NCBI RefSeq assembly: GCF_002105755.1
Contig: NZ_CP020821.1
Location: forward strand, 5,270,001 to 5,334,000
DNA: 64,000 nucleotides
Reading direction: 5' to 3'
Source of the DNA: Mycobacterium colombiense CECT 3035
GTDB lineage: Bacteria > Actinomycetota > Actinomycetes > Mycobacteriales > Mycobacteriaceae
Position 1 is the stretch's first letter. Every line of letters starts with the position of its first letter. The notes under the pieces are model-generated. The model was given only the letters and a program-made list of their open reading frames with translations. It was not told where the DNA came from and made no database searches. A program made the position numbers and the translations under genes. Positions 1 through 64,000 of this stretch are shown piece after piece.

Positions 1-887
1 CCATCGGCGGCCTGCCCCCGCGGCAGGGACACACGCCGCTGGGACACGAGCCCGCCGGCGAGGTCGCCGAGGTCGGCGCGCAGGTGAGTGGCGTCGCCGT
101 CGGCGACCACGTCGTCATCAACCCGATGGCCGCCCCCAGCGGCATCATCGGCAACGGCGGCCCCAGCGGCGCGCTCGCCGACTACCTGCTCATCGAAAAC
201 GCCGTCCGCGGAACGAGTCTCGAGGTCATCCCCGACCACATCCCCTGGGAGGTGGCCGCGCTCAACGAGCCGATGGCCGTCGCGCGCCACGGGGCCAATC
301 GCTGCCGGCCCAAACCGACCGACAAGGTGCTTGTGTTCGGGGCCGGACCGATCGGGCTGGGCGCCGTGCTGGCCTTCAAATCCCTCGGCGTCAGCCACGT
401 CGCCGTCGCGGACCTGATTCCCGGGCGCCTGGACAAGGCACTGCAGATCGGCGCCGACGCCGTCATCAACTCCGCCGACGAGGACGTCGTCGCGCGCCTG
501 ATCGAACTGCATGGGCAAGGCGAAGCCGGAATTCCCGGGTTACCCGGACGCGCCGGCACCGACATCTACCTCGACGCCGCCGGCGTGCCCGCGGTCGTCA
601 ACACCGCGCTGGCCGCGGCCAAAAAGGGCGCCACCCTGGGAATCGTTGGCGTGCACAAGGAACCGGTACCCGTCGAGTTCGTCAATGTGATGAGCAACGA
701 GATCACCATCCTGGGGTCGATGGGGTATCCCGACGAGATCTTCGAGGTGACCCGGGATCTCGTCGCGAACTGGGAGAAGTACGCGCTGATCGTCAGCCAC
801 ACCATCCCGTTCGAGAACGTCGGCGAGGCGCTCGAACTGGCGCACACACCGGGGGCCGCCGACAAGGTCGTCGTCACGTTCGGCTGA
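1..887 (+). CDS. Zinc-type alcohol dehydrogenase (MDR family), 5' truncated by window edge
   Basis: The reading frame is open from base 3 and has no start in the window, so this is the C-terminal two thirds of a medium-chain dehydrogenase. It begins in the conserved GHEPAGEV segment near the catalytic zinc. A Rossmann motif VFGAGPIGLG follows, then a Val/Ile-rich NAD(P)-binding core, ending in VVVTFG. Members oxidise alcohols or polyols with NAD(P)+; the substrate cannot be read here. Its last 14 bases overlap the convergent YbaK gene. I do not recognise it as part of the Rv3224 neighbourhood, so it may belong to an accessory stretch to the left. Confidence 0.85.
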   Translation, partial: IGGLPPRQGHTPLGHEPAGEVAEVGAQVSGVAVGDHVVINPMAAPSGIIGNGGPSGALADYLLIENAVRGTSLEVIPDHIPWEVAALNEPMAVARHGANRCRPKPTDKVLVFGAGPIGLGAVLAFKSLGVSHVAVADLIPGRLDKALQIGADAVINSADEDVVARLIELHGQGEAGIPGLPGRAGTDIYLDAAGVPAVVNTALAAAKKGATLGIVGVHKEPVPVEFVNVMSNEITILGSMGYPDEIFEVTRDLVANWEKYALIVSHTIPFENVGEALELAHTPGAADKVVVTFG

Positions 888-1359
888 TGGCGGCGGTGAT
901 CGCGCCGGTGACGCGGATCAGATCCTGCGGCGCCACGGCGACCTCCCAGCCGCGGCGGCCGGCGCTGCAGAACACCCGCTCCCACGCCAGCGCACCGGAA
1001 TCGACGACCGTCGGAAGCTTTTTGCGCTGACCGAACGGCGACACCGCGCCGAGGACGTAACCCGTGGCCCGTTCGGCGACCGCGGCGTCGGCCATGGACG
1101 CCCTGGCGACCCCGAGCGCCGCGGCGGCCGCCTTCAGTGCGAGCCGCGCGGTGACCGGCACGATCGCCACCGCCAATCCGCCGGGCACCGCGATGATCAG
1201 CGTCTTGTAGATCTGCCCGGGTTCGATGCCGGCGGCCGCGGTGAGCGCCTCGACCGCCTCGGCGCCGAACGAATGCTCCCGCCGATCGTGCTCGAACGTC
1301 AGGACTTCATGCGGCACACCGGCTTTCACCAACGCCGCAATGCCCGGTGTGGCGGCCAC
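874..1359 (-). CDS. ybaK: YbaK/EbsC-family Cys-tRNA(Pro) deacylase
   Basis: A 161-residue protein starting at GTG. It has the YbaK/ProX editing-domain layout: an early KTLI segment (about residue 52), then GAVSPFGQRKKLPTVVD, typical of deacylases that hydrolyse Cys mischarged on tRNA-Pro. Length and motifs fit the free-standing family of 155-165 residues. The M. tuberculosis counterparts are annotated in two pieces (Rv3224A/B), but here the frame is continuous. It is convergent with and overlaps the upstream dehydrogenase by 14 bases, and lies 18 bases downstream of the SDR gene on the same strand, so the two may be cotranscribed. Confidence 0.85.
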   Translation of the reverse strand: MAATPGIAALVKAGVPHEVLTFEHDRREHSFGAEAVEALTAAAGIEPGQIYKTLIIAVPGGLAVAIVPVTARLALKAAAAALGVARASMADAAVAERATGYVLGAVSPFGQRKKLPTVVDSGALAWERVFCSAGRRGWEVAVAPQDLIRVTGAITAAISRT

Positions 1360-1377
1360 CCTGATGCCTTGGGTCGG

Positions 1378-2226
1378 TTAGGGACCCGTGTAACCCGGCG
1401 GGTTGACGCCGTCCACCCAGAAGTCGACGCCCAGCTTGGAGCCGGGGATGCAGTCGTAGGTCGAAAGGTCCGTGACACCGGAATCCACCAGCACGTCCTC
1501 GCACAGCAGCATGTTGCCGGTGAACTCCTTGGACGGCTTGTTGAGGATGACGTAGGCGGCGTCGGAGTAGATCTCCGGCTTGCGGGCGCGCCCCATCGCC
1601 TCGTCGCCGCCGAGCAGGTTCTGCACCGCGGCGGTGGCCACCAGGGTGCGCGGCCACAGCGTGTTGGACGCGATGCCGTCGGCGCGCATCTCCTGGGCAA
1701 TGCCCAACGCGCACAACGTCATACCGAACTTGGCCATCATGTACGCCGTCGGCTTCAGCCACTCCTGGCCGAGCAGCACCGGCGGAGACAGCGTCAGGAT
1801 GTGCGGGTTCTCCCGGCCCTTCATGTGGGGCAGGCACGCCCGCGAAACCGCGTACGTGCCGCGCACCTGGATGCCGTTCATCAGATCGAACCGCTTCATC
1901 GGCACCTCGGTGATGGAGCCCAGGTTGATCGCCGACGCGTTGTTGACGCAGATGTCGATGCCGCCGAACTGCTCGACGGTCTTGGCCACGGCCGCCTCCA
2001 CCGAATCCGGGTCGCGGACGTCCCCGACGATCGGCAGCGCCTGTCCGCCGGCTTCCTCGAGCTCTTTGGCCGCCGTGAACACCGTGCCCGGCAGCTTGGG
2101 GTGCGGTTCGGCGGTCTTGGCGATCAGCGCGATGTTGGCGCCGTCCTGCGCGGCGCGCTTGGCGATCGCCAGGCCGATACCGCGGCTGGCGCCGGAGATG
2201 AACATGGTCTTGCCGTTCAGAGACAT
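1378..2226 (-). CDS. SDR-family oxidoreductase, HSDL2-like (Rv3224 homolog)
   Basis: A 282-residue short-chain dehydrogenase. The N-terminal dinucleotide motif is FISGASRGIGLAIA (about residues 9-22), NNASAI is the structural motif, and the expected Tyr-Lys pair lies in the AYMMAKFGM segment (about 161-169). The long insert before the Asp of GDVRDPD is typical of the hydroxysteroid-dehydrogenase-like 2 group. Substrate unknown. The ATG follows a TAGTGT -10 box by 6 nt, so the mRNA is probably leaderless. It is divergent from sigH with a 192-base gap that holds the SigH-type promoter. Confidence 0.85.
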   Translation of the reverse strand: MSLNGKTMFISGASRGIGLAIAKRAAQDGANIALIAKTAEPHPKLPGTVFTAAKELEEAGGQALPIVGDVRDPDSVEAAVAKTVEQFGGIDICVNNASAINLGSITEVPMKRFDLMNGIQVRGTYAVSRACLPHMKGRENPHILTLSPPVLLGQEWLKPTAYMMAKFGMTLCALGIAQEMRADGIASNTLWPRTLVATAAVQNLLGGDEAMGRARKPEIYSDAAYVILNKPSKEFTGNMLLCEDVLVDSGVTDLSTYDCIPGSKLGVDFWVDGVNPPGYTGP

Positions 2227-2232
2227 GGCGTC

Positions 2233-2238
2233 ACACTA
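2233..2238 (-). promoter_or_regulatory. -10 box of a leaderless promoter for the SDR gene
   Basis: On the minus strand TAGTGT is followed by 6 nt and then the ATG at 2226. This is the mycobacterial TANNNT spacing that places the transcription start at the A of the start codon. No Shine-Dalgarno sequence is present, which agrees. Confidence 0.5.
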
Positions 2239-2312
2239 ACGCCAGGCGCGGATCGGGCGGATCGGGGTCCGGCCGCCGCCGCCGGCGCCGGCATCGGGCC
2301 CGATCGCGCTGC

Positions 2313-2340
2313 GGAAATAGCGCGGTCACCCGCGGCGTTG
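2313..2340 (+). promoter_or_regulatory. Putative SigH-dependent autoregulatory promoter of sigH
   Basis: GGAAA at 2313-2317, 19 nt, then GTT at 2337-2339 (CGTTG in context). This fits the SigH/SigR consensus GGAAY-N18/19-GTT. SigH autoregulation is established in M. tuberculosis. Transcription would start near 2347, upstream of the GTG codons at 2419/2422, so the message could encode the longer SigH form. Confidence 0.6.
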
Positions 2341-2418
2341 ATCCAATCGGTCTCACATGCGGTGAAGCGGACCCGGACGGAAGGTGTCGGGGTCAGCCTT
2401 TAGATTGGGAGGAGCAGC

Positions 2419-3201
2419 GTGGTGTCAACGGCGACGAGCCTGTTAGGCGAGGAGCGGTTGGCTGGCTTCCTTGCGACTCCGGTGGCGCTTTCGGTGCTCT
2501 CCGGTAACACCGCCGCAGAAGGGACCGGGTTGATCGACATGGCCGACTTCGAAGATGGCCGCGATGGCGCGACAGGGCCCGGCATTCCCGAGCCCGCACC
2601 GCGCGAAGAGACGGACGCGGAATTAACGGCGCGATTCGAACGCGACGCGATTCCCCTGCTGGACCAGCTTTACGGCGGCGCGCTGCGCATGACGCGCAAT
2701 CCCGCCGACGCCGAGGACCTGCTGCAAGAAACCATGGTGAAGGCCTACGCGGGATTCCGCTCGTTTCGGGCCGGCACCAACCTGAAGGCGTGGCTGTACC
2801 GGATCCTGACCAACACCTACATCAACAGCTACCGCAAGAAGCAGCGCCAGCCCGCGGAGTATCCGACCGAGGAGATCACCGACTGGCAGCTGGCCGCCAA
2901 CGCCGAGCACTCGTCCACCGGGCTGCGATCGGCCGAGGTGGAGGCGTTGGAGGCGCTGCCGGACTCGGAGATCAAAGAGGCGCTGGCGGAGCTGCCGGAG
3001 GAATTCCGGATGGCCGTCTACTACGCCGACGTCGAGGGCTTTCCGTATAAGGAAATCGCCGAGATCATGGATACGCCGATCGGAACGGTAATGTCACGGC
3101 TGCACCGCGGCCGACGGCAGCTGCGCGGCCTGTTGGCCGACGTTGCCAAGGAGCGCGGCTTCAACCGCGGTCAGCAGACGCACGAGGAGGTGTCGTCATG
3201 A
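2419..3201 (+). CDS. sigH: ECF RNA polymerase sigma factor SigH, with N-terminal extension
   Basis: Sigma factor for the thiol-oxidative and heat stress regulon. The core from [14 protein letters not shown] is near-identical to M. tuberculosis SigH: region 2 contains [14 protein letters not shown] and [16 protein letters not shown], region 4 contains [15 protein letters not shown] and [14 protein letters not shown]. Two starts are possible. GTG at 2419 or 2422 follows a strong GGGAGGAG and gives about 260 residues. ATG at 2539, with a TTG at 2530 after GAAGGGA, gives the usual 220. The extra 40 residues resemble the situation in Streptomyces SigR, where a longer unstable isoform exists. Translation is coupled to rshA by an ATGA overlap. 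Confidence 0.93.
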
Positions 3202-3512
3202 GCGAGCTCTCCGGCCCGGGCGCTGCCTCGCCCGATGCCTGCCCCAACGACGAGTCCCACGGCAGCGTCGGCTGTGCGGAGGTCATCCGCCAGGTCTGGC
3301 TGCTGCTCGACGGTGAATGCGGCCCGGACACCCGCGAGCAGCTGCGCCAGCACCTCGAGGCCTGCCCCGGCTGCTTCAAGCACTACGGGCTCGAAGAGCG
3401 GATCAAGGCGCTGATCGCCACCAAATGCAGGGGCGAGAAGGCCCCCGAGGGGTTGCGCGAGCGGCTACGGCTCGAGATCCGGCGCACCACGATCATCCGG
3501 GGTGCGCAGTAG
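3198..3512 (+). CDS. rshA: Anti-sigma factor RshA (zinc-binding, ZAS family)
   Basis: A 104-residue redox-sensitive anti-sigma factor that binds and silences SigH in the cytoplasm and releases it on disulfide stress. The ZAS motif HxxxCxxC is His52, Cys56, Cys59, with further cysteines at 26 and 41 as candidate fourth ligands. Its ATG overlaps the sigH stop (ATGA), so the sigma and anti-sigma factors are made stoichiometrically. It is convergent with the tiny bL37 gene, leaving only 6 bases between stops. Confidence 0.92.
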
Positions 3513-3518
3513 CGCCCG

Positions 3519-3593
3519 TCAGGCGTTGGGGCGCTTGCCGTGGTTGGCCTTGCTGTGCTTGCGGTCGCGCTTCTTCCGGCCTCGTTTGGCCAT
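3519..3593 (-). CDS. Small ribosomal protein bL37 (24 residues)
   Basis: A 24-residue, strongly basic peptide beginning MAKRGRKKRDRKHSK and ending KRPNA. It matches, as I recall it, the actinobacterial 50S protein bL37 seen in mycobacterial ribosome structures. A strong GGAGGT lies 7 nt before the ATG. An open frame upstream of this ATG reaches 3713 but has no ribosome site and the extension looks random. The gene is divergent from the biotinylated-protein gene and convergent with rshA. It is too short for most gene finders. Confidence 0.85.
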   Translation of the reverse strand: MAKRGRKKRDRKHSKANHGKRPNA

Positions 3594-3817
3594 GATGTAA
3601 ACCTCCGTGATTGCTTGTCGAACGAGGCGCCCGGCGCCCGTCGGCTTGACCGCCATTCTCTCACGAGACGTCCTATGCAGTGTCTTCGCCCTGGTGTGCA
3701 CGGCTCGGGGCACGTGCGCCGCCGCCCCGAGTGGCGCTGTGGTTCGATGTATGAGCCTGATAGAACCGTGATGACCAGCAGCCAGCCTGCGCGAAGGCCG
3801 AGACGAGTGGGGTGAAG

Positions 3818-4033
3818 ATGGCGGAGGATGTGCGTGCCGAGATCGTGGCCAGCGTGCTCGAAGTCGTTGTGAACGAGGGTGACCAGATCGGCAAAGGCGA
3901 CATCGTGGTGCTGCTGGAGTCGATGAAGATGGAGATCCCCGTCCTCGCCGAAGTCGGCGGCACCGTCAGCAAGGTCAGCGTGTCGGTGGGCGACGTCATC
4001 CAGGCGGGCGACCTCATCGCGGTGATCAGCTAG
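3818..4033 (+). CDS. Biotin/lipoyl-attachment domain protein (Rv3221c/TB7.3-like)
   Basis: A 71-residue single-domain carrier. The biotinylation motif ESMKMEIPV places the modified lysine at residue 37. The flanking half-domains, VVNEGDQIGKGD and VSVGDVIQAGD, form the two-fold pseudo-repeat typical of biotinyl domains. It is a stand-alone carrier whose carboxylase partner is not in this window. ATG at 3818 is chosen over GTG at 3812 to match the 71-residue family length. pdtaS follows 50 bases downstream, so cotranscription is possible. Confidence 0.85.
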   Translation: MAEDVRAEIVASVLEVVVNEGDQIGKGDIVVLLESMKMEIPVLAEVGGTVSKVSVSVGDVIQAGDLIAVIS

Positions 4034-4083
4034 CCGTCGGGCCGTCTCGACCAGCCGCCGGGGAACGACCCGGGGAGTAAGCG

Positions 4084-5583
4084 ATGTCAACTCTCGGTGA
4101 TCTGCTCGCCGAACACACCATGCTGCCGGGCAACGCGGTGGACCACCTGCACGCGGTGGTCGGGGAGTGGCAGCTGCTGGCGGACCTGTCGTTCGCCGAC
4201 TACCTGATGTGGGTGCGCCGCGACGACGGCGTGCTGGTCTGCGTGGCGCAGTGCCGGCCCAACACCGCGCCGACGGCGCTGCAGACCGACGCGGTGGGCA
4301 CCGCCGTCGGATCCGACCGGTTGCAGCTCGTGGCCGAGACGTTCGAGTCGGGCACCGCCAAGCGGAACGATGTTGCGGGACCTGAAGATTCGTGGTTGCC
4401 CGGCACCCACGTCGAGGCGTCCCCGGTGCGCTACGGCGGCACGGTGGTGGCCGTGCTCACCCATCATCAGACCGCGTTGGCCGCCGACCGTGCGTCCGGT
4501 CAGCTGGAGATCGCCTACCGGGAGTGCGCCACCGATCTGGTCCAGATGCTCGCCGAGGGCACCTTTCCCGACGTGGGCGACGTGGTCATGTCGCGCTCGA
4601 CCCCCCGGGCCGGCGACGGCTTCATCCGCCTCGACGTGCACGGCGTCGTCGCCTACGCCAGTCCGAACGCGCTGTCGGCCTACCACCGGATGGGCCTGAC
4701 CACCGAGCTGGAGGGGCACAACCTCATCGACGTCACCCGCCCGCTGATCTCCGACCCGTTCGAGGCACAGGAAGTGGCCGAGCACGTGCGGGACCTGGTG
4801 GCAGGCGGGCGCAGCATGCGCATGGAGGTCGACGCCGGGGGAGCCACGGTTTTGCTGCGCACGCTGCCGCTGATGGTCGACGGCGTCAGCGCCGGCGCGG
4901 CGGTGCTGATCCGCGACGTCACCGAGGTCAAGCGCCGCGACCGGGCCCTGATCTCCAAGGACGCCACCATCAGGGAGATCCACCACCGGGTGAAGAACAA
5001 CCTGCAGACCGTGGCCGCGCTGTTGCGCCTGCAGGCCCGCCGGACCGCCAACGCGGAGGGGCGGGAGGCCCTGATCGAGTCCGTGCGCCGGGTGTCGTCG
5101 ATCGCGCTGGTGCACGACGCGCTGTCGATGTCGGTGGACGAGCAGGTCAACCTCGACGAGGTGATCGACCGGATCCTGCCGATCATGAACGACGTGGCGT
5201 CGGTGGACCGCCCGATCCGCATCAACCGGGTCGGTGACCTGGGTGTGCTGGACTCCGACCGGGCCACCGCGCTGATCATGGTGATTACCGAACTGGTGCA
5301 GAACGCGATCGAACACGCCTTTGATCCGGCGGCCGCGGAAGGGTCGGTGACGATCCGCGCCGAACGCTCGGCCCGCTGGCTCGACGTGGTGGTCCACGAC
5401 GACGGTCGCGGGTTGCCGGCGGGATTCAGCCTGGAGACCTCGGACAGCCTCGGTCTGCAGATCGTGCGGACCCTGGTGTCGGCCGAGCTGGACGGCACCC
5501 TGGGCATGCGTCAGGCGCCGGTCACCGGCACCGATGTGGTGCTGCGGGTGCCGATCGGCCGGCGGACCCGTTTGCTGCTGTAG
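4084..5583 (+). CDS. pdtaS: Sensor histidine kinase PdtaS
   Basis: A 499-residue soluble kinase homologous to Rv3220c. An N-terminal GAF-like domain (about 1-150) is followed by a PAS domain (about 175-285), then a HisKA_2 dimerisation domain with IHHRVKNNLQ, where His300/301 includes the phospho-acceptor. The ATPase domain shows the N-box ELVQNAIEHAF, the G1 box DDGRGLPAGF and the G2 box SLGLQIV. In M. tuberculosis its partner is the ANTAR RNA-binding regulator PdtaR, encoded elsewhere. A long hairpin follows the stop codon. Confidence 0.92.
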   Translation: MSTLGDLLAEHTMLPGNAVDHLHAVVGEWQLLADLSFADYLMWVRRDDGVLVCVAQCRPNTAPTALQTDAVGTAVGSDRLQLVAETFESGTAKRNDVAGPEDSWLPGTHVEASPVRYGGTVVAVLTHHQTALAADRASGQLEIAYRECATDLVQMLAEGTFPDVGDVVMSRSTPRAGDGFIRLDVHGVVAYASPNALSAYHRMGLTTELEGHNLIDVTRPLISDPFEAQEVAEHVRDLVAGGRSMRMEVDAGGATVLLRTLPLMVDGVSAGAAVLIRDVTEVKRRDRALISKDATIREIHHRVKNNLQTVAALLRLQARRTANAEGREALIESVRRVSSIALVHDALSMSVDEQVNLDEVIDRILPIMNDVASVDRPIRINRVGDLGVLDSDRATALIMVITELVQNAIEHAFDPAAAEGSVTIRAERSARWLDVVVHDDGRGLPAGFSLETSDSLGLQIVRTLVSAELDGTLGMRQAPVTGTDVVLRVPIGRRTRLLL

Positions 5584-5599
5584 GCGGGCGTCGCGGTCG

Positions 5600-5663
5600 A
5601 ACCCACACGCAAAGGTGCGGCCCCGACTTTCGTCGAGGCCGCACTGTTTGCGTTATGTGGGTT
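5600..5663. terminator. Long bidirectional hairpin between pdtaS and whiB1
   Basis: An inner stem GTGCGGCC (5615-5622) pairs with GGCCGCAC (5636-5643). An outer stem ACCCACACGCAAA pairs imperfectly with TTTGCGTTATGTGGGT (5648-5663). It sits exactly between two convergent genes and includes the whiB1 stop codon, so it can end both transcripts. There is no strong T-tract, as is common in mycobacteria. Confidence 0.6.
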
Positions 5664-5916
5664 ATACCCCGCTGCGGGCCTTCGTCCGGGCGTTGCGACG
5701 CTTCAGTGCGCGCCGCTCGTCTTCGCTCATGCCGCCCCAGACGCCCGAGTCCTGGCCCGTGTTCAGGGCCCAACCAAGGCACTCTGTGGTCACCGGGCAC
5801 CGATTACAGACCAGTTTCGCGTCAGCGATCTGCGCGAGAGCCGGGCCGCTGTTCCCTACCGGGAAGAACAGCTCCGGGTCTTCGTCACGACAGACCGCCT
5901 TGTGGCGCCAATCCAT
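5662..5916 (-). CDS. whiB1: Iron-sulfur transcription factor WhiB1
   Basis: An 84-residue Wbl protein. The four cluster-ligating cysteines are C9, C37, C40 and C46, followed by the GVWGG turn (58-62) and a basic C-terminus RRALKRRNARTKAR for DNA binding. In M. tuberculosis it is essential, binds SigA and reacts with nitric oxide. GAGGAG lies 9 nt before the ATG. The upstream region carries a CRP-type site and a 16-bp palindrome. Confidence 0.95.
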   Translation of the reverse strand: MDWRHKAVCRDEDPELFFPVGNSGPALAQIADAKLVCNRCPVTTECLGWALNTGQDSGVWGGMSEDERRALKRRNARTKARSGV

Positions 5917-5992
5917 ACGTCTTTACTCCTCACTGAGTGCGCAGCAAGGCGCACGGCCATTTTCTTCGGCTGTTTAACGCGTGCAGAAGAAA

Positions 5993-6008
5993 AGGAGTCC
6001 GGACTCCT
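5993..6008. repeat. 16-bp perfect palindrome in the whiB1 leader
   Basis: AGGAGTCC followed directly by GGACTCCT. It lies about 80 bases upstream of the whiB1 ATG, within the likely 5' untranslated region. It could be a protein operator or a small hairpin; its right arm on the mRNA contains AGGAG. No function is assigned. Confidence 0.5.
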
Positions 6009-6078
6009 ACGTAAAACTCTGCATGCAACCTTTTGATCGTTTCACAGGCTCAACAGATGTCAATAGCGTGAGTTCGCT

Positions 6079-6094
6079 CGTGGGCTATCTCACT
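6079..6094 (-). promoter_or_regulatory. CRP (Rv3676-type) binding site upstream of whiB1
   Basis: On the minus strand the 16-mer is AGTGAGATAGCCCACG. As I recall, the same sequence is the upstream cAMP-receptor-protein site mapped at M. tuberculosis whiB1, where it sits about 58 bases before the transcription start. By that analogy transcription would begin near 6028, giving a leader of roughly 110 nt. Confidence 0.6.
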
Positions 6095-6198
6095 TTGATG
6101 ATCTCGTAGCCGAGCCCTTACTCCGTTGTACTACACTCCACGGGCCGCCCCCCGAAAGATTTTCCCGGCACGCGTCCGCGGCGCATCATTGTTGCAGG

Positions 6199-7164
6199 TC
6201 AACGCCATTTCTGCTGAGGGGGAGCGACCACCGCGAGCGCATCCGGGACCGCCCGGAACGTCATGGTTTCGCGCACGCCGAGGTAATCGCCGTCGAACTG
6301 GCACGCGACGGGGCCCCCGGTCGAGGTAACTCGCAGGCATGGCAGGTCGTCCTCGGTGACGAGGTGCTTGAAGTTGAACGTGGGCCGCTTGGCGAACATC
6401 TGCCGGACGATTCGCAGCGTGGGGATCGGCTTCATGGTGGTGGGCGCGAACACCCCGAGGCCCGCCTCGAAGCTGCAGCCGGGGTTGGTCCACACCGGGC
6501 GTTCGTTGGCGAAGGTCCACGGGCTGGAGTTCGACACGAACGCGAAGCTGACGCCGGTGATCGGTTCGCGGCCGGGGAGTTCGAGCGTCAGCATCGGCTC
6601 GCGGCGGGTGTAGGCCCAGACAGCGGGCACCGCCGCGCGGATGTAGCGCCACGCCGAAACCTTGCCGCCCTTGCCGCGTTCGGCCTCGACGGCCGCCACC
6701 ACCTCGGCGTCGACGCCCATGCCGGTGTTGAACACGGCCCAGCGCTCGCCGCAGTCGATCAGCCCGATCCGCCGCCAGGTGCGGCGCCGCTGGTAGTCGT
6801 CGAGCAGCTGGATCAGCTGGTTGGTGGCCGCGACTGGGTCCGCGGAGATGCCCAGGGACCGCGCCAGCACGTTCGCCGAACCGCCGGGCACCACGGCCAC
6901 CGCCGGCACCGGGCCGTTCGGCAGCGGCCCCGGCCGGCCGAGCAGGCCGTTGACCACACCGCTCACCGTGCCGTCGCCGCCGTGCACCACCACCAGGTCG
7001 ACACCGTCGGCGACGGCCTTCTCCGCGAGCTCGGTGCCATGACCGCGGTGGTTGGTGTGTTCGACGGCGAGCTGCAGGCGGCTTTTGAGCGCGTGGGCCA
7101 GCAGGTCGCGACCGGCAGGCGTGGTGGAAGTTGCTGTGGGGTTGACGATCAGCACGGCCCGCAT
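6199..7164 (-). CDS. Diacylglycerol/lipid kinase catalytic-domain protein (Rv3218-like)
   Basis: A 321-residue member of the DAGK_cat/sphingosine-kinase superfamily. It starts MRAVLIVNPTATS, the usual first beta strand. The nucleotide motif VVHGGDGTVSGVVNGL is at about residues 59-74, and PGGSANVLARSLGI follows. It phosphorylates a lipid or lipid-like alcohol with ATP; the substrate is unknown. It is divergent from the small membrane protein gene at 7250. Confidence 0.85.
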   Translation of the reverse strand: MRAVLIVNPTATSTTPAGRDLLAHALKSRLQLAVEHTNHRGHGTELAEKAVADGVDLVVVHGGDGTVSGVVNGLLGRPGPLPNGPVPAVAVVPGGSANVLARSLGISADPVAATNQLIQLLDDYQRRRTWRRIGLIDCGERWAVFNTGMGVDAEVVAAVEAERGKGGKVSAWRYIRAAVPAVWAYTRREPMLTLELPGREPITGVSFAFVSNSSPWTFANERPVWTNPGCSFEAGLGVFAPTTMKPIPTLRIVRQMFAKRPTFNFKHLVTEDDLPCLRVTSTGGPVACQFDGDYLGVRETMTFRAVPDALAVVAPPQQKWR

Positions 7165-7237
7165 GAGGCACGAGCTTATGCGGGCCGCCTAAGGCCACGC
7201 TGTGGGGGAACCGCCGGGGACGCGCGGGCGCCGTGAC

Positions 7238-7243
7238 TACGCT
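7238..7243 (+). promoter_or_regulatory. -10 box setting a leaderless GTG start
   Basis: TACGCT is followed by 6 nt and then the GTG at 7250. This places transcription start on the codon and favours this start over an in-frame GTG at 7202. Confidence 0.45.
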
Positions 7244-7249
7244 GACGCT

Positions 7250-7681
7250 GTGACGCCGCCCGCCGCCCCCACCCCCGTTCGCCGCGCCGGCCAGATCGTG
7301 GTGCTGCAGGGGATTGCGGCGCTGATCGTGGCGGTGGTGTTGGTGGTGCGCGGCATCGCCGGAGCCAACCAGCAGGTGGTCAACGGCCTGGCGACGGCCG
7401 GCTGGTTCGTCCTGGTCGGTGCCGGGGTGATCGCCGCGGGGCGCGCGCTGATCCTCGGCAAGCGTTGGGGCCGCGGGCTGGCCGTGATCACCCAGCTGCT
7501 GTTGCTGCCGGTGGCCTGGTACCTCGCGGTCGGATCACACCAGCCGGGCTTCGGAATTCCGGTGGGCGCGCTGGCGCTGATCGTGCTCGGGTTGCTGTTC
7601 AGCCCCGCCGCGGTGCGCTGGGCCGCCGGCGATCAGGGCGATTCCGCGAGGCCGGCCAACGGCGCGCCGGACAGCCGGTAG
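7250..7681 (+). CDS. Conserved membrane protein (Rv3217c-like)
   Basis: A 143-residue protein with four hydrophobic segments (about 15-35, 45-65, 73-92 and 98-118), so a small integral membrane protein. No catalytic motif is visible and the function is unknown. The leaderless GTG gives exactly the length I recall for the M. tuberculosis counterpart. Its last 49 bases overlap the end of the convergent acetyltransferase gene. Confidence 0.8.
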   Translation: MTPPAAPTPVRRAGQIVVLQGIAALIVAVVLVVRGIAGANQQVVNGLATAGWFVLVGAGVIAAGRALILGKRWGRGLAVITQLLLLPVAWYLAVGSHQPGFGIPVGALALIVLGLLFSPAAVRWAAGDQGDSARPANGAPDSR

Positions 7682-8115
7682 GTCGTCCATTCGTTCTGCG
7701 GCTCACCGCCGATGCCGTCGTACAGGGTGATGGCGTCGGCGTTCCAATTCAGCACCGCCCAGGACAGCCGGGTGTAGCCCCGCCGCAGGCACTCGGCGGC
7801 CAGCGCGGACAGCAGCGCGCGGGCCAGCCCGCGCCGGCGGAACTGCGGACGCACGAACAGGTCTTCCAGATAGATGCCCGCCACGCCGTCCCAGGTGGAG
7901 AAGTTGACGAACCACAGTGCCATCGCGGCGATTTCGCCGTCCACCTCGGCGACGTGCCCGTACACCGTCGGCACGTCACCGAAAAGCGCCGCAGAGATTT
8001 GCGCTTCGGTCACCGTGCACTCGTCGACGGCGTGCTCGAATTCGGCCAGCGCATAGATCATTTCGGTGATCGCCGCGGCGTCGGGCGGCGCGGCGCGCCG
8101 GATGTGCCGGTTCAT
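7633..8115 (-). CDS. GNAT-family N-acetyltransferase (Rv3216-like)
   Basis: A 160-residue GNAT enzyme transferring an acetyl group from acetyl-CoA to an unknown amine. The A motif VRPQFRRRGLARALL binds CoA, and LNWNADAITLYDGIG is the B motif near the end, resembling spermidine/diamine acetyltransferases. The start at 8115 overlaps the entC stop (ATGA), making it the third gene of a gpm2-entC-GNAT operon. The frame is open further upstream but that part lies inside entC. Its 3' end overlaps the facing membrane gene by 49 bases. Confidence 0.85.
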   Translation of the reverse strand: MNRHIRRAAPPDAAAITEMIYALAEFEHAVDECTVTEAQISAALFGDVPTVYGHVAEVDGEIAAMALWFVNFSTWDGVAGIYLEDLFVRPQFRRRGLARALLSALAAECLRRGYTRLSWAVLNWNADAITLYDGIGGEPQNEWTTYRLSGAPLAGLAESP

Positions 8116-9266
8116 TGCTCCACTCCCAGCGCGTTGAGGATGGTGCCGAATTTCGTTGTCGTTTCGGCGACTTCCTCGTCGGGGTCGGATTCGGCGACGA
8201 TGCCGCCACCGGCTCGCGCCAGCGCGCTGCGCCGGTCGGCCGACAGCTGCGCGCAGCGCAGTGACACCACCCAGCGGCCGTCGCCGCGGGCGTCGCACCA
8301 GCCCGCCGCACCGGCATAGAAGCCGCGGTCGCCCTCCAGTTCGCCGATCAGCCCGATCGCGGCCTTCGTCGGGACCCCGCCGACCGCCGGGGTGGGATGC
8401 AGCGCCAGCGCCAAATCGATTGCGGTGCTTGATGTGTCACGAAGCCGGCCGGTGATCGGGGTGCACAGATGCCACACCGTCGCGGTGCTGCTCAGCCGCG
8501 GTTCGGCGGCGATGGACAGGTCGTCGCACAAGGGTTCCAGGGCGGCCCGGATGGTCTCGATGACCAGCCGGTGCTCGTGCCGGTTCTTGGCCGAGGCGGC
8601 CAGCGCGGCGCCGTTGGCGGCGTCGGTCTGCGGGTCGGCGGCGCGCGGGGCCGAGCCGGCGAACGGCCTGCACTCCACGCGGTCGCCGTTGCGGGCAACC
8701 AGCAGCTCCGGGCTCGCCCCCACCAGCGCCGTCCCCGCGTACTCGCCGCCGGCGGCGGTCAGGTCCACGAGGTAGCCGTAGGCCGCCGGGTCCGCGGCGA
8801 CGAGCCGGCGCAGGATCACGCGCGCATCCAGCGGGGCGTCGGCGACCAGCCGCAGCGCGCGGGCCAACACCACCTTGTCCAGCGGGTTGTCGGCCGCGGC
8901 GAGCTGCTCGCACGCCCGGCGGATGCGGTCCCGGTAGTCCGCAGGCGCCGGCAGTGCTTCGGCCACCCGCACCGGCGGCAGCCGGTCGCCCGGCCAGTCC
9001 GGCGGCCCATCCGTGACGTTCACCGTCTCAGGCGTCAGCAGCGCGGCCGGGCGCGTGACGTCAAAAGGCAACGCGCCCACCACGATCGGCGCATCCCCCG
9101 CGCGCAGCGCCGCCTGCGCGGCACCCACGTCGTCGTAGCGACGCCGGACCCCGCCCGCGACCAGGGTTCGGGTCGGGCCGCACAGCGCGAACGGCGGTTC
9201 GGTGTTCAGATGCTCGACTCCCTCTCGCGCCGCTGCCCGGGCCGCATCGCCGTCTTCGCTGCTCAC
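8112..9266 (-). CDS. entC: Isochorismate synthase EntC
   Basis: A 384-residue chorismate-binding enzyme that isomerises chorismate to isochorismate, the first step towards salicylate, menaquinone or mycobactin-type products. Family motifs seen are VECRPFAGSAPR, KNRHEHRLVIETIR, PTPAVGGVP and GDRGFYAGAAGWCD near the Mg2+ site. The GTG start overlaps the gpm2 stop as GTGA, and the stop overlaps the acetyltransferase start as ATGA, so three genes are translationally coupled. Confidence 0.92.
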   Translation of the reverse strand: MSSEDGDAARAAAREGVEHLNTEPPFALCGPTRTLVAGGVRRRYDDVGAAQAALRAGDAPIVVGALPFDVTRPAALLTPETVNVTDGPPDWPGDRLPPVRVAEALPAPADYRDRIRRACEQLAAADNPLDKVVLARALRLVADAPLDARVILRRLVAADPAAYGYLVDLTAAGGEYAGTALVGASPELLVARNGDRVECRPFAGSAPRAADPQTDAANGAALAASAKNRHEHRLVIETIRAALEPLCDDLSIAAEPRLSSTATVWHLCTPITGRLRDTSSTAIDLALALHPTPAVGGVPTKAAIGLIGELEGDRGFYAGAAGWCDARGDGRWVVSLRCAQLSADRRSALARAGGGIVAESDPDEEVAETTTKFGTILNALGVEQ

Positions 9267-9853
9267 TGACCGGTCAATCCGAGCGCGCGCAACTGCCGCA
9301 CCCCGTGCTCGAACCCGCAGACCGCGATCGACGCGGTGATCATCGCGAACCGGCTGCCCTCGACCAGCGGCAGCTCGACCCAGCGCGTGATGACGGCGCG
9401 GGAGAAGTGGCCGTGGCTGACGAAGACCACGTCGCGCGACTCCATGTGCTGCAGCGCCGTCGCGACGGCCGCGTCGGCCCGCTCGCTGACCTGGGCGACG
9501 GTTTCACCGCCCGGGCAGCCGTGCGTCCACACCAGCCAATCGGGCACCGTCTCCTGGATCTGCGCCGTGGTCAGGCCCTCGTAAGAGCCGTAGTCCCACT
9601 CCGCCAGCAGCTCGGACACCTCGTCGACGGGCAGCCCGGCCAGCTGCGCGGTGGTCAGGGAACGCTGCCTCGGGCTGCTGATCACCAGCGGGTCAACGAG
9701 TTTGAGTTCACCGAGCGCGCCGCCCGCCAGCTTGGCCTGCGTCCGGCCGGCCTCGGTCAGCTCGACCTCGGTGCGGCCGGTGTGCTGGCCGGATTTCGAC
9801 CACTCGGTCTCGCCGTGGCGCAGCAGCACCAGACGGTGATTGTGCAAGCCCAT
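9263..9853 (-). CDS. gpm2: Histidine-phosphatase (phosphoglycerate-mutase superfamily), Gpm2/Rv3214-like
   Basis: A 196-residue histidine-phosphatase fold protein. The catalytic motif is LLRHGETEWS (His about 13) and the second histidine is in VVFVSHGHFSR. The M. tuberculosis homolog Rv3214 was annotated as phosphoglycerate mutase or EntD but was characterised as an acid phosphatase. First gene of the gpm2-entC-GNAT operon. The frame continues upstream to 10168, but the MGLHNHRLVLLRHGE start fits family alignments. Confidence 0.88.
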   Translation of the reverse strand: MGLHNHRLVLLRHGETEWSKSGQHTGRTEVELTEAGRTQAKLAGGALGELKLVDPLVISSPRQRSLTTAQLAGLPVDEVSELLAEWDYGSYEGLTTAQIQETVPDWLVWTHGCPGGETVAQVSERADAAVATALQHMESRDVVFVSHGHFSRAVITRWVELPLVEGSRFAMITASIAVCGFEHGVRQLRALGLTGQ

Positions 9854-9976
9854 ATCGACTGATTCTGCCGGACGACATGCCGGGCCCGTCGGCCGCAGCG
9901 TACGGCGAACGGACGAACGTGCCAGGATGGGCGTTGTTGAGCGCATGGCGACGACGCAGAGGGGAGAGGCGCGCCT

Positions 9977-10780
9977 ATGGCTGCTAAGACGCGGGTATTG
10001 GCGGTGGCCAACCAGAAGGGCGGTGTCGCCAAGACGACCACGGTCGCGTCGCTGGGGGCGGCGCTGGTCGAGGAGAACAAACGCGTGCTGCTGGTCGACC
10101 TCGACCCGCAGGGCTGCCTGACCTTCTCGCTGGGCCAAGACCCCGACAAGCTGCCGGTGTCCGTGCACGAGGTGCTGCTCGGCGAGGTCGAGCCGAACGC
10201 CGCGCTGGTCGAGACGGCGGAGGGAATGACGCTGCTGCCGGCCAACATTGACCTGGCCGGCGCCGAAGCGATGCTGCTGATGCGGGCCGGCCGCGAATAC
10301 GCGCTCAAGCGGGCCCTGGCCAAACTCGGCGACCAGTTCGACGTGGTGATCATCGACTGCCCGCCGTCGCTGGGCGTGCTCACCCTAAACGGGCTGACGG
10401 CGGCCGACGAGGTCATCGTGCCGCTTCAGTGCGAGACGCTCGCGCATCGCGGGGTCGGCCAATTCCTGCGCACGGTCTCCGACGTCCAGCAGATCACCAA
10501 CCCGGAGCTGCGCCTGCTCGGCGCCCTGCCGACCCTGTACGACTCGCGCACCACCCACACCCGCGACGTCCTGCTCGACGTCGCCGACCGGTACAACCTG
10601 CCGGTGCTGGCCCCGCCGATCCCGCGCACCGTGCGGTTCGCCGAGGCCAGCGCCTCGGGCTCGTCGGTGATGGCCGGCCGCAAGAACAAGGGCGCGGCGG
10701 CCTACGGCGACCTGGCGGCGGCGCTGCTCAAGCACTGGAAGAGCGGCAAGCCGCTTCCGACGTTCGCCGTCGAGGTCTAG
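9977..10780 (+). CDS. Orphan ParA/Soj-like ATPase (Rv3213c homolog)
   Basis: A 267-residue ParA-type ATPase. It has the deviant Walker A VANQKGGVAKTTT (about residues 10-22), the Walker A' LLVDLDPQG and the Walker B VVIIDCPPSLGVL. No parB or centromere-like repeats are adjacent, so it is not the chromosomal parAB pair but a stand-alone positioning ATPase. AGAGGGGAG lies 11-13 nt before the ATG. Convergent with the Rv3212-like gene. Confidence 0.88.
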   Translation: MAAKTRVLAVANQKGGVAKTTTVASLGAALVEENKRVLLVDLDPQGCLTFSLGQDPDKLPVSVHEVLLGEVEPNAALVETAEGMTLLPANIDLAGAEAMLLMRAGREYALKRALAKLGDQFDVVIIDCPPSLGVLTLNGLTAADEVIVPLQCETLAHRGVGQFLRTVSDVQQITNPELRLLGALPTLYDSRTTHTRDVLLDVADRYNLPVLAPPIPRTVRFAEASASGSSVMAGRKNKGAAAYGDLAAALLKHWKSGKPLPTFAVEV

Positions 10781-10837
10781 TGGCGATCGGCAGCGCGGCG
10801 TAGCCGGGCGCAGCGATCTTGAGTGTGAGCTGACGGC

Positions 10838-10918
10838 TTCGAGTGTGCAGTGGCGGCGCGCCCGATCGGCGTGTCGCCGCCGCAGATGCACACCGAAAGC
10901 CAACGATTCACACTCGAA
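10838..10918. repeat. Nested inverted repeat between convergent genes
   Basis: TTCGAGTGTG (10838-10847) pairs with CACACTCGAA (10909-10918), enclosing GGCGGCG (10852-10858) and CGCCGCC (10875-10881). A related half-copy, TTGAGTGTG, lies just upstream at 10819. It occupies the 169-base gap after parA and may act as a terminator or be a small dispersed intergenic repeat. Confidence 0.45.
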
Positions 10919-10949
10919 AAGGCGGCGCCCGTCGCGGCTTCCTTAGCGC

Positions 10950-12176
10950 TCAGCCCAGGGCGACCAGAGTGTCGCCGCGCTGCTCGAGCACCCGCGACCC
11001 GATCACGGCGGGGAATACGGGTTTGCCGGCCGGCGGGGCGCTCGTCGAGCGGTCCACCGGAATGTAGCGTTCGTTGGCGCCGCTGAGCGGGTCGTAGACC
11101 CCGATCGCGCCGGTGACCGGCACCAGCAGCCGGCCCGCCATCATCACCCCGGGCCCCAACGGCGCCGTCCTGTCGCCCGCGGCGATGGTGTAGCGCAGCG
11201 CCAGCGTGTTCGCGTCGAAGACCATCAGCGAATCGCCCGTCCACCAGGTGACCTGGCTGCCGGGGTGGGAGACCACCGCCGAGCGCGACGGCGGCTTGGG
11301 CAGCGGGGTGCTCGACACGGTCGCCCCGGTTTGGTCGATGACGTCGACCCTCGGCTGCGGCGCGGGCAGGTAGACCGCGGTGGTGTTCTCCGCCACGGTC
11401 AGCACCCGGGCGCCCGAATCCGGCGTGATGCCCGGTTCGGCCACGATGTGTTGCTGGGGTTCGTCGTCGTCCTTGCCCGGGCGCAGCAGCACCAGCCGCA
11501 GGTCGGCCTGGTTCGCGCAGCTCTCCAGCACCGACACCGCCTGCGAGCTGGCCGCGGCCGAGATCAGCTTGCATCCGGAGTGCAGGCCCCGCGTCGACGG
11601 CTTCACCCGCGCGTCGGTCTCGCCGTAGGCCACCATCCGGACCATGTCGGAACGCCACAGCTCCAGCCGTGTGTCGCCGACCGACAACACCGTCATGCCG
11701 TCGGAGGAAAGCCGCACCTTCGGATCGGCGTAGCCGCTGCGCGCGGGGCCCCGGCGACCGGTGGAACCGTCCAGGGTGCTCACCTGCCCGCAGCCGCGGT
11801 CGTCGCGGTAGACGCCCACGGCGTAGCGGTACAGCCAGGTGACCCCGCACAGGTCGATGTCGCGGGCGTAGCTCCAGCGGGACTGGCCGGTGCCCGGATC
11901 GCGCCCGTCGATTTGGCGGCCCGCGGCGGTGACGACCTCCCCGCCGGCGACCACCGGGGCGGTGGTGGCGGGACTGGCGGCGCTCCACAGCTGCTTGAGC
12001 CCGGCCGGCACCTGCTTGGCCGGCGCCGGGTTGGGTGCGGGCACGGCGGCGGGCCGGCTGCTGGTGGCCCGGGCGTCACTGCTCCACCAGATCAGCGCCG
12101 CGACCGCGGCGACGACGACCGCGATGGCCGCGGCGGCGAGCATGTCGCCCTTGGTGCGGCGCTCGGGTCTGACCAT
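10950..12176 (-). CDS. Membrane-anchored beta-propeller-like protein (Rv3212 homolog)
   Basis: A 408-residue protein with a short cytoplasmic N-terminus MVRPERRTKGD, one transmembrane helix (about 11-33), a Pro/Ala-rich linker, then a domain with repeated WxxD/E and GxVxxxD strands typical of PQQ/WD-like propellers, predicted outside the membrane. Four cysteines could form disulfides there. It starts 16 bases after the rhlE stop on the same strand, so it is probably cotranscribed with rhlE. The frame is open upstream but that overlaps the rhlE tail; ATG at 12176 gives the expected length of about 408. Role unknown. Confidence 0.8.
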   Translation of the reverse strand: MVRPERRTKGDMLAAAAIAVVVAAVAALIWWSSDARATSSRPAAVPAPNPAPAKQVPAGLKQLWSAASPATTAPVVAGGEVVTAAGRQIDGRDPGTGQSRWSYARDIDLCGVTWLYRYAVGVYRDDRGCGQVSTLDGSTGRRGPARSGYADPKVRLSSDGMTVLSVGDTRLELWRSDMVRMVAYGETDARVKPSTRGLHSGCKLISAAASSQAVSVLESCANQADLRLVLLRPGKDDDEPQQHIVAEPGITPDSGARVLTVAENTTAVYLPAPQPRVDVIDQTGATVSSTPLPKPPSRSAVVSHPGSQVTWWTGDSLMVFDANTLALRYTIAAGDRTAPLGPGVMMAGRLLVPVTGAIGVYDPLSGANERYIPVDRSTSAPPAGKPVFPAVIGSRVLEQRGDTLVALG

Positions 12177-12192
12177 GCGGCGGCGCGAGCCG

Positions 12193-13748
12193 TCAGTTGC
12201 TCTGCGTGGTGGTGGCGGCGGCCTGCCCATCGGCGGGCTTGCGACGCCGCCGGCGGCGGCGGGTGGAGCCGGCGTTGCCCGGGGGCGAGGCGGCCGGGGC
12301 TTCCGCGGTGGCCTCGCCGTTGGCGCTCGCGGTCCCGTTGCCCGACGGGTGCGCGCTGACGGGCTGGCCGCCACGGGTACGCCGCCGGGTGCCGGAGCGG
12401 CGCGCGGGCCTCTCCGACTTCTGCTCCGGCTTCTTGCCGCTCCGGTCGCTGCTGCTGCTGCGGCGCTGGCCTTGCGGCTTGCGGGCCGCGCCCACCGTGC
12501 CGCCGGCCTCGGCCGGGATGCCCAGCTCGGCGTGGAGGTGCGGCGAATTGGAATACGTCTCGGCGGGCTCGGGGCAGTCCAGACCCAGCGCTTTGTCGAT
12601 CAGCGACCAGCGGGGCAGCTCGTCCCAGTCCACCAGGGTGACCGCGATACCGGTCTTACCGGCGCGGCCCGTACGGCCGATGCGGTGCACGTAGGCCTGC
12701 TCGTCCTCGGGGATCTGGTAGTTGATGACGTGGGTGATGTCATCGATGTCGATGCCGCGGGCGGCGACGTCGGTGGCGACCAGCACGTCGATGTCGCCGG
12801 TCCGGAAGGCCTTCAGCGCCTTCTCGCGGGCCGCCTGGCCCAGGTCGCCGTGCACCGCACCGACCGCGAAGCCGCGCTCGGCCAGCTCGTCGGCCACCTT
12901 CTGCGCGGTGCGCTTGGTGCGGGTGAAGATCATCGTCGCGCCGCGGCCCTCGGCCTGCAGCACCCGGCTGACCAGCTCCACCTTGTCCAGGGCGTGGGCC
13001 CGGTAGACGTACTGCACGGTGGTGTCGTGGGTGGCCGCCGAGTGCGGCGCCTCCGCCCGGATGTGGGTGGGCTGGTTCATGAACGTGCGGGCCAGCGTGA
13101 TGATCGGGTCCGGCATGGTCGCCGAGAACAGCATGGATTGCCGGTCGGTGGGGATCTGGCGCAGGATGCGCTCGATGTCGGGCAGGAAGCCCAGGTCGAG
13201 CATCTCGTCGGCCTCGTCGAGCACCAGCACCGACAGCCCGCCCAGCTGCAGGTGGTTCTGCTGGCTCAGGTCGAGCAGCCGGCCCGGCGTGCCCACCACG
13301 ACGTCAGCGCCGGCGCGCAGCGCCTCGATCTGCGGCTCGTAGGGGCGCCCGCCGTAGATGGGGACGACCGACAGCGCCCTGTCACGGCCGGCATCGTCCT
13401 TGTCGGCGGACAGGTACTTGGCCGCCAGCGTCAGGTCATCGGTGACCTGCAGGCACAGCTCGCGGGTGGGGACCACGATCAGGGCCCGCGGCGTGCCGTT
13501 GAGGGGCGTGCGGCGGTGCCGGAGGTGATGCGCTGCAGCAACGGCACGCCGAAGGCGAAGGTCTTGCCCATGCCGGTGCGGGCCTGGCCGATCAGATCGT
13601 CGCCGGCGAGCGCCATCGGCAGGGTCAGTTCTTGGATGGCGAAAGGGCTTTCGATGCCCTTTTCGGCGAGCGCGCGCACGATCTCGTCGCGGACGCCGAG
13701 TTGCGCGAATGTTGGGGTCAGTTCAGTTGTGCTGGTGAGTGTGGTCAT
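12193..13748 (-). pseudogene. rhlE: DEAD-box RNA helicase RhlE, frameshifted in this sequence
   Basis: The helicase is split into two frames. The 5' part (13748 to about 13500) encodes the Q motif, IQELTLPMALAGDD, and motif I, ARTGMGKTFAF. The 3' part (to 12193) encodes PTREL, GTPGRLL, DEAD (LVLDEADEMLDLGF), SAT, the HRIGRTGRAGK motif and a basic C-terminal tail rich in Arg. The frame breaks in the run CGCCCCTCAACG (forward 13501-13507); one added C restores RPLNGTPRALIVVPTREL, the expected reading, and gives about 518 residues. Either a sequencing indel or a true loss; I favour the indel because three other genes here show the same kind of defect. Confidence 0.85.
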
Positions 13749-13969
13749 GCGTGGGTAAGTAGCCTCTCGGTGACGTTCGGTTGATGTCGGTATTTCTCTG
13801 TCGCGGTCACGCGCGCACGAGTTCCGACTCCGAATACGTCGCCGAGTCGCCGGCCCTGGCTCAGTCTGGGAGGGCCCCAGTCAGGGCGGGCCAGCTGTGC
13901 ACGCACATTTCGCCGATAGCGGCTTGAAAAAACAATTACGGCATGAGTACAGCCGCCATCTACCTACAT

Positions 13970-13991
13970 GATAGCTGGTCGATAGCTGGCC
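13970..13991. repeat. 11-bp tandem repeat upstream of the ferritin-like gene
   Basis: GATAGCTGGTC is followed directly by GATAGCTGGCC. The repeats lie 38-59 bases before the leaderless ATG at 14029, one helical turn apart, in an A+T-richer patch. This is where an activator could bind. The rest of the 280-base gap between rhlE and this gene holds no other feature I can support. Confidence 0.4.
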
Positions 13992-14016
13992 CCCATTTCG
14001 CGCTAAGTCAGCCGAC

Positions 14017-14022
14017 TACAGT
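14017..14022 (+). promoter_or_regulatory. -10 box of a leaderless promoter
   Basis: TACAGT, 6 nt, then ATG at 14029; no Shine-Dalgarno sequence. This fixes the start of the ferritin-like gene. Confidence 0.5.
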
Positions 14023-14028
14023 GTTGCC

Positions 14029-14748
14029 ATGACCCGGCCCTCCTGCCAGCCCCCCGAAGCCGATCTGGCCGCCGACCAAACCGATGATTCGCCCGCGCCG
14101 CGGCTGTCGGCCGATCACCCGGGCGTCAACGAGCTGTTCGCGGTGCTGGCCTACGGCGAGATCGCCGCGTTCTACCGGCTCACCGACGAGGCGCGGATGG
14201 CCCCCGACCTGCGCGGACGAATCTCGATGGCCAGCATGGCCGCCGCCGAGATGCAGCACTACGAGCAGCTGCGCGACGCGCTGGAAAGCCGCGGCGTCGA
14301 CGTGGTGTCGGCGATGTCGAAGTACGTCTCGGCGCTGGAGAATTACCACCGGCTGACCATGCCCAGCACGTGGCTGGAGGCCTTGGTCAAGACGTACGTG
14401 GGCGACGCCCTGGCGGCCGACCTGTACCTGGAGATCGCCGACGGCCTGCCCGACGAGGTCGCCGACGTGGTGCGCGCGGCGCTGTCGGAAACCGGGCACT
14501 CGCAATTCGTCGTCGCCGAGGTGCGCGCCGCGGTGACGTCCAGCGGCAAGCAGCGCAGCCGGCTGGCGCTGTGGTCACGGCGCCTGTTCGGCGAAGCGAT
14601 CACGCAGGCCCAGTACCTGCTGGCCGACCACGACGAGCTGGTCGACCTGGTGATGTCGGGCGCGGGCGGGCTGGGTCAGCTCAACGCGTTCTTCGACCGG
14701 ATGCAGCAGACGCACGATCGGCGCATGCACGAACTCGGCCTGAGCTAA
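14029..14748 (+). CDS. Ferritin-like fold protein, MiaE/hydroxylase-like (Rv3210c homolog)
   Basis: A 239-residue helical protein. Candidate diiron ligands: Glu in GEIAAFYR, ExxH in AAEMQHYEQL, a central Glu near YLEIADGL and ExxH in SETGHSQF. This is the pattern of ferritin-like tRNA-(ms2io6A)-hydroxylase relatives, but the substrate is not known. It stands alone between rhlE (divergent) and the Rv3209-like gene (convergent). Leaderless start. Confidence 0.8.
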   Translation: MTRPSCQPPEADLAADQTDDSPAPRLSADHPGVNELFAVLAYGEIAAFYRLTDEARMAPDLRGRISMASMAAAEMQHYEQLRDALESRGVDVVSAMSKYVSALENYHRLTMPSTWLEALVKTYVGDALAADLYLEIADGLPDEVADVVRAALSETGHSQFVVAEVRAAVTSSGKQRSRLALWSRRLFGEAITQAQYLLADHDELVDLVMSGAGGLGQLNAFFDRMQQTHDRRMHELGLS

Positions 14749-14767
14749 GCGCGGCGCGGCCGTCGGA

Positions 14768-15495
14768 TCAGCGCGCGCAGGTCGCCATGTTCGAGACGTT
14801 GGTCGACGCGATGACCCGCTGACCGGCGGCGTTGAAGATCGAGCAGCTGAGCTGACCGTAGAAGCTGGTCGCGACCACCGATTCGGTCTGCACGCCCGGG
14901 TTCAGCACCACGACCTTCGACCACGGCAGCGACACGTTGAACTCGGTCTGCGGCACGCCCCGCGCGTCGGTGTAGACGACGTTCACCAGGTCCAGCAGCT
15001 GCTTGGTCCCGTTGACGCTGTAGAGCACGGTGCGCGGGTTCAGCGCGGCCGTCGGCGGCGCCGCGGCGAGCGGCGGCGCGACGGTGGGCGCGGCCACCGC
15101 GGGGGCGCGACGGGCGCGGCGCTGGGGGTGGTGACCGTCGTGAACGTCTCGGCCGGCAGCTGGGACGGGCCGGTGGAGGCCTTGGGCGGCGCGGAGGCCT
15201 TGGTCGTCGCGGGTGCCGAGGTCACCGGTTGGGGAGCGGGGGCACCCAGCGTGGCCTTGGTCGACGCGCTGTCGCCGCTGTTGATGATGACGGCGGTGGC
15301 GATGGCGCCCAACGCCACGACCGCGCCAACCACCAGCGTGGCGGGACGCCAGCGCGAGTCGGCGGGCCAGCCCGTCCAGTTGTAGTCGGCGTTCAGGTAG
15401 GGATCGGTATCGCAGGCGTCGTCGACGTCATCGTCAACGGCGTCGTCGGGGTAGTCCCGGATCCTGTCGTCAAGGTGCGCCCACGTGGTACCCAT
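14768..15495 (-). pseudogene. MmpS-like, Thr/Pro-rich membrane-anchored protein (Rv3209 homolog), frameshifted
   Basis: An N-terminal acidic region (DDDVDDACDTDPYL) is followed by one transmembrane helix (LVVGAVVALGAIATAVII), a Ser/Thr/Pro/Ala-rich linker and a C-terminal domain with two cysteines in LSCSIFNA and MATCAR, which resembles MmpS proteins. The frame shifts in the linker at the G-run 15101-15105; one extra base restores PVAPPAVAAPTVAPPLAAAP and joins the halves to about 242 residues. The ATG at 15495 lies 7 nt after TAACTT, a leaderless start. Confidence 0.75.
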
Positions 15496-15502
15496 GGTGC
15501 CG

Positions 15503-15508
15503 AAGTTA
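15503..15508 (-). promoter_or_regulatory. -10 box of a leaderless promoter (Rv3209-like gene)
   Basis: On the minus strand TAACTT is followed by 7 nt and the ATG at 15495. It argues against the two upstream in-frame starts. Confidence 0.4.
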
Positions 15509-15714
15509 GCCATGTGAAAACACGGATCGGGTATCGCGCGGGGGTGTGAGACAACCTGCAAGCGAATCGTTACCGGGCCGCGACCACGGTTTCGCTGACC
15601 GCGAAGTGGGGGGACGCGGGGAGGTGGGGGTCAGCCGCGTCAACTAGCCTGCTGCTGACAGGGCCGGGACTGCAACACCTGCGCAAGACTGCAAGACCCA
15701 TGGAAGGGGTGACC

Positions 15715-16673
<959 letters not shown>

Positions 16674-16856
16674 TTATCGGCGGCCGGCCGTCGGTAAACC
16701 GGGGTCAGCCGCTCGCAGCCCGTGGAAAAGACCTTACTACCCGCCGCCTCGATGCGACCGTCATCGCGGTCGTCGCCGCAGGCAGAAGCGGTGTCGGAGG
16801 GCGGATTCGGGCGCGCCACGGATGGTGCCCGCGCCCGGCTGTGTAATCCTGGGGAA

Positions 16857-17882
16857 ATGACGTCGCCCCGGCCCCCGCGCAGCACAGATCGTGTGCCGGT
16901 GCTGCACGACGAGTGGCGCGAGCCCCTGCGGGCGCTGCGCGACCCCCTCGCGCGGGAAGCCGGACGCGTCCGCGCCGACCGTGAGCGGCCGCGTCAATGG
17001 CGCAAACAGACCTGGCTGGGGCGCTTCGTCTCCACCTACGGGTGGCGCGCGTACGCCCTGCCCGTGCTGGTGGTGCTCACCGCGGTGGTGATGTACCAGA
17101 CGGTGACCGGCACCGGCGCGCCGAAGCCGACGGCCAGCCAGCCCATCCAGAGCCCACCCGCGATCGGCGCGGTGGGCACCACGATCATCGATGCCCCGCC
17201 GCGTGGGCTCGCCGCGTTCGACGCCAACCTGCCGGCCGGGACCCTGCCCGACGGTGGACCTTTCACCGAAGCGGGCGACAAGACCTGGCACGTCGTGCCG
17301 GGCGCCACACCGCAGATCGGCCAGGGCACCGCAAAGGTGTTCAGGTACACCGTCGAGGTGGAGAACGGCATCGACCCGACCATGTTCGGCGGCGACGATG
17401 CCTTCGCCCAGATGGTCGACCAGACGCTGGGCAATCCGAAGGGCTGGACGCACAACCCGCAATTCGCGTTCGTCCGGATCGACAACGGCAAACCCGACTT
17501 TCGGATCTCGCTGGTGTCGCCGGTGACGGTGCGCGAAGGGTGCGGCTACGAATTCCGGCTCGAGACCTCTTGCTACAACCCGGTATTCGGTGCCAACCGC
17601 GAGGCGCGGGTCTTCATCAACGAGGCGCGCTGGATTCGGGGAGCCGTGCCGTTCGAGGGCGACATCGGCTCCTACCGGCAGTACGTGATCAACCACGAGG
17701 TCGGCCACGCCATCGGCTACCTGCACCACGAGCCGTGCGAGCAGCAGGGCGCCCTGGCGCCGGTGATGATGCAGCAGACGTTCTCCACGTCGAACAACGA
17801 CGCCGCGCAGTTCGACCCCGACGTCGTCAAAGCCGACGGAAAGACCTGCCGGTTCAACCCCTGGCCGTACCCGATCGCCTAG
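16857..17882 (+). CDS. DUF3152 membrane-anchored zincin-like protein (Rv3207c homolog)
   Basis: A 341-residue protein: basic cytoplasmic N-terminus, one transmembrane helix (about 67-85), a Pro/Thr linker, then an exported domain carrying HEVGHAIGYLHHE. This is the HExxHxxGxxH zinc motif of metzincins, with a following MMQQTF that may be the Met-turn. The function is probably an extracytoplasmic protease, not shown. The frame is open to 16722, but ATG at 16857, after TGGGGAA, starts at the conserved MTSPRPPRSTDRVPVL. Confidence 0.82.
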   Translation: MTSPRPPRSTDRVPVLHDEWREPLRALRDPLAREAGRVRADRERPRQWRKQTWLGRFVSTYGWRAYALPVLVVLTAVVMYQTVTGTGAPKPTASQPIQSPPAIGAVGTTIIDAPPRGLAAFDANLPAGTLPDGGPFTEAGDKTWHVVPGATPQIGQGTAKVFRYTVEVENGIDPTMFGGDDAFAQMVDQTLGNPKGWTHNPQFAFVRIDNGKPDFRISLVSPVTVREGCGYEFRLETSCYNPVFGANREARVFINEARWIRGAVPFEGDIGSYRQYVINHEVGHAIGYLHHEPCEQQGALAPVMMQQTFSTSNNDAAQFDPDVVKADGKTCRFNPWPYPIA

Positions 17883-17983
17883 CTCGCCGACGATGTGCGC
17901 CGGTGCGCGTTGCCGCGCCCTCGACGGGCTGCTGTGATGGTGGTAGACGCTTTCCGCTAGGCCGACCAAGGAGATGTTTCGCA

Positions 17984-19168
17984 GTGTCGACGCCGCTGCC
18001 GCCTCTGGTGGCACCCGCAGACCAGCTCAGTGGCGACGAGGTGGCCCGCTACAGCCGGCACCTGATCATTCCCGGCCTGGGCCCCGACGGGCAGAAGCGG
18101 CTCAAGAACGCCCGGGTGCTGGTGATCGGCGCGGGCGGGCTGGGCGCGCCGACGCTGCTCTACCTGGCCGCGGCCGGGGTCGGCGCCATCGGCATCGTCG
18201 ATTACGACGTGGTCGACGAGTCGAACCTGCAGCGCCAGATCATTCACGGGGTGGCCGACGTCGGGCGGTCCAAGGCCCAGTCGGCCCGCGACTCTATCGC
18301 CGCGATCAACCCGCTGGTCGACGTGCGGCTGCACGAGTTCCGCCTGGATTCCACCAACGCCGTCGAGTTGTTCGGCCACTACGACCTGATCGTCGACGGC
18401 ACCGACAACTTCGCGACCCGGTATTTGGTCAACGACGCGGCGGTGCTGGCGAAGAAGCCCTACGTGTGGGGGTCGATCTACCGCTTCGAGGGACAGGTCT
18501 CGGTGTGCTGGGAGGACGCCCCGGACGGACGCGGACTCAACTACCGCGACCTCTACCCGGAGCCGCCGCCGCCCGGCTCCGTCCCGTCCTGCGCCGAGGG
18601 CGGCGTGCTGGGCATCGTGTGCGCGTCCATCGCCTCGGTGATGAGCACCGAGGTGATCAAACTCATCACCGGCATCGGCGACTCGCTGCTGGGCCGGCTG
18701 ATGATCTACGACGCCCTGGAGATGACGTATCGCACCATCGCGATCCGCCGCGATCCGTCGGACGCCTCGAGGCCGAAGATCACCGAGCTCGTCGACTACG
18801 AGCAGTTGTGCGGCGCGGCGCCCGGGGCCGCCGCCCACGACGACACGTCGGCCATCACCCCGCGGGAGTTGCGCGAGTGGCTGGATTCGGGCAAGAAGCT
18901 GGCCCTGATCGACGTGCGTGAGCCGGTGGAGTTCGACATCGTGCACATCGACGGCGCCCAGCTGATCCCGCAGTCGTCGATCAATTCCGGTGAGGGTCTG
19001 GCGCAGCTGCCGCAGGACCGCCTGCCGGTGCTGTACTGCAAAACCGGGGTGCGCTCGGCCCAGGCGCTGGCGGTGCTGCGCCAGGCCGGATTCGCCGACG
19101 CGGTGCATTTGCAGGGCGGGATCGTGGCGTGGGCGCAGCAGATGCAACCCGACATGGTCATGTACTGA
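17984..19168 (+). CDS. moeZ: Adenylyltransferase/sulfurtransferase MoeZ
   Basis: A 394-residue two-domain protein. The ThiF/MoeB domain (about 1-270) has VIGAGGLGAPTLLYLA for ATP and SCAEGGVLG; the rhodanese domain (about 290-394) has the active Cys352 in LYCKTGVRS. It adenylates C-terminal glycines of ubiquitin-like carriers and transfers sulfur, serving molybdopterin (MoaD) and thiocarboxylate-based cysteine synthesis (CysO) in M. tuberculosis. The GTG follows AAGGAGA by 10 nt. An ATG at 17974 is out of frame. Confidence 0.92.
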   Translation: MSTPLPPLVAPADQLSGDEVARYSRHLIIPGLGPDGQKRLKNARVLVIGAGGLGAPTLLYLAAAGVGAIGIVDYDVVDESNLQRQIIHGVADVGRSKAQSARDSIAAINPLVDVRLHEFRLDSTNAVELFGHYDLIVDGTDNFATRYLVNDAAVLAKKPYVWGSIYRFEGQVSVCWEDAPDGRGLNYRDLYPEPPPPGSVPSCAEGGVLGIVCASIASVMSTEVIKLITGIGDSLLGRLMIYDALEMTYRTIAIRRDPSDASRPKITELVDYEQLCGAAPGAAAHDDTSAITPRELREWLDSGKKLALIDVREPVEFDIVHIDGAQLIPQSSINSGEGLAQLPQDRLPVLYCKTGVRSAQALAVLRQAGFADAVHLQGGIVAWAQQMQPDMVMY

Positions 19169-19250
19169 CCGTCGAACGCGTGCTGGACTGCGGTGCCCCG
19201 CCGCTGTGCAGCTGGCGGCGCGCTTGCGATCGCCGCCTGTTGGACTCGTT

Positions 19251-19256
19251 TAGAGT
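19251..19256 (+). promoter_or_regulatory. -10 box of a leaderless promoter (TIGR02569 gene)
   Basis: TAGAGT, 6 nt, then GTG at 19263. No ribosome site precedes the codon. Confidence 0.45.
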
Positions 19257-19262
19257 ACCGGT

Positions 19263-20116
19263 GTGACAGTCGAGCCACCGCCGGATCATGTGCTGTCGGC
19301 GTTTGGTTTGGCCGGCGTTAAACCCGTCTATCTCGGCGCCAGCTGGGAGGGCGGCTGGCGGTGCGGCGAAGTCGTCCTGTCGCTGGTGGCCGACAACGCC
19401 CGCGCGGCCTGGTCCGCGCGGGTCCGCGAAACCCTGTTCGTCGACGGCGTCCGGCTGGCCCGGCCGGTCCGTTCCACCGACGGGCGCTACGTCGTCTCCG
19501 GTTGGCGGGCCGACACCTTCGTGGCCGGGACACCGGAGCCCCGTCATGACGAGGTCGTCTCCGCGGCGGTGCGCCTGCACGAGGCGACGGGCAAACTGGA
19601 CCGGCCCCGCTTCCTGACCCAGGGGCCCACGGCGCCGTGGGGTGATGTCGACATCTTCATTGCCGCCGATCGTGCCGCGTGGGAGGAACGGCCCCTGGCG
19701 TCGGTGCCGCCGGGCGCGCGGGTGGCCCGCCGACCGCGGACGCCGAGCGGTCGGTGGAGCTGCTCCACCAGCTCGCCACCCTGCGCAAGCCGACCAAGAG
19801 CCCCAACCAGCTGGTCCACGGAGACCTTTACGGCACAGTGCTTTTCGTCGGTACGGCGGCGCCGGGAATCACCGACATCACCCCGTACTGGCGGCCCGCG
19901 TCGTGGGCGGCCGGCGTGGTCGTCATCGACGCGCTGTCCTGGGGCGAGGCCGACGACGGCCTGATCGAGCGCTGGAACGCCCTGCCGGAGTGGTCGCAGA
20001 TGTTGTTGCGCGCGTTGATGTTTCGCCTCGCGGTGCACGCGCTGCACCCGAGGTCCACGGCCGAGGCGTTCCCCGGGCTGGCCCGCACCGCGGCGCTGGT
20101 CCGGTTGGTGCTCTAA
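19263..20116 (+). pseudogene. TIGR02569-family protein (Rv3205c homolog), frameshifted
   Basis: An actinobacterial protein with a distant aminoglycoside-phosphotransferase look: VHGDLYGTVLF resembles the kinase catalytic loop. The N-terminal half runs to about 19725 in one frame (ending PPGARVA) and the rest continues in another from PPTADAERSVELLHQL. One added C in the CCC at 19726-19728 joins them to about 284 residues. The function is unknown. The end of the gene lies in a 22-bp tandem duplication. Confidence 0.75.
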
Positions 20117-20145
20117 CCCCCGTCGGTTGGTGCTCTAACCCCCGT
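20102..20145. repeat. 22-bp perfect tandem duplication spanning two gene ends
   Basis: CGGTTGGTGCTCTAACCCCC plus GT occurs at 20102-20123 and again at 20124-20145. The first copy contains the stop of the TIGR02569 gene (TAA, 20114-20116). The second contains the stop of the facing ATL gene (20135-20137). The duplication separates two convergent genes that would otherwise overlap or abut. Confidence 0.8.
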
Positions 20146-20443
20146 CGGGAAACTCGTGGCGAACCTCGCGCAGCGCGATCCTGCCGTCGGTCGCCAGCAC
20201 GCCCTCGGCGCGCAACAACTCCAGCTGCCGGGTGGTCAGGTGCCGCGCCGGGCGCCCGGACGCGGTGATCACCCGGTGCCAGGGCAGGTCCGAGGAGTCG
20301 GTCCGCATGATCCAGCCGACGATGCGCGGGCTGGAAAGCCCTGCGACGCTTGCGATGTCGCCGTAGGTGGCCACCCGGCCGGACGGGATCGCGGCGACCA
20401 GGGCGCGCACCCGCTCGACCTGCTCGTCGGTGACCGGCGCCAT
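20135..20443 (-). CDS. Alkyltransferase-like protein (ATL), MGMT fold lacking the acceptor Cys (Rv3204 homolog)
   Basis: A 102-residue Ogt C-domain. The active-site motif of methylguanine methyltransferases, PCHRV, is PWHRV here, so the alkyl-accepting cysteine is a tryptophan as in E. coli YbaZ-type ATLs. The helix-turn-helix GRVATYGDIASVAG and the Arg finger region SSPRIVGWIMR are present. It would bind O6-alkylguanine and hand the lesion to nucleotide excision repair. It follows lipV by 2 bases. The C-terminus lies in the 22-bp duplication. Confidence 0.88.
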   Translation of the reverse strand: MAPVTDEQVERVRALVAAIPSGRVATYGDIASVAGLSSPRIVGWIMRTDSSDLPWHRVITASGRPARHLTTRQLELLRAEGVLATDGRIALREVRHEFPDGG

Positions 20444-20445
20444 CC

Positions 20446-21231
20446 TCAGCGCGCTCCCAGCAGTTCACGGGTCAGCGCGGCCACCTCGTCGGGCCTGGCG
20501 TAGGGCACCATGTGGTTGCAGTCGAGGTCGACCAGCCGGAAGTCTGATCCCAACCGCCGCGCCAAGCCGTCGATGAGCTGGTCGGTGACATAGGGCGGCG
20601 TGGTCCGCTTGGCCCGCACCAGGACGGTCGGTGTCTTCGCCGGCGGCAGCACGGTGTCGCGGGCCAACTCGCTCCAGTACGCCGTCATGGCCGGCAGGCT
20701 GACCCGCCAGCCGTAGCGCCCGCCCGGCAGCGCGATCAGGTGCTCGTCGACCTCGGCGTCCAGCAGGGCGGGCTCGACATCGGACCACGAGCCGTGCACC
20801 TTCTCCAGGCGCGCCTCCTCGGCGTCCGGATAGTCGGGCGAGGACAGCATCGCTTCGGCGATCTCCCGCATCCAGTCGCCGTCCAGCCCGACCGCCGGGT
20901 CGAGCAGCAGCAGCCCCGCCACCCGGTCGGGCCGGGCGGCGGCCAGCTGCATCGCCAGGCCGCCGCCGAACGAGTGGCCCACGATCACCACCGGGGTGCC
21001 GGGCTGCTCGTCGAGCAACGCGGCCAGGGCCGCGACATTGGCGTCGATGGTCCACGGCGCGGCCCACGAGGAGCGGCCGTGGCCGATGAGATCCGGTGCC
21101 GCGATGCCGATTCCGGGCAAAAGGCCGGACAGGTGCTCCCAACGCCGGCCGTGGCCGGTCAACCCGTGCAACGCCAGGATCTGCACCGGACCGGGCGGGC
21201 CGTAGCGGTGCACATGCAACTTCGCGGTCAC
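20446..21231 (-). CDS. lipV: Alpha/beta hydrolase LipV (Rv3203 homolog)
   Basis: A 261-residue alpha/beta-fold hydrolase. The nucleophile elbow GHSFGGG holds Ser87, LHGLTGHG is the oxyanion HG motif, and DCNHMVPY holds the catalytic His near the C-terminus. Probable carboxylesterase or lipase; substrate unknown. Upstream gene of a two-gene unit with the ATL gene, which starts 2 bases later. Confidence 0.85.
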   Translation of the reverse strand: MTAKLHVHRYGPPGPVQILALHGLTGHGRRWEHLSGLLPGIGIAAPDLIGHGRSSWAAPWTIDANVAALAALLDEQPGTPVVIVGHSFGGGLAMQLAAARPDRVAGLLLLDPAVGLDGDWMREIAEAMLSSPDYPDAEEARLEKVHGSWSDVEPALLDAEVDEHLIALPGGRYGWRVSLPAMTAYWSELARDTVLPPAKTPTVLVRAKRTTPPYVTDQLIDGLARRLGSDFRLVDLDCNHMVPYARPDEVAALTRELLGAR

Positions 21232-21276
21232 CCGTCGATGGTGCCAGCCGCCACGATCACGACGCGCGGGCGGTCC

Positions 21277-21480
21277 TCACCGGTCGTCATCGCGATCGTC
21301 CTCGGTGGGGACGATGTAGGCCTGCTCGATGACGTCGGCCTCGTTGGCTTCCCGGTCGCCGGCGGTCAAGTAGTCGGTGTCCAGGCCGGTCTCGTCGTCG
21401 GAATCCGCGGACCGCAGTTGTTCCACCGCGTCGCCTTCGGGCGCTTCGTCGATGGGATTGCCGCGTTCGTCGTCCTGCAT
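21277..21480 (-). CDS. Small acidic conserved hypothetical protein
   Basis: A 67-residue protein, about one third Asp/Glu, starting MQDDERGNPIDEAPEGD and ending EDDRDDDR. No cysteine or transmembrane segment; it looks disordered. A strong AGGAGGGG lies 9 nt before the ATG at 21480; a TTG three codons earlier touches the ribosome site, so ATG is preferred. It sits between lipV and a divergent membrane-protein gene. I do not recognise a family. Confidence 0.65.
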   Translation of the reverse strand: MQDDERGNPIDEAPEGDAVEQLRSADSDDETGLDTDYLTAGDREANEADVIEQAYIVPTEDDRDDDR

Positions 21481-21586
21481 GGTCTTCAACCCCTCCTTCT
21501 GGGCGTGGGTCGCTCCGGCCTCCAGGGTAGGTGCCGCCAGGTACGCTGAACCGCTCGATCATGTCGACGACCCAACGGGAGCGGTC

Positions 21587-22429
21587 ATGGGCAGAATCAG
21601 GCGCGGTTGGGCGCTTTCGCAGCAGAGCTGGAAGGTCCTGAAACGGGACCGATCGCTCGTCTTCTTCCCGATCCTGTCCACCCTGTTCGCCGCCCTGGCC
21701 ACGATCGCGATCTGGGTGCCGACGCTGCTGGTGCGCGGGGTGTTCGGCGGCCATCAGATGGACAACCAGGACCCCGTCTACTACATCGCGGGCGCGGCGA
21801 CGGCCTACGCGTGCACGTTCATCGCGATCTTCTTCAACGTGGCGCTGGCCGCGTGCGCGGTGCGCTCGATGCGGGGCGAGGACACCAGGGTCGCCGAGGG
21901 CATCGGCGCGGCGGCGCGCCGGATCGGTCCGATTCTGGGGTGGACGGTGGTGGCGACCACGGTCGGCCTGATTCTCAAGGCGGTCGAGGAGCGCTTGCCC
22001 AACGCGGGCAAGCTGGTCGCGGACCTCGTCGGCGCGGCGTGGGCCGTCGCAACGTTTTTCGTCATACCGGTGATCGCGCTCGAAGGCGCCGGGCCGTTTC
22101 GGTCGCTGCGCCGCTCGGTGGACACCATCAAGGCGCGCTGGGGTGAGAGCGCGGCGGGGGCGGCCACCATCGGGGTGGTCACGTTTCTGGTCACCCTGGT
22201 GGTCGTGGTGGGCGGCGCGGCGGGCGGCATCGCGCTGATCGTGGCGCGCCTCGCGCCGCTGGGCCTCGCGGTGCTGGCCGCGACGTTCGCGTTCGCCGTT
22301 GTCATCTCGTTCATCTCGACCGCGCTCAGCCAGATCTTCCGTGTCGCGGTGTACCAGTACGCGGTCACCGGCGAGACGGTCGGCGGGTTCGACCACCAGC
22401 TGCTGCAGGCCGCGTTCGTCGCGCGCTAG
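21587..22429 (+). CDS. DUF6159-like integral membrane protein
   Basis: A 280-residue protein with about six hydrophobic segments (about 26-50, 66-92, 125-145, 155-175, 200-225 and 232-258). It opens with the cytoplasmic MGRIRRGWALSQQSWKVLKRD, as in the DUF6159 family. No catalytic motif. It precedes adnA by 34 bases in the same direction and could be cotranscribed. ATG follows GGGAG by 6 nt; longer open frames upstream are out of register with good start sites. Confidence 0.7.
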   Translation: MGRIRRGWALSQQSWKVLKRDRSLVFFPILSTLFAALATIAIWVPTLLVRGVFGGHQMDNQDPVYYIAGAATAYACTFIAIFFNVALAACAVRSMRGEDTRVAEGIGAAARRIGPILGWTVVATTVGLILKAVEERLPNAGKLVADLVGAAWAVATFFVIPVIALEGAGPFRSLRRSVDTIKARWGESAAGAATIGVVTFLVTLVVVVGGAAGGIALIVARLAPLGLAVLAATFAFAVVISFISTALSQIFRVAVYQYAVTGETVGGFDHQLLQAAFVAR

Positions 22430-22463
22430 CGAATCTGTCGGACCCTCGTGATGTCATGCCGTC

Positions 22464-25400
22464 ATGGCCTACACGTGGGATGCCGAAGCGCACACCGTCT
22501 TAGACCCGGGTGCGCGCGGTCGGCTGCGCATTCTCGGTGGGCCCGGCACCGGCAAGAGCAGCCTGCTGATCGACGCCGCCATTGCGCAGATCGACGCCGG
22601 GGTCGGCCCGGAATCGGTTCTGCTGCTTACCGGTTCCGGCCGGATCGGGATGGCCGAGCGCAGCGCGCTGACGACGGCGTTGCTGCGCTCGCGACCCACC
22701 GGCGGAGGCCGGGCCGCGGTGAGCGAACCGCTGGTGCGGACCGTGCACGGGTACGCCTACGCGGTCCTGCGGCGCGCGGCCGAGCGCGCCGGCGAGGCGC
22801 CCCCGCGCCTGGTCACCAGCGCCGAACAGGACGCCATCATTCGGGAGCTGCTGGCCGGAGACCTCGAGGACGGGCCGCGCGCCGCGACGGCCTGGCCGGC
22901 CCAGCTGCGGCCCGCGCTGAGCACCGCCGGTTTCGCCACCGAACTGCGAAACCTGTTGGCCCGCTGTGCCGAACGTGGGGTCGATCCCCAGGACCTGGAG
23001 CGCCTGGGCCGCCGGTGCCGCCGGCCGGAGTGGACCGCCGCCGGCCGATTCGCGCGTCAGTACGAGCAGGTGATGCTGCTGCGCGCCGCGGTGGGCACGG
23101 CCGCGCCGGAAGCCACCACGCCCGCGCTGGGCGCCGCCGAATTGGTCGGCGCCGCACTGGAAGCGTTCGCCGTCGACCCCGAATTGCTGGCCACCGAACG
23201 CGGCCGGATCCGCATCCTGCTGGTCGACGACGCCCAACAACTCGATCCGCAGGCCGCCCGCCTGGTTCGGGTGCTCGCGGCGGGCGCCGAGCTGGCGCTG
23301 ATCGCCGGGGATCCCAACCAGGCGGTATTCGGCTTCCGGGGAGGCGAACCCGCCGGATTGCTCGGCGGCGACGGGCCTTCGGTGACGCTGACGACGTCGT
23401 ACCGGTGCGCCCCGCCGTCGCGCGCGCGGTCAGCGGCATCGCCGGGCGCTTACCGGGCGGGAGCGCCGGCCGGCGGATCGACGGCGCCGGGCCGGGGGAA
23501 GGGTCGGTCACGGTGCGTCTGGCCGCGTCGGCGCACGCCGAGGCGGCGGCCATCGCCGACGCACTGCGGCGCGCGCACCTGGTCGACGGCGTGCCCTGGT
23601 CGCAGATGGCGGTCATCGTGCGGTCGGTGCCGCGGGCCGGCGCGCGTCTGCCGCGCGCGTTGGCCGCCGCCGGGGTGCCGGTGGCCGCGCCGGCGGTCCC
23701 CGGGCCGTTGTCCGAGGAACCGGCCGCGCGGGCCCTGCTCACCGTGCTGCTGGCCACCGCCGACGGGCTCGACGGGCAGCAGGCGCTCGCGCTGCTGACC
23801 GGCCCCATCGGCCGGGTCGATCCGGTGTCGCTGCGCCAGCTGCGCCGAACACTGCAGCGCGCCAACCCCGATCGCACGCCGGCCGATTTCGCCGAGCTCT
23901 TGGTCGAGGCGCTGTCCGGTGCCGCGACGCCGCCGGGTCCGCAGTTCGCCGCGCTGCGCAAGGTCCGCGCGGTGCTGGACGCGGCCGCCCGCTCGCACCG
24001 CGCCGGTGACGACCCGCGCTACACCCTGTGGGCCGCCTGGCACCGGTCCGGGTTGCAGCGCCGCTGGCTGACGGTGAGCGAGCGCGGCGGCCCGGCTGCG
24101 GCGCAGGCCACCCGGGACCTCGAGTCGGTGACCGCGCTGTTCGACGTCACCGACGACTACGTGTCGCGCACCTCGGGGGCGTCGTTGCGCGGCCTGGTCG
24201 AGCACATCGCCGCGCTGGCGCTGCCCGCCGCCGCCCCCGAGCCGGTCGCCCCGGCCGAACAGGTCAGGGTGCTCAGCGCGCACGCCGCGCTGGGGCACGA
24301 ATGGGATTTCGTGGTCATCGCCGGATTGCAGGATGGCTTGTGGCCCAACACCGTTCCGCGCGGCGGCGTGCTGGCCACCCAGCGCCTGCTGGACGTGCTG
24401 GACGGGGTCGGCGCCGACGCCTCGGTGCGCGCGCCGCTGCTCGCCGAGGAGCGCAGGCTGCTGGTGGCGGCGATGGGCCGGGCCCGGCGCAGGCTGCTGG
24501 TGACGGCGGTCGACAGCGACACCGGTGGGGCCGGCCTGGAGGCGGCGCTGCCGTCGGTGTTCTTCGCCGAAATCGCGCGGTGGGCCGACGACGACGCCGA
24601 TGACACCGGCGCGCAACCGGTCTCGGCGCCGCGGCTGTTGTCCGCGGCCGCGCTGGTGGGCCGGCTGCGCGGCGTGGTGTGCGCGCCCGAGGGCGCGGTG
24701 GACGAGCTCGCGCGCGATTGCGCGGCAACGCAATTGGCCCGGCTGGCCAAGGCCGGCGTGCCGGGGGCCGACCCGGCCGGGTGGCACGGCCTGACCCCGG
24801 TCAGCACCAGCGAACCGCTGCGCGGCAGCGGCGACGTGGTCACCCTGACGCCGTCGACCCTGCAGACCCTCAACGACTGCCCGCTGCGCTGGCTCGCCGA
24901 GCGGCACGGCGGAGCCGCTCCGCGCGACGTGCGCTCGGCGATCGGGTCGGTCGTGCACGCCCTGATCGCCGAACCGCAGCGGAGCCAAGCGGAGCTGCTG
25001 GCCGAGCTGGACCGCGCCTGGAAGCACCTGCCCTTTGCGGCGCAATGGCATTCGGACAACGAGCTGGCCCGGCACCGCGCCATGCTGGAGGCGTTCATCG
25101 AGTGGCGTGTGCAAACCAGGGGCGCCCTCACCGAGGTCGGCGTCGAGGCCGAGATCGAGGGAACCGTGGCCACCGGCGACGGTGGCGAGGTGCGGCTGCG
25201 CGGCCGGGTCGACCGGCTGGAGCGCGACGCCGCCGGCCGACTGGTGATCGTCGACATCAAAACCGGCAAGACGCCGGTCAGCAAGGACGATGCGCAACAG
25301 CACGCCCAGCTCGCCATGTATCAGCTGGCGGTGGCAGAAGGATTGGTGGACAACGGGTCCGGCAACGCCGAGCCGGGCGGAGCACGACTGGTCTACGTCG

Positions 25401-25597
25401 GCAAGGCCGGGGCCGCCGGGGTGGCCGAACGCGAGCAGGATCCGCTGACCGCCGCCGCCCGTGACGAATGGCGCGAGGTCATCGGCCGCGCGGCGGGCGC
25501 GACGTCCGGCCCGCAGTTCATCGCGCGGCGCAACGACGGCTGCACCCATTGCCCCATCCGGCCGAACTGCCCGGCCCACGCCGACGGGGGGCGGTGA
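22464..25597 (+). pseudogene. adnA: ATP-dependent helicase-nuclease subunit AdnA (Rv3202c homolog), frameshifted
   Basis: One subunit of the AdnAB motor-nuclease that resects DNA double-strand ends. It has a UvrD-like N-terminus with GGPGTGKSS (25-33), motif II LLVDDAQQLDP, and a C-terminal RecB nuclease with GRVDRLERDAAGRL, VIVDIKTGKT and an iron-sulfur cysteine set ending CTHCPIRPNCPAH. The frame breaks at the C-run 23410-23413, just after the motif TSYRCAP; one added C continues with AVARAVSGIAGRLPGG and yields about 1044 residues, near the family size. A sequencing indel is likely because AdnB is intact. Confidence 0.85.
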
Positions 25598-28500
25598 TGA
25601 CGCCGCCGCAGCCGCGCTACAGCCCCGCCGAATTGGCCGGCGCGCTGGGGCTTTTCCCGCCGACCGACGAACAGGCCGCCGTCATCGCCGCGCCGCCGGG
25701 ACCGCTGGTGGTGATCGCCGGGGCCGGCGCCGGCAAGACCGAAACCATGGCGGCGCGGGTGGTGTGGCTGATCGCCAACGGCTACGCCGATCCCGGGCAG
25801 GTGCTGGGCCTGACGTTCACCCGCAAGGCCGCCGGCCAGCTGCTGCGCCGGGTCCGGTCCCGACTGGCCCGGCTGGCCGGCGTCGGCCTGGGCGCGGCCG
25901 TCGACACCGAGGGCGCGCCGACGGTCAGCACCTACCACGCCTTCGCCGGGTCACTGCTGCGCGACTACGGGCTGCTGCTACCGGTCGAGCCCGACACCCG
26001 GCTGCTGGGCGAAACGGAGCTGTGGCAGCTGGCTTTCGACGTTGTGAATGGATACCCGGGGGAGCTGCGGACCGACAAGACCCCGGCGGCGGTGACTTCG
26101 ATGGTGCTGCGGCTGTGGGGGCAGCTGGCCGAACACCTGGTGGACACCGGCCAGCTGCGCGACACCCACGTGGAGCTGGAGCGGCTGATCCACTGCCTGC
26201 CCGCGGGCCGCTACCAGCGGGACCGCGGCCCCAGCCAATGGCTGCTGCGGCTGCTGGCCACCCAGACCGAACGCACCGAACTCGTGCCCCTGCTCGACGC
26301 GCTCAACGACCGCATGCGTGTTGCGAAGGTGATGGACTTCGGGATGCAGATGGCCTCGGCGGCCCGGCTGGCGGCGACGTTCCCTCAAGTCGGCGAGGAC
26401 CTGCGCGGCCGCTACCGGGTGGTGCTGCTCGACGAGTACCAGGACACCGGCCACGCCCAACGCATCGCGCTCTCAGCACTATTCGGCGGCGGGGTGGACG
26501 ACGGGCTGGCGCTCACGGCCGTCGGCGACCCCATTCAGTCGATCTACGGCTGGCGCGGCGCTTCGGCGACCAACCTGCCGCGGTTCACCACCGACTTCCC
26601 CCGATCCGACGGCACCCCCGCCCCGATGTGCGAGTTGCGGACCAGCTGGCGCAATCCGCCCCGGACCCTGCGGGTGGCCAACGCGGTGTCGGCCGAGGCG
26701 CGGCGGCGCTCGGTGGCCGTGCACGCGCTGCGCCCGCGCCCGGACGCCCCGCCCGGCACCGTCCGCTGCGCATTGCTGCCCGACGTGGCGGCCGAGCGCG
26801 AGTGGATCGCCGACCACCTCGACGCGCGGTACCGGCAGGCCCGCGACGAGGGCGTCGGTCCGCCGACGGCCGCGGTGTTGGTGCGCCGCAACGCCGATGC
26901 TGCGCCCATCGCCGACGCGCTGCGCGCCCGCGGCATCCCGGTGGAGGTCGTCGGGCTGGCCGGGTTGCTGGCCATCCCGGAGGTCGCCGAGGTGGTGGCC
27001 ATGCTGCGGCTGGTGGCCGATCCGACGGCGGGCGCGGCGGCGATGCGGGTGCTCACCGGTTCACGCTGGCGCCTGGGCGCCCGTGACCTCGCCGCGCTGT
27101 GGCAGCGCGCGCGTGCGCTCGGCGGGCTGGCCCAGCCCGCCGAACCGTCCTCGCCCGAGTCGATCGCGAGCGCGGCCGGCCCCGACGCCGACACCGCGTG
27201 CCTGGCCGACGCGATCGCCGATCCCGGTGCGGCCGGGGCGTATTCGGCCGCCGGATACCAGCGCATCACCGCGCTGGGCGCCGAACTGAACGCCCTGCGC
27301 GCCCACCTCGGGCATCCGCTCCCGGACTTGGTCGCCGAGGTGCGCCGGGTGCTGGGCATCGACTGCGAAGTCCGCGCCGCGGCGGGGGTCGGGGCCGGCT
27401 GGGCCGGCACCGAGCACCTGGATGCGTTCGCCGACGTCGTCGCCGGGTACGCCGAACGCACCGGCGCCGCGACGGGGCCGGCGGACGGATCGGCGGCCAC
27501 CTCGGTGACCGGCCTGCTGGCATACCTGGACGTCGCCGAGTCGGTCGAGAACGGTTTGGCGCCCGCACCATTGGCGGTCGCCCGCGACCGCGTCCAGGTG
27601 CTCACCGTGCACTCCGCGAAGGGGCTGGAATGGCAGGTCGTGGCGGTGGCCCACCTGTCCGGCGGCACCTTCCCGTCGACGGCGTCGAAGAGCACCTGGC
27701 TCACCGACGCAGCCGAGCTGCCCCCGCTCTTGCGCGGCGACCGCGCCGCCGCGGGCGCGCTGGGCATCCCGATGATGGACACCTCGGACGTCACCAATCG
27801 AAAGCAGCTGTCGGACAAGATCTCCGAGCATCGCCGCCAGCTCGAGCAGCGCCGCGTCGACGAGGAGCGCCGGCTGCTGTATGTCGCGATCACCCGGGCC
27901 GAGGACACGCTGCTGGTATCCGGGCACCACTGGGCGGCCACCGGCATCAAGCCGCGCGGCCCGTCGGACTTCCTGTGCGAAATCAAGGCCGTCATCGACG
28001 ATTCCACCGCGGCCGGTGACCCCTGCGGAACGGTCGAACACTGGGCGCCGCCGCCGGCGGATGGCGAGCGAAACCCGCTGCGCGACAACGTCGTCGAAGC
28101 CGTATGGCCGCCCGATCCGCTGGCGGCGCGACGTGGCGACGTCGAGCATGGCGCCGCGCTGGTGGCCCAGGCGCTGCGGGCGGACGCGACCGAGGCGTGC
28201 GTCGATGTGGACGGCTGGGCCGCCGACGTCGACGCGCTGCTGGCCGAGCGTGCCCGGCTGGCGCAGCCGCCGGCCACCGTCCTGCCGGGCCAGCTGTCGG
28301 TCAGCTCGCTGGTCGGCCTGGCGCGCGATCCGGCGGGCACCGCGCAGCGGTTGCGGCACCGGCTGCCGTCGCGGCCGGAGCCGCATGCGTTGCTGGGCAA
28401 CGCCTTCCACGCGTGGGTCCAGAAATTCTACGGCGCCGAGTGCCTGTTCGAGCTCGGTGATCTGCCGGGCGCGGCGGACTCCGACGTCGGCGACACCGCG

Positions 28501-28896
28501 GAACTGGCCGCGCTGCAGCATGCCTTCACCGAATCACCGTGGGCGGCAAGGATTCCCGTGGCGGTCGAGGTGCCGTTCGAGATGCCGATCGGCGACACGC
28601 TGGTGCGCGGACGCATCGACGCGGTGTTCGCCGATCCCGACGGCGGCGCCACCGTGGTCGACTGGAAGACCGGCGAACCGCCGCACGGGCCGGAAGCGAT
28701 GCGGCAGGCCGCCGTCCAACTCGCCGTGTACCGGGCGGCCTGGGCGGCGCTGGCCGGCATCCCGGAATCGTCGGTGCGCACGGCCTTCCACTACGTGCGC
28801 GCCGGCACCACCGTGACCCCCGAGCAACTTCCGAGCGCCGCCGAGGTCGCCGGGCTGCTGACGGATCCGGCCGGCGACCGTCGCGCCCGGGTGTGA
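25597..28896 (+). CDS. adnB: ATP-dependent helicase-nuclease subunit AdnB (Rv3201c homolog)
   Basis: A 1099-residue second AdnAB subunit. UvrD-type motor with AGAGAGKTE (41-49), motif II LLDEYQDTG, the motif III region VGDPIQSIYGWRGA, motif V LTVHSAKGLEWQVV and motif VI LLYVAITRAED, then a RecB-type nuclease domain with GRIDAVFADPDGG and VVDWKTGEPP. The iron-sulfur cysteines of AdnA are absent, as expected. The ATG overlaps the adnA stop as TGATG; GTG at 25594 is an alternative. Confidence 0.93.
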   Translation: MTPPQPRYSPAELAGALGLFPPTDEQAAVIAAPPGPLVVIAGAGAGKTETMAARVVWLIANGYADPGQVLGLTFTRKAAGQLLRRVRSRLARLAGVGLGAAVDTEGAPTVSTYHAFAGSLLRDYGLLLPVEPDTRLLGETELWQLAFDVVNGYPGELRTDKTPAAVTSMVLRLWGQLAEHLVDTGQLRDTHVELERLIHCLPAGRYQRDRGPSQWLLRLLATQTERTELVPLLDALNDRMRVAKVMDFGMQMASAARLAATFPQVGEDLRGRYRVVLLDEYQDTGHAQRIALSALFGGGVDDGLALTAVGDPIQSIYGWRGASATNLPRFTTDFPRSDGTPAPMCELRTSWRNPPRTLRVANAVSAEARRRSVAVHALRPRPDAPPGTVRCALLPDVAAEREWIADHLDARYRQARDEGVGPPTAAVLVRRNADAAPIADALRARGIPVEVVGLAGLLAIPEVAEVVAMLRLVADPTAGAAAMRVLTGSRWRLGARDLAALWQRARALGGLAQPAEPSSPESIASAAGPDADTACLADAIADPGAAGAYSAAGYQRITALGAELNALRAHLGHPLPDLVAEVRRVLGIDCEVRAAAGVGAGWAGTEHLDAFADVVAGYAERTGAATGPADGSAATSVTGLLAYLDVAESVENGLAPAPLAVARDRVQVLTVHSAKGLEWQVVAVAHLSGGTFPSTASKSTWLTDAAELPPLLRGDRAAAGALGIPMMDTSDVTNRKQLSDKISEHRRQLEQRRVDEERRLLYVAITRAEDTLLVSGHHWAATGIKPRGPSDFLCEIKAVIDDSTAAGDPCGTVEHWAPPPADGERNPLRDNVVEAVWPPDPLAARRGDVEHGAALVAQALRADATEACVDVDGWAADVDALLAERARLAQPPATVLPGQLSVSSLVGLARDPAGTAQRLRHRLPSRPEPHALLGNAFHAWVQKFYGAECLFELGDLPGAADSDVGDTAELAALQHAFTESPWAARIPVAVEVPFEMPIGDTLVRGRIDAVFADPDGGATVVDWKTGEPPHGPEAMRQAAVQLAVYRAAWAALAGIPESSVRTAFHYVRAGTTVTPEQLPSAAEVAGLLTDPAGDRRARV

Positions 28897-28989
28897 CCTG
28901 CGCCGCCCGAGTATTGGGGACGCTGTGGCCGTGGTTACATAAGACGGTGCGTGTCTCGTGCGCAGCAGCCAATCCGATGACGGGCCGCC

Positions 28990-30060
28990 GTGGGCAACGG
29001 TAGGTCCCGCAAGCTGAGCGGTCTGGACGAAACCCTGACGGCTCAGCGCGGTCACCAGCTGATCGGCGTGGTGCGCATCCCCGAGGAGCACGCGAGCCCC
29101 ATCCGCGTCATCACCCGGCGCCTGGCCATCGCGCTGGTGGTGCTGTTCGCCGCGGCCGTCATCGTCTATCTGGACCGCAACGGCTACCGCGACGTGCGCA
29201 ACCAGCCGCTGACCTTCTTGGATTGCCTGTATTTCTCCGCGGTGTCCCTGTCGACCACCGGCTACGGCGACATCACGCCGTACACCGAAACCGCGCGTCT
29301 GGTGCACACCCTGATCTTCACCGCGCTGCGGATCGCGTTCCTGGCCGTGTTGGTCGGCACCACGCTCGAAGTGCTCTCCGAGCGGTCCCGGCAGGGGTGG
29401 AAGATTCAGCGTTGGAGGAGCAGAGTGCGCAATCACACCATCGTGATCGGCTACGGCACCAAGGGGAAGACCGCGGTCGCGGCCATCCTCGGTGACGAGA
29501 CCGTGCGGACCGAGGTCGTCGTCGTCGACACCGACCGCATTACGCTCGAGCACGCCGAAAGTGCCGGCCTGGTCACCCTGCACGGCGATGCCACCAAGGC
29601 CGATGTGCTGCGGCTGGCCGGCGCCCAGCATGCGGCGTCCATCATCGTCGCCGCCAGCCGCGACGACACCGCGGTGCTGGTGACGCTGACGGCGCGCGAA
29701 ATCGCGCCCAACGCCAAGATCGTCGCCTCCATCCGGGAGACCGAGAACCAGCACCTGCTGCAGCAGTCGGGCGCGGACTCGGTGGTGGTGTCCTCGGCCA
29801 CCGCCGGCCGGCTGCTCGGGCTGGCCACCACCACGCCCAGCGTCGTGGAGATGATCGAGGATCTGCTGACGCCCGACGTCGGGCTCGCCATTGCCGAACG
29901 CGAAGTCGAGCAGGCCGAGGTCGGCGGATCGCCGCGGCACCTGCGCGACATCGTGCTCGGTGTGGTGCGCGACGGCCACCTGCTGCGCATCGGCGCCCCG
30001 GAGGTGGACGCCATCGAGGCCAACGACCGGCTGCTCTACATCCGAAACGCCGACCACTGA
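28990..30060 (+). CDS. Two-helix potassium channel with RCK/TrkA-N domain (Rv3200c homolog)
   Basis: A 356-residue potassium channel subunit. Transmembrane helix 1 (about 44-61), pore helix and selectivity filter TTGYGD (89-94), transmembrane helix 2 (about 103-125), then an RCK N domain with VIGYGTKGKTAVA and VVDTD, which binds a nucleotide, and a TrkA-C-like end. It would be a tetramer gated by ligand. nudC follows with a 1-base overlap (TGATG). Start GTG. Confidence 0.88.
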   Translation: MGNGRSRKLSGLDETLTAQRGHQLIGVVRIPEEHASPIRVITRRLAIALVVLFAAAVIVYLDRNGYRDVRNQPLTFLDCLYFSAVSLSTTGYGDITPYTETARLVHTLIFTALRIAFLAVLVGTTLEVLSERSRQGWKIQRWRSRVRNHTIVIGYGTKGKTAVAAILGDETVRTEVVVVDTDRITLEHAESAGLVTLHGDATKADVLRLAGAQHAASIIVAASRDDTAVLVTLTAREIAPNAKIVASIRETENQHLLQQSGADSVVVSSATAGRLLGLATTTPSVVEMIEDLLTPDVGLAIAEREVEQAEVGGSPRHLRDIVLGVVRDGHLLRIGAPEVDAIEANDRLLYIRNADH

Positions 30061-30992
30061 TGGCGATAGCGGACTTTCAGCTGCGCAGTGTGCCGCTGCT
30101 GTCGCGGGTGGGCGCCGACCGCGCCGACCAGCTGCGCACCGACGTCGAGGCGGCCACCGCCGGCTGGGCGGACGCGGCGCTGCTGCGGGTGGATTCACGC
30201 AACCAGGTGCTGGCCGCCAACGGCCGGGTGGTGCTCGGCGCCGCCGCCGAAGTGGGCGACAAGCCGCCGTCGGAGGCGGTGTTTCTGGGGCGCCTCGAGG
30301 ACGGCCGCCACGTCTGGGGCATCCGCGGCGCGCTGCAGGCCCCGGACGACCCCGCCGCGCATGCCGAGGTGGTGAACCTGCGCAGCCTCGGCCCGATCTT
30401 CGACGACACCAGCAGCCAGCTGGTGTCCGCGGCCGTCGCGCTGCTGAATTGGCATGAGAAGGCGCGGTTCAGCTCGGTGGACGGTTCGCCGACGAGGCCG
30501 GCCCGGGCGGGCTGGTCGCGCGTCAACCCGGTAACCGGTCACGAGGAGTTCCCGCGTATCGATCCGGCGGTGATCTGCCTGGTCCACGACGGCGCCGACC
30601 GCGCGGTGCTGGCCCGCCAGGCGGTCTGGCCGGAGCGGATGTTCTCGCTGCTGGCCGGATTCGTCGAGGCCGGTGAGTCGTTCGAGGTGTGCGTCGCGCG
30701 GGAGATCCGCGAGGAGATCGGCGTGAGCGTCCGCGACGTGCGATACCTGGGCAGCCAGCCGTGGCCGTTCCCGCGGTCGCTGATGGTCGGCTTCCACGCC
30801 GTCGCCGACCCGGCCGAAGAATTCTCGTTCAACGACGGCGAGATCGCCGAGGCGGCATGGTTCACCCGCGACGAGGTGCGCGCCGCACTGGCGGCCGGGG
30901 ACTGGTCCAGCTCGACGGACTCGAATCTTCTTCTGCCCGGGTCGATCTCGATCGCCCGCGTGATCATCGAATCCTGGGCCGCGATCGACTGA
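30060..30992 (+). CDS. nudC: NADH pyrophosphatase NudC (Nudix)
   Basis: A 310-residue Nudix hydrolase cleaving NADH to NMNH and AMP; the family also removes NAD caps from RNA. The Nudix box GFVEAGESFEVCVAREIREE starts at residue 200, and SQPWPFPRSLMVGF is the NudC signature. The zinc-ribbon cysteines of the E. coli enzyme are missing: the region reads ARFSSVDGSPTRPARAGWSR with no Cys. In mycobacteria NudC affects isoniazid and ethionamide activity through NADH adducts. Coupled to the channel gene. Confidence 0.9.
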   Translation: MAIADFQLRSVPLLSRVGADRADQLRTDVEAATAGWADAALLRVDSRNQVLAANGRVVLGAAAEVGDKPPSEAVFLGRLEDGRHVWGIRGALQAPDDPAAHAEVVNLRSLGPIFDDTSSQLVSAAVALLNWHEKARFSSVDGSPTRPARAGWSRVNPVTGHEEFPRIDPAVICLVHDGADRAVLARQAVWPERMFSLLAGFVEAGESFEVCVAREIREEIGVSVRDVRYLGSQPWPFPRSLMVGFHAVADPAEEFSFNDGEIAEAAWFTRDEVRAALAAGDWSSSTDSNLLLPGSISIARVIIESWAAID

Positions 30993-30999
30993 GCGGCGC

Positions 31000-31254
31000 C
31001 TAGTTGCCGACCTCGGCCAGTTTTGCCTTCACCTCGGCGGCGCTGGGGTTGGTCAGCGTCGACCCGTCGGCGAATTTCACCGTCGGCACCGTCCTGTTGC
31101 CGCCGTTGACCGAGCTGACGAAATCAGCGGCCGCCGCGTCGTGCTCGATGTCGACCGCCTCGTAGGGAATGCCGTTGGACTTCAGCACCGTCATCAGCCG
31201 ATGGCAGTAGCCGCACCAGGAGGTCGTGTAAACGGTGAGCGGGGCAGAGGTCAT
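31000..31254 (-). CDS. mrx1: Mycoredoxin-1 (glutaredoxin-like)
   Basis: An 84-residue glutaredoxin fold with WCGYC (Cys14, Cys17), the cis-Pro motif TVPTV and GSTLTNP. Mycoredoxin-1 reduces mycothiol mixed disulfides using mycothiol. A SigH-type promoter lies immediately before the ATG and places the transcription start on or next to it, so the mRNA is probably leaderless. Convergent with nudC (7 bases apart), divergent from uvrD2. Confidence 0.92.
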   Translation of the reverse strand: MTSAPLTVYTTSWCGYCHRLMTVLKSNGIPYEAVDIEHDAAAADFVSSVNGGNRTVPTVKFADGSTLTNPSAAEVKAKLAEVGN

Positions 31255-31260
31255 AGCTCG

Positions 31261-31288
31261 TTAACGTAGCCCGGCGACGACGTGTTCC
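31261..31288 (-). promoter_or_regulatory. SigH-type promoter of mrx1
   Basis: On the minus strand GGAAC (31284-31288), exactly 18 nt, then GTT (31263-31265), in the longer match GGAACA-N16-CGTTAA. This equals the SigH/SigR consensus GGAAY-N18-GTT. The GTT ends 8 nt before the ATG at 31254, so transcription starts at or within a base or two of the start codon. Confidence 0.7.
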
Positions 31289-31349
31289 GCGCAGCGGGAT
31301 GCGGAGGAGTGGGCGATCGGGTGTAGCCCGGCGACGACGTGTTCCGCGC
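31266..31349. repeat. 27-bp direct repeat copying the -35 part of the mrx1 promoter
   Basis: The 27 bases GTAGCCCGGCGACGACGTGT plus TCCGCGC occur at 31266-31292 and 31323-31349, 57 bases apart. Both copies contain the minus-strand GGAACA. Only the copy next to mrx1 is followed by CGTTAA; the distal copy reads into ACACCC and lacks the -10. Confidence 0.8.
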
Positions 31350-31449
31350 CGGGGGTTGCCGCCGGATCCGCCGACTCGCCGGGGCGACACGCCAGGTCCG
31401 AAGGTTATGGCGTGGCGATGCGGCGGCTTTGTCAGTATGGGAGGCCAAG

Positions 31450-33570
31450 ATGGACGCCATGCCGACGGTCGCCGACCCTGTGACAGCCGGGCTGGACGAC
31501 GAGCAGCGCGAGGCCGTGCTCGCTCCCCGCGGCCCGGTCTGTGTGCTCGCCGGCGCCGGGACGGGAAAGACCCGCACCATCACGCAGCGGATCGCCCAGC
31601 TGGTCGCCGGCGGTCACGTCGCGGCCGGTCAGGTGCTGGCCGTCACCTTCACCCAGCGGGCGGCGGGGGAGATGCGCTCGAGGTTGCGGATGATCGATGC
31701 CGCCGCGGGCGCGGGCACCACCGTCGGCGCGGTCTCGGCGCTGACGTTCCACGCGGCCGCCCACCGGCAGTTGCGGTACTTCTGGCCGCGCGTGGTCGGC
31801 GACACGGGGTGGCAGCTGCTGGACAGCAAGTTCGCCGTCGTCGCCCGGGCCGCCAGCCGCGCCCGGATCAACGCCGGTACCGACGACGTGCGCGACCTGG
31901 CCGGCGAGATCGAGTGGGCCAAAGCGTCGCTGATCGGGCCCGAGGAATACCCGGCCGCGGTGGCCGCAGCCGCGCGCGACATCCCGTTGGACGCCGCCCG
32001 GGTGGCCACCGTCTACGCCGCCTACGAGGCGCTCAAGGCCCGCGGCGACAACGTCACCCTGCTCGACTTCGACGACCTGCTGCTGCACACCGCGGCCGCG
32101 ATCGAGAACGACCCCGCGGTCGCCGAGGAGTTCCGCGACCGCTACCGCTGCTTCGTCGTCGACGAATACCAGGACGTCACGCCGTTGCAGCAGCGGGTGC
32201 TCTCGGCCTGGCTCGGCGATCGCGACGACCTGACGGTGGTCGGGGACGCCAACCAGACCATCTATTCGTTCACCGGGGCCTCGCCGCGCTTCCTGCTCGA
32301 CTTCTCCCGCCGGTTCCCCGACGCCACCGTGGTGCGCCTGGAGCGCGACTACCGCTCCACCCCGCAGGTGGTGTCGCTGGCCAACCAGGTGATCGCATCG
32401 GCTCGCGGCCGGGTCGCGGGCAGCAAGCTGCACCTGGTGGGTCAGCGGGCGCCCGGCCCCGCGCCGTCCTTCCACGAGCACCCCGACGAACCGGCCGAGG
32501 CCGCCGCCGTCGCGGCGTCGATCAAGCGGCTCATCGAGTCCGGCGTCCCGCCGTCGGAGATCGCGGTGCTCTACCGGGTCAACGCGCAGTCGGAGATCTA
32601 CGAGGAGGCGTTGACCGAGGCGGGCATCGCCTATCAGGTTCGCGGCGGCGAGGGCTTCTTCAACCGCCAGGAGATCAAGCAGGCCCTGCTGGCGCTGCAT
32701 CGGGCCGCAGAGCGCGGCTCTGAGCATGGCCCCGAAGGACCGTTACCCGCCGTGGTCCGCACGATCCTGGAACCGCTGGGGCTGACGGCCGAAGAACCCG
32801 TCGGCGCCCGCGCCCGGGAGCGCTGGGAGGCGCTGACCGCGCTGGCGGAGCTGGTCGACGACGAGGTGGCGCAGCGCCCGCAGCTGGAACTGCCGGGACT
32901 GGTGGCCGAGCTGCGGACGCGGGCCGACTCGCGACACCCGCCGGTGGTGCAGGGCGTGGCGCTGGCGTCGCTGCACGCCGCCAAGGGACTGGAGTGGGAC
33001 GCGGTTTTCCTGGTCGGCCTGGCCGACGGCACGCTGCCCATCTCGCACGCGTTGGCGCACGGCGCCGAGAGCGAGGCGGTCGAAGAGGAGCGGCGGCTGC
33101 TCTACGTCGGAATCACCAGGGCCCGAATACATTTGGGGCTCAGTTGGGCGCTGTCCCGCAGCCCCGGTGGGCGCCAGAGCCGCAAGCCGTCGCGCTTCCT
33201 CAACGGCATCGCGCCCCAGGCGCGGGCCGACGCGACGCCGAACAAGTCCCGGCGCAACCGGGGCACCGCGACCCGCTGCCGGATCTGCAACAACAACCTG
33301 ACCACCCCGGCGGCCGTCATGCTGCGGCGTTGTGAGACCTGCGCCGCCGACATCGACGAGGACCTGTTGCTGCGGCTCAAGGCGTGGCGGCTGGACGTCG
33401 CCAAGGAGCAGAAGGTGCCGGCCTACGTCGTCTTCACGGACAACACGTTGATCGCCATCGCCGAGCTGCGACCCGGCGACGAGGACGCCCTGATCGCGAT
33501 TCCGGGCATCGGCGCCCGCAAGCTGGAGCAGTACGGCCCCGACGTGCTGGAGTTGGTCCGCGGGGGCTGA
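31450..33570 (+). CDS. uvrD2: ATP-dependent DNA helicase UvrD2
   Basis: A 706-residue superfamily-1 helicase. Walker A GAGTGKT (35-41), [13 protein letters not shown], motif [15 protein letters not shown], motif [33 protein letters not shown] and [11 protein letters not shown] tetracysteine zinc motif (C610xxC613, C628xxC631) and a C-terminal HRDC domain ending [20 protein letters not shown] identify UvrD2. ATG at 31450 follows GGGAGG by 6 nt; the frame is open upstream to 31339. Confidence 0.93.
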
Positions 33571-33590
33571 GTGGTAAACCCGCTGGTCAG

Positions 33591-33628
33591 AAAATCGGTT
33601 GTGGTCACCGGCGCCGACCGTTTACCCT
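33591..33628 (+). promoter_or_regulatory. whiB7 promoter with WhiB7-type A+T element
   Basis: AAAAT (33591-33595) lies 3 bp before a -35 TTGTGG (33599-33604). An 18-bp spacer leads to the -10 TACCCT (33623-33628). An A+T-rich stretch directly upstream of -35 is the known recognition feature of the WhiB7-SigA complex, so this would be the autoregulated promoter. Transcription from about 33635 gives a leader of some 350 nt. Confidence 0.6.
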
Positions 33629-33640
33629 CGAAACCGCAAC

Positions 33641-33668
33641 TCGGCACTACGGAGTCGGCACTACGGAG
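33641..33668 (+). repeat. 14-bp tandem duplication in the whiB7 leader
   Basis: TCGGCACTACGGAG occurs twice head to tail (33641-33654, 33655-33668), directly before the ribosome site of the leader ORF. Confidence 0.75.
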
Positions 33669-33684
33669 AAGGAGGGTGGCCACG

Positions 33685-33846
33685 ATGCTCAACGACGCGT
33701 TCGGTGTAGCACGTGCGACCCGCCCTGTCCTGGCCGCGGGTACCGCGCACGCCGCACACGCCGCCTCGGCGGCCGCGCGTAAGCATCGCGCCGCCGCCGC
33801 GACCGACGCGTCCGCAGATGTCGGGGGCCCACCGAAGGCAAGGTAA
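33685..33846 (+). CDS. Alanine-rich upstream ORF in the whiB7 leader
   Basis: A 53-codon ORF, 20 of them Ala, including AAHAASAAA and RAAAAT. It follows a strong AAGGAGGG with 8 nt spacing and ends 142 bases before whiB7. An open frame upstream to 33571 has no ribosome site. whiB7/wblC leaders carry upstream ORFs that couple translation stress to whiB7 attenuation, and a recent mycobacterial study, as I recall it, linked this to alanine starvation. A role as leader peptide is therefore likely; a stable protein product is not implied. Confidence 0.65.
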   Translation: MLNDAFGVARATRPVLAAGTAHAAHAASAAARKHRAAAATDASADVGGPPKAR

Positions 33847-33869
33847 GCACCAGCCCGGTTTTCTCCCAG

Positions 33870-33907
33870 ATGGCCACGGACCCGAAGTCGCAAGGATCCG
33901 TGGCCAT
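33870..33907 (+). terminator. Attenuator-like hairpin in the whiB7 leader
   Basis: ATGGCCACGGA (33870-33880) pairs perfectly over 11 bp with TCCGTGGCCAT (33897-33907), with a 16-base loop. It starts 24 nt after the upstream ORF stop, so a ribosome at or near that stop could change its folding. No T-tract follows, so Rho-independent termination would be of the non-canonical mycobacterial kind. Confidence 0.6.
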
Positions 33908-33932
33908 AGTTGTAGGGTCGGCACCTCTTCGA

Positions 33933-33972
33933 CCTGGTCCGGATCACTGCCAAGGACAGCAACCCGACCAGG
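33933..33972 (+). promoter_or_regulatory. Second leader hairpin next to the whiB7 ribosome site
   Basis: CCTGGTC (33933-33939) pairs with GACCAGG (33966-33972). Flanking CACCTCTTC and GAAGTAGGTGG can extend the stem with bulges and would cover the AGGTGG before the whiB7 ATG at 33989. Confidence 0.45.
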
Positions 33973-33988
33973 AAGTAGGTGGTAGGAC

Positions 33989-34261
33989 ATGTCGGCACCG
34001 ACAGTCCCCAGACAAGCCCTGCCGTGCCACGTCGGCGATCCCGACCTGTGGTTCGCCGACACCCCGGCCGATCTCGAGCGGGCCAAGACGCTCTGCGCCG
34101 GCTGCCCGGTCCGGCGCCAATGCCTGGCGGCCGCGCTGGAACGGGCCGAACCCTGGGGTGTCTGGGGCGGCGAAATCATCGACCGCGGTTCGGTGCTGAG
34201 CTTCAAACGGCCCCGCGGCCGTCCCCGCAAGGGCCGGCAACAAGACGGCGCCGCCGCGTAG
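33989..34261 (+). CDS. whiB7: Iron-sulfur transcriptional activator WhiB7
   Basis: A 90-residue Wbl protein controlling intrinsic antibiotic resistance. Cluster cysteines are C13, C36, C39 and C45, the SigA-contact loop EPWGVWGGE is at 54-62, and the AT-hook RGRPRKGR at 76-83 is diagnostic for WhiB7. The gene sits behind a long leader with an Ala-rich ORF and two hairpins. Convergent with the ABC1-kinase gene, 10 bases apart. Confidence 0.95.
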   Translation: MSAPTVPRQALPCHVGDPDLWFADTPADLERAKTLCAGCPVRRQCLAAALERAEPWGVWGGEIIDRGSVLSFKRPRGRPRKGRQQDGAAA

Positions 34262-34271
34262 GGCGAAGGGG

Positions 34272-35615
34272 CTAGATGACGGCGCTGTCGGGTTCGGCGA
34301 AGCCGGGCACCAGCTCTTCGGACAGCGCCTTGATCGGCACGTGGGCGTCCAGCTGGCACAGGATCGCGGCCACCGACATGATCACCCGCATCGGGATCAC
34401 CAGTTTGGGCGGCAGGTCCATCTGCCGGGCCGTCCGGATCTGCGATACCGACCGATCGATCTCGATGGCCGACATTTTCTGCAGCCACTTACGGGTGTAG
34501 TGGAAGACCTCGACCTCGACCGGTTCGACGTACTGGCGCAGCATGTCATCGATGTCGCGCACCGACACCTGCTGGCCCTTCTGGATGAAGCCGGCCTTCT
34601 CCATCGTCGGCAACAACATGTCGTAGTTCTTGTCGCGGGCCAGCCGGATGCTCATGCCGAGCTCGATCGGCAGGCCGTCGGGCAGCGCGGCCACGGCGCC
34701 GAAGTCGATCACACCCATCCGGCCGTCGGGAAGCAGCATGAAGTTGCCCGGGTGGGCGTCGCCGTGCAGCATGCCCAGCCGGCGCGGCGCGTCGAAGGTG
34801 AGCTCGAGCAGCCGGGTGCCCATCAAGTCGCGCTGCTCGACGGTGCCGTGCCGGATGATCTCGGCCATCGGGGTGCCCTGCATCCACTCCTGGATCACCA
34901 CCTTCGGCGCGCTGGCCACGATGCGCGGCACCGCGAAGTGCGGATGGTCGTGGTACGCCTTGGCGAAGGCGCGCTGGTTCTCGGCCTCCAGCCGGTAGTC
35001 CAGCTCCATCTCGGTGCGCTCGATCAGCTCGTCGACCACGCCCTGGACGTCGGCGCCCGGCGCGAGCTGCTTGAACACGCCGACCAGCCGCTGCATGGTC
35101 TTGAGGTCGGCCCGCAGCGCCTCGTCGGCGCCGGGGTACTGGATCTTGACCGCGACCTCGCGACCGTCGGACCAGACGCCCTTGTGGACCTGGCCGATGC
35201 TGGCCGAGGCCACCGGGGTGTCGTCGAAGGAGCTGAACCGGTCGCGCCACTTGGTGCCCAGCTGCGCGTCGAGCACCCGGTGCACCTTGGCGGCGGGCAG
35301 CGGCGGGGCGTCCTTTTGCAGCTTGGTCAGCGCTTCGCGGTACGGCTCGCCGAATTCCTCCGGGATGGCGGCTTCGAGCACCGACAGGGCCTGGCCCACC
35401 TTCATTGCGCCGCCCTTGAGCTCACCCAAGACGGTGAACAGTTGGTGGGCGGCCTTTTCCAGAAGCTCGGCCTGGACCTCGTCCCTGGACTTTCCGGTGA
35501 GCCGTTTACCGAATCCGATCGCCGCCCGGCCGGCGAAACCGACCGGAATGCTGGCCAGCTTCGCGTTTCGCGCCGCACGGCCCCGTTTGATGTCAGCCAC
35601 GTACCCATCATCCAT
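34272..35615 (-). CDS. ABC1/AarF-family atypical kinase (Rv3197 homolog)
   Basis: A 447-residue UbiB/ADCK-like protein. Family features are GGAMKVGQALS (the KxGQ motif), VASASIGQVHKG (the Ala-rich loop), VAVKIQYPG with the ATP-binding Lys, MLHGDAHPGNFM as catalytic loop and VIDFGAVAAL as metal-binding DFG. The substrate is unknown. M. tuberculosis Rv3197 belongs to the WhiB7 regulon and this gene faces whiB7. ATG at 35615 gives the same 447-residue length; a TTG 33 bases upstream is possible. Confidence 0.85.
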   Translation of the reverse strand: MDDGYVADIKRGRAARNAKLASIPVGFAGRAAIGFGKRLTGKSRDEVQAELLEKAAHQLFTVLGELKGGAMKVGQALSVLEAAIPEEFGEPYREALTKLQKDAPPLPAAKVHRVLDAQLGTKWRDRFSSFDDTPVASASIGQVHKGVWSDGREVAVKIQYPGADEALRADLKTMQRLVGVFKQLAPGADVQGVVDELIERTEMELDYRLEAENQRAFAKAYHDHPHFAVPRIVASAPKVVIQEWMQGTPMAEIIRHGTVEQRDLMGTRLLELTFDAPRRLGMLHGDAHPGNFMLLPDGRMGVIDFGAVAALPDGLPIELGMSIRLARDKNYDMLLPTMEKAGFIQKGQQVSVRDIDDMLRQYVEPVEVEVFHYTRKWLQKMSAIEIDRSVSQIRTARQMDLPPKLVIPMRVIMSVAAILCQLDAHVPIKALSEELVPGFAEPDSAVI

Positions 35616-35643
35616 GATGGCCAGCGCGATGGGGAGAGACGTC

Positions 35644-35659
35644 GACAACGCACGTTGTC
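35644..35659. promoter_or_regulatory. Palindromic operator-like site upstream of the ABC1-kinase gene
   Basis: GACAACG-CA-CGTTGTC is a perfect 7-bp inverted repeat with a 2-bp centre, 29 bases before the ATG at 35615. It lies beside an A+T patch (AACTAATTAA) that could be promoter sequence. The regulator is unknown. Confidence 0.4.
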
Positions 35660-35730
35660 AAACTAATTAACGGCCTGGTCAACGGAACTGGGGCGGCCGA
35701 TGTGGCCTTCGCAACACCCCGCCGGAACGC

Positions 35731-36597
35731 TCAGCAGGAGCACAGCGGGTGTTTGGCCCAGCGCCGCGTGACGATGGCGCCGGCGTGCAGGTCGAATTCC
35801 AGCGTCGCGTTCAGCGTTTGGGGCGGCGCCGGTTCGGTCGCCGCCCCGGGCCCGTGCACGGCCGCGATCACCCGGTTCACCTGGCTGAGCGCCAGCGCCG
35901 CCGTGGCCAGCACGGTGGGCCGATCGGCGACGCCGACGGTCTCGCGCAGCTGCGCGCAGATGGCCGGCCACGCCTCATCGCGGTCCCGGCGGTGTAGGTC
36001 GGCGCAGCCCAGGCAGCTGGTCACGCCGGGAATCACCAGGGGGCCCACCAGCCCGATGCCGTCGCGCACCCGCACCAACAGATGCGCGACGCCCTGCTGG
36101 TGCAGGTCGCGCACCATGCGCGGGTCGGCGACCAGGAAATCCGACAACACCACCAGATCGACGTCGTCGGCCGACACCGCGGCGTGCGGTTGGCTGCTGT
36201 GTGCGATCCGGGCGCCCGAGCAGCGCAGCGTCTCCACCAGGAGTTCGGACAGCGGTCCGCGGCCGTGGATGCGCACCGAGGCCGCCCGGGCGCGCGGCCG
36301 ACCGCATTCGCTGGCCACGCCCGCGTCGACCAACTGCGCGACCAGGTTTCGCAGGCCGTCGGCGTCGGTCAGGCCGCGATCGAGCGCGCGGCGCTGCAGT
36401 TCGGGCAGCGGCGTCGGCGACCCCATGGTCCGCAGCAGGGTGGCCAGCTCGGCCGCGGCCAGGCCGGCCGGCGGGTGGACCAGCACCGCGCGGCGGGGAT
36501 CCCAGCCCACCTGGACCGCGCCGTCGGGACGCAGCAGCACCGGCAGCGCGGGATCCAGCGCATAGGTGGAAGGGGGTGCCGCGCACCGCTGAGTCAC
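35731..36597 (-). CDS. Cyclodehydratase-type (ThiF/E1-like) protein without visible partner (Rv3196 homolog)
   Basis: A 288-residue protein resembling the bacteriocin/TOMM cyclodehydratase accessory domain. An N-terminal winged-helix-like peptide-binding half (about 1-95) is followed by a degenerate E1-like fold. Zinc ligands are in SCLGCADLHRRDRD and the terminal HPLCSC. In azole-peptide systems this domain presents the precursor peptide to a YcaO enzyme, but none is encoded nearby. It lies between the DUF2342 gene (36 bases upstream) and the ABC1 gene, all on the same strand. Start GTG. Confidence 0.7.
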   Translation of the reverse strand: MTQRCAAPPSTYALDPALPVLLRPDGAVQVGWDPRRAVLVHPPAGLAAAELATLLRTMGSPTPLPELQRRALDRGLTDADGLRNLVAQLVDAGVASECGRPRARAASVRIHGRGPLSELLVETLRCSGARIAHSSQPHAAVSADDVDLVVLSDFLVADPRMVRDLHQQGVAHLLVRVRDGIGLVGPLVIPGVTSCLGCADLHRRDRDEAWPAICAQLRETVGVADRPTVLATAALALSQVNRVIAAVHGPGAATEPAPPQTLNATLEFDLHAGAIVTRRWAKHPLCSC

Positions 36598-36633
36598 CGC
36601 GCAACTGTGGCACGGCGGCCGCGCTGGCTTCGG

Positions 36634-38004
36634 TCAGTTATCCACAGAACCGGGGCCCGGGTCCCCGGGGTCCTGGCCTTCGCGCTCGAGTTTGGCGATG
36701 GCCTCGTCGATTCCGCTGGTGTCGCCGCCGATCACGCGGTCGATGAAGCCCGCGGGTTCGTCGAGGTCGTCGGCGTCGGGCAGCAGGTCGGGGTGTTGCC
36801 AGATGCCGTCGCGGGCGTCGACCCCGGCGGCCTCCGTCAGGCGCTCCCAGAACGCGGCGGCCTCACGCATCTTGCGGGGCCGCAGCTCCAGCCCGACCAG
36901 CGTCGCGAAGGTCTGCTCGGCGGGGCCGCTGCTGGCCCGGCGGCGGCGCATGGTCTCGCCCAGCGCGGCCGCGCCGGGGATCCGGTCGCCCAGCGCGCCG
37001 GCCACCACCACCTGCACCCAGCCCTCGATCAGGGCGAGCAGCGTTTCCAGGCGCTCCAGCGCCTGCATCTGCGCGGGTGTCGCCTTGGGCTCGAAAACGC
37101 CCTGCCCGAGCAGGTTTTCGATCGCCGCCGGGTCCGACAGCGAAGCCGGATTGAAGTCGCGCGCCAGCTCCTCGATCCCGGACATGTCGATCTGCATGCC
37201 CATCGCGTAGGCCTCGACGGCGCCCAGCAGCTGACTCGACAGCCACGGCACGTGACTGAACAGCCGGTGGTGGGCGGCCTCGCGCGCGGCGAGGAAGGTC
37301 AGCACCTCGCTGCGCGGCCGCTCCAGCCCGGAGGCGAACGATTCCACGGCCTCGGGCATCACCGCCGCAATTCCCTTGGGCCCCAAGGGTAAACCGATGT
37401 CAGTCGAGGTCAGCACCTCGCGCGACAGTCGGCCCAGCGCCTGCCCGAGCTGCGAGCCGAACGCCATGCCGCCCATCTGCGACATCATCTGCAGCAGCGG
37501 ACCGGCCATGCTCTTGGCCTCTTCGGGCAGCGACGCCGCCCACACCGTCGAAATCTGTTGTGCCATCGGGTCGCACAGCCGCTTCCACGTCTCAAGCGTG
37601 TTGTCGACCCAGTCGCCGGGTGTCCAACCCACCGCCTTGGCGGTGCCCGCGGGCAGGGCCGTTGCGCCGTCCAGCCAGGTCTCGGCCAGGCGCACCGCGT
37701 CGGCGATCGCCGAGTTGGTGGTGTCCGGAACCGGGGCCACGAAGCCGATCGAATTCGTCGCGACCCGCCGTGCCAATTCGTAATTGACCGGTCCCGAGGA
37801 GCTTCCGCCGGGCCCGACGGTGCCCGCGCTGGAAAACATCTGACCCAGCTGCGTGAAGATCTGCCCCAAATCGCCCATGCCGAATTCACCGCTCATGCCG
37901 AACGCGGCGAACGGGTCGGACGGGTTCGAGCCCGAGTCGGGATCTTTCTTCCCGTGCTTGTCGGGGTCGTCTCCAGAAGAGAAGCCGAAAGGCAGGTCAG
38001 CCAT
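36634..38004 (-). CDS. DUF2342 zinc-dependent metalloprotease-like protein (Rv3195 homolog)
   Basis: A 456-residue protein of the actinobacterial hydrolase family related to F420-biosynthesis-associated proteins. The N-terminus is Gly/Met-rich and disordered. The helical core carries AAREAAHHRLFSHVPWL, which contains the presumed metal-binding histidines, and later GIEELARDFNPASLSD. Activity is not proven. Start uncertain: ATG at 38004 or GTG at 38022/38025. Divergent from the PDZ-Lon gene. Confidence 0.8.
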   Translation of the reverse strand: MADLPFGFSSGDDPDKHGKKDPDSGSNPSDPFAAFGMSGEFGMGDLGQIFTQLGQMFSSAGTVGPGGSSSGPVNYELARRVATNSIGFVAPVPDTTNSAIADAVRLAETWLDGATALPAGTAKAVGWTPGDWVDNTLETWKRLCDPMAQQISTVWAASLPEEAKSMAGPLLQMMSQMGGMAFGSQLGQALGRLSREVLTSTDIGLPLGPKGIAAVMPEAVESFASGLERPRSEVLTFLAAREAAHHRLFSHVPWLSSQLLGAVEAYAMGMQIDMSGIEELARDFNPASLSDPAAIENLLGQGVFEPKATPAQMQALERLETLLALIEGWVQVVVAGALGDRIPGAAALGETMRRRRASSGPAEQTFATLVGLELRPRKMREAAAFWERLTEAAGVDARDGIWQHPDLLPDADDLDEPAGFIDRVIGGDTSGIDEAIAKLEREGQDPGDPGPGSVDN

Positions 38005-38113
38005 ACCCTCAACGGTACTCACCACTTGCTCAGACGGCGCGACCTCGGGTCAGCTTGTAGCTGAACCATCCTGACCGAGCGTTGTGGCTGAACACCGCAC
38101 CGCGGCCGCCGTC

Positions 38114-38119
38114 TAGTGT
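38114..38119 (+). promoter_or_regulatory. -10 box of a leaderless promoter (PDZ-Lon gene)
   Basis: TAGTGT, 7 nt, then GTG at 38127. It fixes the start at 38127 and gives the same protein length as I recall for Rv3194c. Confidence 0.5.
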
Positions 38120-38126
38120 GATCGGC

Positions 38127-39149
38127 GTGAACAGGCGCATCCTGACCCTGATGGTCGCGCTGGTGCCGATCGTCGCGTTCGGCGTGTTGCTGGCGGTGGT
38201 GACGGTGCCGTTCGTGTCGCTGGGGCCCGGCCCGACGTTCGACACGCTCGGCGAGGTCGACGGCAAGCAGGTGGTGGCGATCGAGGGCACCCAGACGCAC
38301 CCGACGACCGGCCACCTCAACATGACGACGGTGTCCCAGCGCGACGACTTGACGCTGGGCGAGGCGCTGACGCTGTGGCTTTCGGACCAGGAGCAGCTGG
38401 TGCCGCGCGACCTCATCTATCCGCCCGGCAAGTCGCGGGAGGACGTGGACAAGGCCAACAACGCGGACTTCAAGCAATCCGAGGACAGCGCGGCCTACGC
38501 GGCCCTGGGCTACCTCAAATACCCGGCGGCGGTGACGGTCGCCAAGGTCCCCGAGCCGGGTCCGTCGGTGGGCAAGCTGAAGGTCGGCGACGCGATCGAC
38601 GCGGTCAACGGCGTCCCGGTGGCCACCGTCGACGAGTTCACCGGATTGCTGAAGAACACCAAGCCGGGCCAGGTGGTGACGATCGACTATCGCCGCAAGA
38701 ACGAGCCGGCCGGTGTGGCGCAGGTCACGCTCGGCGCCAACAAAGACCGCGACTACGGCTTCCTGGGCGTCGCGGTGCTCGACGCGCCGTGGGCGCCGTT
38801 CACCGTCGACTTCAACCTGGCCAACGTGGGCGGGCCCTCGGCCGGATTGATGTTCAGCCTGGCGGTGGTCGACAAGTTGACTACCGGCGACCTGGCCAAG
38901 TCGAACTTCATCGCCGGCACCGGAACCATCTCCTCCGACGGCAAGGTCGGCCAGATCGGCGGCATCACCCACAAGATGGTGGCCGCGCACGCGGCCGGCG
39001 CCACGGTCTTTCTGGTGCCGGCCAAGAACTGCTACGAGGCCAGCTCGGACAATCCGTCCGGCCTGCGGTTGGTCAAGGTCGAGACGCTCGGCCAGGCAGT
39101 CGACGCGCTGCACACGATCGGCGCGGGCGGGCAGCCGCCAAGCTGCTAG
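38127..39149 (+). CDS. Membrane-anchored PDZ and Lon-type (S16) protease (Rv3194c homolog)
   Basis: A 340-residue protein with one N-terminal signal-anchor helix (about 6-30). A PDZ domain (about 130-215, VPEPGPSVGKLKVGDAIDAV) precedes a Lon proteolytic domain with NVGGPSAGLMFS, whose Ser is the nucleophile, and the Lys of ITHKMVAAHAAGA as base. The active site would be extracytoplasmic. Substrates are unknown. It precedes the UPF0182 gene by 74 bases. Confidence 0.87.
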   Translation: MNRRILTLMVALVPIVAFGVLLAVVTVPFVSLGPGPTFDTLGEVDGKQVVAIEGTQTHPTTGHLNMTTVSQRDDLTLGEALTLWLSDQEQLVPRDLIYPPGKSREDVDKANNADFKQSEDSAAYAALGYLKYPAAVTVAKVPEPGPSVGKLKVGDAIDAVNGVPVATVDEFTGLLKNTKPGQVVTIDYRRKNEPAGVAQVTLGANKDRDYGFLGVAVLDAPWAPFTVDFNLANVGGPSAGLMFSLAVVDKLTTGDLAKSNFIAGTGTISSDGKVGQIGGITHKMVAAHAAGATVFLVPAKNCYEASSDNPSGLRLVKVETLGQAVDALHTIGAGGQPPSC

Positions 39150-39223
39150 CGAACCTCGACGATCACGGGTAGCGCCATGCGTAGAGTTATCACCGTCTAG
39201 CAATCGATCAGGGAGCGTAGCCA

Positions 39224-42205
39224 GTGGGGATGCGGCCCACCGCACGGATGCCGAAGTTGACTCGGCGTAGCCGGATTCTGATCCTGATCGCACTGGGTGT
39301 GATCGTCCTGCTGCTCGCGGGTCCGCGGCTGATCGACGCCTACGTCGACTGGCTGTGGTTCGGCGAGGTCGGTTACCGCTCGGTGTTTTCCACCGTGCTG
39401 GTGACCCGGTTCGTCGTCTTCCTGGTCGCCGGGCTGCTGGTCGGCGGCATCGTGTTCGCCGGCCTCGCGGTGGCCTACCGCACCCGTCCGGTGTTCGTGC
39501 CGAGCAACGACAACGATCCGGTGGCGCGCTACCGCGCGCTGGTGCTGTCCCGGTTGCGGTTGGTGAGCGCGGGGATTCCGGTGGCGATCGGCCTGCTGGC
39601 CGGCATCATCGCCCAAAGCTATTGGGTCCGCATCCAACTGTTCCTGCACGGCGGCGACTTCGGCATCAAGGATCCGCAGTTCGGCAAGGACCTCGGCTTC
39701 TATGCCTTCGAGCTGCCGTTCTACCGGTTGCTGCTCAGCTACCTGTTCGTCGCGGTCTTCCTCGCGTTCCTGGCCAACGTGTTGGCCCACTACATCTTTG
39801 GCGGGATCCGGCTGTCCGGTCGCACTGGCGCGCTGAGCCGGTCGGCGCGGATCCAGCTGGTCACCCTGGTCGGGGTGCTGGTCGTGCTCAAGGCGATCGC
39901 GTACTGGCTGGACCGCTACGAGTTGTTGTCGCACACCCGCGGCGGCAAGCCCTTCACCGGGGCCGGCTACACCGACATCAACGCGGTGCTGCCGGCGAAG
40001 CTGATCCTGATGGCGATCGCGCTCATCTGCGCGGCCGCGGTGTTCTCCGCGGTCGTGCTGCGGGACTTGAGGATTCCGGCGATCGGTCTGGTCCTGTTGC
40101 TGCTGTCGTCGCTGATCGTGGGTGCCGGGTGGCCGTTGATCGTCGAGCAGATCAGCGTCAAACCCAATGCCGCGCAAAAGGAAAGCGAATACATCAGCCG
40201 CAGCATCACCGCGACCCGACAGGCCTACGGCCTGACCTCGGACCAGGTCACCTATCGCAACTACACCGGCGACGCGCAGGCCACCGCCCAGCAGGTCGCC
40301 GACGATCGCGCGACCACGTCGAACATCCGGCTGCTCGACCCGACGATCGTCAGCCCCGCGTTCACCCAGTTCCAGCAGGGCAAGAACTTCTACTACTTCC
40401 CGGATCAGCTGTCCATCGACCGGTACCAGGACCGCAACGGGGCCTTGCGTGACTACGTCGTGGCGGCGCGTGAACTCAACCCCGACCGGCTGATCGACAA
40501 CCAGCGCGACTGGATCAACCGGCACACCGTCTACACCCACGGCAACGGTTTCATCGCCTCGCCGGCCAACACGGTGCGCGGAATCGCCAACGATCCCAAC
40601 CAAAACGGCGGATACCCCGAGTTCCTGGTCAACGTGGTCGGCGCCAACGGCGGCGTGGTGTCCGACGGTCCGGCGCCGCTCGACCAGCCGCGGGTCTACT
40701 TCGGGCCGGTCATCTCCAACACGTCGGCCGACTACGCGATCGTCGGTCGCAACGGCACCGACCGCGAATACGACTACGAGACCAGCAACGAGACCAAGAA
40801 CTACACCTACACCGGCCTGGGCGGCGTCCCGCTCGGCGACTGGCTGTCCCGCAGCGTGTTCGCCGCGAAGTTCGCCGAGCGAAACTTCTTGTTCTCCAAC
40901 GTGATCGGCTCGAACAGCAAGATCCTGTTCAACCGCGACCCGGCGCGGCGGGTGGAGGCGGTGGCGCCGTGGCTGACCACCGACAGCTCGGTGTATCCCG
41001 CGATCGTCAACAAGCGACTGGTGTGGATCATCGACGGCTACACCACGCTGGACAACTACCCGTATTCCGAACTCACGTCGCTGGAATCGGCGACCGCGGA
41101 CTCCAACGAGGTGGCGTTCAACAAGCTGGCGCCCGACAAGCGGGTCTCCTACATCCGCAACTCGGTGAAGGCGACCGTGGACGCCTACGACGGCACCGTC
41201 ACGCTGTACCAGCAGGATGAGCAGGATCCGGTGCTCAAGGCCTGGATGCAGGTCTTCCCGGGCACCGTGAAGCCCAAGAGCGACATCAGCCCGGAGCTGG
41301 CCGAGCACCTGCGCTATCCCGAGGACCTGTTCAAGGTGCAGCGGATGCTGCTGGCCAAATACCACGTCAACGACCCGGTGACGTTCTTCTCCACCTCGGA
41401 TTTCTGGGACGTGCCGCTGGATCCCAACCCGACGGCCAGCAGCTACCAGCCGCCGTACTACATCGTCGCGAAAAACATTGCGAAGAACGACAATACGGCG
41501 TCGTATCAGCTGACCAGCGCGATGAACCGGTTCAAGCGTGACTACCTGGCCGCCTACATCAGCGCCAGCTCCGACCCGGCGACGTACGGCAGGATCACCG
41601 TGCTGACCATCCCGGGTCAGGTCAACGGGCCGAAGCTGGCCAACAACGCGATCACCACCGATCCGGCGGTGTCGCAGGACCTCGGCGTGATCGGGCGGGA
41701 CAACCAGAACCGGATCCGGTGGGGCAACCTGCTCACCCTGCCGGTGGGGCAGGGCGGGCTGCTCTACGTCGAACCCGTGTATGCCTCCCCGGGGGCCAGC
41801 GATGCGGCATCGTCCTACCCGAGGCTGATCCGGGTGGCGATGATGTACAACGACAAGATCGGGTACGGCCCCACCGTGCGTGACGCGCTGACCGGGCTGT
41901 TCGGTCCGGGTGCGGGCGCGGCCGCGACGGGCATCCAGCCCACCGAATCCGGGACACCCGCGGCGAGCCCGCCGGCCAGTGCGCCGGCGCCCGCCGTGAC
42001 GCCAGGGTCGGCGCCGCCGGTGGCCGCCCCGCCGGTGTCCGACGGGTCCGTGACGCTGTCACCCGCTAAATCCGCTGCCCTGCAAGAGATTCAGGCCGCG
42101 CTCGGCGCGGCGAAAGACGCGCAGAAGAAGGGCGATTTCGCCGGCTACGGTGCCGCCCTGCAACGCCTGGACGACGCGATCACCAAGTACAACAACACCA
42201 AGTAG
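39224..42205 (+). CDS. UPF0182 integral membrane protein (Rv3193c homolog)
   Basis: A 993-residue protein. Seven hydrophobic segments occupy about the first 310 residues, then a large hydrophilic domain, predicted extracytoplasmic, and a Pro/Ala-rich stretch before a short coiled C-terminus ([20 protein letters not shown]). It is found widely in actinobacteria and is of unknown function. GTG at 39224 ([17 protein letters not shown]) agrees with the family; GGGAGCG lies about 8 nt upstream. It ends 3 bases before the facing AraC-type gene, and the recognisable Rv3224-Rv3193c synteny stops here. Confidence 0.88.
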
Positions 42206-42208
42206 CCG

Positions 42209-43189
42209 TCACGCGTAGGCCGTTCGGAACCTGTCCCGATAGGCCTTCGGGCTGATGCCCAGGTGGTTGACGAATACCCGTCGCAGGGTTTCGATGCTGC
42301 CGAAGCCGGCCATGCCGGCGGTCTCGGTGACCGACCGGCCGGATTCCAGTGCGTTGCGCGCGAAATCGATCCGAACCAGTTCGACGTAGCGCGCCGGCGT
42401 CATCCCGAGCTCGGATTGAAACAGCCGGGTCAGCTGACGGGTGCTCAACGCCGCAAGGGCCGCAAGCTTTTTCACGCTGTAGTCGGCGCCTGGGTCGGCC
42501 GCGATCGCGTCGGTGACCGGGCGCAGCGGTGACTGCGGCGGGGGATCGGCCTCGACCAACACCGAGAATTGTGATTGGCCGCCCGCGCGTTTGAGGTAGA
42601 CGACCAGCCACCGGGCCACGTCACGGACCAGCTCTGTCCCGTAATCCATTTCGACCAGCGCCAGCGCCAGGTCGATGCCCGACGAGATGCCGGCGGAGGT
42701 GAAGATGTCGCCGTCGCGGACGAAGATCGCGTCCGGTTCGACGGTGACATCGGGGAACGCCCGGCCCAGCAACCGGGTGTCGTGCCAGTGCGTGGTGGCG
42801 CGCCGGCCGCTGAGCACGCCGGCCTGCGCCAGGATGAACGACCCCGTGCAGATGGACGCCAGCCTGCGGGTGCGTGTGGACAGCGACCGGACGGCGTCGA
42901 CCAGGGCGGGGTCGATGGGTCGCCCGGGCAGGTCGTCGCTGCCGGCGACCAGGACGGTATCGGCGGACTCGATCGCCGAGATGCTGTCGGTCACGCCCAG
43001 CCTGGCGCCGATCGAGCTGGTCACGTCGCCGCCGTCCAGCGACGCGATCTTGAGCCGGTAGTCAGCGCCGAATCGGTTGGCCTCGGCGAACACCTCGCCC
43101 GCCCCCGCGACGTCCAACAACGTCACCCCGTCGAAAACGACGATCACCACCACCCGCGAACGCGCTCCGGCTGCAGCCACGCAAGCCAT
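42209..43189 (-). CDS. GlxA-type transcriptional regulator (DJ-1/PfpI plus AraC HTH)
   Basis: A 326-residue protein. The N-terminal DJ-1/PfpI-like domain (about 10-180; VVVIVVFDGVTLLDVAGAGEVF, CTGSFILAQAG with the nucleophile-elbow Cys) is followed by a C-terminal AraC/XylS double helix-turn-helix (KKLAALAALSTRQLTRLF, VTETAGMAGFGSIETLRRVF). It is divergent from the HD-protein gene, so that gene is its likely target. ATG at 43189; a GTG at 43180 and longer starts are possible. Confidence 0.85.
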   Translation of the reverse strand: MACVAAAGARSRVVVIVVFDGVTLLDVAGAGEVFAEANRFGADYRLKIASLDGGDVTSSIGARLGVTDSISAIESADTVLVAGSDDLPGRPIDPALVDAVRSLSTRTRRLASICTGSFILAQAGVLSGRRATTHWHDTRLLGRAFPDVTVEPDAIFVRDGDIFTSAGISSGIDLALALVEMDYGTELVRDVARWLVVYLKRAGGQSQFSVLVEADPPPQSPLRPVTDAIAADPGADYSVKKLAALAALSTRQLTRLFQSELGMTPARYVELVRIDFARNALESGRSVTETAGMAGFGSIETLRRVFVNHLGISPKAYRDRFRTAYA

Positions 43190-43289
43190 TCTGTCGCTTT
43201 CTGAGGACTTGACGGCCCGAACGGCCACGGTCGATTCGTCCGCGCCGCCGCACACTCATACCAACAGCCACCCGCAAGGAGACGAGAAC

Positions 43290-43940
43290 ATGACCACCAG
43301 CTCAATCGACACCGTCGCCGGCATCCACGTACCCGACACCGCGCTGGCGCGTGAGGCCACCGAGTTCATCCGCGACACCGCGGACGAGTTGCTCTTCAAC
43401 CACTCCCGGCGGGTGTTCTTCTTCGGCGCGCTGCAGGGTGTGCGGCGCGGCCTGAAGCCGGACGCGGAGCTGCTCTACGTCGCTGCGATGTTCCACGACC
43501 TCGGCCTCACCGAGCGCTACCGCGGCTCCGGCATCCGCTTCGAGGTCGACGGCGCGGACGCGGCACGCGATTTCCTGACGGCCCGTGGTGTCGACAAGGC
43601 CGAGGCCGACACGGTGTGGCTCGGCATCGCTTTGCACACCACCCCCGGCGTGCCCGAGTTCATGGCCCCCGAGGTCGCCCTGGTGCAGGCCGGCGTGGAG
43701 GTCGACGTGGTCGGCGTCGGGCGCGAGCAGGTGGCGCCCGAGGCGCTGGCCGCGGTGACCGCCGCCCACCCGCGCCCACAGTTCAAGCAGCGCATCCTGG
43801 CGGCGTTCAACGACGGCATGAAGCACCGGCCGCGGACCACCGACGGGACCATGAACGCCGACGTGCTGGCGCACTTCGATCCCACCTTCGAGCGCGTCGA
43901 CTTCGTCGACCTCATCCTGCACAACAGCTGGCCCGAGTAA
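43290..43940 (+). CDS. HD-domain hydrolase, cyanamide-hydratase-like
   Basis: A 216-residue HD-domain protein. Metal ligands are expected from HSRRVFFF, AAMFHDLGL (the HD pair) and IALHTTPG. The arrangement is that of the cyanamide hydratase DDI2-like group. AAGGAG lies 9 nt before the ATG. It is controlled, by inference, by the divergent GlxA-type regulator. A cupin gene follows 82 bases later in the same direction. Confidence 0.8.
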   Translation: MTTSSIDTVAGIHVPDTALAREATEFIRDTADELLFNHSRRVFFFGALQGVRRGLKPDAELLYVAAMFHDLGLTERYRGSGIRFEVDGADAARDFLTARGVDKAEADTVWLGIALHTTPGVPEFMAPEVALVQAGVEVDVVGVGREQVAPEALAAVTAAHPRPQFKQRILAAFNDGMKHRPRTTDGTMNADVLAHFDPTFERVDFVDLILHNSWPE

Positions 43941-44022
43941 CCGGAAGAAGCAGAACAGCGGCCAATCGCGGCTGGGTGATCAGCCCTTGCGGCGCAAGGG
44001 ATTTGCGAGGAAGGTATCCCAC

Positions 44023-44559
44023 ATGAGCGGTCCAGACCCGATCGGCGTCACCGTGGTGCAGCCGGGGGAGGGCGACGTGGTCACCCTCCCCGGCTTCGGG
44101 GCGGTGTTCAAACTGTCCGGCAAGACCAACGGCGGCGAGGTGTCCATCGTCGAGCACCCCTTCGCCGTCGGCCTGCTCACCGCGGCGCACCGGCACACCC
44201 GCGAGGACGAGCATTCGATCGTGCTGGCCGGCGAGATCGGCTTCCGCTCCGACGACAGCGAGGTGGTCCTGGGTCCCGGCGGTTACATCACCAAGCCGCG
44301 CGGGCAGATGCATGCGATGTGGAACGCGGGCAGCGAGCCGGGGCGCATCATCGAGGTCATCACCCCGGGCGGATTCGAGAACTACTTCCGCGAATTGGGC
44401 GAGCTGCTCGTCGAGCACGACCGGGACCCGGCGGGCACGCCGCTGCATGAGTTGCCCGAGTTCGGCGAGCTCGCCGACAAGTACGGGCTGACGTACGGGT
44501 CGCCGGAGTGGATGGACGACATCGCGCGCCGGTACGGGCTGAACCCGCCCTCGCACTGA
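44023..44559 (+). CDS. Cupin-domain protein
   Basis: A 178-residue single-cupin protein. Motif 1 is HRHTREDEHSIVLAGEIGF and motif 2 is PRGQMHAMWN, so His, His, Glu and His could bind a metal. The C-terminal helix region LPEFGELADKYGLTYG is typical of quercetinase-like cupins of actinobacteria. GAGGAAGG lies about 10 nt before the ATG at 44023, chosen over ATG 43987. Substrate unknown. Confidence 0.8.
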   Translation: MSGPDPIGVTVVQPGEGDVVTLPGFGAVFKLSGKTNGGEVSIVEHPFAVGLLTAAHRHTREDEHSIVLAGEIGFRSDDSEVVLGPGGYITKPRGQMHAMWNAGSEPGRIIEVITPGGFENYFRELGELLVEHDRDPAGTPLHELPEFGELADKYGLTYGSPEWMDDIARRYGLNPPSH

Positions 44560-44597
44560 GCCGGATTTGAGCCTCCGATCGCCGCTGACAGGGCGAT

Positions 44598-44627
44598 TTG
44601 GTCGCCGTGACACGCGTTCGGTAACCT
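44598..44627 (+). promoter_or_regulatory. Promoter of the initiator tRNA gene
   Basis: -35 TTGGTC (44598-44603), 18 bp, -10 TAACCT (44622-44627). Predicted start near 44634, about 6 nt before the mature tRNA 5' end. Confidence 0.5.
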
Positions 44628-44639
44628 GGCATTCACCAA

Positions 44640-44716
44640 CGCGGGGTGGAGCAGCTCGGTAGCTCGCTGGGCTCATAACCCAGAGGTCGCAGGTTCGAAT
44701 CCTGTCCCCGCTACCA
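44640..44716 (+). tRNA. Initiator tRNA-fMet (CAT)
   Basis: A 77-nt cloverleaf with anticodon CAT (44674-44676) and encoded CCA. Initiator hallmarks: the first base C does not pair with T72, and the anticodon stem has three consecutive G:C pairs (GGG/CCC). T-loop TTCGAAT. A strong hairpin follows 4 nt after the CCA. Confidence 0.95.
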
Positions 44717-44719
44717 GGT

Positions 44720-44754
44720 AAAGCGGCCCCCGGAGAATCTCCGGGGGCCGCTTT
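44720..44754. terminator. Strong hairpin terminator after tRNA-fMet
   Basis: AAAGCGGCCCCCGGAGA (44720-44736) pairs with TCTCCGGGGGCCGCTTT (44738-44754), a 17-bp stem with A and T ends on both strands. It can serve the tRNA transcript and the facing GPx transcript, whose stop is at 44760. Confidence 0.85.
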
Positions 44755-44759
44755 CATGC

Positions 44760-45248
44760 TTAGCGGGGCAGCACGGCCTCGATGGCGCTGATGACCTCGG
44801 GGGCGTCCGGCTCGGTGCGGGGCCGGAACCGCCGCACGACTTCACCGCCGGGGGCCAGGAGGAACTTCTCGAAGTTCCACTGGATGTCTCCGGCCTGGCC
44901 GTCGGCGTCGGCGGTTTTGGTCAGCTCGGTGTACAGCGGGTGGCGGTCGTCGCCGTTCACGTCGGTCTTCGCCAACAGCGGGAACGTCACCCCGTAGGTG
45001 GTCGAGCAGAACTCCCGGATCTCGTCGGCCGTGCCCGGCTCCTGGCCCATGAACTGGTTGCAGGGGACGCCGACGACCGTCAGCCCGCGGTCACGGTAAT
45101 CCTTGGCCAGCTTCTCCAGCGCCGTGTATTGGGGAGTGAGCCCGCACTTGGAGGCGACGTTGACGACCAGCGTTGCGCCGCCGGACAATTCGGCCAGCGT
45201 GGTGGGCCGGCCGTCGAGGGTGGTCAGAGCGATGTCGTTGAGGGTCAC
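44760..45248 (-). CDS. Glutathione-peroxidase-family thiol peroxidase
   Basis: A 162-residue GPx-fold peroxidase. Peroxidatic Cys35 in SKCGLT (not selenocysteine), Gln in CNQF (Cys63-Gln65) and Trp/Asn in IQWNFEKFL complete the catalytic tetrad. Bacterial enzymes with this Cys form usually use thioredoxin. The start is GTG at 45248, set by a leaderless -10 TAGCGT 6 nt upstream. Confidence 0.9.
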   Translation of the reverse strand: MTLNDIALTTLDGRPTTLAELSGGATLVVNVASKCGLTPQYTALEKLAKDYRDRGLTVVGVPCNQFMGQEPGTADEIREFCSTTYGVTFPLLAKTDVNGDDRHPLYTELTKTADADGQAGDIQWNFEKFLLAPGGEVVRRFRPRTEPDAPEVISAIEAVLPR

Positions 45249-45254
45249 CCGACG

Positions 45255-45260
45255 ACGCTA
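45255..45260 (-). promoter_or_regulatory. -10 box of a leaderless promoter (GPx gene)
   Basis: On the minus strand TAGCGT, 6 nt, then GTG at 45248; no ribosome site is present. Confidence 0.45.
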
Positions 45261-45394
45261 ACCCACCGGGGCGGCAACCATCGAGACCCGTGTGCGCTCG
45301 CGCCGTTCGATGGCGTCATCGACGCCGGTTTCGCGTCGATGACGACCGGTTATCTAGCCATGGAAGGCACACCGGCAGCACCCCGAGGAACGCC

Positions 45395-45580
45395 ATGTAT
45401 GACGGCAAGCGCAGCTCGACATTCGACGAAGTTCGCACGACGCTGGCGCGAGCCGAAGCCGCCAGACAAGCCGCGAAGACCGCCCGGGACAGAGCCGCCG
45501 GCGTCATCAAGCGTGCCGTCGAACTCCAGCGCCGCGGCACCGGGCGATCCGTAGGCGCGCAGGTCAGCGCATCGCATTAG
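45395..45580 (+). CDS. Small hypothetical helical protein
   Basis: A 61-residue protein starting MYDGKRSSTFDEVRTTLARAE. The centre is Ala/Arg/Glu-rich and should form one amphipathic helix (about 10-48). GAGGA lies 6 nt before the ATG. The stop overlaps the first base of a 16-bp palindrome that precedes the next gene. Not recognised. Confidence 0.5.
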   Translation: MYDGKRSSTFDEVRTTLARAEAARQAAKTARDRAAGVIKRAVELQRRGTGRSVGAQVSASH

Positions 45581-45601
45581 CCGTTACGTAACGGCTATGC
45601 T
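45580..45601 (+). promoter_or_regulatory. Palindromic operator overlapping a leaderless promoter
   Basis: GCCGTTACGTAACGGC (45580-45595) is a perfect 16-bp palindrome. It is followed directly by a -10 TATGCT (45596-45601), then 6 nt and the ATG at 45608. A protein on the palindrome would occupy the -10/-35 spacer and block the promoter of the zinc-ribbon/PAS-ANTAR operon. Confidence 0.6.
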
Positions 45602-45607
45602 GCAGCT

Positions 45608-45937
45608 ATGTTGGTTTGCGCTGTCTGCAGCGCCGGTTTCTACGGCCGCTCCGATGCCGTGTACTGCTCGGCGGCGTGCCGGCAGAAGGCCCACCGGGCG
45701 CGCACCGCCGAGGGCCTCGCCGCGTTGGCGTCGCGCCGCCGGCTCGGCACCCATCCCCAGCGCTCGGTGAGCCGGGCGGACCTGCACGCCACGCGCCGGC
45801 GGGCGCACGCCGCCGTGGACCGGGCCCGCGAATTGTGCGGCGTGAGCGCCGAGCAACTACGCCGCGCGCAGGGCGCGCAACAACAACGCGCACACGCCGG
45901 CGCCACCGCAGTCGCACCTACCGGGCACGGGCGATGA
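45608..45937 (+). CDS. Small zinc-ribbon-like protein
   Basis: A 109-residue protein with CAVCSAGFYGRSDAVYCSAA at the N-terminus, giving CxxC-x15-CxxxC (Cys4, Cys7, Cys20 is in the motif VYCSAAC), which resembles small treble-clef fingers. The remainder is Arg/Ala/His-rich and helical. Leaderless ATG. Its stop overlaps the next ATG (ATGA), so it is coupled to the PAS-ANTAR regulator. It may bind nucleic acid; this is inference. Confidence 0.65.
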   Translation: MLVCAVCSAGFYGRSDAVYCSAACRQKAHRARTAEGLAALASRRRLGTHPQRSVSRADLHATRRRAHAAVDRARELCGVSAEQLRRAQGAQQQRAHAGATAVAPTGHGR

Positions 45938-46626
45938 CGGCGGAACCAAAGCTTCCGACAACTCTTTCTACCGAAAACAACGCCGACGGCGAAACTCCGC
46001 GCCGCGCAGGGACATTCAGCTTCTTCTTCGATGACCAGCGTTGGGAATGGTCCGACCCGGTGCAACGGATGCACGGTTACGTACCGGGATCGGTGACACC
46101 GACCACCGAACTCGTGCTCTCCCACAAGCACCCCGACGACCGCGACCGGGTGGCCGCCGTCGTCAACGACATCCTCACGTCCCATCAGCCGTTCAGCACG
46201 CGTCACCGCATCGTCGACACGGCGGGCGCGGTGCACCACGTCATCGTGGTCGGCGACCAACTTCGCGACGGCACCGGTGCCGTGATCGGCACGCACGGCT
46301 TCTACATCGACGTCACGCCTCCGTCATCCTCCGCGCCTCAAGAGGCCATCACCGCGGAGGTGGCCGAAATCGCCGAGCGCCGCGCCGCCATCGAGCAGAC
46401 GAAGGGCATGCTCATGGTGATCTACGACATCGACGAGAACGCCGCATTCAACCTGCTCAAGTGGCTGTCTCAGGAAAGCAACACCAAGCTGCGGGTGGTG
46501 GCTCAGCGGCTCGGTGACCGGTTGCGCGCCACCGCCCACAGCGCTTTCACGCCGCGGTCCATCTGCGACCAGATTCTGATCGACTCACGCGAACAGCCGG
46601 ACGCCACGAAGCAGGCGGACCGGTGA
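45934..46626 (+). CDS. PAS-ANTAR RNA-binding regulator
   Basis: A 230-residue protein. A PAS fold (about 25-130; FFFDDQRWEWSDPVQRMHGY, LSHKHPDDRDRVAAVV) is followed by an ANTAR domain (about 140-205; RRAAIEQTKGMLMVIYDIDE, then AFNLLKWLSQESNTKLRVVA). ANTAR domains bind paired hairpins in nascent RNA and prevent termination. Mycobacterial PAS-ANTAR proteins are common; the signal and RNA targets here are unknown. Second gene of a coupled operon: ATGA overlap upstream, TGATG overlap downstream. Confidence 0.85.
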   Translation: MTAEPKLPTTLSTENNADGETPRRAGTFSFFFDDQRWEWSDPVQRMHGYVPGSVTPTTELVLSHKHPDDRDRVAAVVNDILTSHQPFSTRHRIVDTAGAVHHVIVVGDQLRDGTGAVIGTHGFYIDVTPPSSSAPQEAITAEVAEIAERRAAIEQTKGMLMVIYDIDENAAFNLLKWLSQESNTKLRVVAQRLGDRLRATAHSAFTPRSICDQILIDSREQPDATKQADR

Positions 46627-47033
46627 TGGCTGACGCTTCCGAAGGCGACGGACCGAGGTCGGCAAGACGCACGGCCAGGATCAAGCAGCGGGTGCAGGAA
46701 CTTCGGCGACGGCGAGGTGAGTTGGCCGCAGGCAACCGGGCCTCACCCGAATCGGTCGACTTGGCGCGTCAGCACGCGGAGGAGTCGCTGCGGAATGCCA
46801 AGGACGCTCACCATGCCGCCGCCCGACGTCACCAGGAGTTAGCTCGGACGCACGAGCGGACGGCGAACAACTACCAACAAGCCGCGATGCGATTTGCCCA
46901 GCGGGGAGTGGACGATCCGGATCAGCTCCAGAGCCAGGCCGACCAACACTGGCAGGCCGCACACGACAACCGGCTAGAGAGCATCGAAGACGAAGCCAAG
47001 GCCGATCATCCCGAACAGTCCTCGTCGGGCTGA
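46626..47033 (+). CDS. Coiled-coil hypothetical protein coupled to the ANTAR gene
   Basis: A 135-residue, highly charged, Ala/Gln-rich protein with no hydrophobic core, predicted to be almost entirely helical (KQRVQELRRRRGELAAG; HHAAARRHQELARTHERTA). Its ATG shares a base with the ANTAR stop; GTG at 46623 is an alternative. Third gene of the zinc-ribbon/ANTAR operon. Not recognised. Confidence 0.65.
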   Translation: MADASEGDGPRSARRTARIKQRVQELRRRRGELAAGNRASPESVDLARQHAEESLRNAKDAHHAAARRHQELARTHERTANNYQQAAMRFAQRGVDDPDQLQSQADQHWQAAHDNRLESIEDEAKADHPEQSSSG

Positions 47034-47056
47034 GCCATGTCGCCCGGGCCGAAAAC

Positions 47057-47593
47057 CTACAGCCAGCCGGTGCGGGCGGCGGCGACCGGCTCGGCGGGCG
47101 CTGGGGCCAATTCGCCGTTGCGCACGCCCTCGAGCAACCGTTGCACCGCGGCGACAATCTCCGGGGCCGCCGCCGCGAGCCCGGCCGTGTCGGCCTCGCT
47201 GACCTCATCGGCGTCGACGCCGGCGCGGGTCAGGATGGCGGCCGGGTCGGCCAACTGCTCGGTCAGCCAGGCCAGCGGGTCGGCGGACAGCTCGGCGACG
47301 AAGTGCCGGCGACTGGGTTCCCAGCCGTTGAACCGCGGGTGGTGGTGGGCCCGGTCCAGCGTCCCGGGTGGGCTCTCCGTGGACCCGAAAAGGTCCACCC
47401 GCCACACCGGGCGGGTGAAGGCGATCGGGACGCCGGCGTAGATCGATCCCTGGGGCGCCGCCCGGTCGACGAGGCGCAGCTCCAGCCTGACGCCCCGCTC
47501 CGGGGTTTCCTGCCCCTCGAGCGGGGACGGGTCGATGAAGTACATGTCGCCCACGACCACACCCAGGGATTCGAATCCGAACGCTGCCAGCAT
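47057..47593 (-). CDS. Conserved hypothetical protein
   Basis: A 178-residue soluble protein starting MLAAFGFESLGVVVGDMYF, with the conserved-looking HHHPRFNGWEPSRRHF and a helical Ala-rich C-terminus. The N-terminal half looks like a beta-rich ligand-binding fold. The family is not recognised. AGGAAAGG lies 6 nt before the ATG. It faces the ANTAR operon and is divergent from the first mceA gene. Confidence 0.7.
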   Translation of the reverse strand: MLAAFGFESLGVVVGDMYFIDPSPLEGQETPERGVRLELRLVDRAAPQGSIYAGVPIAFTRPVWRVDLFGSTESPPGTLDRAHHHPRFNGWEPSRRHFVAELSADPLAWLTEQLADPAAILTRAGVDADEVSEADTAGLAAAAPEIVAAVQRLLEGVRNGELAPAPAEPVAAARTGWL

Positions 47594-47705
47594 CGCGCAC
47601 CTTTCCTCGTTGCGTCCGAGCGTAGACCGGTGCCGCGAATGAGGGCATCGACGATGCCCGCCCGGGGCCCGCGATCTTGTGAACCGCGGTTCGCGCGGGC
47701 GCGGT

Positions 47706-47730
47706 CGTCACGGTAGATTTCACTGGTCTT
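47706..47730 (+). promoter_or_regulatory. Conserved 25-nt block upstream of mceA copy 1
   Basis: CGTCACGGTAGATTTCACTG plus GTCTT. It differs at three positions from a block at 49299-49323 before the second mceA gene. The sequence around it is not conserved, so it is a candidate promoter or operator shared by both copies. Confidence 0.45.
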
Positions 47731-47826
47731 CCAAATGCATGAGTGTGAAGCCCCTGACAAACGCAGGGGGTGATTCGCCGCGGTTCCCGGGACGCCGCGG
47801 CGCGGACGTGAGGGGCAGCTGCGGTC

Positions 47827-49155
47827 TTGTCGACACATTCGGGTCCCGGCTCACCTGTTCAGATCAACTCGCAACGAACCCCGCCATTCAAGTTGATTGC
47901 GGTCGCCGTGTTCATTGTGTGCACGCTGATTTTGGCGTTGGTGTACGGGCAATTCCGCGGCGCCTTCACCGACAAGACGCAGCTGACCATGATCGCCGCC
48001 CGCGCCGGGTTGGTGATGGATCCGGGTTCGAAGGTGACCTACAACGGGGTGGAGATCGGCCGGGTGGGGTCGATTGCGGAGACGGTGCGCGACGGGAAGC
48101 CGGCGGCGAAGTTCACGTTGGAGGTGTACCCGCGGTACCTCAAGCTGATCCCGTCGAATGTGAATGCCGATATCAAGGCGACGACGGTGTTCGGTGGCAA
48201 GTACGTGTCGTTGACGTCGCCGGCCAACCCGTCGCCGCAGCGGATTTCGTCGCACACGGTGATCGATGCGCGGTCGGTGACCACCGAGATCAACACGCTG
48301 TTCCAGACGATCACCTCGATCGCGGAGAAGGTGGATCCGGTCAAGCTGAATCTGACGTTGAGCGCGGCGGCGCAGTCGTTGGCGGGGCTGGGGGAGAAGT
48401 TCGGCCAGTCGGTGACCAACGCCAACGTGCTGCTCGATGATGTGAATCCGCAGCTGCCGCAGGCGCGCAAGGACATTCAGCAGTTGGCGGCGCTGGGCGA
48501 CACGTACGCCAACGCCGCGCCGGACCTGTTGGATTTTTTGAACAACGCGGTGATCACCTCGCGCACCATCAACGCCCAGCAAAAGGATCTGGACCAGGCG
48601 CTGCTGTCGGCGGCCGGGTTCGGTAACACCGGCGCGGAGCTGTTCACCAAGGGTGGGCCGTATCTGGCGCGCGGCGCCGCCGATCTGGTGCCCTCCGCGC
48701 AGCTGCTGGACACCTACAGCCCGGAAATCTATTGCACGCTGCACAATTACCACGACATCGTGCCCATCACGGGTGCCTCCGAGGGCGGGTTCAACGGCTA
48801 CTCGCTGAACATGGACACCGAGGTCACGTCGGGCCTCGGTCTGATCGCGAACCCGCTGTCGCTCGCCGCCGTCGCCGCGCTCACGCTGGGCCTGGGCGCC
48901 ACGGCCGGCCTGGTCGGCGGTGCCCCCAACCCGTACGTCTACCCCGAGAACCTGCCGCGGGTGAACGCGCGCGGCGGCCCGGGCGGTGCGCCGGGGTGCT
49001 GGCAGCCGATCACCCGCGACCTGTGGCCCGCGCCGGAGCTGGTGATGGACTCCGGCAACAGCCTCGCGCCGTACAACCACCTGGACACCGGATCGCCGTA
49101 CGCGATCGAGTACGTCTGGGGCCGCCAGGTCGGCGACAACACGATCAACCCGTAA
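47827..49155 (+). CDS. MceA-family (MlaD-like) lipid-transfer protein, tandem copy 1
   Basis: A 442-residue Mce protein with an N-terminal membrane helix (about 24-44), an MCE/MlaD domain (about 52-130; GLVMDPGSKVTYNGVEIGRV, FGGKYVSL) and a long helical domain. MceA proteins form part of hexameric lipid-uptake channels with MceB-F and YrbE permeases, but none of those is adjacent. It starts at TTG after GAGGGG, about 11 nt away. The central 145 residues are identical to the next gene. Confidence 0.85.
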   Translation: MSTHSGPGSPVQINSQRTPPFKLIAVAVFIVCTLILALVYGQFRGAFTDKTQLTMIAARAGLVMDPGSKVTYNGVEIGRVGSIAETVRDGKPAAKFTLEVYPRYLKLIPSNVNADIKATTVFGGKYVSLTSPANPSPQRISSHTVIDARSVTTEINTLFQTITSIAEKVDPVKLNLTLSAAAQSLAGLGEKFGQSVTNANVLLDDVNPQLPQARKDIQQLAALGDTYANAAPDLLDFLNNAVITSRTINAQQKDLDQALLSAAGFGNTGAELFTKGGPYLARGAADLVPSAQLLDTYSPEIYCTLHNYHDIVPITGASEGGFNGYSLNMDTEVTSGLGLIANPLSLAAVAALTLGLGATAGLVGGAPNPYVYPENLPRVNARGGPGGAPGCWQPITRDLWPAPELVMDSGNSLAPYNHLDTGSPYAIEYVWGRQVGDNTINP

Positions 49156-49298
49156 ATCCCGCTTGGCGCGCGAAAGGTCTGCCGGCCAACATCATTCGCT
49201 CTCCGGCATCGGCGGTCACCCGCCGCCGGCGGGAACGATGATTCGCAAAATGATGTTGTGCGACCGCCGATTCCGCTGTTGCTTTGTTTGTGCCACGG

Positions 49299-49323
49299 CG
49301 TCGCGGTACATTTCACTGATCTT
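49299..49323 (+). promoter_or_regulatory. Conserved 25-nt block upstream of mceA copy 2
   Basis: CGTCGCGGTACATTTCACTG plus ATCTT, the counterpart of the block at 47706-47730. It lies about 130 bases before the ATG at 49455. The remainder of this roughly 300-base gap contains no gene I can support. Confidence 0.45.
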
Positions 49324-49454
49324 ATTGCATGCGTGTACAGGCTGGGTGGCGGCGGCACCGGGATGAGGGGCAGGGTTGGCGACCGTGGGTTATCTGGACA
49401 ACCACCCGCATAGGTGGCTGCCCCTGATGACCGTCGGGAGCGCGGCGTAGCGCC

Positions 49455-50762
49455 ATGGAGGGTTCACCCGTTCAGATCAACGACTCGCGCGAGCCGCCCT
49501 ACAAGGTGATCACCTTCATCGTGGTCGTGGTGCTCGCGGTGATCTTCACCCTGGTCTACATCCAGTTCCGTGGAGGTTTCACGTCCAAGACCGAGCTGAC
49601 GATGTTGGCCTCGCGGGCCGGGTTGGTGATGGATCCGGGTTCGAAGGTGACCTACAACGGGGTGGAGATCGGCCGGGTGGGGTCGATCTCGGAGACGGTG
49701 CGCGACGGGAACCCGGCCGCCAAGTTCACCCTCGAGGTGTACCCGCGGTATTTGGCGTTGATTCCGTCGAACGTCAACGCCGATATCAAGGCGACGACGG
49801 TGTTCGGCGGCAAGTACGTGTCGTTGACGACGCCGGCCAACCCGTCGCCGCAGAAGATTTCGACACACACGGTGATCGATGCGCGGTCGGTGACCACCGA
49901 GATCAACACGCTGTTCCAGACGATCACCTCGATCGCGGAGAAGGTGGATCCGGTCAAGCTGAATCTGACGTTGAGCGCGGCGGCGCAGTCGTTGGCCGGG
50001 CTGGGGGAGAAGTTCGGCCAGTCGGTGACCAACGCCAACGTGTTGCTCGATGACGTGAATCCACAGCTGCCACAGGCGCGCAAGGACATTCAGCAGTTGG
50101 CGGCCCTGGGCGACACGTACGCCAACGCCGCGCCGGACCTGTTGGATTTCTTGAACAACGCGGTGATCACCTCGCGCACCATCAACGCCCAGCAAAAGGA
50201 TCTGGACCAGGCGCTGCTGTCGGCGGCCGGATTCGGCAACACCGGCGCGGAGCTGTTCACCAAGGGTGGGCCGTATCTGGCGCGCGGCGCCGAAGATCTG
50301 ATCCCGACGGCGCAGCTGCTGGACACCTACAGCCCGGAAATCTATTGCCTGATGCGCAGCGAACACGATGCGCTGCCGGCCACCGGCGCGGCCGAGGGCG
50401 GGTTCAACGGCTACTCGCTGAACATGGACACCGAGGTGCTCTCCGGGTTGGGGCTGATCGCGAACCCGGTCTCCGCGGTGCCCGTCATCGCGTCGCTGGT
50501 GGGCGGCATCGCCGGGGTGGTCGGCGGCGCCCCCAACCCCTACATCTACCCGGAGAACCTGCCGCGGGTGAACGCGCGCGGCGGCCCGGGCGGCGCGCCG
50601 GGGTGCTGGCAGAAGGTCACCCGCGACCTGTGGCCGGCGCCCGAGCTCATCATGGACACCGGCAACAGCATCGCGCCCTATAACCACCTGGACACCGGAT
50701 CGCCGTACGCGATCGAGTACGTCTGGGGCCGCCAGGTCGGCGACAACACGATCAACCCGTAG
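49455..50762 (+). CDS. MceA-family (MlaD-like) lipid-transfer protein, tandem copy 2
   Basis: A 435-residue paralog of the preceding gene. N-terminal helix (about 16-36), MCE domain and helical region as in copy 1. From 49620 to 50333 the DNA aligns with 48007-48720 without gaps and is nearly identical, and the last 75 bases are identical, while the N-terminus and the segment around residues 290-350 differ. No yrbE or mceB-F genes follow. Start ATG with a weak GGGAG upstream. Confidence 0.85.
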   Translation: MEGSPVQINDSREPPYKVITFIVVVVLAVIFTLVYIQFRGGFTSKTELTMLASRAGLVMDPGSKVTYNGVEIGRVGSISETVRDGNPAAKFTLEVYPRYLALIPSNVNADIKATTVFGGKYVSLTTPANPSPQKISTHTVIDARSVTTEINTLFQTITSIAEKVDPVKLNLTLSAAAQSLAGLGEKFGQSVTNANVLLDDVNPQLPQARKDIQQLAALGDTYANAAPDLLDFLNNAVITSRTINAQQKDLDQALLSAAGFGNTGAELFTKGGPYLARGAEDLIPTAQLLDTYSPEIYCLMRSEHDALPATGAAEGGFNGYSLNMDTEVLSGLGLIANPVSAVPVIASLVGGIAGVVGGAPNPYIYPENLPRVNARGGPGGAPGCWQKVTRDLWPAPELIMDTGNSIAPYNHLDTGSPYAIEYVWGRQVGDNTINP

Positions 50763-50826
50763 CGGCGTGCACCGCGCGCGGCCGGGTGGTGAAAAGGCTT
50801 ATCGGGCAAGGTAATGCGCCGACCGC

Positions 50827-51744
50827 TCAGGCTTGGGAGGCCGCCTTCGGTCTGGCGGTGGCCTTCACGTCCCGCCCCGCCCCGGCCGACATGGAGGCTG
50901 CCTCGCCGCGAGCCAGGCCGATCGTCGCAACGATCACCACGACCAGCGTCACCGCGAGGACGAACCACTCCCAGCCGCCGGCTGCCAGCGTCTCGGCGAG
51001 CACGGTGATGCCGAGGATCCCGCCCACCACGGGCTTCGCCACGATGATGGTCGGCAGGGAGGCGGTGAGCGCGCCGGCTCGATACGCCGATTGGTGATAG
51101 ACCATGCCGGCGCCCCCGCAGAACACCAGCGCATACAGCTCGAAGGATTGCCAGATGTCGCCGGGGTGGTGTTCCAGGACGTCGACGACGCCCTTCATCA
51201 GGACGGCGAACACCGCCAGCAGCGTGCCGGCCACCGCCGCCAGCAGCAGCGCCGCCAGCGGGCGATCCGACCAGATGCGCGCGCCCAGCAAACCGAGCAG
51301 CAGCAGGGGGCCGATCACCGCCGCCACCACGAGCCACGTGTGCAGCGGCGCCCGCTGCTGGCCGCCGGTCGGGTCTCCGACCGCGATGAGCACCGCCAGC
51401 GCCACCGCCAACACCAGCGCCCAGCTCCACTCGCGGCGGGTGATGCGGTTACCGGTCATCCGCGAGTAGATCGGCAGCGCGAACAGGAGCGCCGTCACCT
51501 GCAACGACATCACCAGCAACACCGAGCCGTCGTCCAGGGCGGCGGCCAGCAGCACGTAGCTGCCGATGTCGCCCAAACCGCCCAGCCACCAACGCTTGTC
51601 GCGCAGCAGCATGCCGAACAACGTCAGGTGCCCGACCCGTTTGTCGGTGACCTCCTGCGCGGAACGTTGCCGGACCACGTTGCCGATCGCGGACGCCAGC
51701 GCAGCGCACAGGGCGAGAATGGCCGCCAGATGCACGTCCGACAT
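50827..51744 (-). CDS. DMT-superfamily permease
   Basis: A 305-residue protein with about nine or ten hydrophobic helices. Two EamA-like halves: LAAILALCAALASAIGNVVR at the N-terminus and VYHQSAYRAGALTASLPTII in the second half. Cargo unknown. A strong GAGGAGGT lies 6 nt before the ATG. It is convergent with the second mceA gene. Confidence 0.82.
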   Translation of the reverse strand: MSDVHLAAILALCAALASAIGNVVRQRSAQEVTDKRVGHLTLFGMLLRDKRWWLGGLGDIGSYVLLAAALDDGSVLLVMSLQVTALLFALPIYSRMTGNRITRREWSWALVLAVALAVLIAVGDPTGGQQRAPLHTWLVVAAVIGPLLLLGLLGARIWSDRPLAALLLAAVAGTLLAVFAVLMKGVVDVLEHHPGDIWQSFELYALVFCGGAGMVYHQSAYRAGALTASLPTIIVAKPVVGGILGITVLAETLAAGGWEWFVLAVTLVVVIVATIGLARGEAASMSAGAGRDVKATARPKAASQA

Positions 51745-51857
51745 GGCGTTACCTCCTCGCTGGGTGCGGTTGCGCTACCCATCCAATCTAGCCGCGCCCC
51801 GCGCGGTGGGCGCGGCACAGGGTTGCCCGGCCCGAGGACCGGGGCCGCGTGGGCACC

Positions 51858-52751
51858 TCAGAGCGGGAATTTCGTCCCGGTGAGTCGCTCCGACAGTTCC
51901 CAGAGGGCGGCGGCGGTGCCGGCGCGCTTTGCCGGCCAGTTGCGCCACGTCGGCTGGGTGCGCCCGTACAAGCCGAACCTCGGGCCGACGAACGTGTCGC
52001 CCGGCAAATCCTGGGAGACCGCGTACAAGGTCTGGCGGGCGCCGAAATCGGCATCGGTGGACACGATCCGGTCGACCGCCAGGACCGCCGCGTCGCCCAG
52101 CTTGCGGCCGGAGTTTCCCTGCAGGTTGGTGTGCGACCACCCGGGGTGGGCGGCCAGCGCGCGCAACGAGGTGGGGACGCCGTCCAAGCGCCGTTGCAGC
52201 TCCTTGGTGAACAGCAGGTTGGCCAGCTTCGACTGGCTGTAGGCCAGCCAGGCCGAATACGGCCGGGACTCGAAATTGAGGTCTTTGAGGCTGACGTAGC
52301 CGAAGTGGTGCATCAGCGAGGACACCGTCACCACGCGGTCGGTCAGCTTGGGCAACAGCAGGTTGGTCAACGCGAAGTGGCCGAGGTGGTTGGTGCCGAT
52401 CTGGCCCTCGAAGCCGTCGACGGTGACGGCGTGTTTGGTGGCCATGATGCCGGCGTTGTTGACCAAGACGTCGACCGCGTCGATGCCCTCGGCAAAGCGC
52501 CGCACCGAGGACAGGTCTTGCAGATCGAGCTGGCGCACCTCGGCCGTCCCGGTTGCCGTCCCGGTTGCCGAACCGGTCATGCGCGTCGCCGCGGCCCGGC
52601 CTTTGTCGGTGTTGCGGACGGCCAGGATGACGTGGCCGCCGACCCGGACCAACTCGCGGGCGGTGATCTCGCCCAGTCCGGCGTTGGCGCCGGTGATGAC
52701 GACGGTTCGTCCGGCGAACGAGGGTAGCTCGGCTGCGGTCCAATCGGGCAT
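51858..52751 (-). CDS. SDR-family oxidoreductase, retinol-dehydrogenase-like
   Basis: A 297-residue classical/extended SDR. Cofactor motif VITGANAGLGEITAREL, NNAGIM, catalytic Ser in VVTVSSLMHHFG and YSQSK with the catalytic Tyr and Lys. The arginines in LAVRNTDKGR suggest NADP(H). The ATG is leaderless: TAGGGT lies 7 nt upstream. GTG at 52760 is an unlikely alternative. Divergent from the lipid-kinase gene. Confidence 0.87.
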   Translation of the reverse strand: MPDWTAAELPSFAGRTVVITGANAGLGEITARELVRVGGHVILAVRNTDKGRAAATRMTGSATGTATGTAEVRQLDLQDLSSVRRFAEGIDAVDVLVNNAGIMATKHAVTVDGFEGQIGTNHLGHFALTNLLLPKLTDRVVTVSSLMHHFGYVSLKDLNFESRPYSAWLAYSQSKLANLLFTKELQRRLDGVPTSLRALAAHPGWSHTNLQGNSGRKLGDAAVLAVDRIVSTDADFGARQTLYAVSQDLPGDTFVGPRFGLYGRTQPTWRNWPAKRAGTAAALWELSERLTGTKFPL

Positions 52752-52758
52752 GGCAAAC

Positions 52759-52764
52759 ACCCTA
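52759..52764 (-). promoter_or_regulatory. -10 box of a leaderless promoter (second SDR gene)
   Basis: On the minus strand TAGGGT, 7 nt, then ATG at 52751. Confidence 0.45.
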
Positions 52765-52900
52765 ACTTCGCAACTGCGACGGGGGCCGGTCGGCCGGGGC
52801 GCCCTGCGCCGGCGGGCGGCGGCGTTGGTGGCCCACGGATACGCCCAGGTATCGTGCCTGGGATGGCCAGCGAAAGCCCACCTGCATCGGGGATCGCCGG

Positions 52901-53893
52901 ATGTATCTAGGCGTCATCGTCAATCCGAAAGCGCGGAGGAATCGCGCCGCTTCCGCCGACCGCATCGCCGAACTGCGTCGCATCGTCGGCTCCCGCGGCG
53001 AGGTGCACGAGACCAACTCGATCGAGGAGCTTCGCGACGCCATCCGGCAGCTCGCGCCGCGGGTCACCCATCTGGTGGGCGACGGCGGTGACGGCGCACT
53101 GCACTGGTTGATCAACGAGATCGAGCGCTGCGTCAGCGATCCGCAGCGCTGGCCCGCGTTCGTCCCGACCAACGGCGGCAGCGTCAACGCCGTCGCGCGC
53201 AAGGCCCGGGTGCGCGGGCGGCCCGAAGCGATCATCCGTGCGCTGGCCGCCGCCGCGGAGGCGGACCGACCACCGTCCGACGTCAGCCTGGACACGTTGG
53301 CGCTCGACGGCGAAACCGCCGACGGCGCGGCGTTTCACCGGCTTTGCTTCGGGCTGGCGGCCGGAGGCGTCGGAAACCGTTTCTACGACCGGTATTACGA
53401 CTCACCCGATCACAACCGGCTGGCCGTCGCCCGGGTGATCGCCCGCAGCTTCGGCGACTACATCACCTCCAAAATCGCCCCCGGCCACGTGAAGACGCCG
53501 AACTACGCCTCCATCCTGTTCACCCCGACGCGGGCGCGCGTGGTCATCGACGGCGACGAGGTCCCGTCGCGCACGCACAGCCTGCTGCACGCCGGCGCGA
53601 TCGACCTCCGCATCGGCGGCCCGCTTCGGTTGTTCCCCAAGGCTTCCGAACCCGGCGCGCTGCATTTCCAGGCCGGAAACCTACGGCCGTCCAGGATCGT
53701 GGCGCAGCTCCCGACGGCCCTGACCAACGGGATGCTCCGCGGCGAGGGGCTCCGCGATGTCATCGGGCACGAGATGATCATCGAAGCCGAGGACGAGCCG
53801 CTGTCGCCCATCATTGACGGCGAGCGTTTCCTCGGCATCGTGAAGCTGGTGGCCCGCGCGGGCCCGCACATCCGCATCGCGCGGCCCGCCTAG
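52901..53893 (+). CDS. Diacylglycerol/lipid kinase-family protein
   Basis: A 330-residue member of the DAGK_cat superfamily. First strand YLGVIVNPKARRNR, nucleotide motif VGDGGDGALHWLINE (about 59-73) and PTNGGSVNAVARKA. It is divergent in sequence from the kinase at 6199-7164, and the lipid substrate is unknown. It lies directly upstream of the A+T-rich segment and the fatty-acid operon, on the same strand but 420 bases away. Confidence 0.8.
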   Translation: MYLGVIVNPKARRNRAASADRIAELRRIVGSRGEVHETNSIEELRDAIRQLAPRVTHLVGDGGDGALHWLINEIERCVSDPQRWPAFVPTNGGSVNAVARKARVRGRPEAIIRALAAAAEADRPPSDVSLDTLALDGETADGAAFHRLCFGLAAGGVGNRFYDRYYDSPDHNRLAVARVIARSFGDYITSKIAPGHVKTPNYASILFTPTRARVVIDGDEVPSRTHSLLHAGAIDLRIGGPLRLFPKASEPGALHFQAGNLRPSRIVAQLPTALTNGMLRGEGLRDVIGHEMIIEAEDEPLSPIIDGERFLGIVKLVARAGPHIRIARPA

Positions 53894-54313
53894 CCGGCTC
53901 TCGAACGCCGGGCTTGCACGGCCCACGAGGCCGGTTAGAAATGGCGTTTTTGGCTTTGCGATTTCGTCAATAGGTGTGACGAAGATAAAAGTCTCATTTC
54001 ACGCTCACCGCGCGCCTGGCCGGCAATACTGAATACGTGAATTCGTAGATACGTAGGTCAGTATTTCCTGTATAGGAGCAGCGGTAATGCCAGGTAAAAT
54101 GCCACTGAGATACTGAAGTACGGATGCGCGTAGATCAGCATCCGCGCAATTGATTTTCGCCTCTAAGTTTATCCTGTGAATGTAGTGTGCGACCGCCATT
54201 AATGCTGGTCGACGTTTTGCTCGCGGTAGGTGTACGGCGCTACATTGGTTTTATATTCACGGACGGAAGTCTTTCTCGGGCCACGCCAACCTGGAAGGGG
54301 GATCACTCCTACG
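53894..54313. other. A+T-rich noncoding segment before the FAAL operon
   Basis: About 420 bases, visibly richer in A+T than the flanking genes. Seen in it: AATACTGA (54025-54032) facing TCAGTATT (54058-54065); a hairpin CGGATGC (54121-54127)/GCATCCG (54138-54144); ATACTGAATACG recurring as ATACTGAAGTACG near 54110; and a possible -10 TATATT near 54251. No ORF with a ribosome site is convincing. It may hold the operon promoter and regulator sites, or be a scar of transferred DNA. Confidence 0.5.
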
Positions 54314-57300
54314 ATGGAGACACTGATCGACTACCTGCAGATGTGGGAAGCGCAGAGGCCGGACCAGACCCTCTTCCGGTTCGTCGACGCCGACGGCCGC
54401 GAACTCGAGCACTACACCTACCAGGCCTTCGCCGAACGCACCCGCGAACTGGCCGCCTACCTGTCCCGGGAGGCCGGCCTCAAGTCGGGTGATCGCGCGC
54501 TGCTGGTTTACCCGCCCGGCCTGGAGATGATCGCGGCGCTGTACGCATGCGCGCGCATCGGGGTGATCGCCGTTCCGGTCAGCCCGCCCCTGCCGATGTC
54601 CTTCGATTCCGGGCTCGCCAAGCTCAGCTTCATCGCTCGCGACTGCCAGGCCGTGGCCGTGCTGTCGACGAAGCAGTTCGAGTACGACTTCCGCCAGTTG
54701 CTCGGCCAACGCGACGGCGAGCAGGTGTGGGCGGGCGCCGGTGCCGGCCTGCCGGACCTGCCCTGGTACGCGACCGATGGCGCGCAGGACTTCGGCGGCG
54801 CCCCCGTCGCGGACACTCCCGGTGAGGTGTTCTTCCTGCAGTACACCTCGGGCTCCACGAGCGACCCCAAAGGCGTGATCGTCACCCACTCCAACGTCAT
54901 CGCCAACGGCTCCGCCTTCACCGGCGACGTGGTGCTGGCGTCGTGGCTGCCGCAGCACCACGACATGGGGTTGATCTCGGCCTACATGTTCATCGTGCTG
55001 CTGGGCGGGTCGACGCACGCGATGTCGCCCCTGGACTTCCTCGCCCGGCCGTCGTCGTGGCTTCGGCTGATCAGCGATGTGCGCGCCACCCACACGCCGG
55101 GCCCCAACTTCGCGCTCGAATACTGCCTGCGCGAGGACAAGCTGCCCGACTCCGAATTGGCCGGTGTCGACCTGAGCAGCCTCGAGTGCATCGTGGTGGG
55201 CGCAGAACCATTGCGCGCCAACACCTTCGCCCGATTCCGGGAGCGGTTCGCCGAGTACGGTCTGCGGCCCGAGGCGCTCACCGGCGCCTACGGGATGGCC
55301 GAATCCACCTTGATCGTCTCGATCCGTGGGCGCCAGACCATCGCGGTGAACAAGCGTGGGCTGGAACGCAACGTCGCTCGCGTCGAAAAGGCGCTGCCGG
55401 AGAACAGCAATCAGGTCCCGTTGGTCAGCTGCGGCAAGCCCATCGACAGCAGCATGGTTCGCATCGTCGATCCCGAATCGCGCCAGGCGCTGCCCGACGG
55501 GCGGGTCGGCGAGGTCTGGTTGGCCGGGCCCTCCAAGGGCGCCGGTTACTGGAACCGCCCGGAACTCACGGCGGAGATGTTCGGCGCCCGCGTCGCCGGC
55601 GACGACGAGCACACCTACCTGCGGACCGGCGATCTGGGCTTCCTCTACGAGGGCGAGCTGTTCGTCTGCGGCCGCAGCAAGGACCTGATCATCGTCCGCG
55701 GCGTCAACTGCTATCCCTCCGACGTCGAAGCCGTCGTCGAGCGCAGCGCCCCACACATCCGCAGCGGCTGCGTCGCCGCCTTCTCGGTCGAGCACGACGA
55801 GTCCGAGGCGCTGATCGTGGTCGCCGAGGTGCGCGACGCGCACAACCTTCCGGACGCCAAGGCCATCGCCCGCGCGATCCGGCGGCACTGCCACATCGAC
55901 CCGCACGCGATCGTCTTCGCGCCGCCGCGCAGCATCCCCAAGACCACGTCGGGGAAGATCCGGCGCGCGTCGACCCGCCAACTGTGGCTGGACGACCAGC
56001 TTCCCGCCTTCGCGAGCTGGATCAACCAGTCGGCCAACAGGATTCACGATGGCCTGGCCGCGGGCCCGCTGGAGCGTTTCCGCAACCTCATCGAGAGCTA
56101 CGACCTCACCGGCGACGAGGACTGCTCGTTCGCCGATCTCGGCATCGACTCGCTGGCACTGGCCGAGCTTCGCACCGACCTGCAGGCGCTGCTGGAGGAG
56201 AATGGCGCGGGCGAGCTGGCCGAAGAGGTCAACACCCGCCTGCTGCAGCGGCTGACGGTGTCCGAATTCTTCGCGCTGATAAGCCGATTCGGCGACGGAT
56301 CCGGGCAGGCGCTCGACGCCCTGCGCCGGGCGCTGGATCAGATCTCCGCCGAGTACGAGGCCCACGAGGCCGCCCAGATGCGCGCCGACGCGGCGCTGCC
56401 GCTGCCCGAACTGGCGCCCGAGCGCCCGGGTGAGCCCACCGACCTCCTGCTCACCGGCGCGACCGGATTCCTGGGGCCGTTCCTGGTGAGCAGCCTGCTG
56501 ACGCGGACTTCCTACACGGTGCACGCGCTGGTGCGCGCCACGGACGCCGCGCACGGCCTGGACCGCATCGTCGCCTCGCTGCGCCGCGCCCAGCTGTGGA
56601 CGCCGGCGCTGGAAGCCGACGTGCGCGCCCGGGTCCGCATTGTCTGCGGCGATCTCGCCGAGCCCGCGCTGGGCATCGGCGAGGCGGCCTTCCAGCAGCT
56701 GGCGGCCGACGTCGATGCCGTCGTGCACAACGGCGCGCTGGTCAACTACGTCCGCACCTACGACGCCCTGCGCCCCGCCAACGTGGAGGGCACCCGCGAG
56801 CTGCTCCGGCTGGCAATGACCGACCACCGCAAGGTTTTCCACCTCGTCTCCAGCACGTTCATCTACGGCTGGAGCACCGAGCCGGTGGTCGGGGAGTGGG
56901 ATGCCAACGAAAAGATGGCCGGCCTGGACTTCGGCTACTCGCAGACCAAGTGGGTCGGCGAGCAGCTGGCCCTGGCCGCGCAGCGCAAGGGACTCGACGT
57001 CCGCATCTACCGGCCCTCGCTGATCTCGCCGACCCGCGCGGGCTTCGGCAGCCAGGACGACATCCTGGTGCGGCTGACGGCGTTCATGATCGAGCACGGC
57101 GTCGCCGTCAACGCGCTCAACCAGATCAGCCTGCTGCCGGCGGACCTGATCGCGGAGCACATCGTCGGACTGATGGGCCTGCCCAAAGATGACAGCGTGG
57201 GCAGTGTTTTCAATATGACCGCCGACGACTACTACAACCTCACCGACATCACCCGGATCCTGTCCGAGCGGTACGGGTATCGCTTTGAGTACCACGACAT

Positions 57301-57568
57301 CCCGTCGTTCACCGAGCAGCTGAACCGCCGCTGCACGCCGAACGACCAGATGTACCCGCTGGTCGATTTCCTCACCCGGTCGGCGGACAAGATCGCGGCG
57401 ATGCGGGACAAGCGCTACGACAACACGCAGTACCGGCACCGGCGGGGGTTGGCGAACGTCCACCTGCGCGAGCCGGCCCTGACCGAGACGGTCGATCATC
57501 TGGTCCGGTTCCTGCGCAGCGAGCGGTTGATCACCGAGGTGGAGGACGAGGCGCAGCGCAGCGCCTAG
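54314..57568 (+). CDS. Fatty acyl-AMP ligase - ACP - thioester reductase
   Basis: A 1084-residue, three-part enzyme. The adenylation domain (about 1-575) has the FAAL/FadD-type P-loop YTSGSTSDPKG (177-187), YGMAESTLIVS and GDLGF. The carrier domain has LGIDSLAL with Ser613 for phosphopantetheine. The reductase domain has GATGFLG (715-721) and Tyr875/Lys879 in YSQTKW. It should activate a fatty acid, load it on the internal ACP and reduce the thioester to an aldehyde (or alcohol) with NAD(P)H. It resembles carboxylic acid reductases in logic but has a FAAL-like ligase. ATG follows GGAAGGGGG at 12 nt. First gene of a tight operon. Confidence 0.88.
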   Translation: METLIDYLQMWEAQRPDQTLFRFVDADGRELEHYTYQAFAERTRELAAYLSREAGLKSGDRALLVYPPGLEMIAALYACARIGVIAVPVSPPLPMSFDSGLAKLSFIARDCQAVAVLSTKQFEYDFRQLLGQRDGEQVWAGAGAGLPDLPWYATDGAQDFGGAPVADTPGEVFFLQYTSGSTSDPKGVIVTHSNVIANGSAFTGDVVLASWLPQHHDMGLISAYMFIVLLGGSTHAMSPLDFLARPSSWLRLISDVRATHTPGPNFALEYCLREDKLPDSELAGVDLSSLECIVVGAEPLRANTFARFRERFAEYGLRPEALTGAYGMAESTLIVSIRGRQTIAVNKRGLERNVARVEKALPENSNQVPLVSCGKPIDSSMVRIVDPESRQALPDGRVGEVWLAGPSKGAGYWNRPELTAEMFGARVAGDDEHTYLRTGDLGFLYEGELFVCGRSKDLIIVRGVNCYPSDVEAVVERSAPHIRSGCVAAFSVEHDESEALIVVAEVRDAHNLPDAKAIARAIRRHCHIDPHAIVFAPPRSIPKTTSGKIRRASTRQLWLDDQLPAFASWINQSANRIHDGLAAGPLERFRNLIESYDLTGDEDCSFADLGIDSLALAELRTDLQALLEENGAGELAEEVNTRLLQRLTVSEFFALISRFGDGSGQALDALRRALDQISAEYEAHEAAQMRADAALPLPELAPERPGEPTDLLLTGATGFLGPFLVSSLLTRTSYTVHALVRATDAAHGLDRIVASLRRAQLWTPALEADVRARVRIVCGDLAEPALGIGEAAFQQLAADVDAVVHNGALVNYVRTYDALRPANVEGTRELLRLAMTDHRKVFHLVSSTFIYGWSTEPVVGEWDANEKMAGLDFGYSQTKWVGEQLALAAQRKGLDVRIYRPSLISPTRAGFGSQDDILVRLTAFMIEHGVAVNALNQISLLPADLIAEHIVGLMGLPKDDSVGSVFNMTADDYYNLTDITRILSERYGYRFEYHDIPSFTEQLNRRCTPNDQMYPLVDFLTRSADKIAAMRDKRYDNTQYRHRRGLANVHLREPALTETVDHLVRFLRSERLITEVEDEAQRSA

Positions 57569-57619
57569 CCTGAAACTTGGACGCCGCGGGTCGCCGCAAG
57601 ACGGAAAGGGGTGGCGACG

Positions 57620-58528
57620 ATGTTCACCGTCGATGACAAGGCAACGGGCCCGCACGACGCGTCGCTCGACCACGAGCGGATCGTCCTGCAGGCGCGTGAC
57701 GTCGACTTCGACTGGTCGACGCTGCCGTTCTACTACGTGCCCAACGAGCCCTTCACCACGCACTTCTGCAACGTGCTGCACCTGTTGCTGCCCGCGGGCG
57801 AGGAGTTCATCGTGGACGCCTTCAAGGACACCTTGCCGCTGATCAAAGACGATCAACTGCGGCGCGACGTGCAGGGATTCATCAGCCAGGAGGCCATGCA
57901 CTCGCAGGCGCACGCCGGCGTGCTCGGGCATTTCGCGGCGAACGACATCGACGTGACGCCGTTCACCGACCAAATGCGTTGGCTGTTCACCCAACTCATC
58001 GGCGACCGGCCGCGGTGGAGCCCGCGGCGGCGCCAAAGCTGGCTGCTCGAGCGGGTATCGATGGTGGCCGCGCTCGAGCACTACACGGCCATCCTCGGTG
58101 AATGGATCCTCGACACCCCGCAGCACGACGCCATGGGCACCGACCCCGTGATGCTCGACCTGTTGCGCTGGCACGGCGCCGAGGAAGTCGAGCACAAGGC
58201 GGTCGCCTTCGACACCATGAAGCACCTGCGCGCCGGCTACTGGCGGCAGGTGCGCACCCAGCTGCTGATCACACCGGCGCTGCTGTGGTTGTTCGTCCGC
58301 GGCGTGCGTTTCATGTACTCCGTCGACCCGTACTTGCCGCCCGGCACCAAGCCGCGCTGGCGCGACTACTTCCGCGCTGCGCGCCGGGGCCTGGTGCCCG
58401 GGCCATTCCAGTTCCTGCGGGTCATCGGCGCCTACTACACCCCGAGTTTCCATCCCTCCCAGCTGGGCGGGGTGGGGCGCGCGGTCGACTACCTGGCCCG
58501 CTCGCCCGCCGCCCGCGCGGCGCACTGA
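57620..58528 (+). CDS. PF10118-type 'metal-dependent hydrolase' with ferritin-like diiron motif
   Basis: A 302-residue protein of the family named predicted metal-dependent hydrolase. Visible ligand pattern: Glu62 (GEEF), Glu91xxHis94 (QEAMH), Glu153 (LEHY) and Glu189xxHis192 (EEVEH). This is the E..ExxH..E..ExxH order of ferritin-like diiron oxygenases. A hydrophobic segment (about 218-233) could attach to membrane. AAAGGGG lies about 8 nt before ATG 57620; GTG 57611 is an alternative. It lies between the reductase and hydrolase genes, with a 2-base gap to the next, so it probably acts on the product of the first enzyme. Confidence 0.8.
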   Translation: MFTVDDKATGPHDASLDHERIVLQARDVDFDWSTLPFYYVPNEPFTTHFCNVLHLLLPAGEEFIVDAFKDTLPLIKDDQLRRDVQGFISQEAMHSQAHAGVLGHFAANDIDVTPFTDQMRWLFTQLIGDRPRWSPRRRQSWLLERVSMVAALEHYTAILGEWILDTPQHDAMGTDPVMLDLLRWHGAEEVEHKAVAFDTMKHLRAGYWRQVRTQLLITPALLWLFVRGVRFMYSVDPYLPPGTKPRWRDYFRAARRGLVPGPFQFLRVIGAYYTPSFHPSQLGGVGRAVDYLARSPAARAAH

Positions 58529-58530
58529 CG

Positions 58531-59454
58531 ATGACGACCGAAGTGGCTTCAACCACGGTCGCCGCCTCCGACGGCGTGCGACTGGCGGTGCACACCTACA
58601 CCGACCTCGACCCCGGCCGGCCGACCATCCTGGCCATCCACGGCTACCCGGACAATCACCACGTCTGGGATCCGGTGGCAACGACATTGAGCCGCCGATT
58701 CAACGTCGTGGCGTACGACGTGCGTGGGGCCGGCCAATCCTCAACGCCGGCAGACCGTTCGGGGTATCGACTGCCGCAGCTGGTCGCCGACGTCGGCGCG
58801 GTGATCGAGCGCCTCGGCGTGGACAGCGTGCACCTGCTGGCCCACGACTGGGGGTCGATCCAGGCCTGGGCCGCGGTCACCGACGACGCGGTGATGGGCA
58901 AGATCGCCTCCTTCACCTCGGTCTCCGGGCCGCACCTGAACTACGCGGGCAAGTTCCTGCGGTCAGCGCGCACGCCGCGGGCGCTTTTCGACGTGGCCAA
59001 ACAGATCCTGGCCTCGTCCTACATCTGGTTCTTCCTGTGCCCGGGCGTACCGGAGCTGGCGATCCGATCCCGGGCGACGGTGAAAGTCTTTGAGGCGGTT
59101 GAGCGCATCGGTGGATCGGACACCCGCGGCGGTCGCGGTGCGACGTACCGCTCGGCCGACGATTACCTCAACGGGCTCAACCTGTACCGCGCGAACATGC
59201 CCGCACCGATCCTGTCACCCCCTGCGCAACTGCCGCAGACCACCGTTGCGGTACAGGTGCTGGTCGCACGCCAAGACTATTTCGTATCGCCTGCCCTGCA
59301 ACGGTTTACCGGGTCCATCCCGGAGGGCGGCAGGGTCGTCCCGATCGAGGGCGGCCACTGGGTGGTGACCGCGTACCCCGAGGTCATCGCCCGGCTCACC
59401 GGCGAGTGGGTAGACCTGATCGCCCAGTCCACCGACCGTCGTGGCCTCGGCTAG
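58531..59454 (+). CDS. Alpha/beta hydrolase, epoxide-hydrolase-like
   Basis: A 307-residue alpha/beta-fold protein. The nucleophile elbow is AHDWGS, so Asp is the nucleophile as in epoxide hydrolases and dehalogenases; HGYPDNHHVWD is the HGxP oxyanion motif, and the catalytic His is in EGGHWVV. It resembles the hydrolase half of EphD-type proteins. It starts 2 bases after the diiron gene and ends 8 bases before the reductase gene, so it is translated from one message with them. Confidence 0.87.
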   Translation: MTTEVASTTVAASDGVRLAVHTYTDLDPGRPTILAIHGYPDNHHVWDPVATTLSRRFNVVAYDVRGAGQSSTPADRSGYRLPQLVADVGAVIERLGVDSVHLLAHDWGSIQAWAAVTDDAVMGKIASFTSVSGPHLNYAGKFLRSARTPRALFDVAKQILASSYIWFFLCPGVPELAIRSRATVKVFEAVERIGGSDTRGGRGATYRSADDYLNGLNLYRANMPAPILSPPAQLPQTTVAVQVLVARQDYFVSPALQRFTGSIPEGGRVVPIEGGHWVVTAYPEVIARLTGEWVDLIAQSTDRRGLG

Positions 59455-59462
59455 ATGTGAGG

Positions 59463-60545
59463 ATGATTGTGGCACAGACTATTTGGGACGGCATCCCGGC
59501 CGACCTGTACGGCCGCCGCAAACGGGACCGGATGTACACCGCGTTGTACGGGGTGGGTGCCCTGTTCGGCGGCCTCGCGACGGCGTCGCGGTGGACGTCC
59601 GCGCGGGTGCAGCCGGTGCGGCGAACCACCACCGCGGTCGTCACCAACCGCGAACTGCTGGCGCCCGATGTGGTCGCGTTGACGCTGGCCGACCCGTCCG
59701 GAGGATTGTTGCCGTCCTGGACACCGGGTGCGCACATCGACGTTCGGCTGCCATCGGGCCGGCGCCGGCAGTACTCGCTGTGTGGTTCGCCCGGGCGGCG
59801 CACCGACTATCGCATCGCGGTGCGGCGCATCGCCGACGGCGGCGGTGGCTCGATCGAAATGCACGAGGCCTTCCACGTGGGCGACAAATTCGAGTTCGAA
59901 GGGCCCCGCAATGCTTTCTATCTCGTCACCGACGAGCGCGAGGTCTTGTTCGTGATCGGCGGCATCGGGGTGACGCCGATCCTGCCCATGATCCAGACGG
60001 CCCAGCAGCGTGGAATCAATTGGCGCGCCGTGTATGCCGGCCGCGGCCGGGAGTACATGCCGTTGCTGGACGAGGTGCTGGCGGTGGACCCGGACCGGGT
60101 CACCGTGTGGGCCGACGACGAACGCGGCCGATTCCCCACCGCGACCGACCTGCTTGCCGGCGCCGGGCCGGCGACGGCCGTCTACGTGTGTGGCCCCACC
60201 GCCATGCTGGAAGCGGTGCGCACCGCGCGCAACGAACACGCGAACGCGCCGCTGCACTACGAGCGTTTCGGCCCTCCGCCGGTGGTCGACGGGGTTCCCT
60301 TCGAGCTGGAGCTGGCCCGGTCGCAGCGGGTGCTCAGCGTGCCGGGGAACCGGTCGGCGCTGGACGTCATGCTCGATCGCGACTCGACCACCGCCTACTC
60401 GTGCCAGCAGGGGTTCTGCGGCACCTGCAAGGTGAAAGTGCTTGGCGGGCAGGTCGATCGCCGCGGGCGCACCGCGGAGGGCCAGGACGAGATGCTGGTC
60501 TGCGTTTCCCGTGCGAAATCCGGGCGCGTGGTGATCGACGCCTGA
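59463..60545 (+). CDS. Phthalate-dioxygenase-reductase-type flavoprotein with 2Fe-2S domain
   Basis: A 360-residue electron-transfer protein. FAD domain with RQYSLCGSP, NAD domain with FVIGGIGVTPILPM and YVCGPTAMLEAV, and a C-terminal plant-type ferredoxin domain with CQQGFCGTC and a later LVC, giving all four cluster cysteines. It would pass electrons from NAD(P)H to an oxygenase, here by context the diiron protein two genes upstream. Start ATG 59463; GTG 59469, better spaced from TGAGG, is possible. Last gene of the operon. Confidence 0.88.
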   Translation: MIVAQTIWDGIPADLYGRRKRDRMYTALYGVGALFGGLATASRWTSARVQPVRRTTTAVVTNRELLAPDVVALTLADPSGGLLPSWTPGAHIDVRLPSGRRRQYSLCGSPGRRTDYRIAVRRIADGGGGSIEMHEAFHVGDKFEFEGPRNAFYLVTDEREVLFVIGGIGVTPILPMIQTAQQRGINWRAVYAGRGREYMPLLDEVLAVDPDRVTVWADDERGRFPTATDLLAGAGPATAVYVCGPTAMLEAVRTARNEHANAPLHYERFGPPPVVDGVPFELELARSQRVLSVPGNRSALDVMLDRDSTTAYSCQQGFCGTCKVKVLGGQVDRRGRTAEGQDEMLVCVSRAKSGRVVIDA

Positions 60546-60603
60546 TCGACGCCTGAGCGCTCAGATGCGCCACGTTTGACCCCGCACCGTGCAAAATGGC
60601 CAC

Positions 60604-61776
60604 GTGCAGGGTTTCGGCTTTAACACCTTGGCGTTGCTGACCGCCGTCGGTTTCGCCGGCCCGGCGCTGGCCTCGCTGCCCCGCCTGCGGATACCGGTGA
60701 TCGTCGGCGAACTCGTCGCGGGTCTGGTCATCGGCAAGACCGGTTTCGGCGTCATCGATGCCACCGACCCGACCTTTGAATTGTTCGCCAACATCGGCTT
60801 CGCGCTGGTGATGTTCGTGGTGGGCAGCCACGTTCCGGTGCGCGACCCCGCGTTGCGCTCGGCCGTGCCCAAGGCGCTGGCGCGGGCGGTCCTGGCCGGC
60901 GCCGCCGCGGCGGGCCTGGGGTTCGGGCTGGCCACGCAGTTCGGCACCGGACATGCGGCGCTCTACGCGGTGCTGATGGCCTCGTCGTCGGCGGCCGTGA
61001 CGCTGCCGATGATCGATTCGCTGCGATTGCGCGGCCCGCAGGTGCTGTCGGTGACCGCGCAGATCGCCATGGCGAATGCGGCCTGTATCGTGTTGCTGCC
61101 GTTGGTGATCGATTTCCGCCACGCGGTGACGGCGGCGCTGGGCGGGTTGGCGATCACGGGTTGCGCGGCGTTGCTTTTCGTGGTGCTGCGCTGGGTCGAC
61201 CGCCGGGGCTGGCGTCAGCGCATGCACGACTATTCGCACAGGAATCGGTTGGCGCTGGAATTGCGGATCAACCTGCTGGTGCTGTTCGGGCTGGCGTTGC
61301 TGGCCGTGGCCACCGACGTGTCGATCATGTTGGCGGGCTTCGCGCTTGGATTGGTGATCGCCATGATCGGCGAGCCGCGGCGGCTGGCGCGCCAGTTGTT
61401 CGGCATCACCGAAGGCTTCTTCAGCCCGCTGTTCTTCGTCTGGCTCGGTGCCTCGCTGCAGGTGCGCGAGCTGGGGGCGCAGCCCAGATACATTCTGCTC
61501 GGCGTCGGCCTCGGACTGGGCGGTGTGCTGGCGCATTGCGTGGGGAGGCTGCTCGGCCAGCCGCTCACGTATGCGGTGATGTCGTGCACCCAGCTCGGCG
61601 TGGCGGTGGCCGCCGCCACCATCGGCACCCAACAGCACCTGCTTGCCGCGGGCGAAGCGTCGGCGTTGATGTTCGGTTCCCTGCTGACCATCGCGTGCAC
61701 GTCGATCGCCGGCGCGCTCGCGGCACGCGGCCAGGGCGCCGGCGCACCGAAGGAACCCGCCACGACCCCGGGCTAA
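60604..61776 (+). CDS. Cation:proton antiporter (CPA2/KefB-like)
   Basis: A 390-residue membrane protein with about 11-12 helices and a Na+/H+-exchanger fold. Signs are LRIPVIVGELVAGLVIGKTG near the N-terminus and ITEGFFSPLFFVWLGASLQV late. No TrkA-type regulatory domain follows. The transported ion is not known. The GTG at 60604 lies 6 nt after CAAAAT, perhaps a leaderless start; an in-frame GTG at 60589 is the alternative. It lies 58 bases after the reductase gene. Confidence 0.82.
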   Translation: MQGFGFNTLALLTAVGFAGPALASLPRLRIPVIVGELVAGLVIGKTGFGVIDATDPTFELFANIGFALVMFVVGSHVPVRDPALRSAVPKALARAVLAGAAAAGLGFGLATQFGTGHAALYAVLMASSSAAVTLPMIDSLRLRGPQVLSVTAQIAMANAACIVLLPLVIDFRHAVTAALGGLAITGCAALLFVVLRWVDRRGWRQRMHDYSHRNRLALELRINLLVLFGLALLAVATDVSIMLAGFALGLVIAMIGEPRRLARQLFGITEGFFSPLFFVWLGASLQVRELGAQPRYILLGVGLGLGGVLAHCVGRLLGQPLTYAVMSCTQLGVAVAAATIGTQQHLLAAGEASALMFGSLLTIACTSIAGALAARGQGAGAPKEPATTPG

Positions 61777-61825
61777 CCGGCGCGAACACGGCCAATTATG
61801 TTCGGGCGCAGTCGGTCTCGACGAC

Positions 61826-62881
61826 CTACATCGGCCCGGGAAGCTCTCCCAAACTGGACAGCTCCGCGTGCACGGGTCCGATGGCGGCCCGGTATTGCTC
61901 CTCGCTGAGGGTTTTTGCGTAGTAGCGGTTCATCCGGAGCTGGTACTGCTGCTCCCGGAGTTGCCGGATGCGGTCGAGCCGCGCGGTATCGGCCGCCGAC
62001 AGGGTCAGGTCCTCGATGCTGATGTGGCCGGCCATGACATGTTCGACCGGTGAGAGCCGATAGCCGCAATGGGCGAGCAGCTCCAGATAGGCTTTGCAGT
62101 AAGGCCTTTCGCCGACACGCCAGGTGCCGCGCTGGGTTCCCCACTCGAAAGCGGCCAGCACCATCGCCAGGATCACGATGTCGGAGCGCACGTCGACATT
62201 GGCCCGCGCCGCCAACTGCTCTCCGCCGGATTCGTTCATCCCCAGCATCTCTGCCGCCAAAGTCATGCTGGCGGGGCAGTGCAGCTCGGTCAGGTAGTGG
62301 AAGTTGCGGGCGATGAAGATCTCGATCCACGGCGGCGGCGCCATCAGCAGATTGGCCCGGACCCAGTCGCGGCGCGCATCGGCGACGGCGGAGGCGCGTC
62401 GGTCCAGTTCGCGCATCATCACCCAGTCGCGTTTGGCGTCGGCGGCCGCCTCGGACTCCAGCTTCGCAGGCCGACAGCCGGTGAAGGTGGCGCCGCCCGT
62501 CACCTCGTCCAGTGCCAATGGGCGGGCTCGGTCAAAGGTCAGGTACGAGGCGTACACGTCGAGCTCCGGCAATCCGGACCGTCGGGCCAACTCGCCCAGC
62601 GTGGTACTGCCCGGCGACAACCTGCAGATCTGATCCTGCTGTCCGAGGTCATCGCGGGTGTAGATGAGGCCGATTTCCTGTTGCTCGTCGCGACGGGTCC
62701 CGAGGTACACGCGCCACCCGGCCGGTCCGGCGATTCCTGGCAGAAAGTGCGAAGAGAATTCGACCAGCAGGTCGTCGACCGTGGCCGACGCGGGGTAAAC
62801 CCAGAACTCGCGGTGCGAGTCGACATCGTCACCCATGGCGACCGAGCTGCGGTCGACGGACACCCGCACCGTGTCAGACAT
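61826..62881 (-). CDS. Hypothetical protein, not recognised
   Basis: A 351-residue soluble protein. The N-terminal 120 residues look beta-rich (VRVSVDRSSVAMGDDVD, REFWVYPASATVDDLL). The C-terminal half is helical and charged (LDRIRQLREQQYQLRMNRYY) with few cysteines. No signal peptide or membrane segment. GAGGG lies 7 nt before the ATG. It is convergent with the antiporter and divergent from the truncated permease. I cannot assign a family. Confidence 0.7.
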   Translation of the reverse strand: MSDTVRVSVDRSSVAMGDDVDSHREFWVYPASATVDDLLVEFSSHFLPGIAGPAGWRVYLGTRRDEQQEIGLIYTRDDLGQQDQICRLSPGSTTLGELARRSGLPELDVYASYLTFDRARPLALDEVTGGATFTGCRPAKLESEAAADAKRDWVMMRELDRRASAVADARRDWVRANLLMAPPPWIEIFIARNFHYLTELHCPASMTLAAEMLGMNESGGEQLAARANVDVRSDIVILAMVLAAFEWGTQRGTWRVGERPYCKAYLELLAHCGYRLSPVEHVMAGHISIEDLTLSAADTARLDRIRQLREQQYQLRMNRYYAKTLSEEQYRAAIGPVHAELSSLGELPGPM

Positions 62882-62974
62882 ATTCGAGCCCTCACTGCCG
62901 TTGGACCTACAAAACTAGCGAAACCGGTGCCGCGTTGCGGGACCGATTGCGTGCCGCTACGTCATGCTTAGGCA

Positions 62975-64000
62975 ATGCCGAAGAAAATGCTGCGGGCGAG
63001 TCCGCGGCCGGGGTCTGGCTCGAAGAAGTCTCCGCTGGGCACCTGGCAGGCCGCCGGCCTGAGCATGGCCGTGATCGTGTCCGCGGCAGTGCACGGGTTG
63101 GGCGCCGTGGTCGGGGCCGCCGTCATGGTTCCGGTCATCTACGCGTTGGCACGGCTGCATGCGCACGCGCCCACCGCGCGCAATACCGCCGAGTTGGTCG
63201 GCGCGACCCTGGGCCGGCGGGCGGGCACGGCCGCGGGCATCGTTCAGCTGTGCGCCTACCTGGTGCTGGCCGCCAAGTTCGCCGCCACCCTGGGACTGGA
63301 ACTGCTGCAGCTGTTTTCACCGAGCAAAGATCCGGCCAGCATCGTGTCGTGGTTGCCGGTGGTCGCAGTCGGTGCCGTGGTCGTCGTCGGTGCCGCCGCC
63401 TGTGGGCTTCCGACTCGGGGTGTCGCTGCGGTGGTGGCGCCGCTGGTGTTCACGGGCCTGCTTATCTACGTCTATCTCGCCGTGGCGGTCACCGCCCGCG
63501 TCGCCGCGGGCAGTGACGCGGTCGTCATCGGCACGGCCGCAACGCAGGCTCAGCTGTCCGGCCAGCTCGTCGGGTTCGGCCTCGGGATGGTTGGCGTTGA
63601 ACTCATCACGGTCCGCAACGCGCGCGTAACCAGGCCGGGCAGATCCATGTCGCTGGCCGTTGTGCTGGTGGCCGTGGCGGCGGTGGTGCTCTGGGTCGGT
63701 GATCACCAGGGGGTGGTGGGACCGTGGCGGTGGAGCGCGAAACACCTGGCCGAAGCGGTGCCACAGTTCTACGCCGACCCGGGCCAGAGATGGATGGCCA
63801 TCGCGGGCATCAGCCTGGCCGTGGCCGCCGCGTTGGCCTCGGGGTGGGCCGCGGTGCGCGCGGCCGCGGGCCTGGCGGTCATGCGTGAGGCGACACCGAA
63901 CGCCGGCCTGCGGGTGGCGGTGCTGGGCCTGGTCGCGGTGGTTGCCGCCGCAGTCTCGGCGCACGGTGCGCGCTGGATCGGGCTGGTGATCCTCGGCGCG
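62975..64000 (+). CDS. APC-like amino-acid permease, 3' truncated by window edge
   Basis: An open frame from ATG 62975 to the window end, 342 codons without stop. Basic N-terminus MPKKMLRASPRPGSGSKKS, then about ten hydrophobic helices with Gly/Ala-rich repeats (LSMAVIVSAAVHGLGAVVGA, LVGFGLGMVGVELITV). The layout fits an APC-type amino-acid permease, but sequence signatures are weak. A CATGCT lies 6 nt before the ATG, a possible leaderless start. Confidence 0.65.
   Translation, partial: MPKKMLRASPRPGSGSKKSPLGTWQAAGLSMAVIVSAAVHGLGAVVGAAVMVPVIYALARLHAHAPTARNTAELVGATLGRRAGTAAGIVQLCAYLVLAAKFAATLGLELLQLFSPSKDPASIVSWLPVVAVGAVVVVGAAACGLPTRGVAAVVAPLVFTGLLIYVYLAVAVTARVAAGSDAVVIGTAATQAQLSGQLVGFGLGMVGVELITVRNARVTRPGRSMSLAVVLVAVAAVVLWVGDHQGVVGPWRWSAKHLAEAVPQFYADPGQRWMAIAGISLAVAAALASGWAAVRAAAGLAVMREATPNAGLRVAVLGLVAVVAAAVSAHGARWIGLVILGA

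Follow-up and report, generated by a model that had tools for sequence, protein, structure and literature searches.

Mycobacterial lipid loci based on a fatty acyl-AMP ligase (FAAL) combine FadD21, FadD23, FadD26, FadD28 or FadD32 with a polyketide synthase (PKS) and MmpL, and in them a free fatty acid is activated to acyl-AMP and transferred to a carrier. A comparable start is predicted for a locus in a 64,000-nucleotide stretch of the Mycobacterium colombiense CECT 3035 genome (the window), and one related locus (L095) has MmpL and a DMT transporter beside its gene 1 counterpart. However, PKS is absent from the conserved gene set of the locus, ligase, acyl carrier protein (ACP) and thioester reductase lie on one chain (gene 1), and the operon adds a predicted diiron oxygenase (gene 2), an epoxide-hydrolase half (gene 3) and a reductase (gene 4). 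Carboxylic acid reductases (CARs) also carry adenylation, carrier and reductase domains on a single chain, but the ligase of gene 1 is FAAL-type and the score with the CAR model NF041592 (133 bits) is far below the cut-off of 1300, so that this identification was rejected. The hydrolase half of EphD, an epoxide hydrolase fused to a short-chain dehydrogenase/reductase (SDR; PRK05855), resembles gene 3 (312 bits, full catalytic set), whereas gene 3 stops 8 bases before gene 4 without an SDR half and stays under the equivalog cut-off of 455. According to PMC7998700, EphD overproduction results in fewer epoxymycolates and in the formation of dicarboxymycolates, and deletion of ephD impairs ketomycolates. 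Gene 2 is like the R2lox/AurF/CmlI/RNR R2 superfamily in predicted fold and ligand pattern, but identity is 6-17% in the structural alignments listed and gene 2 belongs to a separate sequence family, PF10118.

Table 1. Features of the locus, with positions in the window.
Feature	Position	Strand	Remark
DMT-family transporter, NCBIfam NF038012, 305 aa	50827..51744	-	391.8 bits vs cut-off 50
SDR, PRK06197 type, 300 aa	51858..52760	-	divergent orientation relative to DgkL
DAGK_cat lipid-kinase-like protein (DgkL), 330 aa, GGDG at residues 62-65	52901..53893	+	PF00781
A+T-rich intergenic region, 420 bp, 51.9% G+C	53894..54313	.	~67% G+C in surroundings
Gene 1, FAAL/ACP/thioester reductase, 1084 aa	54314..57568	+	Pfam/NCBIfam domains; order in 55/57 loci
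FAAL domain of gene 1, residues 2-576	54317..56041	+	FAALs among best matches
ACP of gene 1, phosphopantetheine Ser613 in LGIDSL	56030..56310	+	PF00550 just above cut-off
Thioester reductase domain of gene 1, residues 712-1043: TGATGFLG, T848, Y875xxxK879	56447..57442	+	TIGR01746
Gene 2, PF10118 protein, predicted diiron oxygenase; E61, E91xxH94, E153, E189xxH192	57620..58528	+	
Gene 3, alpha/beta hydrolase, EphD-type epoxide hydrolase half without SDR half	58531..59454	+	catalytic residues
Gene 4, flavin/NAD(P)H/C-terminal 2Fe-2S reductase, Cys314, 319, 322, 347	59463..60545	+	

The four genes had been recognized in an earlier sequence-only reading, and their positions, common + strand and gaps of 51, 2 and 8 bases were all found as described there (Table 1). 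The order of genes 1 to 4, whose conservation that reading had proposed to check, was held in 55 of the 57 mycobacterial loci whose sequence extends 3.4 kb or more downstream of gene 1, and the checked active-site residues of all four genes were invariant at every position that the alignment covers, shortfalls in the counts given below being positions outside the aligned piece. Such conservation of gene order and active-site residues is far beyond chance. As variants, gene 3 is absent from locus L090, which keeps genes 1, 2 and 4; L095 has gene 1 and lacks genes 2-4; and in L096 gene 1 is interrupted and the kinase-like gene is absent from the 10 kb upstream. The related loci were the best 80 of 114 relatives, seeded on the peptides of the query itself, so distant gene 1 loci are under-sampled, and some neighbour genes may be missed because genes were called in the neighbourhoods by a crude G+C method. 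Gene 1 occurs in 30 of 148 genomes, and its carriers are slow growers from the avium, simiae, scrofulaceum, kansasii and celatum groups. The locus is present in a subset of mycobacteria, with its neighbouring genes conserved as a set.

Gene 1 matched AMP-binding models (Pfam/NCBIfam), PP-binding (PF00550, 21.2 bits with the cut-off at 20.8) and the thioester reductase model TIGR01746 (244.2 bits, above the curated cut-off of 213.35). In the FAAL domain the ATP/AMP motifs are present, and the best HMM matches were FAALs rather than CoA ligases, including NCBIfam PRK05850, FAAL_FadD21 and FadD32, together with PDB 7r7e (E 3e-104), FadD23 and FadD32 among structures. Among the 25 matches listed, the FAAL models scored below their own curated cut-offs (PRK05850, 379.7 vs 775; FadD32, 303 vs 975 bits), and the FAAL-specific insertion was judged by eye. 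The checked residues were found in 59-60 of 61 loci; Ser613, as well as Y875/K879 and the other reductase residues, were present in 60 of the 61, the remaining locus being uncovered by the alignment. On these domains and residues, the predicted conversion of an acid through acyl-AMP and acyl-ACP to an aldehyde, as advanced in the sequence-only reading, is well supported.

The match of gene 2 to PF10118 (Metal_hydrol) was strong (246.1 bits against a gathering cut-off of 33.2, profile positions 1-245 of 247), and PF10118 was the only family found in the Pfam scan at E ≤0.001. Diiron proteins of the R2/R2lox/AurF type are recognized by a four-helix core with the ligands E, ExxH, E, ExxH. The predicted model of gene 2 has this core and this pattern, with the ligand residues on its helices, and its predicted fold is that of the R2/R2lox/AurF proteins; the ligand set is invariant in 58 of 58 sequences. 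Foldseek E-values were weak (best 0.028), and a search by sequence gave no PDB relative up to E 1. The diiron class of cofactor is well supported, and the predicted fold and ligand set led us to discard a hydrolase role, so that gene 2 is very probably not a hydrolase despite its Pfam name. In the open literature (titles and abstract starts), we found no paper with the function of PF10118/COG3687, or the locus, as its subject; PMC8960859 contains a single mention of PF10118, and Rv2777c or Rv2776c is named in five papers. A defence role for genes 2 and 4 was also considered and discarded, PADLOC giving no match.

Gene 4 contains Fer2, NAD_binding_1 and FAD_binding_6 domains (Pfam) and aligns over residues 60-359 with PDB 2pia (E 2e-51). 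Its flavin and NAD domains followed by a C-terminal plant-type 2Fe-2S domain, whose four Cys occur in 56 of 56 sequences, identify it by sequence as a phthalate-dioxygenase-reductase (PDR)-type protein, in agreement with the electron-transfer role from NAD(P)H assigned to it earlier. The joint assignment of genes 2 and 4 as a putative diiron oxygenase and its reductase is likewise supported by predicted fold, ligand pattern and pairing. Epoxide hydrolases of the alpha/beta type share an HGxP motif, an Asp nucleophile, two lid Tyr and an Asp/His pair. Gene 3, which matches Abhydrolase_1 (Pfam), shows all of these when aligned to 5ng7 (H37GYP, D106, Y164, Y219, D249 and H276), invariant in 55-56 of 56 sequences with the rest uncovered by the alignment; this complete set favours the epoxide-hydrolase-like enzyme that had been predicted.

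The sequence-only reading had ended the locus at gene 1, and this boundary did not hold: three more genes, upstream of gene 1 and distributed like it, had been missed. DgkL exceeds the cut-off of PF00781 (39.2 vs 23.6 bits), its GGDG and DGER motifs are invariant in 16 of 16 sequences, and, counted at a single pre-set threshold (E 1e-60), it occurs in exactly the 30 of 148 genomes that carry gene 1. A sequence search up to E 0.1 gave no PDB relative of DgkL, and its AlphaFold model (mean pLDDT 55.6) was too poor for use. At E 1e-110 the SDR query matched 132 of the 148 genomes, and at E 1e-80 the DMT query matched 61; paralogues of both occur without the locus, the SDR paralogue (65-75% identity) being widespread. 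SDR orthologues at ≥80% identity and the best-scoring, locus-type DMT orthologues were nevertheless found in exactly the same 30 genomes, so the initial suspicion that both were general neighbours was abandoned. Their co-distribution is weaker evidence than that of DgkL because these two cuts were set after the gap in the lists was visible. Moreover, the 30 genomes are relatives, so their co-occurrences are not 30 independent events, and shared descent could explain why the upstream genes lie there.

Between DgkL and gene 1, the A+T-rich region had been noted earlier as a hint of acquisition. Its existence was confirmed; its reading as a scar of recent acquisition was rejected, because the intergenic region is long (421-1299 bases) and lower in G+C than its own locus in 57 of 57 loci, which makes it a feature of the inherited locus. 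A G+C content below that of genes is also expected of intergenic regions in general, and the comparison was made with each region's own locus. This segment is probably the control region of gene 1. Structured RNA was discarded (no Rfam match up to E 1), as was a promoter in a scan of sigma-70 type only (one promoter-like site, on the minus strand, vs 0.5 expected), and a terminator scan showed nothing clearly exceeding chance.

Genes 2-4 arose by duplication of an older EphD/diiron/reductase module that occurs without gene 1. This paralogous module lies beside ald, in the Rv2776c-Rv2780 region of the tuberculosis germ, and contains homologues of genes 2 and 4 (72-79%), with an EphD-like gene between them in several species in the order seen in the window; unlike the locus, it has no FAAL/ACP/reductase protein. 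In some species the full EphD fusion is present (L041), whereas in others gene 3 is absent (L040, L024). The SDR half of EphD was probably lost at least twice, on a quick tree without a mixture model in which five rows had no SDR label and loss and gain of the half are not told apart. We suggest that the module was duplicated and joined to gene 1, and that the SDR half would then have become dispensable and been lost. Gene 1 itself may have an old origin outside actinobacteria; plasmid matches to it at E 1e-100 were only two cyanobacterial records with coverage ≤57%.

Taken as a whole, a seven-gene lipid-modification locus is the best explanation of these data, held tentatively and at somewhat less than an even chance. 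In the best reading its product would be an oxygenated, probably phosphorylated and exported alkyl lipid, although we infer both this product and the order of steps. From its domains and residues, gene 1 would load a free long-chain fatty acid, as acyl-AMP, onto its own ACP; reduction with NAD(P)H would then release a fatty aldehyde or, after a second reduction, an alcohol. Gene 2, judged by predicted fold, ligand pattern and pairing, would be an O2-activating diiron monooxygenase receiving electrons from its dedicated reductase, gene 4, and would oxygenate the alkyl chain, most likely to an epoxide, on either the acyl-ACP or the released product. With its catalytic set, gene 3 could convert the epoxide into a vicinal diol. 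The co-distributed upstream proteins would complete the route, the SDR adjusting the hydroxylated lipid, the DAGK_cat protein phosphorylating it and the DMT transporter exporting it. A bolder version is doubtful: that the PF10118 proteins form a widespread but overlooked family of O2-activating diiron enzymes, wrongly named as hydrolases, and that the locus makes an undescribed lipid class, an oxygenated (diol-like) alkyl phosphate or phospholipid derived from fatty aldehyde or alcohol. Under this version the combination of an oxygenase with a lipid-phosphate enzyme would be a recurring logic, as in some proteobacteria the FAAL-ACP-reductase enzyme is accompanied by a P450 and/or a PAP2-type lipid phosphatase instead of the diiron enzyme and the kinase.

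The neighbourhoods of gene 2 relatives bear on the alternatives. In 40 neighbourhoods within 5 kb, chosen from longer lists and scanned for thioester reductases, not acyl ligases, no thioester-reductase match was found (0/40), so an aldehyde from such an enzyme is not the general substrate of these proteins. Their commonest partner was a reductase, in 24 of the 30 nearer relatives; this pairing was absent in the other 6 and in all 10 more distant ones, and a PDR-type reductase adjoined the relative in just 2 of 6 annotated plasmid neighbourhoods. The sequence-only reading had looked to homologues with unrelated partners as counter-evidence, and the neighbourhoods come close to this pattern, but the partners (reductase, EphD-like hydrolase/SDR and flavin monooxygenase) are related to one another and not random. 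These partners weigh against the alkane route, one of those proposed in that reading, in which gene 2 with gene 4 would convert the gene 1 aldehyde into a C(n-1) alkane in the manner of the cyanobacterial aldehyde-deformylating oxygenase (ADO). The operon does pair an aldehyde maker with a ferritin-like diiron protein, the ligands of ADO are of the type seen in gene 2, a Kitasatospora protein with ADO activity is a distant Foldseek match (rank 31, probability 0.35), and a Rhodococcus plasmid carries an aldehyde dehydrogenase close to a gene 2 relative. However, the Pfam scan at E ≤0.001 gave PF10118 and no ADO family, the empty scan for thioester reductases fits poorly, and gene 3 and the upstream trio would be left without explanation. 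The 50 VIA matches listed for gene 2 include no protein named as ADO, which is no evidence against it. An alkane-forming role is not specifically supported, because genes 2-4 duplicate a module found without gene 1, and we consider it quite improbable. Also improbable is a catabolic role in subterminal alkyl oxidation by hydroxylase, SDR, Baeyer-Villiger flavin monooxygenase (FMO) and alpha/beta hydrolase, with gene 1 recycling the acid. It would account for the SDR near 5 and the FMO near 4 of 10 distant PF10118 loci, for both types in L209 and L210, and for an Acinetobacter from oil-contaminated soil whose PF10118 relative has a P450, a 2Fe-2S protein and an FAD oxidoreductase as neighbours; yet the locus has no FMO, gene 1 reduces the acid rather than degrading it, and a transporter and a kinase-like gene suit synthesis better.

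Two further readings stay closer to synthesis. Gene 2 might act as a desaturase or hydroxylase on the acyl-ACP of gene 1 before reductive release, gene 3 being a side activity, and the ACP of gene 1, the acyl-ACP desaturases 2j2f and 2uw1 among the weaker Foldseek matches and the arrangement in L090 are consistent with this. It is nevertheless unlikely, as gene 2 relatives occur in modules without the carrier/reductase protein of gene 1, and 55 of 57 loci retain gene 3 with a complete catalytic set. Remodelling of meromycolates or mycolates, in which the substrate of gene 1 would be a very long meroacid-like chain, with genes 2-4 acting as EphD does (epoxy, keto or wax-ester forms), draws on the reported effects of EphD on epoxymycolates, dicarboxymycolates and ketomycolates (PMC7998700) and on the paralogous module of this genome (G000:C1:251000), which has a gene 3 homologue and an FMO-like gene. 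The FAAL domain matches several subfamilies under their cut-offs, FadD32 included, and mycolic acid synthesis offers no evident role for a terminal reductase, which makes this reading distinctly unlikely.

If the seven-gene reading is correct, a family labelled "metal-dependent hydrolase" would consist of diiron oxygenases, often served by a reductase of their own, and slow-growing mycobacteria would have a lipid pathway of which we found no description in the titles and abstracts of the open literature. Natural variants would separate the steps by comparative lipidomics without mutants, since the SDR half is lost or kept, gene 3 is missing from one locus, and gene 1 occurs without genes 2-4 beside MmpL. 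The unexplained SDR domain of EphD may likewise become approachable through its loss in this locus.

The four open reading frames described by the sequence-only reading were reproduced exactly, with the same coordinates, strand and intergenic gaps (51, 2 and 8 bases), in a genome of 5.58 Mb held in a single contig (window at G000:C1:5270001-5334000). The presence and layout of the operon were thus confirmed; its interpretation was supported in part, and the locus was also found to be wider, with a lipid-kinase-like (DAGK_cat) gene, an SDR gene and a DMT transporter gene upstream.

Coordinates of the genes of the extended locus in the window
Feature	Position	Strand	Remarks
DMT transporter	50827-51744		upstream
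SDR	51858-52760		divergent; upstream of the kinase-like gene
DAGK_cat lipid-kinase-like gene	52901-53893		directly upstream of the A+T-rich segment of gene 1
Gene 1, FAAL/ACP/thioester reductase	54314-57568	+	ORF, 1084 aa
Gene 2, PF10118 protein	57620-58528	+	ORF
Gene 3, EphD-type hydrolase half	58531-59454	+	ORF
Gene 4, phthalate-dioxygenase-reductase (PDR) type	59463-60545	+	ORF

Conservation of the four-gene order, a check suggested in that reading, was examined in genome contigs carrying the best 80 of 114 relatives of gene 1, which gave 73 loci (61 mycobacterial and 12 from other phyla). Four mycobacterial loci (L061, L076, L093 and L102) stop too early past gene 1, and the order was kept in 55 of the remaining 57, the exceptions being L090, devoid of gene 3, and L095, where gene 1 is present without genes 2-4. 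In this last locus, from Mycobacterium sp. E2733 (L095:9965-17276), a second gene 1 copy precedes an MmpL-family transporter and then a DMT transporter. The first roughly 30 residues encoded by the MmpL ORF are similar to the N-terminus of the kinase-like protein, and the arrangement resembles a rearranged version of the locus.

Analysis of the ligase part of gene 1 identified it, by sequence similarity, as a fatty acyl-AMP ligase (FAAL), this being the activity of most of the top families and solved structures matching it. The ACP (PF00550, 21.2 bits vs a cut-off of 20.8) and the thioester reductase (TIGR01746, 244.2 vs 213.35 bits) exceeded their thresholds, and the ACP serine and reductase residues T848/Y875/K879 were found in 60 of the 61 mycobacterial loci, falling outside the aligned piece in the last one. 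Identity as a carboxylic acid reductase was rejected (133 vs 1300 bits with the family model). Gene 2 is a putative diiron protein, its fold class being a model prediction. The EphD model matched gene 3 through the hydrolase half only (312 bits against 455); alignment to epoxide hydrolase 5ng7 revealed H37GYP, D106, Y164, Y219, D249 and H276, and these residues are conserved in 55-56 of 56 loci. Gene 4 matched 2pia (E 2e-51), with all four cluster cysteines present in 56/56 loci.

The SDR half of EphD is still located 3′ of gene 3 in 12 of 57 loci, at 66-80% to the SDR half of the paralogue. Two or three changes of SDR state are needed on the gene-1 tree, according to whether L090 is counted, and the starred branches require at least two. 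Assuming an ancestral hydrolase-SDR fusion, which the paralogues suggest, the M. talmoniae locus (L084) represents a separate loss within the SDR-bearing group. Loss of this half in the operon is consistent with its function being covered by the thioester reductase or by the separate upstream SDR.

Gene 1 was present in 30 of 148 genomes of the genus (threshold E 1e-200). Using a single threshold fixed beforehand, the kinase-like gene was detected in the same 30 genomes and in none of the other 118. Locus-type SDR (at least 80% identity) and DMT orthologues also marked these 30 genomes, with cuts chosen after the lists had been viewed and with paralogues of both proteins existing elsewhere; when gene 2 was sought at 88% or above in the first 60 genomes of the genus, it marked the same 13 as gene 1. 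Since the genomes are relatives, the Fisher value of the co-occurrence (5e-32) overstates independence, and its weight rests instead on the fact that 0/148 genomes hold gene 1 or the kinase-like gene alone. The kinase-like gene lies 5′ of gene 1 in 57 of 59 named loci with room, the exceptions being L095 and M. lepraemurium (L096). In L096 (10001-13249) gene 1 is interrupted by one in-frame stop, and in genome G029 (L036, 9310-13944) it is split between two called ORFs with about 1 kb separating them; in some species the locus appears to be undergoing decay.

Two neighbouring Mce-family proteins (Mce4_CUP1 plus MlaD) are encoded at 47827-50762 of the window, with no further mce genes recognised around them by eye. 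In several M. colombiense-like loci (L053-L058, L060, L103) this pair is retained next to the locus, and an NRPS-like gene takes its place in L051, L052, L059, L071 and L094. Far from the locus, the minus strand of the window encodes another DAGK_cat protein (6199-7164), which scores higher (89 bits).

The A+T-rich segment (53894-54313) has a G+C content of 51.9%, a deficit to be read against the lower G+C that is a general trait of intergenic regions. Its counterparts (421-1299 bases) showed a G+C content below that of their own locus in 57/57 loci. The segment is therefore a common inherited feature of the locus, and the recent acquisition at which it had been taken to hint is not indicated. 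An Rfam search of the segment found no family and a promoter/terminator scan no site clearly above chance; the segment is probably regulatory. Regarding the origin of gene 1 itself, a draw across the phylum recovered it in 3 of 296 genomes and 1 of 198 genera, counts that include the genome of the window itself. The 12 non-mycobacterial loci among the best 80 relatives belong to Pseudomonadota (11) and Gemmatimonadota (1), at 40-44% identity, and because of this an ancient import of gene 1 is possible.

Neighbours of gene 1 were scanned in these other-phylum loci, leaving out L109; partner counts are minimum values because several contigs are short. A lipid-phosphatase-like PAP2_3 gene adjoins gene 1 in at least 4/12 (L113, L121 and two Rugamonas loci, L114 and L115), a P450 in at least 3/12 (L112, L121, L123), and a flavin monooxygenase (FMO) lies within about 2.2 kb in at least 3/12 (L110, L123 and, by similarity only, L112). 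Single cases were a CDP-alcohol phosphotransferase and an alpha/beta hydrolase in L110 and a desaturase in L123. GST was among the scanned neighbours in L116 and L118, and by similarity in L117; those of L119 were uninformative.

The genome contains four PF10118 genes. The closest gene 2 paralogue (78%, G000:C1:251000) is accompanied by gene-3 and gene-4 homologues and adjoins an FMO-like gene. In the corresponding locus of another species (L041), gene 3 has the complete EphD-like architecture, a hydrolase-SDR fusion of 586 aa, and in L040 it is missing. Translations read by eye in the L040 flanks (PNPase, M16 peptidase, nitronate monooxygenase, alanine dehydrogenase, Lrp regulator, SRPBCC protein) point to the counterpart of Rv2776c-Rv2783 in M. 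tuberculosis; the same genomic place is assigned to other paralogous loci from ORF order and length only. In other families (L046, L048, L050) an EphD-like gene is followed by gene 2 and then gene 4, and on a Dietzia plasmid gene 2 lies between an SDR-annotated gene (593 aa) and a PDR-type reductase. Operon-type gene 2 proteins form a single clade (99/97) beside the mycobacterial paralogues, from which we infer that genes 2-4 are a duplicated module joined to gene 1 once. In a third gene-2 module of the genome (L032, G000:C1:3449238-3450092), a single-domain hydrolase of 302 aa is followed in turn by homologues of gene 2 and gene 4, the row lying 3′ of a gene reading like a TetR regulator.

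Forty further gene 2 neighbourhoods were scanned. Among the 30 relatives at 34-51% identity, a gene-4 homologue adjoins gene 2 in 24. An SDR-half match was observed beside gene 2 in L183, L212, L213 and L215, the last three also with a gene-3 match; in L214 a gene-3 match lies at a distance of 2.7 kb, and L209 and L210 have an FMO nearby. The ten more distant relatives (28-33%) showed gene 4 in 0/10, SDR in 5/10 and FMO in 4/10. Seven plasmid records were inspected, six of them annotated, and a PDR-type reductase adjoins gene 2 in two (Dietzia and Rhodococcus), the Rhodococcus plasmid also carrying an FAD oxidoreductase, an SDR, an aldehyde dehydrogenase and a long-chain CoA ligase nearby. The Acinetobacter haemolyticus plasmid (28-29%) encodes a P450 accompanied by 2Fe-2S and FAD proteins, and no such partner set surrounds the gene 2 relative in the A. 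baumannii, Pseudoalteromonas and Tsukamurella plasmids. Given this company and the finding of a thioester-reductase match in 0/40 neighbourhoods, gene 2 is most commonly accompanied by an electron donor and by enzymes that oxidise alkyl chains rather than by one that forms aldehydes; part of the family occurs without such partners. PF10118 genes were also seen on IMG/VR viral contigs (L137, L138 at 3935-4678, L139-L142; Pfam-confirmed for L137 and L141), L138 also containing an ORF reading like a DnaB-type helicase.

One study describes hydrolysis of 9,10-epoxystearic acid by EphD and, upon EphD overproduction, a decrease in epoxymycolates and an increase in dicarboxymycolates, whose source according to its authors is wax-ester mycolates (PMC7998700). 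Because of these activities, an epoxide is the likeliest intermediate linking genes 2 and 3. We infer a pathway in which a fatty substrate would be taken up by gene 1 and leave as aldehyde or alcohol, oxygenation would be an epoxidation followed by diol formation, and the lipid would then be phosphorylated and exported. What the sequences themselves show is how the domains of gene 1 are arranged, which catalytic residues are present, that genes 2 and 4 occur as a pair and that the upstream genes share the distribution, together with a predicted fold class for gene 2. We assign the locus to the known FAAL-driven mycobacterial lipid loci, from which it departs by a variant make-up that includes PF10118, a family of putative diiron proteins.
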